In this document: one piece after another, positions 1-64,000 of the stretch
Position numbering within the stretch: the stretch's first letter is position 1
Layout of the letters: each line of letters starts with the position of its first letter
From: Argopecten irradians
Taxonomy: Eukaryota; Mollusca; Bivalvia; Pectinida; Pectinidae
Length of the DNA stretch: 64,000 nt
Assembly (NCBI RefSeq): GCF_041381155.1
Contig: NC_091139.1
Span: forward strand, 8,866,383-8,930,382
Direction of reading: 5' to 3'
Position numbers and translations under genes: made by a program
The notes under the pieces: model-generated
The model's database searches: none
Told to the model about the DNA's origin: nothing
What the model saw: the letters and a program-made list of their open reading frames with translations, nothing else

Positions 1-114
1 AAGTTATTTATATATATATAAAAAGTCATGCTATATGAAAAGTTGTAAAGAGTAAAAAGATATGTCATGATAATTTTTTGTTTTTTTTTACACAGTTTTA
101 TGTTTTTGTTACAG

Positions 115-3100
115 ATGCCCCTAAACCACAGAGACAGCCGAGACAAAATCGGCGGAACAGATCACAAGGTAAACGCTTTGCTGTTACTAGTGCCGATAGA
201 TGATATAAACCTACACTAAAATTATACTGGGAGATAAAATTTAGAGGATTGATAAACCGCCCAAAGTAATCATAATGGAGATAAATCTGTTGTGGCGATA
301 TAGAGAATGAGATAGTTTGGTTAAGAAAAACAACATTGAAAACATTGTTGATTTTTTTTTTTTTTTTTCTTACTCAGAAATTCTAATGAAATACTTTGAT
401 GTTTTAATGTGAAACAAAAATGCTCTGGCATATAAAGAGACCATAATACAGAATAGAGATAAATTATTCAGACTTAAGATATAGGTATTTATTCTTTACA
501 TGCTTATCATTAGAAATTGCTTAACTAGTTGCCTTTCTTTCTTCTTCATTCTCTCGTGCTGTTTCCTTGGCTGCCGGGTTTTGTTATGAATTATCTCCCT
601 TGGTGCTGGTGTGTGATTGCCTCCCTTTTCGGCGTCTGTAAGGTAAGGCGATGATGATGATGATGACTTAGATAGTTTTATGGAGTCACTTGAATCTGAA
701 TCTCCAGAAAAAACACATTTTCTATCATATCAGAACAAAAATTTAGGAATATTGAAGTTTGGTAAACTCTCTCCATCTGTTGAAAGCCCTATAACAGATA
801 TTCCGAAAAAAGGTGAAACACACCAAATAACTTCAGAATCAGCTGACTCCTCGTTAACAACAGGTGCATTTGTATCATGTAACCCTACAAAACCCAAGGG
901 CAAGGTCGGGTTACAAGGTCAATCCCAGGGCTTAGGAGGACTTTCATTGTCCAACCTTGCTAAACAACACAGTGCTGCCAGACAGGGGGTCAGTCTGGCT
1001 TCCCTGGCAAAGCCAGATGTAAAAAAAAGTTTAGAGGGAAAGAAAGAATCAGGAAGTATAGAAAGAAAGGCTAATGTGGCAAATCTGAGCCAGCAAGCTG
1101 GTCAAGCTGTAGCTAGTGGAACCCAAAAGGGTGAGCCGTCATTGGCAGGAACACAGCTAACTGGAGAATCTAACAAGTCATCAGGGCTGTCGCTCACAGA
1201 TTTGATCAATAAAAAACAATCTGGAAATAAACCTAATGCGGTCACAAAGAGTAAACTACAAGTGTCGAGAGTGTCCCTAGCAGACCTGGCAGGTCAAAGG
1301 TCACAGTCAAATCTAGCAGGGGGGACCAGGGCTAATACCAATACCAAAGTTTCACTTGTTGATTTGGCAGCAAAATCATCAGGTCCACCGAAATCAGCAT
1401 CAACAGTAAGTCAACCATCCAGTAAGATTGGGAAATCATTGGCTGATTTAGCAAGTCAACACAAAACAACAACGGAGGGAGCAGCCAAAAAAGCAGCTAC
1501 AACAGACGCTGTGATTGGTCAAATGTCTGGTCTTTCTCTGGCCGACTTAGCCAAAAGTAATAAAACACCTCAACAAAAAGGACCGGTACCAAGTGTAAAG
1601 TCTCTTCGGGAATTGACAACGCAGCAGCAAAAATCAACAAAAACAAATACTTTATCTGATTTGACAAATCAAAGTAGATCAAAAAGACTAGAAACAGGAA
1701 GTGGGGCCGTCTTGTCAGCCGGTAGGAAAGTGCAACCTGTCTCGTTGGTACAGAGGATGGATTCCACTGTCGATGAAAGTGTTTTAAGTGATCAGTTTTC
1801 TGCGTTAATGAATACTAATGTAGAGTTATTTCTTGATGATAACACAGATTTAATGGAAAAGATACAAAAGGTTTCACCGTCCGTTCTGGCAAAAACAATA
1901 TCTTTTTCTAATGTCTGTTCAAAGCGACCTGGAACAACAAAACCATTGAGATTTCCAAAGTTTTCATACCAAGTACAAATGTCTCAAGTGAAGGAAAATT
2001 TTATAAAGGAAAATGAAATTATCAAACCATTTGATTTTTCAACACCATCACCAGATGATCTGGTGAAGCAAAAACAAACTCGAGCCTTCACACGCAGCGG
2101 GCGATAGACCTGGACTGGTTAAAGCCTTACACATGATCTTCAAATTTATTTTTTGAATTTTAAATTTTTTGGTAAAAAATTGTATTATGTGGGAACACTA
2201 GGTACGTAACAGAATATTGTTGGTGCATGAAAATGTAATCAATTGTGCTGTAAAACAAAGATGTACATGTACATAGATAATGATAAAAAACGCCGTCACA
2301 ATTTTTATTATTTTATTAATTGTACATTGAAAGATCATTCCACAGTAAGTACAGAGATTCCTCCTAGATCAGTCTAGATCATCTGAAATATTTTGATGAG
2401 TTTCATTTCATCTTCATCTTTAATCATTGTTTTGATAATTAGTAATCCTTTAGATTTTTTGATATTTACTGTATCTAATTTCAATAGCATGATTATTAAG
2501 AAAATATAGTTACAAGATCTTGGAAATGGAAGTAGGACTTGGTGCACATCCTGATTGAAAGAAATCAGTGATGTTGAAATCTCCTACTATCTGGACTCCA
2601 TTGTCAATTTGATCTCAATTAATATTGGTAATTAATAAAGCAGCAATATGTTCTATATACATGTATTCATATCAGGCACATATCGGTGATCTTTCGTGTC
2701 ATTCCAATACTATCCTGAAGCTCCGCCATAATCAAAATGTGTTTACAAATGTTCACTAGTAAAGGTGTTTCTACGCAACAAATACTTCATGTTATATAAT
2801 ATATAGCACAGGGACCTGGCACAAATTTCGAACCAACAGTTTTTATACTATAATATATATATAAATACTATTGGTTAGAAATTTGTGCCAGTTCCCTGTG
2901 TTATATAGTCTTATTAAAATCCAGATCCTTATCATTTCAGTCTGTTTCATAGAGGATCTGATGACCTTCAATTCAAGGTCACATTCTGATGACTCATACT
3001 TTTAACCCACCTAGTAGGGGCCGCCTTGGCCGAGTGGTCAAAATGTCTTGACATATTACCAAAGACTCTCCACCTCTGGGTTGCGAGTTAGAATCCCATG

Positions 3101-6100
3101 TGGGGCAATTGGCAGGTACTGACTGCTGGTTGGTAGTTTTTCTCTGGGTACTACTGCTTTCTTCCACCAACAAACCTGGCACATCCTTACACATACTCGA
3201 TACTCCAGGAGTTCCGATCACTTAGATTTCTACACCCCTGGACTATTTCATAGTAAAACTGAAGGCAACAAAATAGAACAGTTAATTTAGTCATTTGATG
3301 TCAAAAGAGCCGTATAAATCTTTGCTAGCCTGTGATTGTTCGAATGTTTTTCGCTGAACTGCCTTCAATTTCACTATGAGATAGATCGGAACCCGTGGAA
3401 TATCGAGGAGGATCCATACATGACCCCAGGCTGTTTAACTATATAAAATCAAACCCACCTGGTTTTATTACTGAAAACGTCACAGCATAAAGATATGTAG
3501 CTAAAATGTGCTCTTTGTGCAAAATGACTACAAAAAGGAAAATGGTTCTGATAGATCCTACTATTTCCTACCTGTCATGAAATTTGACTGTAACAATTTA
3601 ATTGGTCAATTTGAAAGGCCATCAGAATGTCACCTTAATGGGATGTTGTCAGATCCTTATATGAAACTGAGTGAGAATAATCAGATTACAGTATACAGTA
3701 CAAATGTTACACAGCCATTTATATGTTAACACTGCTCCGTATAACAGGTCAGTATTAACCCACTACCTTTCCGAAACGGCTTTTAATTTTTAAAATGGGA
3801 ATGTAGAACAAGATCGATAATTTTGTAGAGTCGCAAAAGCTATTAACTTTTCGTTATTACTACATTTATCATCACCTTCTGAACGATTTGATTAAAATAA
3901 ATAAAATGTTTATTTTCATAACGCGGGTCGTCTTATGTTTCCCGCCGTCGTCCTAAATACCGCGCGGTAGTTGACTATCACTGCGCCAGACGGCAAAACA
4001 GCGAATTGACTCTCCACTGTTTTCATATATTACGCAGGAAATCTTGCATATGTTTGGGTCGTAACCTTATTTTAGGTCATCGGTATGTATTTTCTGATGT
4101 TATTAATGTTTTTTAAGAAACCTTTATATTTTGCTTCGGAAAACAGGTCAGTATTAACTTACTGACATTGTCGATTTGAGACTGTAAGTTTCTGAAGTCC
4201 TTTAATATTAGCCGGAGTTGAGTTTTCCTCAGGTGTGTTTTGACTCTGATTTAAGTGCATGCAATATTATTGTTACTAAAAAGTGATCATCCAAATATTT
4301 TGTAGCTGTATATAAAAGTGCTTTTATTCTTACAAAGGATCACTTTTATGTGAGTTTGTTGTTAATGTGTCAATATTTTTTTGTAATTTTGTATATTATT
4401 TTTCTATTAAAAGAAATTTTGAACATACTTAATCTGTTGTTTCATTTTCCTACTAGTAAATTAAATCCGTCTCGGATATAAACAGTTGATTCAACATTTG
4501 ACAGAAAGTACTGAAGAAATTTTATCTGTTCTTGCGTCCCGTCCATTCTCAAATTTTTGTATGTCCTTGATTGTATGTATACATTTTAAGCCATTTTGGT
4601 AACAATCTGAAAGCATCATCAGTTATTAATTTTCGCTATTGAAGTTTGTTGTTAGCCAACCATCATCACATGGAGGGCTTTTCAAATCACCTGTCATCTG
4701 TCAGTTCCTAAAACAATTTTTGTTATAACTGTTTTTCAGAAAGCATGGAAAGGGGTCTGTCTCAAGTATATGTAGACTGTCCTTGGTCCTTGTTATGCAT
4801 ATTGCATTTTGGTACTAATTCAGATCCATCAGCAAGATGAATATGGCAAACAATCATCTATCTTTGATTTTGATAGTTGAAATTTGTTACCACTCTTTAG
4901 GTAACCTGAGACAAAGTCTCATGGTGACCTATTCTAATCGCCTTTTGTCCGTCATCCTCCGTCATGCGACGATAAACAATTTACATTTCGACTTCTTCTC
5001 CAAAACTGCTGAAGCAATTCAATTTCAATGAAATTTTGCACAAACCTTCTAAGGCATAAGACCAATCAAAAGTTGTGAATTATATGACCCCCATCCCCCA
5101 GGGGGCTGTGGGAGGGGCCAAAAGGGGTTAAATTAACTAAAATTTCAAAAATCTTCTTCTCCTCACAGATGTGGTAGAATCAAATACTCTTAATGGATAG
5201 AAAGGTCTCAAGGCCCTCTACAAAAATTGTGAATTATATGACCCTGGGGTCTCAGGTCTCCCCTTGGGGAGGGGGTTACGTTAACTCCAGTTATTATAAG
5301 GAAAACACATTATTTAGTATTATTTGGTCATTTGTAATAGGAAATTAGTCAAATGCTGTCAGAATTATCCCTATAAAATGGCCATTAAATCCTATTAGCA
5401 AATTGTCCATGACTGACCCCTCCCAGGTGCCTTAAGGGTGGGGCCAAAAGGGGTCAAATATGGTAAAACTTGATAAATCGTCTTCTGAAATTCTGGAACT
5501 GGTAGAATCAAATACTCTTCATAGATGGAAAGTTCTTAGGTCCTGTTAAAGAATTGTGAATTATATGACCCTGGGGTCCCTAGTTTCAGGGGGTTAAGTT
5601 TACTATAGTTTATTTAGGAAAAACACATTTATGAACGTTATTTGCTTAGTTTTCATAGGAAAATAGTCAAACTGGATTATAATCACTTACCTGAAATAGC
5701 ATTTTAAAGGGACATGAACATAATTAACCATGTAAATTTGAGTAAAATACCTATTTACGATGTGTCAGATACCTTACTAAGTAATATATATCAGTTATTG
5801 TGCAAATGTGTCATATAAAATAATTAAAATGGAAATTCCATCTTTCTGTATTTTGAACCGGCCCGGTCGAATTTAGTAGTGTTGAACTTTAGTGACCTCC
5901 CACAAAGCACAGCACATATGTAAACAAAATGGTGGGTCAAAAACGTGGATGAAGCGAACACAGACGAATTCTGATAGAAAACAGTGTACGTCAAGAGTCA
6001 GTAACGTGCGCGATTGGGAAAGTAGGTAAATATAAATGGATCACAGAAATGCAAGAGATGGGAGCAATTCCCCACTTTATACTTGCGTGATGTACATATG

Positions 6101-9100
6101 TGCAATAAGTCCTCTCTTCGCGGTGCCCTATCGAATGAAAAGTCTCGTTTGACTTTTGACTTATCATTCTTACGCTATCAATACAAATAATTTTATAACA
6201 TATAGCTTAAACTTAATTTCTCAACCATCGTAAATTAGAAAATTATCTTAAAATGTGGAAAACTAATATTCCTTGTCATGTCAGCAAGTTTGTTGTTCAG
6301 TATAACCTCGCTTTCGGCCAGCTTTCGTTTTGTGTTCCAAATATAGAATATGACGGTCTATTTTTATCATTTTTGAGGTAGGTATTCCCCACGTTTTCCT
6401 GTCGTTTTAGATAACCAATGATTGTAATAAGATATTCAATAAACATCTGAAAACCAATTCTAAGCATACAGAACAAATTATTTAAGGTTCATGTCCCTTT
6501 AATATCATATCCATATTGGTCCTGGTCGATGCCCAGGGGCCAGAGGGGCGGGGCCAAAAGGGGTAAAAATGGCTAAAATTTCAAAAATCTTCTTTTGAAT
6601 TCACAGATTTGATGGAACCAAATACTCCTCATAGATTGAAAGGTTTTAAGACTCTTTACAAGAATTGTGAATTTCATGGCCCTGGGATCTCAGATTTTCC
6701 CCTGGGGAGGGGGTTAAAATTTACTTAAGTTCATATAGGAAAAACACATTTATGAACATTATTTGCTTAGTTTTTCATAGGAATTGAATCAAACTGGGTT
6801 AGAATTATCAGCCTAAGATAACATTTTATCTTATCAATATTGGTCCTGGCTGACCCCTAGGGGCCAGAGGTGTGGGGCCAAAAGGGGTCAAAATGGCTAA
6901 AATTTCTTAAATCTTTCTTCTGAATTCACTGATTTGTGAAACCAAATAATATTCATAGATTAAAAAGTCAAATTTATAAAATCACTGACTGACTTCAAGG
7001 GCCTGTTTGACCAATATGTAGTGTTTATATGTCTGTTTCATTTTGTATCCGAACTCCGGTGACTGTTAAGGCCTGTAGGCCTCTTGTTTCAGATAGTGCT
7101 GAAGGAATGTTTTTCAGATGCATATGTGGCTTTACTTTTAATGGTTCCTAGTTGTGCATATTGTTTTTTGTGAGGGATAGGGAAAAAACATGTCTGATAA
7201 GCAGCCATCTTGGATTTTGATAATTATACTGGAATCAGGTTGTTCGTCTGTCTGTAGACACAACTTTGTCCGGTGAACTCCTCCTAAACTATTTGACAGA
7301 TTTTGATAAAATTTGGTACACAGAACCTTGACATAAAGAGGAGTTGAGTTAACTATGTAGGGTTCTGCAATGTCCCCTTTTAATAGAGTTATTTGTGCAG
7401 CGGGGAGTAGTAGTCGGCCATAATCTGGCGACTGTGCAGTTCTAGTTATAGTTTGTTACTGCTGTTTCTCAGAAGTATTTAAAGGATCTTTCTTGATGTT
7501 GCTTGTATATGTATCCATCACAAAGATTTGACAAAATTGCAGAAAGTATTTATGTAGAATCGGCCGTCTTTCATTTGACTGATAAAGACATAGCAATGGT
7601 GGACATGAAAATCTCTTGATGCATTCACTGTTTCTCAGAAAGTACTGAAGACATCTTTATCAAATATCTATCATTTTTCTACAGCAGGAATCTAGAATAG
7701 GGTATGTCAAAGACAAGATAAGATACAGAAACAGAACCAAAAAAAAAAGAGAAAAAAAATCAGGTCAACACGTTAATACTTACATTCTTGATTGATTTAT
7801 CCCCTTTGTCACTAATTACTGTCTCTATATAAAAGTAAATCAGAAACAGTATAATTAGGGACTGCTTAGCATTTTCTTAACTCACCAGTCCCACTAATGT
7901 GTATTGAATGTTACTGTCTCTTTTGACTATTTGAAAGAAATGATAACTTATAGTGGAGACAACAAGCTGGGTGAAGTTTTTCTCAGTATTTAACAGGAAC
8001 TTTCTAAAGGAGGTTATCCGACCTCTGAGTTTTCGCTAAAGTTTCCTTGATCCTTTATCCATCCTTGATAATGCAGTGGTTACTATCACTTGGCTTTATA
8101 TCCACTCCTATGGCATACTGAATTAAAACTGAGGGCATTTCAAGAGAAAACAACAAACAATCACAGACCTACAAAGTCTTCCTCTAACTCTATAGCCATA
8201 CTGTCAACCTCAGTGAATCATTGTTATTCAATTGTTTTGATGTTCATTAAAAGACCAAACTAGCAGTCTCATCTGTTGTCGCTCACAGAGTCTTCAATTT
8301 TGCTTTGACATAGTTCAGGGGTGGATATTACAACAGTGATAGTAACCCCTGGAGTATTGAGGGTGTCCTAGCTTTGTCATGTATATTTCATATTAGGGTC
8401 CCTAACTTTTGCATAAAACATGGCCAACAAGTATAGGCAACCCAGATTTTGATATTTTGAAGTTGCCACCTTGGGTTTTCCAATGTTTCAATTAAATTCA
8501 AAGGGAGAGTGAAAGAAAACAGAGAAAAATACATTGTTCATTTGACTATTATGTCTTATATATATAAATATATGAAAAAGTGCCTTATTTTCTTTTCAAT
8601 TATTTAAGTGACTTAGATGCTTATTAAGTCGAATATGGTAAGTGTAATTGTTTCTCACTCTGTATGAGATTTCAATGTAAGCTTTTATTTAATACCTTTA
8701 AGTATACTTTGATATACATGTATATGTCTCAAACATTGTGAAATGTTTTCAAAGTTATGCTGTATATGTTTTAGATTTTGCACCCAACCCCCCAACAGTA
8801 GAACTTAAGACGCCAGTGAAGAAACAGCCGTCACCTGTAAAACCTGAGCAAGATACAGCGACAGCTGTATCCCAAATTAGTATTAAAAATGATAAAGTAC
8901 CTGTGAGTTGGTTGGAGCCCAATGTGACCGAGGCCACGCCCTCGAAGGCCAGTGGTGATGTAAGGACGGATAATGATAAGGACATTCCCGATGGGGCCCC
9001 GTCACAGAAAGCCGCGGAGTCTTTGGTCGGTTACTCTGATAGGACACCTGTACAGACTCCAAAGAAAGAGGCATCAACACCTCAGGTGACGAAGAGTGCA

Positions 9101-12100
9101 TCAAAGTAAGTATAGCTTACAATATATCCTACCTGTAATATACATTATATGTAATACATCCAAACATCAAGTTAACAAGATATTTCTGGTTTGTCTTGGT
9201 ATATATGTGACCTTGCTGAGTTCAGTGCTCCTGGTTAATGTGACCGTGACCTTGCTTACATCTATATAAATTGTTGAAAAATCTTTGACAGGTCAAAGCA
9301 GGATAAGGCGAGATTAAAAGAAGAATACGACAGACGGCAGGGAGACAAAGAGCTTCTCAACATGGTCGTTATAGGTAACTATTGAAGTTTAACAGTCTGT
9401 TTAATGTTTTTCTATTGGCATAGGTTTGAGATTCTATTTCTCTCAATCACATTATTTTAACTTTGAAGTTTAAAATTCTACGTCTCTCAATTGCATGATT
9501 TTAACTTTGAAGTTTAAGATTCTATTTCTCTCAATCGCATTATTTTAGCTTTGCCGTACTGGTGTGGAATGATAGAGTAATCTATGAACTTGTGTCCTGA
9601 ACAGGCCATGTCGATGCTGAGAAGATAATATAGTGTAACATGTCTAAACCAGATGACAGGCATTCAGATTAGACAAGGATTGGTTTTGTTAAGTTATACA
9701 GTTATTACGAACCTCTGGGGACCATGAAAATAACTTCGGTATAAGCATAATTCGTTATATGTATATAACATAGTATCAGAAATATTTAGGTTAAATTTGT
9801 TATATGAAGTACAATAAAAATCTAAAAGAGATATTTCCTCTTTATTACATTAAAAATGTGTTTGTAAATGACATATATAGAGGTTACACAATGAGTTGTT
9901 GTTGAATAATGAATTTATTTCACACGAGTGAGTTATTTTTTAAAAGTTATAAAAGACACGAGCTTTAGCGAGTGTTGAATAAATTCAATATTCAACAACC
10001 ACGAGTAGTGTGACCTGTTTCTACCACAATTATATTCAGTTTTAGCCGATAGAAATACGGCAGGGATACGGAAACGTGTATTTAACGAAATATCCAAATA
10101 TGGTACAGTAGTAATCTTTGTGTTCGACAGGCCATGTTGACGCTGGGAAGAGTACCCTGATGGGCCATTTGTTATTCCAGTTAGGCATGGTTAACAAAAA
10201 GGCAATGCATAAATATGAACAGGAATCTAAGAAGGTTGGTAAAGGCTCCTTCGCCTTCGCCTGGGTGCTGGACGAGACCGAGGAGGAGAGGTTAGTCATT
10301 CGAAATTAGAAATGTTTATGGATTGCGTTGTAGGATATTTGTTCAACTTCTTGGGGAAATTCTGTTTTATGAAACTATATATGAGCCCTTCTAAACGAGG
10401 ACAATAATGTTCAGACAGATGACCCCAGGGTGCCCTGACCCTGACAAAGTACAGATGTATGTATATATTTGTTGTGATACACAAATATTTAGGCATCTTA
10501 ATACAATTTTTATGCAGGGGGTGGGGGGAGTATTTGTACTGTGAAGCAAACAAAAAATGGAAATATAGATGTGGAATTTACTTGATTTCGGTAAGTTTAG
10601 ATCATGTTAGTGTGTTAGATGATTCTATTTCCTAATGTGTAGATCTGATGTTACCATGGGTATTATAATATTCATCTCAGCTGCCAACTTTTTGTATACA
10701 GATCTCGTGGTGTTACCATGGATATTGCTCAGACAAAGTTTGAAACTCCAAAGAAAGCTGTAACTCTGTTGGACGCTCCAGGACACAAAGACTTTATCCC
10801 CAATATGATAACAGGTAAATATCACTACACTGATGTAATACAGGCACAATGTATATCTAGTGAATGTCAAAATTTGTTAAGTTTACAAAGCTCTATCATG
10901 GCTTTTTGTACAAGGAACTAACCCCCTCCTCCGCCACACAGTGATGCAACTATACATACAATACATCCTGTGCCGTCCTGTCTGGATTTGGTACGTGGAG
11001 GCTGTGGCGGTTGAGTGGTTAAGATGTCTCAACATATTACCACATGCCTTCCACCCCTGGGTCGCAAGCTCGAACCTTATGTGGTGCAGTTGCCAGCTAC
11101 TGACCGTAGGTCATTGGTTTTTCTCCGAGTATTGTAGCTTTCCTCCACCAATAAACCTGGTATATCCTTACCTGACTCTGGCTGTTAATAGAATGTTTAA
11201 TTAATAATAACTAATAAACTAAAAAACGTGGAGGCAGGGTTACATATGTCTCTGTACTTTCATTTCTAAGCATTAGTTTCTCATGATAGTTTAGATAGAT
11301 TGGTTGTGAAGAGATGAGATGAGATGAAGTTTCCATACAAAGTGTTTGTATATAAAGTATTGAGTTATCACAATTCAATGCACAAAAAGTTCTACCTTTC
11401 AAGATATTTCCTTTTGTGTTTACAGGGACAGCCCAGGCTGATGTTGGTATCCTGGTAGTGAACGCTGCCCGCGGGGAGTTTGAGACTGGCTTTGAGACGG
11501 GCGGTCAGACTAGAGAACACGCACTACTGGCCAGATCATTGGGTAGGTTCGGAATAGACAAGAATATTAACAGTGCAATATAGGTAATGGTTTCTAGATT
11601 CCTAGAGTCTTCTTTACCTGATAGGAACTATTTATTGTCCTTGATATTAATAATTAACATTGAAATTATTGGTAAAAGATGGAAATAATTAGATTAGATT
11701 TACTACATGTACCATATTTGACCCAATAAGCGCCAAGTGCATTTAAAAAATTGAAAAAATAAAAAGGCGCTTAATAAGATGAAATTGTTGCATAGGAAAG
11801 TGAATACCTATACAGTTTTGATAGTTTTGGTCTTTATGTATGCACGGGCAATTAAAAATGAGGACTCAAAAGGAGGAGGAGTGCTTATAGGGACATGTTT
11901 GAATTTGACACAAATATTTACGTTTACGTGCTATATCTATTGGAAATGGGAGAAATGGGTATATTTCAAGGGATGTTGTAAAAGTTTCTTTGAGAAATGT
12001 CACAATTGATGCATGAACAATATTAGAAAAATTTGAATTTGTCTTGATCATCCTTCAAACTCATCAGATTTCATTAAAGTACCACCCTAAACTTGATTTA

Positions 12101-15100
12101 ATTAACTTTATTCTTACCTGCGACTTTTAACAGGTGTGTCACAGTTAATTGTAGCGGTAAATAAAATGGACACAGTCAAATGGTCACAGGAGAGGTATGA
12201 CGAGGTGACAAAGAAACTCGGATCTTTCCTGAAGACAGCGGGATACCGAGATACGGACATATCCTACATCCCGTGTAGTGGTCTAAGTGGAGAAAACCTG
12301 GCCAAGGCCGTGTCTGAGCCTCAGCTTTCCGCCTGGTATCGGGGAAGCACGCTGGTGGAACAGATAGGTATATTTATGATGATTGCTAACTATTACATAT
12401 TTATTATCTAAGAACATGATTGTGTTTTAGGCGGCTTTTAGCTTTTAAAGATATGATAAAGTTTCAGTACTTATTTATAATGGCTTATAATACCAGGATT
12501 TTGAGGTACTAAAATGATGTGGGCCCTGTATGATTAGTCCAACCTTCCGCCGATTAACATGTGTGATAAAAAAAATCTCTTCAAAAATATGAAGTCACAA
12601 TCGCTAGAAGCTGGGATTTATCTACGGTAATCGTACTTTACCAACATCTCCAAATACTGTGGCATTACATACACTTAAGAGCAATTGAACAATGTCACCA
12701 TATACATTTGTCTTTTATCACATAACTGGTCCATTGAGCCTTTCATAAATATCATAAGACACGTGTAATCACACCATTGTTATTTCACAGGTAATAATGA
12801 CGTCGTGTTCAATATATGACGTCGCAGGATTGTCTCCATGGACTAAAACATAAAATCTGCATGAGCCTATTTCTACTTGTTTATATAGAGATTGAATTAA
12901 ATGTTTTACTTATATTTCTATTAATAAAAGTTATATGATAGTTAGAATCTTACCATTGTATCTATGTAATATGAAATTTATCAAACTTGTTGAATAGTTT
13001 AATATGCCACTCGCCGAGTCTTTATACTTTGATGGACTAAAGCTTGTGACATATCAAATTATTGAACTTGTTTAATAAATTTCATATCACATAGCCACTC
13101 ACATAAAGATTTTATATATATATAGTATTTCTGCAGTGTATAATGAAATAGATCATCATTTGTTTATTTCATCTAAATGATGTTTCACATTAAATTGTAG
13201 ATAAGTTTAAGACGGTGACCCGTCAGTTGGACAAGCCCTTACGTCTGACTGTAGGGGACGTATTCAAAGGGATGGGAGCCGGGTTCAGTGTGACTGGCCG
13301 AGTAGGAGCCGGGTCAGTCCAGACAGGGGATAAGGTCCAGGTCATGCCGTACGGGGAAATGGCCACTGTCAAAGGTATGTTAGAACAGGTAGTATGTATT
13401 TCTGTGTTTCATTATCAATTGAGTCTTATATATCCCAAATGCTGAGTTTGTTGTGGACTTTTGACAGATTGAAATGGAACCACGACAAAACACTAAGTGT
13501 GTTCAGAAACAAATATTTCATATAACTGGTAGTCAGATGTATATAAACTTTACTCCAGGAGATCATATTTTCTCATGAAGCTTAACTTTTTCTGTAATGG
13601 AGAGAATTTTGCTACTACATACAATTTTGAATTCACCTTAGATGTCTTCAACCGTGTTTGTATTTTGGGTAATAAAAACCTTTTGGTTCTCCAGTGTAAT
13701 TAGGACAGATGTTAAAAACTTGGAACAATCGTGAGATGTTTGAGAAGGAGGAAGGCCTCTAAAATCACTTGATAATGTCTGTATTTATCAAAGGAAATCT
13801 ATCATCATGATAATTACCTACACAGGCAATATTTCTTTACATGAAGTTTTTTACATGAATTTCACATGAAGAAATATTGAATTTCACATCAAGAAATATT
13901 GCCTGTATAGACTTTAATTAATAAATGTTTTGATGTTTGATTGGTATCTGTTACAGGTGTGATGTTATTTGATTGGTATTTGTTACAGGTGTGATGTTAG
14001 GAGACCTGTCGGCAATGTGTGCATTCGCTGGGGACCATGTGACCTTGACTTTAACGGGCATTGACATGACCAACGTCAGTTTAGGTTTGTCTGTCTTCTA
14101 CATTTATCTCGGCTAAATAAGGATGATTAAATCGTTTGTTGTCTTGTCAAAACATTCTGACACTCTGTCTAATTGCAATGTGTGTATGATTGATGTGTAC
14201 ATCCTAATTCATTGATTGAGTATAACTGGTTCATTTTGTAGTTGATTTGATTTCTGGAAATGAAATGGTCTCCTGCTTGACCTGATGGGTTTCTCTCCAG
14301 GTTTTGGTTTCATCTCCGTTGATGTAAATAGGAAATTGAAACATTTTCTTTGGAGGATATCTTCTCCTCCCATACAGTAAAACCTTTATCCAGCTATGGT
14401 GTCATACATGTTGATTTACTTGCCTGTTTCTTTTTATCTTGACAGGAAGTGTAGTTTGTGATCCAGCCAATCCAATCCACTGTGCCACGAGGATCCGTGC
14501 TAGAGTTGTGCTATTTAACTTAGAAATTCCTGTTACCAAAGGATTTATGGTAGGTCTACCAGACATTGTTGGAGGGTGTGGCGGGGGGTTTAATTCATTG
14601 TTAATGAATTAATTGTGGAGGATATAAATGCTGACATCAATGTAAATTAAAAATTTGCCATTGAACATACACAGCAGCTTCCTTATTTATTCTGTATGAC
14701 TACACAGTTACTGGCAAGTGGATGAACAACCTTAAGCTTAGTTGTGTAGTTCATAAAAGTCTGAAAAAATGATATTTGATTCAGACATATTTTATCGCAA
14801 CTTTCATTTAAAATGAAATTTAGGCACAACTTAAAACGTTTCTCCATGTTATCAAGGAAAAGATTCATGTTATAAGTTTGAAAATTTCACTAAGATAAAT
14901 ATCGACAAGAAAATTACGATAAAACGAATAAACATGTTCTTCAGTTAAGATATATTGATTTTAAATTATTTAGTAAAATATTTGTGTGACAGGTTGTGTT
15001 CCACTACCAATCCATTACTGAACCGGCCGTCATCAAACGGCTGGTTAGTCAGCTCAACAAAAGTTCAGGAGAGATTCTAAAAAACAAACCAAAGTAAGTA

Positions 15101-16286
15101 CCGGTAACATACAAAGTTCAGGAGAGATTCTAAAAAACAAACCAAAGTAAGTACTGATAACATACAAAGTTCAGGAGAGATTCTAAAAAACAAACCAAAG
15201 TAAGTACCGGTAACATACAAAGTTCAGGAGAGATTCTAAAAAAAAACAAACCAAAGTAAGTACCGGTAACATACAAAGTTCAGGAGAGATTCTAAAAAAC
15301 AAACCAAAGTAAGTACCGGTAACATACAAAGTTCAGGAGAGATTCTAAAAAACAAACCAAAGTAAGTACCGGTAACATACAAAGTTCAGGAGAGATTCTA
15401 AAAAACAAACCAAAGTAAGTACCGGTAACATACAAAGTTCAGGAGAGATTCTAAAAAACAAACCAAAGTAAGTACCGGTAACATACAAAGTTCAGGAGAG
15501 ATTCTAAAAAACAAACCAAAGTAAGTACCGATAACATACAAAGTTCAGGAGAGATTCTAAAAAACAAACCAAAGTAAGTAACATACATACATATAGTGTT
15601 ATAGGATTTCCCCTCATTTTCATTTGAATGCAGTGTATTGTAAATGCTGTTCAGCTGAACATAATTTATATTATTTTAGTAATTGTTGTCAGAATGATCA
15701 AATTTATACAGTTCAGTCGATCAAATTTTGAGGTAGAAATTTAAGAATATGACCAAGAAACCACAAAAAGAAACAGGACAGACACTGTTTACTCTGCTAC
15801 CATGAAAATTATCTGATGTTATAAAGATTGTTTAATTGCTGTACACATATTTTTTTTATTAGTATCCCAGTTTTGCTAACAACTGTATATAGTATTATAT
15901 CTGGTACATTGAGATGTGTTTCCTATGTAGGTGTCTAACAAAGAACTCCAGTGCTGTGATAGAGATCGAGTTTGAGCGACCAGTCTGTCTTGAGCTGTAT
16001 AAAGATTTTAAAGACCTTGGGAGATTCATGTTGCGGTATAGTGGTTCTACAATAGCGGCCGGTTTGGTGGAAGAGGTAAGGGGTCAAAGTACTTGGACAG
16101 ATATCGATCTAGATTTGATTTTCAATATTGATTCAGTGAATATTATGGAAATGAGGAAACCATGGTTAACCTTACTTAAGAATTTTACAAAAATTCAGAT
16201 TTTTATATTAATGGCTGTCTATTATGTTGCAGATCCTAAAAAGCAAAATGAAAGCAGACGACACACAAGGTGCTTCAGCATACTGA
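115..16286 (+). CDS. HBS1L: HBS1L, HBS1-like translational GTPase (5' end outside window)
   Basis: HBS1 is an EF-1A/eRF3-family GTPase that works with Pelota (Dom34) in the cytoplasm to rescue stalled ribosomes in no-go and non-stop decay. Exons that join in frame with GT-AG borders: 115-168, 8775-9105, 9292-9374, 10131-10290, 10702-10814, 11426-11542, 12134-12367, 13201-13374, 13989-14084, 14446-14549, 14993-15093, 15931-16075, 16233-16286 (TGA at 16284), about 587 codons. All GTPase motifs are visible: GHVDAGKST (G1, starts exon 10131), RGVTMDI (switch I), DAPGH (G3), NKMD (G4, exon 12134) and SGLSG (G5). Two beta-barrel domains follow, ending in [17 protein letters not shown]. The N-terminal exons lie upstream of the window. 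Lengths and phases close perfectly, so the gene looks intact. Several of its splice junctions are duplicated (separate entries). Confidence 0.95.
648..2107 (+). CDS. HBS1L: Alternative terminal exon of HBS1L, Ski7-like short isoform
   Basis: A long exon opens after the AG at 646-647 and reads about 485 codons to a TAG at 2105-2107. The exon at 115-168 ends in phase 1 (one G left over). Both this exon (G|GC GAT) and the GTPase exon at 8775 (G|AT TTT) accept that phase, so the transcript can either end here or skip to the GTPase. In other animals the short HBS1L isoform made this way acts as the Ski7 equivalent, bridging the cytoplasmic exosome and the SKI complex. The protein is Ser/Lys-rich and low in complexity, with about nine spaced copies of an S-L-x-x-L-A/T motif (for example VSLADLAGQ and LSLADLAKS). 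A conserved-looking tail carries [12 protein letters not shown] and ends [11 protein letters not shown]. Isoform function is inferred from gene architecture; the exon itself is clear. Confidence 0.78.
2634..2639 (+). terminator. Candidate poly(A) signal for the short HBS1L isoform
   Basis: An AATAAA hexamer lies about 530 bases after the TAG of the alternative terminal exon, inside the intron of the long isoform. It is a suitable place for intronic polyadenylation. Other A-rich hexamers lie further downstream, so which is used is not known. Confidence 0.4.
2803..2908. repeat. Short palindromic MITE-like element
   Basis: Two arms of about 38 bases, starting near TATAGCACAGGGACCTGGCA and mirrored at 2868-2908, flank an AT-rich centre. 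The flanks are TATA-rich, as expected for a TA target duplication. It is a non-autonomous inverted-repeat element or foldback; no coding capacity. Confidence 0.6.
3016..3199 (+). mobile_element. tRNA-derived SINE
   Basis: The head resembles a tRNA promoter: an A-box-like stretch in CCTTGGCCGAGTGGTC, then a B-box-like GGGTTGCGAGTTAGAATCC. The body contains the motif TTTTTCTCTGGGTACTACTG followed by a cytosine-rich CTTTCTTCCACCAACAAACC block. A second, diverged copy lies at 10,994-11,215 in another intron of the same gene, with the same order of parts. It is not a functional tRNA because the acceptor stem does not close. Confidence 0.7.
3193..3412. repeat. MITE-like inverted-repeat element (CTCGATACTCCAGG family), copy 1
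   Basis: The left end reads CTCGATACTCCAGGAGTTCC and the right end is its inverted form (CCGTGGAATATCGAGG). Inner arms pair across GTAAAACTGAAGGCAAC and its complement. The same family recurs at 8065-8372, 22,795-22,932, 50,005-50,292, 51,240-51,345 and 53,318-53,600, so it is a dispersed non-autonomous family. Confidence 0.6.
4896..7089 (+). repeat. Composite dispersed repeat of the GGTGACC / GGGGCCAAAAGG type
   Basis: The block opens with GTCTCATGGTGACCTATT and closes with GGCCTGTAGGCCTCTTGTTT. Between them, a module of about 300-400 bases occurs about four times, each containing GGGGCCAAAAGGGGT, AAAATTTCAAAAATCTTCTT and a statement like GTGAATTATATGACCCTGGG. I know this style as a common, probably non-autonomous repeat of mollusc genomes; its class is uncertain. 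A TTAA-flanked inverted-repeat element (5708-6498) is nested in it, so that insertion is younger. Confidence 0.6.
5708..6498. mobile_element. TTAA-flanked inverted-repeat DNA element (non-autonomous), nested
   Basis: The ends AGGGACATGAAC and GTTCATGTCCCT are perfect inverted repeats, bounded on both sides by TTAA (5704-5707 and 6499-6502). TTAA target duplication is the hallmark of piggyBac-type transposition. The 791-bp interior has no long reading frame, so it would depend on a transposase elsewhere. It sits inside the dispersed repeat at 4896-7089. Confidence 0.75.
8065..8372. repeat. MITE-like inverted-repeat element (CTCGATACTCCAGG family), copy 2
   Basis: The left part (GATAATGCAGTGGTTACTAT) is mirrored on the right by GATAGTAACCCCTGGAGTAT. 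Inner arms include AAAACTGAGGGCATTTCAAG. It lies in the HBS1L intron just before the exon at 8775. Confidence 0.55.
9424..9553 (+). repeat. Short tandem repeat of about 60 bp in an HBS1L intron
   Basis: Slightly over two copies of a unit containing GATTCTATTTCTCTCAATC and TTAACTTTGAAGTTTAA. The array begins about 50 bases after the donor at 9375. Confidence 0.65.
9601..9633 (+). pseudogene. Decayed copy of the start of the HBS1L P-loop exon
   Basis: After an ACAG, this reads GCCATGTCGATGCTGAGAAG, matching the first bases of the true exon at 10,131 (GCCATGTTGACGCTGGGAAG) with three differences. Two are silent wobble changes. In the exon's frame it would encode GHVDAEKII and then stop, so the P-loop is spoiled. 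It is an intronic relic of a duplication of the 3' splice junction plus exon start; beyond about 30 bases the similarity ends. Confidence 0.6.
10641..10664 (+). pseudogene. Probable decayed copy of the start of the switch-I exon of HBS1L
   Basis: AGATCTGATGTTACCATGGG is followed by TATT and resembles the true exon start at 10,702 (ATCTCGTGGTGTTACCATGG, then ATATT), with a gap of about three bases. It lies 59 bases upstream of the real junction and keeps an AG before the copied part. Short match, moderate confidence. Confidence 0.45.
10994..11215 (+). mobile_element. tRNA-derived SINE, second copy
   Basis: A-box-like GTGGCGGTTGAGTGGTTAAG is followed by B-box-like GGGTCGCAAGCTCGAACCTT. The body then has GGTTTTTCTCCGAGTATTGT and TTTCCTCCACCAATAAACC, in the same order as the copy at 3016. 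The tail is AT-rich with repeated TAATAA. It is in the HBS1L intron after exon 10702-10814. Confidence 0.7.
12965..13095. repeat. Foldback MITE-like element in an HBS1L intron
   Basis: An arm with ATGAAATTTATCAAACTTGT is mirrored by ACTTGTTTAATAAATTTCAT, with shorter internal mirrored blocks. No coding potential. A related AT-rich stretch with CACGAGTGAGTT and its partner lies at 9,900-10,015. Confidence 0.5.
13823..13904. repeat. Small inverted repeat
   Basis: CAGGCAATATTTCTT and its exact complement AAGAAATATTGCCTG close a loop of about 50 bases containing repeated TTTCACAT. It could form a stem in the pre-mRNA, just upstream of a duplicated acceptor. Confidence 0.55.
13925..13988 (+). repeat. 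Duplicated 3' splice site of the HBS1L exon at 13,989
   Basis: A 32-bp unit containing TTTGATTGGTATCTGTTACAG plus the first exon bases GTGTGATGTTA occurs twice, with AG at 13,956 and 13,988. Only the second acceptor continues the protein ([10 protein letters not shown]). Use of the first would read [12 protein letters not shown] and then a stop. Confidence 0.85.
15059..15585 (+). repeat. Minisatellite built from an HBS1L exon-donor junction (53-bp unit, about 10 copies)
   Basis: The unit holds the last coding bases of exon 14993-15093 (from AAAGTTCAGGAGAGATTC to AACAAACCAAA), the donor GTAAGTACCGG and ten intronic bases, then repeats. Copies are nearly identical; one has extra A residues near 15,240. 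Only the first donor (15,094) preserves the reading frame: reading through it gives AAG TAA at once. The low divergence suggests recent amplification. Confidence 0.9.
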
Positions 16287-16489
16287 GCTGCCAAAGTTTA
16301 GACCAGGCAGGATTTCTCTTACATTTTAGAAACACAGACAAAATTAAATTACTTTTAAAAGACAATTTATGATTCTGTGTTAAACATGGAATCATAATGA
16401 CTTTCTCCCAACTTGTGTTCAAGGAGTGATGCTACACTTAATTTGCAAATCTTATAATCCATGTATGGACTGGGGAAAGGATCATATGG

Positions 16490-16680
16490 TGTGTGTAGGC
16501 CCTCTGTATGGATATTACATAGGGATATGGATGTGTAGTATTCGCCCCGATCATGGATATGAAACAGAAAATGAAGGAGTGTTGGCCCTCTGTATGGATA
16601 TTACATAGGGATATGGATGTGTAGTATTTGCCCCAATCATGGATATGATGAATCATGGATGAAGGAGTGTTGGCCCTGAT
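16490..16680 (+). repeat. Tandem duplication in the HBS1L 3' UTR
   Basis: Two copies of about 90 bases containing GGCCCTCTGTATGGATATTA and GATATGGATGTGTAGTATT, with a few substitutions between them and a short third remnant (CATGGATGAAGGAGTGTTGG). Confidence 0.8.
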
Positions 16681-18520
16681 CTGGTACATGATAAAGCTTT
16701 GGTTCAGCATCAAATGTTATTTATTTATGTAGTGAATACATAGCAATGCGTTGTTAAATTTAGTTTTGATTATTGTTACATATGGAATGGTAAAGCTTGT
16801 TCCAGAATTCATTGATTGCTTTTTGAAAAAGATACAGATGTATGACAATTATTACTTTTCATCAGTATTTCTGATCATTGGTATATGATATTATATTACT
16901 TGATAAATAGCAGCTGGGTGTCTAAACAATTGCCTCCCATCTATATATTGCAGAGATTAAGTGAGAAAAGGCTTTACTTTTTTTAAATGTCAGAGCTATT
17001 TATTTTGCCGATGGAGTATTCAAAGTAGAAGAATTAATTTGATCAGACGTTTTATGTTTTGGAGGTATAACATACAAATCTGAGTACATGTATGCTTTTT
17101 GTCATGAACTGGTTCGCATGTTGTTAAGAGTAATCTCAGAATTTTGTGTTATATCTCCATAACATAAAACATGTATTAAAATTAAATCTTTTAAAAATTT
17201 ACACTGAAAATATATTTTGCCACAAGATTTGAGAATACTGTATATGTGCGTGTGCTTTTCTTCTATTTGATACCCATGTGCATTCCCTTACATCTTCTTT
17301 CTTTACCAATACAACACTAAATATTCTTTGATAATTCCACATTTCTTTATTGTTTTATGTTGCCTTGTCAAAGTCTTAAGACAACTGATGAAGTTAATCA
17401 ATCTTTATCTGTTCATTTTTGTTTCTCCTTCGACAATAGTTACCGGAATATGGATAGAGACTAGAGGATCTTTTAGTGAAAGCCAATTGACCTTAAAGAT
17501 GTATTTCTAACTGAAATGGTTTATATAATTTATTAAAAAACAATGAAGATAATAATATTATATTATCAGGCTTAGTATGGATAATTACCCACAATTCTTG
17601 TCTGAAGTATGGCTTGATGTGTGATATGATTTGGTCTAGGTTATGTGATTGATTTTTACCAGAATCCATCATTTTCTGATGAATGTAAGTTATGTCTTTA
17701 ACGGTTTTATCATATCTCTGATAACTATTAGTTTTTTCAGTAAAAGACCTCTGTGATTCATGTTACCATGACCACACTGCACGGATGACTTGGCAATAAA
17801 ATGGTTTGGAGTAAAAATTGAGGTTGATGTTTTGTTTATTTTATGGGTTAATATCCTTATAGAAGGACATGCAGGTATATATCAAGACAGCCATAGAAGA
17901 CAAGTGTTCAATAGGCCTGTGTATTGCTTTCTTGCTAGTTATAGTAATTCTATACTGTACTGTATATGGGCTGGTGACCATTCTCATTAAGTGCCCATAC
18001 ACTTGCCATAAAAGTTTGTATCGAAATATTTCCTGATAGGACACACTACTAAAGAGATTACAACAAAAAAATGCCTGAAAATTTTGTGTTCTCATATAAA
18101 TATGCATGTGATGGCAAGACTTGGTTGTCAGCATCAATGCGTGACTTGGTCGTCAGACATGGGGTACGTTTATTATCCTGGTAGCCTAAATATAATCAGA
18201 CATATCATTCATTACCAAAGCAACTTACCAGGTGTTTTGTATAACTACAATATCAACCTGTTGCTCTCATCAACAGCACAGGAAGGGGAGATAACTATTA
18301 ATCAGGCAAGGTAACTTATATTACTATCCCTGGATTACTCTCACGAGTCCAGTACCCTGCATCTAAAATTGATTGAGAGAATCCATTTCACAACATGACA
18401 AGAAAGGGAGATAACTATAAAATATACCTGTATCTTTCATCAACAAGACAGGAAGGGAGATAACTACAAATATATCTTTGGTCTTTAATCAGGGGAAACT
18501 AATTAAATATATAAGCTTAA

Positions 18521-18875
18521 AGATGCTCCACCGCTGACAAATGGTATTTTTTCACTATCAAAAACAAAGGCAGACGATTTAGTATTTTTCTTCAGTTATA
18601 AAAGTTACTAACTTTGCATCATTACCACTATTGAAAAGTTTGAGCTTCTAATTTTACTTCAAGTTAAAAATATGAAAAATATTTAATTGCATCCCGAAAA
18701 AATTCCGTGACACTATATCCTATATGGAATAAAGTAATGATTGCGCATGCACCAAATTCGAAATAAATTATCTAATGTTATTTTTGTGTTAATTAGGCAT
18801 ATATATACACGATTAAACACCAATTATTGTTCAAATGATGAATATCATTTATGCTCTGTCGGCGGTGGAGCATCT
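18521..18875. mobile_element. TTAA-flanked inverted-repeat element, AGATGCTCCACC family
   Basis: The ends AGATGCTCCACCGC and GCGGTGGAGCATCT are perfect inverted repeats, flanked by TTAA at 18,517-18,520 and 18,876-18,879. It is 355 bp, non-coding and piggyBac-like by target site. Confidence 0.75.
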
Positions 18876-19230
18876 TTAAATTCACCAACATGAGATCAAG
18901 AACTTAGTTGCAAACTACCAATATCTAAAGCAGTTAAAAAATATTGTTGAAATTCTAAACATGAAATGAATACTTGAAACTAAGTTGATTTATCACGAAA
19001 CTACAAAATTGTGCAACTGCATACTGGGAAAACAAATATTATCATTTCTTGTTTTGTTTCGTTTTGTCACAAATTTAGATTCTTTTAGCTGATTTATGAT
19101 TTTTGAGGACCTGCTATTACCCAAGTGTAATGCAAATGCAGGTTTCAATTTCAGTAGCTTATAGGCTTATTTCCTTTCTCTAAAAACTTTTTCAAATGAA
19201 ATGAAGTAATGGGGAATGACCATTTATTAA

Positions 19231-19670
19231 AGATGCTCTTCCACCGACACAGCATACACGATACCTCTCATTTGAATAATAACTGATGTTTAAACATGTA
19301 TATTTGTGTCTAATTAACATACACAATAATTTATTTTGGTTTTGCTACATGCACAATCGGTACTACTTCATATTCCATATAGAGCATAGTGCCATGGATT
19401 TTTTTCAACAATACATACAAAATAATTTATTTTGCTTTTAATGCGTGCGCAATCAGTACTAAATTTCGTATACCAGGTAGGACAGAATGTTTTCGAGATG
19501 CAATTAATTGTTTTTAATATTTTTATCTTACAGTAAAATAAGAAACTCAAACTTTTCATTGATGGTAATTGTGTAAAGAAAGTAACTATTGTAACTAGAG
19601 AAAAATACCAATTCATCTGCTCATGATTTTGATAGAGAAAATATTACCATTCGTCGCCAGTGAAGCATCT
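19231..19670. mobile_element. TTAA-flanked inverted-repeat element, same family, more diverged
   Basis: The ends AGATGCT and AGCATCT are flanked by TTAA at 19,227-19,230 and 19,671-19,674. Interior words such as TTTTGCTTTTAATGCGTGCG resemble the copy at 18,521, which lies only 350 bases away. 440 bp, no reading frame of note. Confidence 0.65.
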
Positions 19671-20060
19671 TTAACATGTACAAGACCTGTGTTTCAGGAG
19701 AATGTCATAATTGTTTTAAAATCTAGGAGTTTCATAATCTTTCAGGAGAGACGGTACAATTGAAATTTCAGGAGGTACAGGGTGTACTTCAATATACTAT
19801 CTGTATGCTAGTATCTAAGATGATTTAGCCCAAATCAGGTGGTATCACAGCTAGCTTTAACCGGAAAAAAGTGTCGGGTACCACCTGATACTGAAACCCC
19901 AGAAAATCTACACCACTGATCATGAATTAATTGTATGTCTGTTGATTCTGAGTACATGTATATAAACAATGTTCTATGCTGACTAGCATGTATATTCAAA
20001 CCTCATTGGGTGTAAATTATAACATAGACAATATATATGTTTCAACAACAAATTGAATAT

Positions 20061-20066
20061 TTTATT
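20061..20066 (-). terminator. Candidate OSER1 poly(A) signal
   Basis: TTTATT on the top strand gives AATAAA on the minus strand, about 630 bases past the OSER1 stop. This would make a 3' UTR of ordinary length. Confidence 0.45.
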
Positions 20067-20697
20067 ACCATGAATACATTAAAGTTGTTTTTTAATTCAA
20101 AATATTTAACCTTTGACATCAAATTGGCAAGAGGTGGTAAACCCCCTTTTCTTCTGCTTGTATATATGACAACACCTGAACAAAATACAAGCATAAAGGA
20201 ATAAATAATAATAAAAAAATGGTGACAATATGAAAATACCAAGATGTGAACATTAAGAACTGAATATTTGCAGAGCTGAAGCAAAAAATTCTAAACGTAC
20301 TACTGACAGCCACAGAACAAATAATAGACTCCATGAAACAACCAAACACTAGCTGTAATATGCTCATTATAATAATTTGGAATCAAATGGACATGATATA
20401 TATTCCGTAAGACAGTATTGCAATCGTTTATACCAGGTTGTCTCCCTTGAACATCTGTTTTGTTTGACACATTTTTCCAAAACTGCAATGTAAATAAGTG
20501 CCATGAAGAAAAACTTTGAGGTGAATTTTGATTTTTCTGAGCAACTAATTAAGAAAATAGAGTAACCGAATAATGGTGCATTGTATATATTTACAACTTA
20601 AAATGGACATATGATCATGACCCAGGATATGAACAATGCAAGCAATTAATAGGCAACTTAACCCAAATAGCACTGAACACAAATCTGGTGCATATTT

Positions 20698-22343
<1,646 letters not shown>

Positions 22344-22794
22344 TTTACTGAAATGGAAAACAGATCAAAGTTGAAACCAGTCTTTAATAGTTAAGTTTAG
22401 CATGTATTGAATGATTTATATATGTATAGGTGAAGTTCACCATGAACATGTATGTAGATGCATGGGAATTTGAATCATTATTGAGCTTAAGTTACTATCA
22501 TGATCACTGTTGTTATACTCCTGGAATATATATATATGAAGGTTGTGTTCGAGGACAGATCTAAATGAGACAGGTAATTTGATCCTCTGATGTATGTATG
22601 TATCAAATATGAATTGAAAAATGCTGCACAGGTATACGTACACTGTAGTTGATTGTGTGGCTTTGAATTTGCATTTGATAATTGGATGTTGCTGTTTGAA
22701 ATAATTCTCTGCAGGCTTGTGATTAGCTACTGTTGTTGTAGTGGAAAAGATAACACCTTTTGACAAAGTCAGTGATCAGAAGGTTTTTTTTTCT

Positions 22795-22932
22795 GCTACA
22801 AAAATAGCTAGCCTGTGATTGGTCATTTTTTATCTCCTGAACTGCCTTCATCAGTTTTGCTTTGACATATTCCATAAGGTGGTCACATATAACGACAGTT
22901 AGTATATTAACCCCTGGAATATTGAGGATGTA
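22795..22932. repeat. MITE fragment (CTCGATACTCCAGG family), copy 3
   Basis: AGCCTGTGATTGGTCA, GAACTGCCTTCATCAG and ATTAACCCCTGGAATATTGAGG match the right half of the element at 3193-3412. The left half is missing or too diverged to see. Confidence 0.5.
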
Positions 22933-23163
22933 TGAAAATAATGTGATACATGTATTCATGTCAACACACTATTTATCAATACACAACAAACAACATTCAT
23001 ATGAACAAGTTTTAAAATTAATAAAAAAAATATATACATGTAACATATATTGTATAATATAATGAAGTACTAACATGGTACAAAGTACCCTTTTTAAATA
23101 AAAGTTTTATCACAACGTTTGTGCAACTGGACAACAAAGTGATCATGAGTTATCAGCACAAAT

Positions 23164-23215
23164 AGCTACTGTTGTAGCGAAAAAGGTGATATCTTTTCCG
23201 CTACAACAGTAGCTA
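23164..23215. repeat. Near-perfect short palindrome
   Basis: GCTACTGTTGTAGCGAAAAA is mirrored by the complement ending GCTACAACAGTAGC, with GATATC near the centre. Diverged pieces of the same word occur at 22,725-22,800, so this is likely the end of a small dispersed element. Confidence 0.55.
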
Positions 23216-23943
23216 CAGCACAAAATGCACCAGAATGTAGCTGATATCAGCTAACGATTGACGTCTATGAAGAGGTATCATGTATAAGACTTACTGGAAC
23301 GGGCTTAATATAAAAAATTGTTAACTTGTGCCCAATCCTTTTTGTATTGTAAAAATTACAAATAAAATATGTTTAAATCAAGTCTTACACAAATAGATGT
23401 TTCTAGTAAAATGAGAAAAATAACCCCCCAAAAAATCAAATCAAGAGTAAAAAAACATTTTTAGTTTATTTTACACGTTATTAAATCGACTTTAGAAAAT
23501 GGATTGGGAATGCCAAAAACATAATGAAAGTTGATCTTATAATCCACTGCTCAAAATCCAAAACTTTCAATCCGAGGTCGAGGTCCTGTTCAGTGGATCA
23601 GAACTTCAGCCTAGTTCAGGAGATGGGTGTTAGCTGATCGAACTTCGAATTCTTATTCTCAACAAAACACGTGTTTCTCGATATATTTACCTTTTTTTAA
23701 AGAATGTTTACAAGTCCAAAATTCAGTTGGAACCATCTAAGACCCTATGTTTGGAATCACATACGTTTCGTTGCTACATGAATCAGACACTACTCTACAT
23801 GCGATGTGATGTTAAAAATAGAACCGTTTCATCAGGTTGTGTTTATAAACATGTTGCTGAATCACTTCCTGTCAAGGGGTTTCTAAGACAAGGGATATAA
23901 AGCAATCGCCAAAAATTCAATTTATTATCGTGCATCAACTCAC

Positions 23944-24062
23944 CTTACCAATGTTGGCAAAACAATTTTTGCAAGTTTCACATATTTTGTCCTATTTTGC
24001 ACAAAAACTGTTACTCAATATTTACTACGCGAGTCAAAACTTCGCGTCGCCATTATTGTCTT
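23944..24062 (-). other. Probable 5' UTR exon of OSER1
   Basis: On the minus strand a stretch ending CATTGGTAAG is followed by GTGAGTTG, a good donor, and coding exon 1 of OSER1 begins just inside an acceptor at 22,347. No coding content. The 5' limit is inferred from the nearby CRE. Confidence 0.4.
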
Positions 24063-24358
24063 GTGGATGACGTCATGTTGTTTGTTATAGTTAGTAAGAA
24101 AATAGTGTACATTTAATCAAATAATATTACACAAGGCATTTATTTCTAAAATTAAAAACAATAACGTGTTACTAATTATTTGATAACTACTATTTTATTT
24201 TATGAAATATCAATACACACATAGTGATGACGTAGACAACACGCGACGTCAGCATGAGCACCATACGTCGTATAATGAAGGGGATGCATACACTGAGCTA
24301 AAGATACCATATTTTAACAAATATATCATAGAACAGAAGAGTTTAACAATTGTTAGAA
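24063..24358. promoter_or_regulatory. Bidirectional promoter between OSER1 (-) and the MTDH-like gene (+)
   Basis: The two genes are head to head with about 300 bases between the OSER1 5' exon and the MTDH-like ATG. A perfect CRE palindrome TGACGTCA lies at 24,068-24,075, with further GACGT words at 24,228 and 24,245. No TATA box is evident in the expected place for either gene. CREB/ATF control is plausible but is inference from the motif. Confidence 0.5.
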
Positions 24359-27300
24359 ATGGAGATAACAGAGGTTGTAGCCCCACACGTGGCAGTACCT
24401 GTATTCGGCGTTCTACTGTGTGCATTTCTTGTTTTTGCGTTTGGTTTCAAGTCGCCTGCCCAGCCACCGAGTTTCAATTTTGATGAGGATGGCAAGAAAA
24501 AGAAGCAGAAGAAAGCTAAGGTATACCGATTTTTAACTGTCTTGATGTTTTTTTTTATTAACCTGAACCAAACATGTTATGCATTGAATATTCAATTAAA
24601 AAAGTCTATTCTAGCCCATAGCGGTCATTTCTGATATATCTGCTGCCCACCAGCAGCTCGAGAATTCAATTTTTGTCCATTCTGCAGTTATCTTCAGATT
24701 AGACTTCAATACCACATGTTCTTTTAGATGGTTTATATAGATACGTGCTTTTCATGAGCATGTGCATGTACACCTCGGTATAGTAGTAAACTTGTTGAGA
24801 GGGCAATCCAGTCATCGAGACAGCTGCATAAAATAGATCATTCCTATGACAACAAGCTCGAGGGACATTAAATCCTTGTAATATTTATAAATATCTGCAA
24901 AGTTTAGAAGTAAGGTACATGTACCTGATTATTTAATTTAAAAAAAAATGTGCATGCAGGCATCCAATTAAGAATGTGAAAGTTTTATTTTATACAAATA
25001 AAAATAATCTTGGTGACATCAGTTAAGTGGTATCTGTTTCAAAACCTTCTTGTATGATGTAATCGCTTAGTTGACATCATTGTTAAGCTAAGGCTAGCTT
25101 TTGGAGATGTAATAAAGTTTCTTCAAACAATGACATACTGTACTCCTTACGCGTACTATGGACTTCCGGTTGCTTAAAATAATGTATATACAGTCATTTC
25201 ATTAATGTCAAAATGTAAAATAGTTAATACCTCCACAGATTTTTGCTCCAGGAAGCAATTAATTAAATCTTGGAGTATTATTAAAATATGTAAAAAATAC
25301 TACAAATTACATAATGAAAACTTGTATACATAAAATAATATATGGTAATGATAAATTATTTGATTTTAAAACAAAAAAAAGAAACCTGCACAAACAAATT
25401 TTATCTATATTGCATTATGTTTATGACTGATTGTTTGCACTATCAGTCTATTACCATAACTTTTATACATGTATGTAAATTTAACCCATATCTTTTTTAT
25501 TCCTTGCATCTTATGGTTCAAGTAAGAGACCATGCGATAGCTATATATAGCCACAACATAAAATCTCTTTTTGTGTTTCTTCAAATGAGATTCAATGCGC
25601 CATGCCATAAACTTTGAAAATAAAATTTGAGACAACTGTCTTCTGCTGAAAAACAACTTTTAATTTAATTGTTTTATTTCCTTTATAAACCACCGGTCAC
25701 CTGTTTGCCATTTTGACATCTTGGTAGACTGCAAAATTATAAATTAATATAATGCCATCAACAACACAATTATATATATATATATATATAGTCACATCAC
25801 AATTAATTCACATTCATTCTTACAACATAAAACCTATGTAAATTTTAAACAGAATTATTTAAGTCGAAAAATGGTAAGAAATAACATTGTATTTTTTGGC
25901 TATATATATAGTTTTCGTCCAGCCATTTTGTTTACTTTTAGTGCGTAACAATTAAATGCGCATGCGCGAAACTTCGACAACACAATCAATCGTAGCTTCA
26001 TTTGCATACTATTCTGTCTGGCAGACTATCATAATAAATCAAGTATTTCCTTCAATTTTGTATTCAAGACACATTTATTCAATCTCATACACATAAAAAA
26101 ATTAAATTGAGGTATTTTCAATATGTTTTTTCATCTTTTCTTCCGTTTATCGGATTTTACAAAAAAATATTTATATGGTTGGGCGAAACCTACCTTTAAA
26201 TTTCATACTCTAAGCTATATTTTCAGACAAAAATATTACAACTTACAGATTTCAAAGAAATACTATGATGTAGATAATAAATTTCATTAAAAGACTTCTT
26301 TAAACAGAGACTTTATTGCATTGTCCTTTTAAAGAAATATGAGATACAATTATTAATGTAGAGATTTAAACTTCTCCACACCATATCCTTAGAGTTAGCA
26401 CATGTAGGACACGTATACCTATATAGGCAGCTGTGAGATAAGACTTAAGGACTATTGATTTTATCAGAGTCCATGCCTGTTCTAACTCTGATGTACACTT
26501 TTCTTTACAATCTCATTTTAAGCGATGTGGTGAATAATATCAATCTGTTTTCCATTTCAGTGTTAGATAATATATATAACGCAGACGGTGTACAGTCACT
26601 CTCTATCAAAATAACGCTATAGATTTTATCTGACTTTTATAAAGATAACACGTATAAATTTAAAGCTTTCAATTTATTCCATAAACCCAGAGCTTTGATG
26701 AAAATGCAGTTCTTAAAGATTTATATTAGTTAATGATAAGTCAGGATTTATCTGTCAAGTAAGTGTGTAAGAGACATATTGATTAGTTTATTTCCAATTT
26801 TTTTTTTTTCTAAAACTAAATCCATTTTCCTGCATGATATAAATATATATTGTGCTTAGTGATTGAAGAATTTAAAAGTATCAATAATTATAAATCCCTT
26901 ACATATGCATATGTCATATACTACTTGTACAGATGGATGCTTTTAAAATCCCTCAAAAAATGCAACAAAAAATTAAATAAATAACGAGTTGGTAATTACA
27001 TTAAGATTTGATGTACTATGTATATATATATATAAATCCTTTAAATTGGATACTGTATCCATGTTTTTTGCTATTTTCTGAATTATTTCCTGTATATATG
27101 TAAAAGACGAAATAAAACAAGCCTGCATAAATAATCTCTGCCAGAAAACATGCAGTTTAATTATATGGATACCAATGGATATAAACTTCTATTCTGATTT
27201 TAAAGCTGGTATTATCTTTCAATATGATTTTCATTGCTGAGAAAAGAAAGTTTTTATGATTGATATTTAATTTTAACCACATGTTTGTGTTTTGTAGCAA

Positions 27301-30261
27301 CCGAAGAGTCAAACAAATGGCCATGTGGCTACTGTGACCACAGAATCTAGCCAGCCCGTCAAATCACAGCCATCACCTAAACATGTCGATAAGCCAGCCA
27401 AGACGTCCTCCCCCAGCAACAAAACTGCCAAAAAAGCTGAGGTTCAGGCCAAAAAAGTATGTAGTTTCATTTCTGTTAGATACAAGATACAAGAAGTTTT
27501 ATTTAGTGTCGTATACATACAATGAAATAACATTAGCTCTGTAGAGCTATTCTTACGACAAATAAAGGTAGAACCATTTTATAACAACAAAGGAGATTGT
27601 ATTAATGTAAAAGACAGGATAGTAATAATAATGTCAAGTTATGAATAGTTTAAATTTATCACAGCATGCAGTTTAGTTTCAAAACAGAAAACACACAATA
27701 TATAGTAGATACATTCTACGGGACATGTTAAAAAAGCAAAGCTAAACGAGATGCTGTATGAAAAGTTCCATGCTGCATTCTACCAACCGAACTAAAAAAG
27801 ATAAACTTAGGCTTAGAGCCATGTATTACATTAATAATGAAATGTGCTATCAAATAAATAAGAAATCATTATTTTAATTTGGTCATAATCTTTTAGCTTG
27901 TAAACCTGATGTTTACAGGAATGTAGCAGTGATTTACTTTTATACATTCATTGGTTTGTCGAGACAAACTTCTACCAATTAGAATATGAAATTCCAATAT
28001 AAAGTAGTTCAAGATATATTTATTCAACGGCCCATCAACAGCTGGGGCCATTTAGGGCCAAACTTAAAGACAGCAATAAGACTAGTGATATACATAGTCA
28101 TGAAGACATTGAGATATTATCAGACAATGGATGAACTAATTTGAAGATATTTATTGAACATTTTGTAGGCAAAGAAGACAAAGGAAGAAGTGACTGTACC
28201 AGTAACTACAGCTGCCCCTACTAAGATGAAAATGGAAGAAGATGGTAAATTATTATTACAGTTTCAGATCACAGTTTATCATAATTTTTTTTTTTTAAAT
28301 ACTTTATTTTACTTTACCAGGTAAGAATATCTTTATTACAATGTAATTTTATTGGATCAGTAGCAAAAATAATTTGAGATTTACCCATGAAAACTTCTAT
28401 AGGCTGAGATTTTTGTACATGGATACTTTCATTAGGCGAGATATCTGTACATGGATATTTTCATTTGGTGAGGTTTATGTCCGAGGATAATTTCATTAGG
28501 TGAGATTTATGTAGAGTATAACTTTTCAAAACCAGTCGTTCTCTATTATGTATACAGATCCCTATATATTTTGATATAATTGTATGGAATACTGTCCTTC
28601 TTAATTCATAGAAATTTAAACCTATAAAATCCGGAAACCTGGCTATACCAGCCAACATGCTGCTCCCAGTGATGTCCTGTTTAGACAAGGTACACTGTAC
28701 ATGTACATGAAAACCTGTACTAGGAGAAATTTATATGTTGGTCAACTTTGAACAGGTGAGATCGATATAATTGTAAGTTATTTTAACTCTAGGTTGGACC
28801 ACTCAGGTTTCCCGTAAAGACAGGAAACTGAAGAACAAGAAAGAAGATAGAAATGATTCTGGAGAGGAAGCTGAGGTGAAGGTCACTCATGTCGAGGAAC
28901 CTCCTCAAGAACAGAGGTCAAAAGGCAAAAACAAAAAGAAATCTGCAAAGGTAATCTTATATAACATGACATGAAATAATGCTATCTACAAAAAGTGTTT
29001 GATAGCATTTGTATATCTTATATTCATGTAATGAGCATATTATATTATTATATGGTAGATCTCAAATCTGTGAGCTGACCAATCAAAATTACTTGATTGG
29101 AGTGAAGGTTCTGAGGGCATTAAAAGTCAGAGCTTATAAAAGGTCATGAATTCCTTAATGAAATAACAGGAAGTACTGTTTTATAAACTCTTCTATTTCT
29201 GTCTCATAACATGTCTTCTAAAGTATTGCATCATCAAATCAAAATATCTCTTATAATAAGATCCAAATTCATCTGGAATATAATATTCATGAAAAAGTAA
29301 TGTTTCATCAGCAATTGATTAATGAAGTAAGTGGCTATCGTTGAATGATGTTGAAATAATTTAGATTATTTATATAGACAAAAACTTGGTGATTTCTTCA
29401 AGACAGGTTCAGAGTGATAATGTTGTGATTGTTTATACACAGGAGGAGCCAAAGGAGGAAGCTAAGACAGTGACTAAGGAAGTTGAGAATAAGGCCACAG
29501 AGTCTGTAGCCAAGACAACTGAGACTAAGGATACCAGTGGAGATGTAAGTCACGGAAGTGTTGTATGCCTTTCAGGAAATGATAGCATCACGATCATCAC
29601 ATTGATATTTATTTACGACAAAATTAGTTTTGGAAGTATACATTATTATAAAACTTATATATGGCAATTGCAAAAAATTTGGCTTACCAAATTGCAGATG
29701 TTTCACAAAAGGTCTCATCTTTTTTTAACAGTTTGTTAATGAGAATGAAATGTATCTCATTAGTGAGGATTGCAAGGAAACTAAAAATAAAATGGAATAT
29801 CTTTGTTGTGTATAGAGGTGTATGTTGCAGCCTGTTTCTATAAAACACAAGATGCAGCTGTTTGTTGCACTTTACAGCGTGCAGAGCCCACAACAGAAAG
29901 TCCCAGTAAGAAAAACAAAGGTAAGAAAGCTGCGGCAGTTGAAGCTGTAAAGGAACAGGTGGAACCAACAGTAAAACCAAGCCCACCAGCAGCTACCAAG
30001 AAAGGGAAAGCTAAATCACCCTCTCCTGACAAATCTACAACTGAAGATGCTAAAGTTAAAGCCCCGGAGGCTAGCAAATCCAAATCTCCGTCTCCAGACA
30101 CGGCTAAGGCCAAAACCAAAGATGTCAAACCAGCACCGGAGGCTGCCAAACCGAAGTCACCAGCAGCAGTCAAAGAGAGTGGAGCTAAAGAGGTGACTAG
30201 TGGAGACAGTAAACCTGTCAAAAGTCCCAAAAACAAGAAGAAGAATGAGGTAAAGGTTTAG
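24359..30261 (+). CDS. Metadherin/LYRIC-like lysine-rich single-pass membrane protein
   Basis: Exons 24359-24520, 27298-27456, 28169-28244, 28793-28950, 29443-29544 and 29878-30249 join in frame. The protein starts MEITEVVAPHVAV, then has one hydrophobic segment (about residues 11-30) and FNFDEDGKKKKQKKAK. Two features recall metadherin: a Lys-rich block followed by TNGHV (PNGRT in vertebrates), and GWTTQVSRKDRKLKNKK with a nearby NDSGEE, resembling the WETKISHREKRQQRKR and TDSG stretch of MTDH. The rest is Lys/Pro/Ser/Ala-rich and disordered. MTDH is an ER/nuclear-envelope protein binding SND1. The last exon either reads GAG GTA AAG GTT TAG and stops at 30,261, or uses the weak donor GTAAAG at 30,250; no later exon was found and the Trp-rich SND1-binding region is not seen. 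A ribosome-receptor (RRBP1-like) protein is the main alternative. Confidence 0.55.
28385..28520 (+). repeat. Degenerate tandem repeat, about 33-41 bp, in an MTDH-like intron
   Basis: About four imperfect copies of a unit around TTTCATTAGGTGAGATTTAT with GTACATGGATA. Several copies carry TAGGTGAGA, a donor-like word, but no exon adjoins it. Confidence 0.6.
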
Positions 30262-31170
30262 TCAGTTATGTAAATTTCATTAAATAATAGATACTGTTTA
30301 ACAAGAAATATTTGTGGGCACAATCTTTCCTAGCTACTAATGGTAGCAATCAGATAGCGATTCTATTTAAGTCAAAACCAAATATCAGTGATTTAATATT
30401 TTGTGTTTAATAGCAACTACAAAAACAACAAACATATCTTTGCTAACCTTGGCATATTCTCCATATACATTTGAAGCTACATATGAGTTACAAGTACAGA
30501 GTATAATGTTGATTGTTATTTGTTCATTTACACACATTAATTATATAAAAAAGATATAAGTTATGACTTTGAGCGGTTAATTGCATGTAATAATCAATAT
30601 TCCAACTAAAAAGTTATTTTTTTAAGTTTGTATAATTAAAAACCTTCTTTGTACCTTGTGTATGTACTTATAATTCACAACGAATGTTATATATTTTTTG
30701 AGGAAAAATGACAATATAATAGATGAATTTAGTATGCATGGATACATCAACCGGGAAATTCACTCAGAAAAAAACAGTAATAAAAAAAAGGGGTATATCA
30801 AATTAAGAATGTTATTGAATACTCAAATGTATGTAATTTTCAAACTTTGAACAGAAATATGCGAAATACACATACGAATAATAAATGAAGGTATAAATAT
30901 ACTATATAGGTAAATCTACACTGTCTTTCAAATTAATTTATCCTTGTTTCTACCTATGTTGGTGATCAACCATTTTGTACTCTTTAGTATTGAGAATGTT
31001 GATGAAAATGAACAAATGTTTCTTTAAGGACATGCTGTATAAATAAATGCATTGCTACGTGACTGGTGCTCACTTAGCATTGGTCTGAGTAAGGAATGCC
31101 AGATATGCTTTACCTGTAATACTCTGAACTGAAAATACGTAAGAGTACAATATATATATCACCTAATAAC
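30262..31170. other. Intergenic, nothing recognised
   Basis: AT-rich sequence after the MTDH-like stop, with an AATAAA near 31,037 that could end its transcript. No exon, repeat family or RNA gene could be supported. Confidence 0.4.
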
Positions 31171-31189
31171 TTCTATAAACAGCTATGGT

Positions 31190-31350
31190 GATTTAAGGTG
31201 TTGAATGATAGCTGGAGTACCCGGAGAAAGAACACCGACCTACGAATCAGTACATTCCGACGTGGAATTTGAATTCGAAACCTAGATATGGTTGATTTGT
31301 AGTGTTCTATCTGCACAGCTAATCTACTTATCAACCACAGCCCCAGAGAT
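31190..31350 (-). mobile_element. tRNA-derived SINE, minus strand
   Basis: Read on the minus strand, GGGGCTGTGGTTGATAAGTA is followed by a B-box-like GGTTTCGAATTC and then by TGTTCTTTCTCCGGGTACTC, the same central motif as in the SINEs at 3016 and 10,994. The tRNA-like head differs from those copies, so this is another subfamily. Confidence 0.6.
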
Positions 31351-31552
31351 GCGTTAGACAAGATAAACAAAGGTATACAACACTGACCTTGCCTACTATG
31401 CACGTTGGCTTTGTTTGGTGAAACCTCCAGAACTCTACTCTGCCCCGTGGGTCATTTCCGAGACTGTCTGATAGCAATGGTGGTAGCCACGCACGGTTTT
31501 GTCCCTTTGCTGAATCTTTTACTCCAGTATTCTTTGCATTAGTTTCGCCATG

Positions 31553-32245
31553 TTACGGCTCAAGAAACAATGTTTTTCGGCGTGGAATCATAGCAAATGT
31601 TTTACTCTCTCCAGAGAACCGATTCAAATCAGGCATTCCTTCAATGTCTTTAATGTTGTCTTTTTGCCTCGTTTTGAAGTTTTTTTTCCTGATTATATCT
31701 GTAATTTGCTGTTTCCGTGATATTTCCTGACAGACTGTTATTAATCTTTAAGATTTCTGTTTTGACACTACTTTGAGGTCTTTTGTTTCTCAGATTAAGT
31801 TTATCTGACGATTCTGTTATCCTTCCTGTATATGTCATGTCCAGTGACTGCGATATCTTATTGCCTGTATATACCCACTGACGGTTAGTAGTTCTCGTTT
31901 CAAAGCCGCCATTTTGAGCAGCGCCTATAGCATATTGCGGCGTCCTCCGAAATTTGTGGGAGTTGGTTACTGGCCGACAGGTATGTGGTCGGACTCTTCC
32001 TCTGTTACGTCCTGCGGGTAGATTACTTAAAATGTTTTCTTTTTCATGTCTCTGGGGCTTTTTAACAAACGATGTTCTCAGAAAGTTCTCGAACTCTTCG
32101 TCATTTTCGATTATGCTTATGTCGTCAAGGTCATCGGTGTAGCTATTCTCATCATGATCATTTTCAATTTCTTCCTCATTGTTGAAGTTGTCATTCGGCA
32201 AGTAGTTCCTACCAGCCATATCGACACTGTATTCAATGATGGAAA
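31553..32245 (-). CDS. Unrecognised acidic-then-basic protein, one apparent frame break
   Basis: An acceptor (TATTTTACAG) ends at 32,246 and the ATG of MAGRNYLPNDNF lies at 32,219. The N-terminus is very acidic (NNEEEIENDHDEN, DDLDDISIIENDEEF); the rest is Arg/Asn/Lys-rich. The open frame ends at 31,650, just after a run of eight A residues (31,682-31,689 region). If the run is one base shorter, the protein continues through KTRQKDNIKDIEGMPDLNRF to MIPRRKTLFLEP and a TAA at 31,555-31,553, giving about 222 residues. The downstream frame looks genuinely coding, so an assembly error, a polymorphism or a recent loss are all possible. I recognise no family; there is no signal peptide or membrane segment. 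Confidence 0.5.
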
Positions 32246-34640
32246 CTGTAAAATATGTAAGCAAAAATAATACACCTTTTAAATATTTGTTAGTGGTTGT
32301 GATTTCATCAAATAAATGTTAGAAAGGTCAGAACGTCACTGGTGAAGCCTTTATAAAAGGCGAGAACATATTTACGCAGTGGTAAACTTATCACAAAATC
32401 TGTTTTCAGAGGTCCGAACATATGAATGGTGTCACGGGCATCTCTGACTTAAGACCTAGAAGTATAACATATGTTTATTGCTTCTAACATAACGGATGTT
32501 GGTAGGTAATTGTACCTGCTTCCCCATTGCATTGTTCTTAAATGCGAATAATATGGTGTCTTATTTTTTCCATTCTTTCAAACGGACTTTCTTATATCTC
32601 TATTGAAACCACCTTGAATACAGTCTTATTTTTTGGACTTAATGCTTCAGACTGGCGCTCACCATAAAATGAATGGGTCGATGTGACCGGATGGGGTGTA
32701 CTTGAGCGATATAGCACTACATGGAGTCAAAACACGCGTGCACATCACGTACGGAACATATCGCATGCTCTGGATACTGTCATTAAACGTTACTATTAAC
32801 CAACCCATCCTAGAAAGTAGAAACAATTATACGAATATTGCTTTCACTTTTATTTTGACCGTGTTACGTCGGCACAGACCGAAAACTTCCTTCTTTTCCA
32901 CACGGACAAAGATTTGTCTCCTACTCAGATTTCTTCTTGTTTTATCATCCGTTAACAACTAATAGCCTTACCTTAATGTCCTGTACTACTCACCGTCCCT
33001 CGTCAACTCCTATGAACAAGGACCATCTGAGATAAAATACATTTCCATTAATGTTTTAATGTAGTGACAAGGAATTCTACAATGAGCTGTACCTAAATAT
33101 ATCTTTTAAAGGGTTGGTATGACATGACATCTAAAACGTATGTATGCCTAATAATATTCTAACACACCACAGTTAACGAGAAAACAATCAATAGTGTATT
33201 TGCATGTCAAAAAGCTGAATCAATAAGTATTTGTTATGTTTATCTACTTTCGGTTTACCATGTAGTATTACTAATTAATAAATTCCATTGTAACACCTTA
33301 GTGATGCTATAGATTATATTCACAGAGACTGGAAAAAATACAACCGTATAATGATAATGATGATCGTAATAAATTAGTTTATTAAAGTGTCACGCATTCA
33401 TCGACATAAAATGCATACCGTATTGCATTGATACATATTTTCTTAACAAAGTGTGCATTTTGTAAATAAACGTCAAAATTATTATGATAAATTGGTACTA
33501 TAAGCAAAGTTTTCTTCATTCCTAATGTAATTGACGTCTACGAAATACGATATGTTGAGAATCTCATAGTGGACAAAACTAAAGTATAATTTGAAAGTTA
33601 AATCTCAGAAAATTTCATAGTGACACAAGACTAAAGTAAGAACAATAAGTGTATATTGAATTCATTCTTTTTAAATGTATTTATCTCAAATGGGGTGAGC
33701 TGATCATCTATTTTTGGTTTCTACGTCACTCAATAATCGCTGACTGTTTTATAATGTAATGTATTGAATTTACCCGCCAGATATATCAGGTTTGTCATAA
33801 AGAATTTAACCCTTTCACCACTGTAGGCCATAAAGAAGTCTTCCAGATCAATGCATGGTAGAGTCTGATAAAGTTACATAGAGGTGAAAGGGTTAAATGT
33901 GTATTCTTGCATGTAAGGGCATGGTTGTTGCGTGTCATGTGGTTCTTTGTTCGTGAAATTTATCAGTGAGATCTGTGAAGAGATTATGAAGTTAAGCTTG
34001 AAGGAATAACACAAAAATTAACCAACCAGTTGTGTTAGTACTACCAGGGTGTTATAAATTCAGTAGCATAACAACACTTACTTATCGTGATAGGAATTTT
34101 ACATTGTCTATCTATAGTGTTATTTCTCCAACATCGCACAAAACAAACAATGAATAAGGATCTCAAATGCAATTTGATATATCGCACACCTGTCAACTTA
34201 TTGTGATTTGTCAGTATAAAGTGATAACAAAATCGATATAAAACCCATTAGCTACGAAAGTGTCACCATGATCGTTTGTTTTGGACATATTAATGGCGCC
34301 CCAGAGCAAAATAAATCAAATAAATTTTAACTGATCATTAATCAAGATTGTAGTGTGTGTTCAGTGCGTATACTTGTCAATTAAATACTGATTTCTGAAA
34401 ATAATTATTCCTCATTGGCAAACGTCTCTGGCGTGAACATTTTTTTGGAATCTAGTTTTAATAGAATTATTTGTAGAAGAGCAGTTTATCGGTCATACTT
34501 TATCACTAGATTTGTTCGTTTTTTGTTGTATTTGTTTTTATTTTTCTTCATAGCATTCAAGGAAGTCGTCCTAAGCTATTAAAAGAAAGTTAAACATACA
34601 AACCAAACAAATAAACCTTTTTTGTAGATTTATTTTGTTT
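32246..34640. other. Intergenic DNA upstream of the DSL-domain gene
   Basis: Mostly AT-rich sequence without supported exons. It may hold an untranslated first exon of the minus-strand gene (a GTGAGT donor-like site on the minus strand near 32,990). A small TTAA element is at 33,810-33,892. Confidence 0.4.
33810..33892. mobile_element. Tiny TTAA-flanked MITE with CCCTTTCACC ends
   Basis: TTAA, then CCCTTTCACC at the left and GGTGAAAGGG followed by TTAA at the right. Ends beginning CCC with a TTAA duplication are typical of piggyBac-type elements. At 83 bp it is an extreme deletion derivative. Confidence 0.7.
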
Positions 34641-34645
34641 GTTTT

Positions 34646-34657
34646 CTTTCTCTTTCT

Positions 34658-34713
<56 letters not shown>

Positions 34714-34715
34714 TT

Positions 34716-34759
<44 letters not shown>

Positions 34760-34785
34760 ACTTTCTTTCTTTCCTTCTTTTCAGG
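34646..34785 (+). repeat. (CTTT)n microsatellite
   Basis: A nearly pure CTTT tetranucleotide run with a few interruptions. It ends about 125 bases before the first CCAAT box of the DSL-domain gene. Open frames across it are artefacts. Confidence 0.95.
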
Positions 34786-34910
34786 ATTTTTCATCTTTCA
34801 TGTTATTTATCAACTAGTCAATAGAAATAGTTTACCTACCTTTGGTTGCCTATATCAAAGTAGATCAAAATACTTTTTCAGAACAGCCTGTCCTCACTGC
34901 ACGTATGCAG

Positions 34911-35019
34911 CCAATCACATCCAAACTCCTATCAGCCAATACGCGCGCTCGTAACGATGAACTCTACTATTGCTATATAAATGACACCGCCTTGATAGAA
35001 AATATATCACTACATCAGG
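34911..35019 (+). promoter_or_regulatory. CCAAT/TATA promoter of the DSL-domain gene
   Basis: Two CCAAT boxes (34,911-34,915 and 34,936-34,940) and a TATATAAA at 34,974-34,981 stand in classic order and spacing. Transcription would start about 30 bases later, only some 15 bases before the ATG at 35,020, giving a very short 5' UTR. Confidence 0.7.
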
Positions 35020-38000
35020 ATGGCTTTAAAAGGTTTTCAATTTGTTTTTACTGTGCTTGCATTGAAGGTAATTAAATTTCAGTATTATGGTTGAATCAGG
35101 AATTTAATTACTTTTTAATTTGTCAATTTAATTATTACTTTATTTTTGTACAATTATTATCTTTAATCTTCACACAGGAAATAGAGTTTAAACAATGGTT
35201 AATATGTTTTAAGAAGATTTCAATGATCTAATATTGAAACAATAAAATCAAATTTTGAACAGCAATGATTTACGAAGCGACGAAGACATCAGCAAATATA
35301 ATTTTCTACTATTAAGGAGATATAGACTCTCAAACATATTTACATCTTTTAAAGATCATTGACGTTGAGTGTAAAGGGAAACTGGCCGTGGAATTGGTGG
35401 AATTCCACAACAAAGATGGACTGGACATCAATGGTCAGTGTTGTGACGGGGTCAATATACCCACGTGTCCATTGGAGAAGTGTGACCACCGCTTTACCAT
35501 ATGTGCCGGTGACCAGCCCGCGTAAGGAACTCTAATTTTGCATAAAAAGTTATTAAAGAATGATTCGTGCGTACTGATGATATAACAAATATTTTCAATT
35601 TTAACGCGTTTCTATATAATCATGTACCTTTATATTTATCACGTTGTTCCTTTCAGAATGAACTTTACAGACGACAGTTGTATATATGGTAGAGAAGATT
35701 TTAACGCTCTAGACAATGAGAATGATTTATATTTTACTGCAGGCAGATCATCTCTGTTTAGCTTTGATACATGGAAGGTAAGTACTGCAACGTGAACTCA
35801 CAATGAATTATTCATCTTGTAAACTTTGAAAGTTGATACCGACCCGTAGGATCTCACCTCAATAACATAAAGATCTATTCGAGTCATTGTTTTCCTATTC
35901 AGTCTATATCGCCAATCAGTAATGGTATGTCTATTTTATGAGAGGATTACATTGATTTCATTTTTTAAGGTTTCAAAATTGATTAATGTCAGGTTACTGG
36001 TAATGCTCGTTAAAAGTGATTTTCCTGTAGTTATCGCAATATTTATTCAATGATGAAAGAGAAAACAGTTGTGTGTGGAGGTTCAATTTTTGAAGGTGCT
36101 AAATAACTTTTGTCATTTGAAACAATTAACATCAGTATCCGTACTAATAATGTAAAACTTATGTAAAATCTTTAGGATGATATAATTGATTTTTTTTTGT
36201 TTAGGGATGGGCCTCTATATCTGTGTTGGTGACAGATTCAGACAGTGATGGACTGGTACCGGTCGATAACCTTTACCTAAACTTTACCAGCCTTATACCT
36301 GGCTTTAACTCAACAACAGACTACAAATCCACCTACACCCTGCTTGGTAACAGGGCCAACAAGCCCACCAGGTAAGTTTATAACAGCCGTAACAGAGTCA
36401 AATATCCTACCAAGAAAATTAACAACAGAATACAAATCAACTTACACCCAGCTTGGTGACAGGGCAACTATTCCACCAGGAAAGTTTATAAAAGATTACA
36501 AATCCACCTACACACGGTATGGTAACAGGGTCAACTATCCCACCAGGTAAACTATTACTTTGGAAGCATTTAAAATGATGTGAAAATGTTCCACGTGGTT
36601 ATTCCGTAGGTGCCAAAGAACATATAGTATATTACTATTATCATCGGAACAGTATTTTTGAGCTAAAATGACTGTTTAAGGAAATAAAAACACGATTCGG
36701 AGAGCGGTAACAAGATAGATGGTTGTTGAATATAATATTTATTTCAAATTACTGCATGTATGACAATGCATTTTGAAACTATTTAACAATTTAAACGCGC
36801 TCCGTATAATGATGTTGTTACAATGAATTACAACTGGTACCAATCCAAAAAAATGCATGATTGAATGACTGCCGGAGCGTAGTTATAAAAGGATGCCGAG
36901 GAAGTAGTTCGGGTCTGCAGAATATCCACCAATCAAAAGACCGTTTTGTTTAAAGATTTCTTAGACTGTTAATATTTTTATAATTATAGGTTGTTGATGA
37001 AAGTGAAGGTGTATTGTGACCCCCATTACTATGGTGATGACTGTTCAGTCAACTGTGTCAGTGATAACGCCTGTGACGGCCATTATACGTGTGATAATAA
37101 AGGTCGCAAGGTGTGTAACTCTGGATGGAAGGGAGATAACTGTGATATTATGGTACCAGGAGGGGTAGCCGACTGCAGTGTATATCAAGGTAATTTTATA
37201 ATCTTTAATTTTCATGGCGTAATCGGGTCAACCCTTCATAGGACGTCTAATTAAGTTAATAAAGGTATATTAACTTTTGTTAAATGACTTTGAGTTTTGC
37301 CGTTTTCTGATTGATCTAGATTGGTTCAGAGGTTGACATTGCAAATCAGGTAACCTGGCTATATATAGACACAGGGAATTCCCCGTTTCTTCTACATTTT
37401 TAACCAATCAAAATAGAACATTGCCGATCATCAGGGAATAGCCAATATTTAGGCAAACATGGCAGACAACATTGCCAGGTAGGATTAGGAAAACTATTTT
37501 ACATGTTTAATGTAGCCATATGTTCGAAGATTACGTACAGTGTATATTATGAAGAAGTCCATCAGAAGTGCTAAAAGTACCTACTGATGATACTTGGATG
37601 AAGATTTTCTTGAATATTTGTTTAAATTATAGTCGTTATGTTTCCTTCCAAGGATGAGTGTCAATTTGGGTCCTCTGGTGGCCATGACCGACAAGCATTA
37701 TTTTTTGTTTGCATATACCCGGGGGTTAGGACATCATGATATGACGTATGATTAAGGTCAGGTCGGAGTCCCTTGTGAGTTATAGGGGGTTAAACATTAG
37801 GGGCAATTTTCTGTTTTGTCCCGTTTTGTTGGAACCAAATTATATTTCTGAATGTTTTTTTTATGAATTATAATGCATTTATGTTAAAAATAAATCATTT
37901 TGAAAAATATAACTTAGTGTCAAAAAATTCGTCACAGTGACTTAATTTTGTAAAATGTTAATCATGTAAGAAAAAATTGTATCTGGTACCATAATATACC

Positions 38001-41000
38001 AGAAAAAAAGTTATATATCATATTAGATTGTATCGAACAATACATTTTTATATCTCTCCCCCTGCCCCCCAATCCTTTCTAATCCACATTATTCTTTGCC
38101 TAAGTGTGTAATATGCAAATATATTGCTTTATGCAATATAATATAATGTATATAGCATTTTGTCAGGTATGTTATGGCACCAGACGAACTTTGTTCTTAA
38201 ATAATTGACATTTTACAAAATAAGGTCACTTGGACCTATTTTTGACACTAAGTTGTATTTTCCAAAATCTTTAAATTTCAACATATAAATGCATTATAAT
38301 TCATAAAAAATAATTCAAATATATAATTTGGTTCGAACAAAACGGGACAAAACAGAAAATTGCCCATCCTGTTTAACCCCCCATAACTCACAAGGGGCTC
38401 CGACCTGACCTTAATAATATGTCATATCATGATGTCCTATCCTCTGGGTATCTGTAAACAAAAAATAATGCTTATCGGTCATGGCCACCAGAGGGCCCAA
38501 ATTGACACTGATCCTTTGTTTTTTTTCAAAGAGGCATCATTTCATATAACAAAACAATTATTGACTTTTTGTAGTTAAATAAGAGGAATTGTTAAACTTG
38601 AGAAAGGTTAACATTTCCTCGTATTAACCTAATACCTAATGCATAATGTACTACACTTGTTACAAAAACAAAAACGAAAAAAAAACCGAGTTATATACTA
38701 CATCATTTAGTGTGTAAGCATTCACTTTTCCTTTTTTCAATCGTGAAAAAAGCGAAAACCGTTTAAGCCACTACAATGTATAAATCGGTGATGCGTGGAA
38801 CTATTGAAGACCAAACGACGTTTCTTCTATATCTTAACATTAACTCGTTCTAAACGAATTCAACCACTGTGGAGAAGGTTTAACTGTCGTATAATAAGAT
38901 CCCCATATTTTTCATACAGATACAAATATTTAATTAATTCTCACCTTCTTACAATAAATGATCTTGTTACAAAAGTATACATAAAACACCGTATTGCAAA
39001 AGCCACTCTATTTTCTTCTTCTATTTTTGCACTTTTAAAACTAATAAACTATTTAAAAAAATGATGTTTCAACTTTTAAGTAAACTTTACATACAGGTTC
39101 TAGAATTTTTAAGGTATTAAATTTTGTGTGTTAAAATTACATAAAAAGTAATATTGTGCGCATTAAAACATTTTAAAGATATATCAAATTATTAAGACAG
39201 GTTGAAATATCACATAGGCTATTCTTAATGAGACACCAGTCTGATATTACATTAAATGCTGTAAGTCTTCTTCCTTCTTTACTATCTGCGCCAAATTATT
39301 AGCAGTGTGATTGCATATTCCGAATTTGCATATTACAGAGTTAACTGCACTTGCAGGTAGGTATTGATTGTGACGTCATGTGTTTGCGAGCTTAACGTCA
39401 TACGTTTCGGAGAAAACGACGTAAATTGCGCTAACAAAATAATGACGTAACAATCGATACCTACCCGCAAGGGAGCTAACTCTGTAATATGCAAAGACAG
39501 AATAGCCTAATACATATGGTTGTTGTATACATAGATAGGACAGAGTTTGTACCAAGCATTTGGGAAGGTCAGTACCAATGCCCCGGAGAACCATCACAAA
39601 ACTTTGTGCTGAACGTCAAACGGTCTAGTGGATACATCGCTCTTGTGGCAGATATGACCATCCAGTCCGTTGTCATAGCACTTTCTGGGACGTATGCCAG
39701 TTCCTTTAAGATTCTGACTCTCTCCAGGGCCAAACACTAGTACCACAGGAGATCGGGGGAAGGAACCTTACAAAGTTGGAACTTAACCTGCAAGAAAACA
39801 AGCCAATTGAAATGACTGGAAATATATTTATAAACACCGAAAGCTGTTCTATCCTTCGTCTTGTAAGGACGCATGGTAAGGATGAAATTATAGATGGCGT
39901 GCTAGGGTATTCAGATTAGCAAGGGGAAACGGTTATATCAGGACTTAGACCTAATTTAAACTAGCGATATTTTGTATATTCATATATCATTTATTAGGTG
40001 TACTTGAACATAACTAAGTTGATAAAAAGTGTGCATGCATCAGACCTAACATCAGGTATTACTGTTGATTCGTAGATTGTTGTGTTGTTTGGAAATTTTG
40101 CCAAAATAGCACATTATTGTACATTTCAGTTTAAGAAGTCCAGTTGGTTCAGAACCTATAGTATATTTATTATTTATTAAAAGTTTGACTAGTACATATT
40201 TGTATATTGTGATTGAGGATATGATGATATTTATATCTCTTCTGTTATGATATAAATTGTGAACAAAAACATTCACATTATGTATTAATTCTGCATGTAA
40301 AGTATGGATTCGTCATGAAATGGGTGTATGCTATATTTTGTATCCTTCTGTTTTGATAATGTTTTGAATATCATCTTGTTTCAGCTTACTTTGGTGGCTG
40401 TAATATGCAGGGTACCTGTATACGATATGGAAGTCAGAAAGATCAGTATTACTGCTGTTGTAATTATGGTAAGTTATAGTGTACCTGTGTACGATATGGA
40501 AGTCAGAAAGATAAGTTTTACTGCTGTTGTAATGATGGTAAATTATAGGGTACCTGTGTATAATGGTAAGTTATAGGGTACCTGTGTATAATGGTAAGTT
40601 ATAGGGTACCTGTGTATAATGGTAAGTTATAGGGTATCTGTGTATAATGGTAAGTTATAGGGTACATGAATATAATGGTAAGTTATAGGGTACCTGTGTA
40701 TAATGGTAAGTTATATGGTACCTGTGAATAATGGTAAGTTATAGGGTACCTGTGTATAATGGTAAGTTATAGGTTACCTGTTTGTAATGGTAAGTTATAT
40801 CAGGTACCTGTGTACAATGGTTAGTTATAGTGGGTACCTGTGTATCATGGTAAGTTATAGGGTACCTGTGTATATCATGGTAAGTTATAGGGTACCTGTG
40901 TATCATGGTAAGTTATAGGGGTTACCGGTGTACCTGTATTGTATATGGTAAGTTATACGGTACCTGTGTTGTAATGGTAAGTTATAGGATACCTGTGTAT

Positions 41001-44000
41001 CATGGTAAGTTATAGGGTACCTGTGTATCATGGTAAGTTATAGGGTAGTGTATAGGGTTACCTGTTTGTAATGGTAAGTTATAGGATACCTGTGTATCAT
41101 GGTAAGTTATAGGGTACCTGTGTATCATGGTAAGTTATAGGGTACCTGTGTATAATGGTAAGTTTATACTGGGTAAGTTATAGGGTACCTGTGTATAATG
41201 GTAAGTTATAGGATACCTGTGTATCATGGTAAGTTATAGGGTACTGTGTAAATGGTAAGTTATAGGGTACCTGTGTATAATGGTAAGTTATAGGGTACTG
41301 TGTATCATGGTAAGGTTATAGGGTACAGTGTGTATAATGGTAAGTTATAGGGTACCTGTGTATAATGGTAAGTTATAGGGTACCTGTGTATAATGGTAAG
41401 TTATAGGGTACATGTGTATAATGGTAAGTTATAGGGTACCTGTGTATAATGGTAAGTTATAGGGTACCTGTGTATAATGGTAAGTTATAGGGTACCTGTG
41501 TATAATGGTAAGTTATAGGGTACCTGTGTATAATGGTAAGTTATAGGGTACCTGTGTATAATGGTAAGTTTATAGGGTACCTGTGTATAATGGTAAGTTA
41601 TAGGGTACCTGTGTATAATGGTAAGTTATAGGGTACCTGTGTATAATGGTAAGTTATAGGGTAATGTGTATAATGGTAAGTTATAGGGTACCTGTGTATC
41701 ATGGTAAGTTATAGGGTACTGTGTATATGGTAAGTAAGGGTACTGTGTATATGGTAAGTTATAGGGTACCTGTGTATCATGGTAAGTTATAGGGTACCTG
41801 TGTATAATGGTAAGTTATAGGGTTCCTGTGTATAATGGTAAGTTATAGGGTACCTGTGTATAATGGTAAGTTATAGGGTACCTGTGTATAATGGTAAGTT
41901 ATAGGGTACCTGTGTATCATGGTAAGTTATAGGGTACCTGTGTATAATGGTAAGTTATAGGGTACCTGTGTATAATGGTAAGTTATAGGGTACCTGTGTA
42001 TAATGGTAAGTTATAGGGTACCTGTGTATAATGGTAAGTTATAGGGTACTGTGTATAATGGTAAGTTATAGGGTACCTGTGTATCATGGTAAGTTATAGG
42101 GTACCTGTGTATACATGGTAAGTTATAGGGTACCTGTGTATAATGGTAAGTTATAGGGTACCTGTGTATAATAAGGTAAGTTATAGGGTACCTGTGTATA
42201 ATGGTAAGTTATAGGGTACCTGTGTATCATGGTAAGTTATAGGGTACCTGTGTATAATGGTAAGTTATAGGGTACCTGTGTATAATGGTAAGTTATAGGG
42301 TACCTGTGTATAATGGTAAGTTATAGGGTACCTGTGTATAATGGTAAGTTATAGGGTACCTGTGTATAATGGTAAGTTATAGTACTGTGGTATGGTAAGT
42401 TATAGGTTTTAAGTTATAGGGTACCTGTGTATAATGGTAAGTTATAGGGTACCGTGTGTATAATGGTAAGTTATAGGGTACCTGTGTATAATGGTAAGTT
42501 ATAGGGTACCTGTGTGTAAGTTATGGTAATGGTAAGTTATAGGGTACCTGTGTATATGGTAAGTTATAGGGTACCTGTGTATCATGGTAAGTTATAGGGT
42601 ACCTGTGTATAATGGTAAGTTATAGGGTACCTGTGTATAATGGTAAGTTAAGTTATAGGGTACTGTGTAATGGTAAGTTATAGGGTACCTGTGTATCATG
42701 GTAAGTTATAGGGTACCTGTGTATAATGGTAAGTTATAGGGTACCTGTGTATAATGGTAAGTTATAGGGTACCTGTGTATCATGGTAAGTTATAGGGTAC
42801 CTGTGTATAATGGTAAGTTATAGGGTACCTGTGTATAATGGTAAGTTATAGGGTACCTGTGTATAATGGTAAGTTATAGGGTACCTGTGTATAATGGTAA
42901 GTTATAGGGTACCTGTGTATAATGGTAAGTTATAGGGTACCTGTGTATAATGGTAAGTTATAGGGTACCTGTGTAAATGGTAAGTTATAGGGTACCTGTG
43001 TATAATGGTAAGTTATAGGGTACCTGTGTATATAATGGTAAGTTATAGGGTACCTGTGTATATGGTAAGTTATAGGGTACCTGTGTATAATGGTAAGTTA
43101 TAGGGTACCTGTGTATAATGGTAAGTTATAGGGTACCTGTGTATAATGGTAAGTTATAGGGTACCTGTGTATAATGGTAAGTTATAGGGTACCTGTGTAT
43201 AATGGTAAGTTATAGGGTACCTGTGTATAATGGTAAGTTATAGGGTACCTGTGTATAATGGTAAGTTATAGGGTACCTGTGTATAATGGTAAGTTATAGG
43301 GTACCTGTGTATAATGGTAAGTTATAGGGTACCTGTGTATAATGGTAAGTTATAGGGTACCTGTGTATATACATGGTAAGTTATAGGGTACCTGTGTATA
43401 ATGGTAAGTTATAGGGTACCTGTGTATAATGGTAAGTTATAGGGTACCTGTGTATAATGGTAAGTTATAGGGTACCTGTGTATAATGGTAAGTTATAGGG
43501 TACCTGTGTATCATGGTAAGTTATAGGGTACCTGTGTATAATGGTAAGTTATAGGGTACTGTGTATAATGGTAAGTTATAGGGTACCTGTGTATAATGGT
43601 AAGTTATAGGGTACCTGTGTATAATGGTAAGTTATAGGGTACCTGTGTATAATGGTAAGTTATAGGGTACTGTGTATAATGGTAAGTTATAGGGTACCTG
43701 TGTATAATGGTAAGTTATAGGGTACCTGTGTATAATGGTAAGTTATAGGGTACCTGTGTATAATGGTAAGTTATAGGGTACCATGTGTATAATGGTAAGT
43801 TTATAGGGTACCAGTGTAAAATGGTAAGTTATAGGGTACCTGTGTATAATGGTAAGTTATAGGGTACATGTGTATAATGGTAAGTTATAGGGTACCTGTG
43901 TATCATGGTAAGTTATAGGGTACCTGTGTATAATGGTAAGTTATAGGGTACCTGTGTATAATGGTAAGTTATAGGGTACCATGTGTAAATGGTAAGTTAT

Positions 44001-46660
44001 AGGGTACTGTGTATAATGGTAAGTTATAGGGTACCTGTGTATAATGGTAAGTTATAGGTACCTGTGTATAATGGTAAGTTATAGGGTACCTGTGTATAAT
44101 GGTAAGTTATAGGGTACCTGTGTATCATGGTAAGTTATAGGGTACCTGTGTATAATGGTAAGTTATAGGGTACCTGTGTATAATGGTAAGTTATAGGGTA
44201 CCTGTGTATAATGGTAAGTTATAGGGTACTTGTGTATAATGGTAAGTTATAGGGTACCTGTGTATAATGGTAAGTTATAGGGTACCTGTGTATAATGGTA
44301 AGTTATAGGGTACCTGTGTATAATGGTAAGTTATAGGGTACCTGTGTATAATGGTAAGTTATAGGGTACCTGTGTATAATGGTAAGTTATAGGGTACCTG
44401 TGTATAATGGTAAGTTATAGGGTACCTGTGTATAATGGTAAGTTATAGGGTACCTGTGTATAATGGTAAGTTATAGGGTACCTGTGTATCATGGTAAGTT
44501 ATAGGGTACCTGTGTATAATGGTAAGTTATAGGGTACCTGTGTATAATGGTAAGTTATAGGGTACCTGTGTATAATGGTAAGTTATAGGGTACCTGTGTA
44601 TAATGGTAAGTTATAGGGTACTTGTGTATAATGGTAAGGTATAGGGTACCTGTGTATCATGGTAAGTTATAGGGTACCTGTGTATAATGGTAAGTTATAG
44701 GGTACCTGTGTATAATGGTAAGTTATAGGGTACATGTGTATAATGGTAAGTTATAGGGTACCTGTGTATCATGGTAAGTTATAGGGTACCTGTGTATAAT
44801 GGTAAGTTATAGGGTACCTGTGTATAATGGTAAGTTATAGGGTACCTGTGTATAATGGTAAGTTATAGGGTACCTGTGTATAATGGTAAGTTATAGGGTA
44901 CCTGTGTATAATGGTAAGTTATAGGGTACCTGTGTATAATGGTAAGTTATAGGGTACATGTGTATAATGGTAAGTTATAGGGTACCTGTGTATCATGGTA
45001 AGTTATAGGGTACCTGTGTATAATGGTAAGTTATAGGGTAGTTATAGGGTACCTGTTTGTAATGGTAAGTTATAGGATACCTGTGTATCATGGTAAGTTA
45101 TAGGGTACCTGTGTATCATGGTAAGTTATAGGGTACCTGTGTATAATGGTAAGTTATAGGGTACATGTGTAAATGGTAAGTTATAGGGTACCTGTGTAAT
45201 AATGGTAAGTTATAGGGTAACTGTGTATAATGGTAAGTTATAGGGTACCAGTGTAATATGGTAAGTTATAGGGTACCAGTGTAAAATAGTAAGTTATAGG
45301 GTACCTGTGTATAATGGTAAGTTATAGGGTATCTGTGTATAATGGTAAGTTATAGGGTACCTGTTTGTAATGATAAGTTATAGGGTACCTGTGTATAATG
45401 GTAAGTTATAGGGTACCTGTTTGTAATGGTAAGTTAAAGGGTACCTGTGTATAATAATAAGTATTAGGGTACCTATGTATAATGGTAAGTTATATGGTAC
45501 CTGTGTATAATGGTAAGTTATGGGGTACATGTGTATAATGGTAAGTTTATAGGGTACCTGTGTATAATGGTAAGTTAAAGGGTACCTGTGTATAATGGTA
45601 AGTTATAGGGTACCTGTGTATAATGGTAAGTTATAGGGTACCTGTGTATAATGGTAAGTTATAGGGTACCTGTGTATAATGGTAAGTTAAAGGGTACCTG
45701 TGTATAATGGTAAGTTATAGGGTACATGTGTATAATGGTAAGTTACAGGGTACCTGTGTATAATGGTAAGTTATAGGGTACCTGTGTATCATGGTAAGTT
45801 ATAGGGTACCTGTGTATCATGGTAAGTTATAGGGTACATGTGTATAATGGTAAGTTATAGGATACCTGTGTATAATGGTGAGTTATAGGGTACCTGTGTA
45901 TAGTATTTGGCGCGCTTTCTGTTATGTACGTCACATTGACAAAAATGACGTCACTGTCGCTATTTGCAATGTTCACTGGCAAACAGGCTGTATGCGGATA
46001 ACGTTTTGCAAAATCAAATGTCATGATTTGGAAACTCAAATGCCGACGAATTTACAAACACAACAAAAAACCAGAGCAATCAACCAACGAAATACGCAGT
46101 AATTTCTACCTGGAATGTGCATAGACGCCCCCATCAATGACCTTTCTTCCGTAGACGTGGTTGCACTCGTTTAAAGAAATTGTTATTGTTGATCGTACAT
46201 AATTGTTTGTCCTATAATTTTACTATTTTCTTCAATCCGTTATGTACCAAAAACATTATTACCTTCTATTGAGGACACCATGTGGTCTTAAAGTGTTTTC
46301 TTGGGATGTCATAGTACCCTCGACCACACTATAAGACTTTAGTGCCCTCAAACGAAAACCATAATATATAAATGATTAGTTAGATAGCTGTTTTCTTTTG
46401 ATCACCAATCTTACAATTTAATAAGAAATCTATCGGCGTTTTATTCTGTTACATTAGTCATGTCTTGAACAATCACTAAAATATTATGTTATATTCATAA
46501 TTCTAAAGAAAATGTTAACTTTTCAGGTACCCAAGGTACATCATGTTCTCAAACCACCAAGAGCCCCCAAACCACACCTTCTAAACCAAACCAACCACGC
46601 CCACAACCACGTCCACAACTACGTCAGCAGCCACGCCCATAAACACATCATTGTACAATG
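35020..46660 (+). CDS. Secreted or membrane Notch-ligand-like protein (MNNL + DSL domains), partial
   Basis: Exons 35020-35067 (signal peptide, MALKGFQFVFTVLALK), 35355-35521, 35657-35777, 36205-36371, 36990-37189, 39544-39875, 40385-40468 and 46527-46660. Exons 2-4 resemble the N-terminal MNNL domain of Delta/Jagged (KLAVELVEFHNKDG, CCDGVNIPTC). Exon 5 is a DSL domain: YCDPHYYGDDCSVNC, GHYTCDNKGRKVC and GWKGDNC give the full six-cysteine pattern. Exon 39544 (acceptor after GGACAG) encodes a beta-rich segment (FVLNVKRSSGYIALVAD), then appears to change frame near 39,720-39,740 before ending RLVRTH at a GTAAGG donor in the right phase. Exon 40385 gives part of an EGF-like module (GGCNMQGTC, YYCCCNYG) completed by GTQGTSC in exon 46527. 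That exon then becomes Thr/Pro-rich and also seems to change frame. No run of EGF repeats or membrane segment is visible, so this is not a canonical Delta. The two frame changes may be errors or decay. Confidence 0.8.
36319..36549 (+). repeat. Tandem copies of an exon-donor junction in the DSL-domain gene
   Basis: The end of exon 36205-36371 (GACTACAAATCCACCTACAC to CCCACCAG, then GTAAGTTTATAA) is repeated at 36,429-36,494 and 36,495-36,549. A shorter degenerate piece lies near 36,395-36,420. The junction reads GTAAGT in the first copy, GAAAGT in the second and GTAAAC in the third. Retaining sequence beyond the first donor reads AGG TAA, an immediate stop. The copies are clearly older than those at 15,059. 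Confidence 0.85.
37650..38517. mobile_element. Long foldback element, arms of about 310 bp
   Basis: The left arm (37,650 to about 37,960) starts AAGGATGAGTGTCAATTTGG. The right arm (about 38,205 to 38,517) is its inverted copy, with the same internal words in reverse (AACGGGACAAAACAGAAAAT, CATGGCCACCAGAGG). The arms are roughly 85-90 % alike by eye and the centre is AT-rich. No transposase is encoded. It lies in the intron after the DSL exon and would form a long hairpin if transcribed. Confidence 0.8.
39325..39495. repeat. MITE with long inverted ends, copy A
   Basis: The ends begin TTTGCATATTACAGAGTTA and pair over about 55 bases through GGTAGGTATTGATTG and GACGTCAT, with only short unique sequence inside. 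A second copy is at 53,833-53,996. The right end lies less than 50 bases before the acceptor of the exon at 39,544. Confidence 0.75.
40411..45903 (+). repeat. Splice-donor satellite: 69-bp junction duplication, then about 190 copies of a 28-bp unit
   Basis: The last 58 bases of exon 40385-40468 plus the first 11 of its intron are duplicated at a 69-bp period (starts 40,412, 40,481 and 40,550). From 40,550 the unit drops to 28 bp by loss of the internal exon bases. Each 28-mer keeps the exon-derived GGTACCTGTGTATAATG and the intron-derived GTAAGTTATAG, so most copies hold a consensus GTAAGT donor. The array fills almost the whole intron of about 6.06 kb. Variants include GTATCATGG for GTATAATGG in clusters, and units shortened to TACTGTG. 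It has stops in all frames. The copy number is estimated as length over period. Confidence 0.95.
45904..46526. other. Intron remainder between satellite and next exon
   Basis: Unique-looking sequence with GACGTCA words near 45,948. It ends in the acceptor AACTTTTCAG at 46,526. No coding content is supported. Confidence 0.4.
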
Positions 46661-46721
46661 GTAAGTTATAGAGTACCTATGTAAATATGAAAGTCAGAAA
46701 GATCAGTTCTACTGCTGTTCA
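46661..46721 (+). repeat. Outlying copy of the 69-bp splice-junction unit
   Basis: Immediately after exon 46527-46660, GTAAGTTATAGAGTACCTAT is followed by AAAGTCAGAAAGATCAGTTC and TACTGCTGTT. These match the exon 40385 end and its donor in the same order. The copy keeps the central exon bases that the 28-bp units have lost, so it descends from the earlier 69-bp stage. Confidence 0.8.
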
Positions 46722-47639
46722 ATCTTTTTGGGGTACTTTTTGTTTCAATTATCTTTTCAAAATCTTTCACGAGGGTTGAGATATCCCTGTCTACCTGGCA
46801 GACCCATGTAGGAATCTTTTTCTCCCTCATAATGAAAATACAATTATAAAGGAAAAATTCCAAAGCGCCGCCATCATAGGAACGTCGCAATGCGTCAAAA
46901 TCAATGACGTCGTCGACAATAAACACCGCATGTAATGATGACGTCATGTCTTTGTCTAGCGCGTGTGAGCTGTCTTTTCCCTACCTCGGTAAAAGACGGA
47001 GTTATCTTTTCTCTAGTAATCGCGGGATAACCGTGTCAAGTATTGGAGAAATCTCTGTCTAAGGTAAAAGAAATATCCATTTTTTACACAATAATTGAAT
47101 TTGTCTTGATCGGAGAGTACTTGGATATATTCTAAATTGTAAGAACTACTGGACCATCATGCGCTATCAGTAGTCCGAACTCAGGATCTTGTAACTGTAA
47201 GTTTTTTATACGTCATAAAGGTAATTACATGCATGACTACTATTGTACTACTATTGTTTAATATCCATATAAATGTATTAACATGTGACATACGTATATC
47301 ATTGCTATAGTTTACGATTCTTATTGCAATTATAATTAAATGTTATATACAAACTATTTCATTTATGCCTCACACGACATGGCTGATGATTACACACTTA
47401 ACGTATTAGAACGTACAATTAATTGCAGCTTGACTTTAATTTGCCTTTGGCTTCCAATAAAAAGATGATATTTATTTATCAGCGTACATTAAGGAACAAA
47501 ACTAAAACTTGGGTATTATGCCTACCATATATGTCGATAATGTATTATAAGTAAATCCGGCGTTTGTATGTCACCCTTGACGCGTTTAGCCATCTTGGTA
47601 AGTAGCTTTATTTGATATTGTGTTATTATATTCATGTGG
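46722..47639. other. Non-coding DNA, nothing recognised
   Basis: Contains CpG-rich words (GCGCCGCCATC, GACGTCGTCGAC at about 46,865-46,915) in an otherwise AT-rich setting. A minus-strand frame of 93 codons here overlaps the repeat at 46,661 and has no family match I know. Confidence 0.35.
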
Positions 47640-48760
47640 TGTCTTGTACTTCATGTTGTAATTATTTATATATACTCATTCAATTGTTTGACAAGGCAGA
47701 TACATTTGGATATTTCGGAAAAGAACTATTTTATCATTCCTGATGTTTTTTTTTTTCAAATTGAAACTCTGGAAAATGTATCTAATCATAAACATCTTGG
47801 TGTTTTCTTCTCTGAAGATGGTAAGTGGCTTCATCATATAAATTTTAACTTAATAAAGCAAGTAAGCGTATTAACTTACTTGAGTCTGTTCAGTATAAAA
47901 TTAGTCGCAAACACTCATCACAATGTATAATGCTTATATAATACCCATACTTGATATGGTGACATCATTTTTGATAACTGTAATCAACATGAGATTGCTT
48001 TACTTGAATAAATTCAATTAGATGAAGCTAGAGTTATTACAGGACTGCGAAAGGGAACCTCGCACTATAAACTTTATTCTGCACTTGGTTTGTACACCCT
48101 TGCTGCAAGACGGAAAAACACAGACTAATTCTCTTGTACAAAATATTATAAGAGCTGCTCCTACTTACTTAACAGAATTCATTGAACCCTTTTTAAATAA
48201 TGTAAATCCATATTTATTAAGAAATGGACGAATCTTTACAATACCTTTATGCAAGGTAAACTACATATGCAAAAGGTTTTTTACCATCAACAATTAGATA
48301 TTATAATGAACTTGCAGCAAGGTTTGACTTAACTAATGTCACATCATTATACCAATTTAAGCAACTCTTAAAAAGATCTGTTAGTAACATTACCACAAAT
48401 ACAACTATGAACACTACATTTGTAAATACAGGTGATAGGAAATATAATATTTAATTATAAGAATTCTTCAAGTAATCTTAATTCTATCTTTATAGGGACC
48501 ATCTTACTGAATCACCAACTTGTAGTTGTGGTAATGCTCATGAAACAGTACAACATTATTTTCTTGACTGTGTAAAACATGATAATCCACGCTTTAAAAG
48601 ATAAATTATCTGAGGATAATCACAACCACTACATTCTAGATAGGAACCTATCAAGTTGTTGTGAATGTGATGATCAGGTCAATAAATATATATTTGAGTG
48701 TACTATTGAGTTTGTAAGATCCACAAATAAATTTCCGAGCATAAAATACAGTACATAAAA
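47640..48760 (+). mobile_element. Decayed LINE (non-LTR retrotransposon), 3' part of ORF2
   Basis: Pieces of a reverse-transcriptase C-terminus appear in order but in different frames. They are NHKHLGVFFSEDGKW near 47,785, LDEARVITGLRKGTSHYKLY near 48,018, then a Cys-His motif CSCGNAHETVQHYFLDC near 48,520. The order and motifs fit a Jockey/CR1-like LINE, 5' truncated. At least three frame changes and several stops make it inactive. Confidence 0.75.
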
Positions 48761-48923
48761 ACAGTTGTGTTAATATTCCACTTTAAACATGTAATGTAAA
48801 ATACAATATAAATACATTGACTGAACAACACAATAGTAAATAATCATATTTTGAATATTTTACACTTGTATGCATTATGTATTAATTATAATAATTACTA
48901 TGCAGTGTTGTTAATGTGATAGC

Positions 48924-49170
48924 TTAAAGTTGTATTTCTGGTAATTTTCACTGTAACGATATGTCGTTTTAACATTTGATATTTGAACATGGACATGTAA
49001 CTTGATGATTTAGCTCCCCAAAAGCATATGTCGGCCTATAAGAGAGCCGAAATCTAGGGATAATATATTCCTGGTTTTGAATAAAACACCTCCAATCTCC
49101 GCCATATTCAGTACCTTCGGGTTTTGTCGGAATTCCGAATCGTATCACGTGACTGGCGTCAACACGTCCT
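48924..49170 (+). repeat. Dispersed repeat of about 245 bp, copy A
   Basis: It shares words such as TAAAGTTGTATTTCTGGTAA, GATTTAGCTCCCCAAAAGCA and CGGGTTTTGTCGGAATTCCG with an inverted copy at 54,513-54,758; roughly 90 % identical by eye. Class unknown, no coding capacity. Confidence 0.75.
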
Positions 49171-49362
49171 GTTATTAACATTAATATGATTTTTCTGCAG
49201 ATGGATTAACTCAATCATCATCTTAAAATTATGTCCTATATTTTCTAACTCTATAATTATATAATAAATAAATGTAGCTTAACCTATATGTACTTTTAAA
49301 AATCTTTTAAAGTGTATTCATAAATACAGCAAAACTGACTTACTCCCCTTAGCAACCTTACT

Positions 49363-49506
49363 TTAAATACAGAATCCAGTATCCATGACTGTCCCCCAAA
49401 CCCATGGGTGATGACCAACAATGGCTAGTAAGCCGATATGGACATTGTTTTGATCTGTATCCTATGGGTGGAGGGAAACCTTTCATTGAATACTGGATTC
49501 AGTACC
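49363..49506. repeat. Short inverted-repeat MITE
   Basis: The ends AATACAGAATCCAGTATCCA and its inverted partner TTGAATACTGGATTCAGTA enclose about 100 bases that contain CCCATGGGTG and CCTATGGGTGGAGGG. Confidence 0.6.
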
Positions 49507-50004
49507 AATAACCTTTTGAATCCTGGCAATTATCTTCTAGATACCTACAGTTTTTAGAAATTTAAACCTGATTAAAAAATATCTATAACTACCCACTTCC
49601 ATATTCAAATCTTGTATCTGATAATTTTAATATGTTTATACTGTTATATTTTTGTAAACAACACTGCGTATCTTAACTTATATATCTTATATATCTTGCT
49701 ATGTACTAGTTGTTACTCAGGCTATGCCTGTTGTTCAATCCCTTTTCAAATAATATTTGAAAAAAAATTGTTGAAATTGAAATTGTTTTACATAGTAGAA
49801 GTGTTTAGTTTCAATAACCATTTTAATGCTTCGATCTTGCTCAAAGTTTTTTCCCCTGATACTTTGTAAAATAAACATGTAAACAATGCGAAAAGGTATT
49901 GCTTATTACTGTACAGATTATCAATATCGATTTGACTATTGAATAAGTGACAGCATAACTCATGTTTGAATATAAAAAAAACAGATGTTTAAGTAACATT
50001 TTAG

Positions 50005-50292
50005 TATGCAGCCTCGATACTCCAGGGGTTACTATCCCTGTCGTCATATTCACCCCTGGAATATGTAAAACTGAAGACAAGAAAAGACACATGTAATTAT
50101 GTCCTTTAATTAATGTGCATCATAATCGAATAACGGTATACTGTTGTTCACTTCTTGACTTTGAAGTTGGGTGTGGCTAGCTCTTTAATCTTCATACGAA
50201 GTCTATGTGATTATTTTCTCCTGTTTTACTATAGGATAGTCCAGGGGTGAATATAACGTAAGTGATAGTAACTCCTGGAGTAACTAGGATGA
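50005..50292. repeat. MITE-like element (CTCGATACTCCAGG family), copy 4, both ends present
   Basis: The left end CTCGATACTCCAGGGGTTAC continues through ACTATCCCTGTCGTCATATTC. The right end is its inverse (GTCCAGGGGTGAATATAACG to TAACTCCTGGAGTAACTAGG). This is the best-preserved copy in the window. Confidence 0.65.
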
Positions 50293-51239
50293 CAAAATTT
50301 TAAAAATTACTTCTTAATAAAAACAAAGTATTTAGTTTGTATATACCTTTTATATATGTTCATGTATTTTATATTTTCTGACTTTCTGAGTTGTTTGAGG
50401 CGGAAGATGGAGCTACCCTGATGAATAAGGAAACGATGTGAACTTGTGAACAAATCATAAAGGAATGCATGTAATATGAATGATGGATGTACTTGAATGT
50501 TTTATATAAGTTGGTATGTATTCGGGGTTAATTTTCAAAATATTTTCAATATAATTGTAAAAAATGTAACCACGGGCACTTCAGATTTGTATTACCTTCG
50601 AATGTATTGCTACATTTTTTTTGGGTGCTTGCTTGCTTGCTGCGTTTTTAATCGAAGAATCTATCTTAATAAGATCAGTTATATTGTTGATGGATTACCG
50701 TTCAGTTAATATAATTGTAATTAATTAGTGTATATTCGTTTTTATCGAATTGTTGAAAGAAATCGTGTATGTATGTATGTATAAGAGTTGAAAAATGTAT
50801 TTTCACAGATTTGAAACTACGGTTATAGGTAATTAACGAAAAGTGATTATTTGGTGTAGTTCCAAATATTTTGTTATAGGAGGTTCGAGTCCTATGAATC
50901 TACTGTGAACTACGATGATGACTTGAAGATACATGATCTAGGACCCTAATAACACACTGATACAACCAGATACCTGAAGTACATGACTCGGATGATTACA
51001 TCATATGGCGGATCTGAAGGCATCTAAGTGATGTCAAACAACGCGTACCTTTATTATCCCTTCTTCGATAATCCAAAGATTATCACAACCGCGTAATATC
51101 CAACCCTGAATTTTACCAAAGCAAATCTTAAAGCTCTGTGTGTAAAAACAGATGAGGAGGTAGTTTCGTTTTATAATCTACATCAACGTTACCCTGTGAA
51201 GCTCTCTGTATATTTAAAGGACAATTTTGCTGGCCTTTT

Positions 51240-51345
51240 TTTCCCCTTCTCTTTGTTCCTTTTTCCCCTGCTGAACTGTCTTCAATTTTGCTATGGCGTA
51301 ACCCAGGGATGTAAATCACGACATTAACCCCTGGGATATCGAGGA
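51240..51345. repeat. MITE fragment (CTCGATACTCCAGG family), copy 5
   Basis: GCTGAACTGTCTTCAATTTT, CCCAGGGATGTAAATCACGA and AACCCCTGGGATATCGAGG match the right half of the family. Confidence 0.5.
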
Positions 51346-51619
51346 CGATATTCTACCTAAGTGCGGTGTTTGGCCTGTTAATTTCTATTATGATTTCGAG
51401 GATTTCCAAAGTTTATCAATGCATCACTACAATATTTATACATTCAGTCGTTTGTAATTGCCTGGTAGAATTATCTCCAGTAGTAGTATGTTTATTGAAG
51501 ACTCACAGGAATGATTATTCCGCATTTTATCAGAGTTTCACAACCTGACATCATATATCGTACCACTTTCTATTCTGGGCCTGGCACCATAAAACTTTCT
51601 CGTACAGATTTTTTTACTC

Positions 51620-51985
51620 AAGTCTATGTAAAATTATATAAACGTCATATACTATGGTCATGTGTAAAAAATTCTGTCTGCGTGTATGTTTTGCGTGGTG
51701 GAGAATTGTATATTCATGTTTGTCTTCTTGTGCCAGTTTTATAGTGGCCGCCAAGGTCTCCAACGGGGCTAAAGTATTGGGTTTTGGACAACAGAACCCA
51801 GAGCCTTCCTCACAGGCAATTATAGACAATAGTCGCCTTTTACGATCATGCATTACCTGCAGGGCCTATGTAAAATCATATAAAATCATATACTAGTGTA
51901 AAAATTCTGTCTGAGAATTGTTTTATGGTGCCGGGCCAAGGTCTCCTAAAGTTTGGGTTTTGACAAGCAAATAGACAATGAATTA
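51620..51985 (+). repeat. Diverged direct duplication with a dispersed-repeat core
   Basis: CTATGTAAAATTATATAAAC, AAAATTCTGTCTG and GGCCGCCAAGGTCTCC at 51,625-51,760 recur in shortened form at 51,868-51,960. The word TAGTCGCCTTTTACGATCAT within it is common in mollusc repeats; a looser match lies near 59,195. Confidence 0.5.
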
Positions 51986-52249
51986 AGATATGATATCATG
52001 GGGTCTGCAGCAATGAGAACATGTATGTACAAACTCTTACTCCGATGATAAATACCTTTAAATAATTTTGTTACAATTTACGCAGAACTATTAGCAATCT
52101 GAAATGATTATCTCTATCTCTCCATATTGGTCCTCGCTCGCCACTACAGTAGGGGTTTGAGAATCAAAAGGTATCAAACTCTGTTGCCCTTCCGCCAACA
52201 ATGTTTCTGATTAAATTTGGTTACATTCATACTAAGTGAAAAGTCAAGT

Positions 52250-52945
52250 GTTACTTATGTATTATACTAACTACTGCTGTGCATTAGAATTTCATATATA
52301 TTTTTATCATTTATCAATATTTCTAATGTATTATACTAACCACTGCTGTGTATTAGCATGTCATATATTTATTTATCATTTATCAATATTTCTAATGTAT
52401 TATACTAACTACTGCTGTGCATTAGAATTTCATATATTTTTTTTATCATTTATCAATATTTCTAATGTATTATTATAACTACTGCTGTGTATTAGCATGT
52501 CATATATTTATTTATCATTTATCAATATTTCTAATGTATTATACTAACTACTGCTGTGTATTAGCATGTCATATATTTATTTATCATTTATCAATATTTC
52601 TAATGTATTATACTAACTACTGCTGTGTATTAGCTTTTCATATATTTATTTATCATTTATCACTATTTCTGATGTATTATACTAACTACTGCTGTGTATT
52701 AGCTTTTCATATATTTATTTATCATTTATTAATATTTCTAATGTATTATACTAACTACTGCTGTGTATTAGCATGTCATATTTTTTGTCATTTATCAATA
52801 TTTCTAATGTATTATACTAATTACTGCTGTGTATTAGCATTTCATATATTTTTTATCATTAATTAATATTACTGATATATTATATTGAACACTGTTGTGT
52901 ACTGGTGTATTTCAAACATTCATTTATCATATATCAATTTTACTG
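52250..52945 (+). repeat. 69-bp minisatellite, about 10 copies
   Basis: Each unit has AATGTATTATACTAACTACT, GCTGTGTATTAG and TTTATCATTTATCAATATTTC. Two variant types (GCATTAGAATTTC and GTATTAGCATGTC) alternate in the first copies. The unit is a multiple of three, so long frames stay open by arithmetic. The last copy is degenerate. Confidence 0.9.
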
Positions 52946-53317
52946 ATTACTCTTTAATGCTTGTAAAAATTGGCGATGTTTTCATATTTGTTTTAAAGTA
53001 ACACATACAAATTATGTAATTATAAGAAATTTATGTGTTAACCGAAGAGATAACAAAGACCATGAAGCCATCTTAAATATTGGCCTCGTGCGTTATCAAA
53101 AGAGATGTGACATATTCTAGGTATTGTCTTCTGAAGCTAATTTGTTATTATTGTTTTGTGGTTGTTTCAATTTTACAATAAAGGTTATCTCTCTTGCCAC
53201 AAAGGTTCTACGTAGAAGGGAGGCAACAAATACTCTTCTCTGTCTATGACTATTTCATTTGGTGAAATCCTGTTAAAATGATCGCTCACTTTGTAATGAT
53301 TATATTCTATATCATCA

Positions 53318-53600
53318 TCGATACTCCATGGGTTACTATCACTGTCGTTATATCCACCTAAGGAATATGTCATGCCAAAACTGATAGCAGTTCAGGAAAA
53401 AAACTGGCCATTCACAAGTCTGCAGAAACTTCCTTTGAATATTTATTGAGGAAGACGCTCAACGTCAAAGCCATACAATAAAAGGACCCATATACCGGCT
53501 GGTCTTTTTTTTTTTACAAAAAACGTAAGTTGTCCATGCCGTATTCCAGTAGATGATATAATGACAGTGATGGTAACCCGGATCCCAGATGTACCATCCA
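53318..53600. repeat. MITE-like element (CTCGATACTCCAGG family), copy 6
   Basis: The left end is TCGATACTCCATGGGTTACT and ATCACTGTCGTTATATCCAC. The right end is GATATAATGACAGTGATGGT. The interior is disrupted relative to other copies. Confidence 0.5.
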
Positions 53601-53690
53601 GGAGTGAATGATGTAATCTGTATTATAAGAGCGATTACTTCAACTACCTGTTTCCCGTGACCAGGGATTGATTATAACTGTAGCAAAGCC

Positions 53691-53752
53691 CCATTCCATC
53701 CATCCATCCATCCTTCCATCCATCCATCCATCCATCCATCCATCCATCCATC
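53691..53752 (+). repeat. (CATC)n microsatellite
   Basis: About 15 CATC tetranucleotides with one CCTTC interruption. Confidence 0.95.
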
Positions 53753-53832
53753 AATTCACGTACTAGATACATAGGTAAGTAAATAATTCAGCATTATGTC
53801 ATTTACAGAAAAAGTTCGCAAAATTATTCCGT

Positions 53833-53996
53833 CTTTGCATGTAACAGTGTAAGCTCCCTTGCGGGTAGGTACCCATTGTGACGTCATTTTTTTTGGGGGC
53901 AATTTACGTCGTTTTCTCCAAAAAGTATGACGTTACGCTCAAAACATGACGTCGCAATCAATACCTGCCCGCAACGTAACTCTGTAATATTCAAAT
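53833..53996. repeat. MITE with long inverted ends, copy B
   Basis: Same family as 39,325-39,495: CTCCCTTGCGGGTAGGTAC on the left, AATACCTGCCCGCAACG on the right, and paired GACGTCA words inside. A poly-T/G tract has grown in the centre. Confidence 0.7.
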
Positions 53997-54512
53997 ACAG
54001 AATACATTCATCAATTCTAATACTAATAAAGTTGTATGGTCTATCATTTTCGCTCTTTTTGTCATAGTGAAAACTGTTTAAGTGTTATACATATTTTTCT
54101 CCGTTTCTCTTAGTTTTAAACTTTCTAATTTTACCACTATTTATAAAGTTGCAGCACTGGAAGTATTTTTAATTATAAAATTAAAAAAGAGGCCGACTCA
54201 TTCCGAACTCTTCTGAACATCGTCGCGACAATCTCAAAGTTACACGAGAGTTGTGAAATCAAGAGAAATGTCAACTATATTTCGTAAACAAACCTTGTGG
54301 TCGACCTCAGCAGACTGGATCTACAAAGAAAACAATGCTCGCACATTACAATATTTGATACACTTATTCTTGAATTACGGCAATGTGTGAATTAGATATT
54401 TCAAATACTCGCTCTATGGACATATACCAGCACAATTTGCTCATATTATCCAGAAGAAAACGTAAACAAACACATGTGCGCTTACGCTAGTTATCTGGAT
54501 CACCACGTGCAA

Positions 54513-54758
54513 GACGTGTGGACGTCAGTCACGTGATACGATTCGGAATTCAGACAAAACCCGAAGGTACTGAACATGGCGGTGATTGAAGGCGTTTTAT
54601 TCAAATCCAGGAATATATGATTACTAGATTTCGGCTCTCTTATAGGCTGACATATGGTTTTGGGGAGCTAAATCATCATGATACATGTCCATGTTCAAAT
54701 ATCAAATGTTAAAACGACATATCGTTTCAGTGAAAATTACAAGAAATACAACTTTAAT
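54513..54758 (-). repeat. Dispersed repeat of about 245 bp, copy B, inverted
   Basis: Inverted partner of 48,924-49,170, with TACGATTCGGAATTCAGACA and TTTTGGGGAGCTAAATCAT. The two copies lie about 5.4 kb apart in opposite orientation. Confidence 0.75.
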
Positions 54759-56220
54759 GTGGCATTAATTGAAGCGTTTCAATTAGTCGGACTTGGCATA
54801 TGACATTTCAGGGTACAATACTCTAGAGTAACGTGTATCATTACAAACACATTTATGTGTGATATGAAATAAGCAGGTTTACAAACATAGACGTATCTAC
54901 AGTGTATTATTACAATGTTCCTATCATCATTATATTATCATGTGAACATGAACATGCAAATGTCTATAACTGATACCGAATGGTTTTATCCATAAATGTT
55001 GTGCAATGTGCCTAATCGTAGGAACCAGTCTGTGTTTGCTGTTTCGAATTTGTCACATTTAATTCAAATGATTTCCTGTACGTACTTTACAAACCTTATG
55101 TTAATTTTCTGAAGTAATACTTTTAAACGTACCTTGCTAAATTGATTGGTGAATAAATGAATAAATTTTGCTTTGATGGCCAATTATATTCCAGAATTTA
55201 ACGTACTCAATGTAGGGAAGTCACATGGGCATTAGTATCGTTCTCGTCAAATCTCAGACCCACTTCAGCAAAAAAATGTTCTGTGACTAATGTTTCTCTG
55301 AACTGATCGTGATACTATTTGGTGCACCGTTTCCGCAATTTAGCATAATATGTATTCCTGGAAAACGACTTTCTTCATGTTAGTCTACGAGTTTATTCAC
55401 GATATTGAGCTTGACCAAAAACCTACTCTACTTTAAAAGATTCACTAAACAGCAAAACCAATCAGTTCAGTAAAACGTTAATTACAACACATTTTCTTAC
55501 ATGTAGGTGACATTTTGTCATATTTCCCCACCGTGATTCTGGAGGGAACTTAAAGATAGGTGATAACATATAGAATATTTCCGTCATAAATCTGTCGGTA
55601 TGGTGACAGAACACAGGTACAAATCCGGCCTCATTAACATAACTGAACACAGGTGGGCCATTCTCTAGCTGTCGGTGTGTTATCTACAGTGATAGGGAGC
55701 TGGGACTACCAGCCGTAAAGAATACCCCTTCCTGTTTACAAGTCGGCTATTTCACATCGGATATTCATACAGTGTCTCGTTTTTCTTATTATATTCCTCA
55801 AATGTCTAATGAGTGTTTGTTCAATTATGGCAAATAAAACATTTACACAATGTCATAGAAATAGTTTTATTAAAAGGTATATAAACTTGATTAACTTTAG
55901 GGAGCGGTGAAGTTAATCAGTAGAAGTGACATACCTTACCTGATAGATAGTTACCGAGGATACTGCTTATCAATGAATACCCGCAACATACGTCCAAGTG
56001 ACCAAACAGATTTATAGAACATGCCAATTGGTGATGTCCTATCACCGTGTTGGCTTTCTGGAGGACACCGTATATTTATCCGAGCTAAAGTTGACAACAT
56101 TGGACACTTACGGTATCAGTGTATATTGTTGTTGACCAATTGATATTTCGGCCACAATACAAACACTAGAGTTGGTCTATACAAATGGTCAGACTGTATT
56201 ACAATGGCTGGTACCAGTTT
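54759..56220. other. Intergenic, nothing recognised
   Basis: Balanced AT-rich DNA without repeat structure, supported exons or RNA genes that I can see. Confidence 0.4.
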
Positions 56221-56224
56221 TGGT

Positions 56225-56985
56225 TTATGTAAAACTAAAAGGTAAATTGGTGTACTTGTTTTGTGGTTTCTTGTAAAAGGTAAATTTTTGTACTTGTTTT
56301 GTGGTTTTTCTATGAAAATAAAAGGAAATTAGAAAGAAGTACCTGTTTAGGGGTTTCTGTAAAATAAGGGTAACTTGAAGTACCTGTTTAGGAGTTTCTG
56401 TAAATATAAAAGGTAACTTGTTGTATCTGTTTAGGGGTTTAAGTAAATAAAAGGAAATTTGAAGTACTTGTTTAGAGGTTTCTGTAAAATAAAAGGTAAC
56501 TTGTTGTACCTGTTTAGGGGTTTCTGTAAAATAAAAGGTAACTTGTTGTACCTGTTTAGGGGTTTCTGTAAAATAAAAGGTAACTTGTTGTACCTGTTTA
56601 GGGGTTTCTGTAAAATAAAAGGTAACTTGTTGTACCTGTTTAGGGGTTTCTGTAAAAATAAATGGTATGTTGTTGTACCTGTAATTTTGTATCTAACCTG
56701 TTTAGAGGTTTCTGTAAAATAAAAGGTAACTTGTTGTACCTGTTTAGGGGTTTCTGTAAAATAAAAGGTAACTTGTTGTACCTGTTTAGGGGTTTCTGTA
56801 AAATAAAAGGTAACTTGTTGTACCTGTTTAGGGGTTTCTGTAAAATAAAAGGTAACTTGTTGTACCTGTTAAGGGGTGTAAGTAAAATAAAAGGAAATTT
56901 GAAGTACCTGTTTAGGGATTTCTGTAAAATAAAAGGTAACTTGTTGTACCTGTTCAGGGGTTTCTGTAATTTTGTATCTAATAAG
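56225..56985 (+). repeat. 42-bp minisatellite, about 18 copies
   Basis: Units contain GTAAAATAAAAGGTAACTTG and TTGTACCTGTTTAGGGGTTT. The first copies are diverged, the central ones almost identical. The word GTAATTTTGTATCTAA occurs both at the right edge (about 56,967) and in the middle (about 56,681), so the edge was copied inside with a block of units. The period is a multiple of three and both strands stay open, but the frames are artefacts. Confidence 0.9.
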
Positions 56986-56989
56986 CATA

Positions 56990-59900
56990 CATAGGTATTT
57001 GAATCAGAATATCGACACAAGCTATGAGGATGAGGCAATATGGCTTCACGCGTATTTGTGTTTGATTTTCATTCTCTTCAAATATATTTCATTTTTGTGC
57101 ATTTTCTAACTAGAGATTTTCTCCCGGATCTGAGAATTGTTAAAAATATCAAGCTCAAAACATATACGAAATAATTATTTAATAGCTACATACTTACTGG
57201 TGCACTGCGAGCTACTTTACTTTAGTATACACGCCAAATCTCATAACTACAGTAATACAACACTGGGGAAAATGAAAATGAATTCTATGGGTAGATTACG
57301 AAAAATGAGCGCAACTACGACATAACCATCTTGTACACGATCCGAAATAACAGAAAACGTTATTTCTATAATATACTTTATTATATTATTTAATTAAGCA
57401 TAGCGTGAGGACAGTAGATTACGTTAACCAACAAATACCTACCATTTTTCTCTTTTCCTCTACCTATTATTCTATCATATATTCTTTATGTCATTTACAA
57501 TTAATTTTTATCATATGAAGAGTTCCACTATCACACGGAGACACAACACGATTTTACCGCTACCTCCCAGGCCATACAGAAATCCACACACTTAGCGCAT
57601 TGCACACAGGGGAGTCCCTCTTTAAATGACCGTAGCTTTCTAATAGGATATTGATATTAAATAGGATCAAACCAAATCAAATCAATGTGTCACTAATTTC
57701 TAAATATAATGACAGATATATGTGTGTGTAAATGTACAACCTGTATACACATGCGTAGAATATGCCGTCATTAATTGTGACGCTATCTCCAGGAGTAAAG
57801 TTAGGGTCGAACAGGGCTCAACCTACCAAGCAACACGATAACAACATTTGATCTCACACAATTAATTTATACAGCTTTATTGAACATGTACGGAAGCTCA
57901 GAGGGTCTGCTGAAGTCTAATAATACCATTTTACCAACTAGAATTACTGTGCTCACAATAGAAAAAAACAAAATATAAGAAATGTACGGCCTTTTATCTC
58001 AATAGTAATAAGAATTAACTATGATAAAGACACTTGTTAAACGAGGTAGCATACAATGAATTATAGTTTCATATCTTGTGCTAAAATGAAACGTTTCAAC
58101 ATGAAAAGACCCTGTTTCAGCTCTGCTCTTAAACTTTCCCATTTTGTGCAAGTGTCGATGGCGATTTAACCGATTGCTGTAACGGAATGTCTAACATAAA
58201 TTAACCCCCACTCAAAAGATATATATCAATTATATATTTGGTACCAGGACATGGCAAGTAGTTTGGAGTTTCCATACGTATGTTGGTACGGTTTGAAATG
58301 AGACTTAGGGAGAACTTGTTATCTGAGCTTGTCGTCAAATTATATTTAATTTCTGATAGTTTGATTGATCTGTGCCAGTTAACTCTCACACAGGGATTAG
58401 AGTGGGAGATATCCACAGTATGATTGGGAAGTGATATGGACAAAGACTTCCTCGGCAGGTAACTACCGCCCAATATCTACCTGGAGGACTGGTAAACACG
58501 CCGGTAACACAGCATTGTCAGAAATAGATTGATATAACTGACCGTGTCTGTAAAAGTATACAGAATACTAAAGTACAAAGAAAATAACACCGGCTATATT
58601 GGAACAAAATATTTGCATAAATATTTATTTAAAAGCACCACAGAAACTGAACCAGATGACAAAAACATCGTCTACCTTATTATCCAGTATTTAGCATGCA
58701 CAAATATATTCCATTGTTCTTTCTTCACAGCCAAGTTGTTCGGATGGATGGTTAAAGTTCACGTCTTATCAACAGCCACTATCATTTATATACGACCTAC
58801 CGACGTGATGCGTGTGTGAAGTGCTTGTCCGTTTTCGTAGACAGCGATATATTGGTATTGTATCTTATTGCAAAATAGGAACTCTTATCCATTTAAAAGT
58901 GTTTTTACACGAATCATACTACAAAAGACACCAAACAACACATCTCATCCGGTCAAACTATAATGATAACGAGCAAAAACTAGTTGTCCCACTCCCTTCA
59001 TGTTGAACGCTAATTAGGTCGTGAGGAACAGCAACAAACAATTTAGACAAATACATGTCCTGGCCAGGGGACACAACCCAGAGCTTACAAACAAGACAGA
59101 ACGCTCATCACGAAGTCAAAGGCGCGGCGATGTCAACGGAAACGTTATGAAATAGAAAGTCATTAGGAAGATGAGAAGAATGATGTCCCAAATTTAGTTG
59201 CCTTTTACAATCATACAATGACCCAGCAGGTACATCCAACGCTCTACTTGTATAACAACACGTAAAAGTTTTAATGCCTGATATTAATAATACCAGAGAC
59301 TGTCAAACAGAAGCTCCTTGTATAAGAACCGTTATAAAAAGATAAAATAATAATAAAAAACACTAGTATATTGTAAACGTGATCTATGATGTCAAACTTA
59401 ACAAACGTCACTTAATATTCATTATCCTCAAATCCAGGACTAGTATAAACAGATACACTATAACCGTTTGATGTGATAATAAAGTTGTATATCCTGTTTT
59501 ATCCCAAACGACTATGTGAGGCCACAAATATCCTACATACCATAAATAATAGGGTACGATGATAATAAATTTGAATACACCTTAACAGTGTCTCATGAAT
59601 CACGTGTCATTGATAGTAATTAATTTCAATTGTGAAAAATGTAAGATATGGAACACCCGCTGTCAGGAACCGGTGGACTTTGGTTCGACCCCTGAGTGAC
59701 ATCTGTCCCACGCTTTCTGTTATAGTCACGACACACCCTACTGTACTTTATATGCAGTTCTCCTGAATGATAAAGGGCTTTTTATTGATCTACATCATAT
59801 GCACAGATAACCTTTGAACTGATTGTAAACAGCGTTTACTACTTGGGTGTCACCGGGATATGTGCATTCGAAATTTTTGTTACGTTTTTATGCAAATCAG

Positions 59901-60880
59901 AAACATAAAACGAAAATGAATTGGTTTTTCTTGTCTATAAAGTTGAAATTAAATAATGTTATCATCAGTTAATGTTGCCTTACATTTCATTTTCATCTTT
60001 AAATGCATGATATATATAAAGTGAGAAGGTTAAAATATTATGAGTAATTCTTAACAATATGAAGCTTCTGTAAGCTTTTTGGTTGCTATGATGACAGTCA
60101 TGCATATATCATAGGCAGGACGCCGTCATGTCAATTTTATCTTAAAATAGCTTTATCTTAACTTATATAGAAAATGACCAGGAGATGAGGTCAGTTTCTC
60201 GCCCTGAAACTTTCTAGAGGAATTATTCTTTGAACACAATTGGTTAAACACTCAGTCTAGTTAATACGCATCGAATTATTCGTCTAAAAACTTAAATCCT
60301 CCCATTAAATTGCTGATAGTTCCTCATTCACCAATCGCAGTTAGACATATTCTTCGCCAATTGCATTTATTATTCATATACTATTGTAGGCAGTCTCAAA
60401 TTATTCTGACTAAATTATTCGATGTCGAATCTGATCAATGATTTTGTCATCATGTTGGTATTCCCTTTCCTGAGTCAGGAACTAAGCCTGATCACGCACG
60501 GTAGATTACCACATGCAAAGGTCTGCACTCCCTGACAAAGCCCTGCAGTTTATGCAGGATTCACACCCACGCTAAAACAAAGACTGAGGTAGGCTTTGGG
60601 GGAAAAATCAGTCGGTGTTTGTTTTAGATATCTGTACAATAACGGGGACATATATCCAGTGCATAGAACTACATACAGCTAATATGGAAGTTTTTTACCA
60701 TTTCGTTTGTTTTTGGTTAACACTTTGAAATTATTTATTTAGATACTTGTTGCTATATGAATATATTTCTTTTTCTTTGTCATCATCGTTATCATTGTCG
60801 TTGTCACTGGTCACAGTAGAGTTGAAAGTTTGCCAGAGTTTCTAGTGTTAAAAAACTCGCGATAGGTTTACACATTATTT
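56990..60880. other. Gene-poor intergenic DNA
   Basis: No exon can be supported. A 90-codon minus-strand frame at 58,201-58,473 has an ordinary composition but no recognisable motif or splice context. A faint dispersed-repeat word lies near 59,195. Confidence 0.4.
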
Positions 60881-60884
60881 ATCT

Positions 60885-61004
60885 ATTATGGCCTGGTTGA
60901 GAGGGCACTATTGCCACATAGTATTGTTGAGGGATGGAATAGTGCCCGAGCCGATCACGAGACAATACTATGAGGCAATAATGCCCTCTAAACCAGGCCA
61001 TAAT
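60885..61004. repeat. Palindromic MITE
   Basis: TTATGGCCTGGTTGAGAGGG at the left and its inverse (GCCCTCTAAACCAGGCCATAA) at the right, with ATAGTATTGT and ACAATACTAT nearer the centre. The word AATAGTGCCCG recurs inverted at 61,364-61,390, a probable fragment of a relative. Confidence 0.65.
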
Positions 61005-62099
61005 GGGTTTAGTACATCACTCTATCATGAGACCTGTTTTCATGTCATCGTAACAGAAACACCTCGGCTATCTTCATTTCCACACCACATTGTTACATTA
61101 AAAGTACAACATATGAATTGTCAAAGAAAACTGTGTTTTTATAAAAGGGATTCAGCTTCATGAAGATTAAAAGTATATAAATATTAGAACATGAGTAAAC
61201 TGTCTTTTGTAGAAAAGTAAGATTTGCTTCCATCCCCGCACACAACAGCCTGTCGCCATCTTGACATCTTAGTCGAAGTGACATTTTAGTCGAAGCGTAA
61301 TGTTATAATGACGTCATGTAATGTTGACGTCACAATACATTCACGTTTAATTTCGCGCCACTTCAATAGTGCCCGCTTGCCCGGGCACTATTACAAAATT
61401 AATGCAAATAGTACCCATGTGTGTAGCCAATCAGAATCAAGTATTCTGTCACGTGATGAACTAATGTATGGTTGTTGTCTAGGAATCGTTAAGCTTTCGT
61501 GATACTTTATGGTTAAGCAGAACTTACAGTAAATACTAATGAAACATTTCCTTTTATCATCGATTTGATAGTATTGAAATAATTGCGCAACACTTCCTGT
61601 AACTTTTCAATCTGAGGTGTGTCTTTACAGTCGTTATAGATTACAAAATTATTTACAAATTATTTGATTGCTAAACCTCCATATTGGACTATCGAGTCAG
61701 AAGTCAAAATGATTCTAATCGGTTAAAACTTTGACTTATTTCACAAGGACGTCATAGCTTTTTGTAATACAGGTGTGATCACACAGGTAAGAATTATTAA
61801 TTAACTTGCCTGTAAAATGGTGGGTGGCCCCTGAGCCCCACCTGTACCAGCCCTTATCGCGGGCGTGGCCTCGCAGCATAGCTCGGCTGCTAGGGCAGTA
61901 TCAATAGCCTCAATGCATTAACATACTTTCCAAATCCAAAGGTACCTTTATATTGGAAATAATTTATATACCCTTTCAGATCCGCCAACAGTTTACCTGT
62001 GGCACAACTTACCTGTCATCTGTCGGTCCAGTGAGGAATTGTTACAAATATGACGATATAACTGGCAACATTTCTTTTCGTTAAACTTTCGAATTCAGC

Positions 62100-62153
62100 A
62101 TGGGGATTTTATCAAGGGATTTTACTGTTGTTTTAGTTCTGATTCTGTGGAGT
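62100..62153 (+). CDS. Signal-peptide first exon of a further secreted-protein gene (continues beyond window)
   Basis: ATG at 62,100 opens MGILSRDFTVVLVLILWS, a short N-terminus and a hydrophobic core, cut by a strong donor GTAAGTAC in phase 0. The DSL-domain gene starts the same way: a 16-codon hydrophobic exon in phase 0. A tandem paralogue is therefore possible, but no downstream exon is within the window to test it. A GC-rich patch (61,850-61,895) lies upstream. Confidence 0.45.
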
Positions 62154-64000
62154 GTAAGTACACCATTTTAAAATTATTCATAATTACAAATATATAGTTA
62201 AGTCAGTGTTTAAAAAAAATTGGAAATTATATAATTAATTCCATTGCTTGAAGTTACATTGATATGAGAATATTAGTAGTATTCAATCATGCAGTTTATC
62301 ATTGTTTCATTCCCTAACGTTTTCCCTATTTTCCTATGGAACATTATGAACTATGTTTTGTGCGGTAACTATTTTTCTCTTTAACGAACATTTTGTATAA
62401 TTTTTATACTGATTTCGCCACCATGATTTTTTATCAAAGTCGATCGCTAGTTATCCAGGGTTTCTTTAGTCCTGACGCCAAATCCAAACATTGTAGATAT
62501 TAAATAATTTGTGTCAGATCGAGTTTTTCCGCCTTTTCTATGTTGTCCCTGACTTTGGACTTACAAGGGATAAAAGTTTTGACATTAATCTGATATTGTC
62601 TTTCTGGAGGCAGGTTTCTAAGTGTTAGATTCTGATGCCTGTACTTCTGTAGATCTTCTACTTCAGTACCGAAACGGGAATTACTTTTCTAATGGAAATT
62701 TAAACATTTTCTAATGCTAACTTCAAAACTAAAATAAATCTGTCATAACTTAAAAATCCCTTTATGTTTTACTACATGATCAGTTAAGTTTATTCCAATA
62801 CATAGCCACGTTACGATCCCTACATGAACTCAAATATAAAACTTAGTTATTGTTTAGATGGAAATGAGTGTGACAGTTCCGAATCTAGGATATATCTGAT
62901 TTACAAAACAGTTATTGAACAAACCAGTGTTTGTCCAGTCTGTTCTTAAATGGATTTACCGTGATAACCGATTTAACAGCTTCTGGAAGATTGACCCATA
63001 TCTTGACTACTCTCCAACTTAGATTTTTTGAGTTACATTATACCTCTCATTATTTGACCTGATACACTGTAGCTTGGGGCCATTTGCACCTTGCAAAGTG
63101 TAAACTAGCAAGGATCGTATCCCGCATTTGACCTAGATTCGATTTACAAAAGACGGTTGCTATATCGTAACGCATGGTCCTGCAACCATTCAGATTAATC
63201 AATGATCAATATTAGTAAACATAGTATGAATGCGTCATCACGTCTTCGTTATCATAGATAAATATTAAGTTGTTATTAAGAAGACTATCGTTGGTGTAGC
63301 ATATACACAATGATATTTGACCAAACACCTCAATTGTACACCAATGTACCCCCTAAATAATAACAGTATACATTACTTTGTGGAAGTTTGGTGTTCTTTT
63401 TACATGTGTCCAAAAACGTGATAAGCGTAACCGCTACAATATTAAATTTTCTTTGAAAGAAGTAAATTGATCATGTTTATTGTTGAAAAAGGCAGAAAAA
63501 GAGACTGCCAACATTATTCAGATTATTATGAAATAGTATCACATATATTAGACTAGACGGATTCTTTAAGTCATTGGTTTACATTTATTTATGTTTGGGG
63601 ACACATCAGGACATTCCTGGGAGTTAAAATTACCCCATATTGTCAGTATGTATGTCCGGACAAATGACCTCTGTCGTTGCTGGGCTGCTCAGTCCTGAAC
63701 AAACAAAACCCTCAATATTGTCGGTGCTTTAGGTCGTGTTGGTATTTCCTCATATTAACATCGAAATCCACCCGGCAGTGTTACGTCTGCAAGATACCAG
63801 AGATTAACTAGTTATCTACGCGGATCCAGACAAAATGCAACAAATCTTAGTATTACGATATTTTGTCAACCTCTTTAAATATAACATCAATGGATGACAC
63901 ACATATAAATGTCGGTCATGCTAAGGTCAAATCAGAATGGCATCCAACGACGTCAAAAACCGACGGACGAATTAGTGTAACCCATATAACAAAAGATACG
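62154..64000. other. Presumed first intron of the gene starting at 62,100
   Basis: No exon with acceptor and continuing frame was found. It contains the LINE fragment at 62,860-63,115 on the minus strand. Confidence 0.4.
62860..63115 (-). mobile_element. LINE fragment, C-terminal end of reverse-transcriptase ORF
   Basis: On the minus strand the translation VVKIWVNLPEAVKSVITV runs on into NPFKNRLDKHW, the usual end of CR1/L2-like LINE ORF2 (W-N-x-L-P then F-K-x-x-L-D). Upstream in that direction, NNERYNVTQK matches the weakly conserved part before it, but with stops. Old, 5' truncated and inactive. Confidence 0.7.

Follow-up and report, generated by a model that had tools for sequence, protein, structure and literature searches.

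In amphioxus, tandem duplications of exon-intron boundaries with a minisatellite-like form have been described as mirages (PMC3087553, PMC3902484). The BflGb6 mirage has six and three units in two haplotypes, with RT-PCR results that fit regular splicing, and mirages are reported to show length instability and, at Adh3, somatic instability (PMC3087553); PGBD5 was added as a further case, with troponin C cited (PMC3902484). The human ABCA7 intron-18 VNTR has a 25-bp unit in about 12 to 427 copies, with the exon 18 donor as its first GT. The donor of the next unit is described as occasionally used, retaining one 25-bp unit at a frequency unaffected by length, and VNTR length as altering exon 19 skipping (PMC5954066). 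Intron gain or growth via internal tandem duplication has also been described (Gao and Lynch 2009 and others, as cited in PMC3087553).

The stretch of Argopecten irradians DNA analyzed here (64,000 nucleotides; hereafter the window) carries two arrays of related form, one in HBS1L and one in the DSL/Delta-like gene that follows it. In the DSL gene, the array starts at the canonical donor at 40469 and repeats that donor unit by unit, as the ABCA7 VNTR is reported to do, while exon-intron boundaries are spanned by 69-bp units at its left edge (40411-40548) and by 53-bp units from 15060 in HBS1L. Judged on its sequence, the DSL array is probably a donor-anchored intronic minisatellite of the mirage kind and a tolerated by-product of junction duplication; the HBS1L array, which repeats the pattern from a different exon, counts in favor of this reading. 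The likeness to the amphioxus cases described (Adh3, globins, troponin C, PGBD5) lies in boundary-spanning units, on the donor or acceptor side, and in the copied splice signals. Mirages reportedly splice normally, for which a possible scallop parallel is one predicted protein at the HBS1L array. Unlike amphioxus, where globin mirages are reported as a single duplicate or 3 to 6 units of about 150 to 160 bp and Adh3 units as 10 to 72 bp, the scallop has about 190 shrunken units, a mollusc host, and several cases in a single window. The ABCA7 VNTR differs in being human, with a C-rich unit and GT at the unit start, and no counterpart of the 69-bp exon-bearing scallop precursor is described for it in the PMC5954066 passages on the VNTR. 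With the type cited from Gao and Lynch, the scallop case shares internal duplication that copies splice signals, but here it is an existing intron that grows.

The earlier note on this DNA knew of no described satellite of this origin. That claim of novelty fails, since amphioxus mirages and the human ABCA7 donor VNTR were already described (PMC3087553, PMC3902484, PMC5954066). What is added to the known kind is the scale, the group of the host, and the presence of several cases within one window, and the mirage process would thereby be shown in a mollusc. Literature found under the name mirage concerned amphioxus only, and titles and abstract beginnings gave no bivalve report of duplicated splice sites within a coverage that leaves out most subscription journals. 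In place of satellite, the term used in the note, minisatellite is more fitting, with one locus seen within the window.

The two donor arrays

The protein from the joined DSL exons matched delta-like protein D [Argopecten irradians] (P0001) at 100% over 78% of the query, followed by proteins of Pecten maximus and Mizuhopecten among the five that passed in total, and Pfam placed MNNL and DSL domains in the product. The features of this locus were as follows.

35020-35067, 35355-35521, 35657-35777, 36205-36371, + strand: DSL coding exons 1-4
36990-37189, 39535-39875, 40385-40468, 46527-46642, + strand: DSL coding exons 5-8
40385-40468, + strand: exon 7, half of a Cys-rich EGF-like stretch and source of the repeat (tblastn with Pecten P0002, 40384-40476; acceptor and donor context)
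40469-40479, + strand: real donor of exon 7, GTAAGTTATAG (homologue continuity; divergence point of protein models)
40480-40548, + strand: second 69-bp junction unit, 58 exon-like bases and a weakened donor, GTAAATTATAG (direct repeat, 87% over 69 nt)
40535-45902, + strand: 28-bp minisatellite, consensus ATGGTAAGTTATAGGGTACCTGTGTATA (TRF, unit list, wrap-around alignment)
46527-46642, + strand: exon 8, where coding ends with TAA (homologous tails in Mytilus and Haliotis)
46658-46719, + strand: partial 69-bp form, with a donor and then exon-7-like sequence (tblastn KYESQKDQFYCC at 46683-46718)

Exon 7 ends in TGTAATTATG at 40468, and the donor begins at 40469 (ATG|GTAAGTTATAG). A Mytilus protein reads NDG-TIGTSC, comparable to NYG|TQGTSC at the join of exons 7 and 8, and the Pecten and Mizuhopecten protein models part ways directly past the same G at the end of exon 7. 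Intron 7 measures 6,058 bp, and the array makes up the majority of it. Exon 6 (39535-39875) was recovered by tblastn against Pecten as two pieces in different frames that meet near 39720, and the deposited protein P0001 stops at this frame break (...KILTLSRAKH), so that in the P0001 gene model the 28-bp array sits beyond the stop codon. Polymorphism, decay of the gene's end, and sequence error are all possible causes of the frame break. Searching with the Pecten protein gave no transcript-like relative revealing splicing at the 28-bp array, and first-donor use is what we infer there. Intron 5 holds an inverted repeat (37650-38516; 212-nt arms, 91% complementary, 443 nt apart) that looks like a foldback element.

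Wrap-around alignment from 40535 gave 192 units, each retaining only parts of the exon 7 sequence. The span 40469-45903 contains 185 GTAAGT, 182 GGTAAGT, and 165 copies of the 14-mer ATGGTAAGTTATAG, compared with 33, 8, and 1, respectively, on the + strand of the remaining window. Across 200 first-order Markov sequences of span length, GTAAGT occurred 1.7 times on average (maximum 5) at window composition and 20.7 times (maximum 31) at the array's own composition. The roughly 190 donors in one intron that the earlier note had counted are thus borne out. Its description of a series starting from the real donor holds in that 40469 comes first; the copy-2 donor, however, is weakened (GTAAAT at 40538, -5.3 kcal/mol), so a decoy as strong as the real donor first occurs at 40566, 97 nt downstream of it. 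The sole further ATGGTAAGTTATAG in the window, at 46658, also lies in the DSL gene; it opens the 69-bp-form fragment, which is situated past the stop codon in the last exon, about 6 kb from its source. Simple tandem growth does not account for this fragment, which counts against the mirage reading.

The gene upstream was identified as HBS1L (PDB 5lzw chain jj, E 6.6e-194) and carries the second array.

15060-15580, + strand: second donor array, 53-bp unit (34 exon and 19 intron bases) in about 10 copies (TRF 9.8 copies, 97% matches; unit list)

This array begins at the end of exon 14993-15093 and consists of ten units, the tenth of which has an altered tail; nine of its ten GTAAGT are decoys. 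Read-through beyond the donor hits a stop immediately in both arrays (NYGKL* in DSL, NKPK* in HBS1L). A 2,494-nt contig yields a predicted protein of 725 aa, P0006, that matches the 459-aa HBS1L query without a difference and crosses the exon join KNKPK|CLTK, joining the exons at the first donor, as one product among others that may exist. This supports, for the HBS1L array, the first-donor choice raised in the earlier note. Against the window, one residue of P0006 differs, in exon 8774-9105. The window exons for P0006 cover about 16 kb, a spread that points to spliced RNA as the origin of the contig, with a processed copy less likely; its source label, lgn, presumably denotes the Logan assemblies.

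Putative order of events

The left edge presents its stages in sequence, with exon and donor followed by a single 69-bp copy (87%) and then 28-bp units. Over the stretch compared, copy 2 reads CTCVRYGSQKDKFYCCCNDG and exon 7 reads GTCIRYGSQKDQYYCCCNYG. Pecten and three Mytilus proteins carry V at the I/V site and D at the Y/D site; the pair is V and N in Mizuhopecten, I and D in Haliotis, and I and I in Potamilus. With homologues that are not unanimous, the simplest reading is that copy 2 retained V and D, with the change in the live exon coming afterwards. Like copy 2, the 28-bp unit has CCTGTGTA, where exon 7 instead has CCTGTATA. The 28-bp unit corresponds to a 69-bp unit that lacks an internal stretch, the best alignment scoring 24-24.5 out of 28. 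Several breakpoints fit nearly equally, and a deletion between CTGT repeats is suggested by variants at the edge, among them CCTGTTTGTAATGG and CCTGTGTTGTAATGG.

The stepwise origin proposed in the earlier note, from donor to 69-bp copy, internal loss to 28 bp, and amplification, is supported by the sequence and the homologues. A tandem duplication across the exon 7 end and its donor would have created the 69-bp unit, and, with the first donor used and the mRNA therefore unaltered, the duplicate could drift within the intron. One unit would then have dropped about 41 internal bases while keeping both ends, including the donor, and slippage or unequal exchange would have taken the 28-bp unit to about 190 copies, accompanied by local homogenization and block duplication. 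The real donor would presumably be chosen as the first, closing the exon whose acceptor precedes 40385, with the decoys as passengers and the array as a tolerated by-product. A duplication within an exon alters the protein and one that spans the donor does not, provided the first donor is used; such a filter alone could explain the junction position of exon-derived arrays.

Variation among units was uneven. A 106-bp exact block occurs twice in the array, 3,991 bp apart. Events per unit numbered 1.40 in units 1-10 and 3.35 in units 11-30, then 0.63, 1.43 (units 61-90), 0.40, and 0.37 (the last two covering units 91-150) in the next four 30-unit blocks, and 1.45 and 1.18 in the final two blocks. 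The distribution follows an edge pattern mostly but not wholly: the low values in units 91-150 and higher ones toward both ends favor the mirage reading, while units 61-90 spoil the gradient and count against it.

Alternative readings of the DSL array

A function in binding U1 has arguments on both sides. Under this reading the array is a cis platform for U1 snRNP, defining exon 7 or shielding the transcript from early polyadenylation, or a U1 sink. The real donor at 40469 pairs with U1 at -9.1 kcal/mol, ranking fifth among the 19 donors of the two genes, and, with this donor counted, 185 of the 756 GT[AG] sites of the span attain that energy or better, compared with 31 in the other 58,565 bp of the window, or about 2.9 per array length. 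These sites are also predicted to be accessible, with a mean unpaired probability of 0.50 at 20 mid-array donor sites vs 0.34 at 18 other donors; masking of the decoys by RNA structure was accordingly considered and rejected, array donors being predicted to be at least as open as real ones. U1 bound downstream of a 5' splice site is reported to aid exon definition (PMC5933811) and U1 to suppress intronic poly(A) signals (PMC3826338), although cryptic donors are also reported to be capable of harm via intron retention (PMC8706089). The array itself contains neither AATAAA nor ATTAAA, P0001 ends upstream of it, and the donor half of the unit shows 43 distinct event types, about as many as the other half (44), leaving the U1 sink or premature polyadenylation role raised in the earlier note without support. 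We consider a U1 platform or sink decidedly unlikely. It is likewise unlikely that donor and acceptor arrays arise again and again in scallop genes through junction duplication and that the largest has turned into a cis U1 platform, either fixing the choice of the first donor or protecting the transcript.

Raw counts per unit half are less even than event types. The donor half has 20 substitutions vs 75 in the other, 17 deletions vs 36, and 45 insertions vs 28. The fewer donor-half substitutions could be read as constraint and were counted against the mirage reading; the excess in the other half is largely due to a few recurrent variants (A>C 27 times at one position, C>A 10 times at a second). 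Event types lend no apparent support to donor maintenance, at a power limited by homogenization. Good acceptors are scarce in the array, whose best YAG has 8 of 15 pyrimidines upstream, but this is within the 6-12 of real acceptors in these genes, a point against the mirage reading, and thus an absent acceptor cannot fully explain the presumed silence of the decoys. The locus offers a natural test of how splicing selects one donor among some 185 that are equal in predicted strength.

Other readings place the repeat before the intron, outside the gene, or in the assembly. Had the exon been tandemly repeated in frame, with part of it later becoming intron, the donor would derive from the exon start GTAATATGCAG. 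This accords with a unit of 69 bp, or 23 codons, with 7 of 11 matching bases between exon 40400-40410 and the donor in register, and with a copy 2 that is open in the exon frame save for TAG after each donor. A multiple of three nevertheless arises by chance one time in three, the Mytilus and Haliotis proteins pass directly from exon 7 to exon 8 without a repeat, and the Pecten and Mizuhopecten models diverge past the shared G as if the intron pre-existed, making an exonic repeat improbable. A dispersed satellite or element-borne repeat that came to sit at the exon 7 donor by chance is more doubtful still, indeed very unlikely, given that the only ATGGTAAGTTATAG of the window outside the array is in the same gene, that the left edge bears 58 bp of DSL's own exon, and that the HBS1L array was made from a different exon, that of its own gene. 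No exact match to 22 bases of the unit was present in prokaryotic genome contigs or viral contigs, a result with little bearing on scallops. The length of long arrays is easily misjudged in assembly, and one-base indels in many units together with the exon 6 frame break could point to an assembly artefact in array length or unit sequences. Private and shared unit variants and the structured left edge argue otherwise, and we hold an artefact to be highly improbable; the copy number may be wrong, and the existence of the array is unlikely to be. The mirage reading is preferred over all of these.

Junction copies across the two genes

Further copies of exon edges were found in the window.

36372-36571, + strand: two older copies of the DSL exon 4 end and donor, in intron 4 (edge-probe alignments)
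9593-9639, + strand: copy of HBS1L acceptor 10131 and exon start, about 525 bp upstream (edge-probe search)
10640-10664, + strand: copy of HBS1L acceptor 10702 and exon start, about 57 bp upstream (edge-probe search)
13936-13999, + strand: 32-bp tandem duplication, two copies, across HBS1L acceptor 13989 (TRF, probe test)

The DSL exon 4 copies have GAAAGT (36480) and GTAAAC (36547) at the donor positions and are roughly 85% alike, by hand count on the alignments. Exon-edge probes for the 19 donors and 19 acceptors of the two genes were each compared with 200 shuffles, and six of the 38 beat them all: HBS1L acceptors 3 and 4 and donor 11, and DSL donors 4, 7, and 6. DSL donor 6 scored 12 vs a shuffle maximum of 11, a score reached by 14 of 2000 shuffles, and was dropped from the count because it stood only narrowly above shuffles. 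HBS1L acceptor 8 (11 of 200 with an exon-only probe, 0 of 500 once intron bases were added) was counted because TRF finds it as well. The final tally was 6 of 38 junctions (HBS1L acceptors 3, 4, and 8 and donor 11; DSL donors 4 and 7), with both boundary types affected. The HBS1L exon ending at 9105 was negative in the junction test (92 of 200 shuffles), and its donor has a U1 energy of -7.5.

Among control probes, scores of 15 or more were reached by none of 31 exon-interior and 8 of 103 intron-interior probes, three of the latter within the 53-bp array and five in HBS1L intron 1 repeats; given these positives, junctions are not clearly richer in copies than introns at large, which counts against the mirage reading. 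In a post hoc permutation, three of six repeat footprints fell on junctions vs 0.61 expected (P = 0.016), a result that is a lead only; its input was 13 of 25 TRF rows, seven in the two gene spans, with the 28-bp row omitted as part of the 69-bp row. The range of similarity among copies, from about 97% in the 53-bp array to about 85%, suggests that junction duplications recur. Were the rate of 6 in 38, drawn from two genes only, to apply across the genome, junction duplication would rank among the ordinary ways in which introns grow.

Several other elements were observed in the window. A 486-aa open frame at 647-2107, near the HBS1L 5' exons, gave no Pfam hits; we take it to be possibly a Ski7-like alternative end, as known from vertebrate HBS1L. 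A 42-bp tandem array at 56222-56969 has a unit with a donor-like AAAAGGTAACT and an acceptor-like TTTAGG, and an unrelated 69-bp tandem repeat in about 10 copies occupies 52257-52938. Two similar stretches, at 3015-3190 and 10980-11170, have by eye the look of a tRNA-derived SINE.
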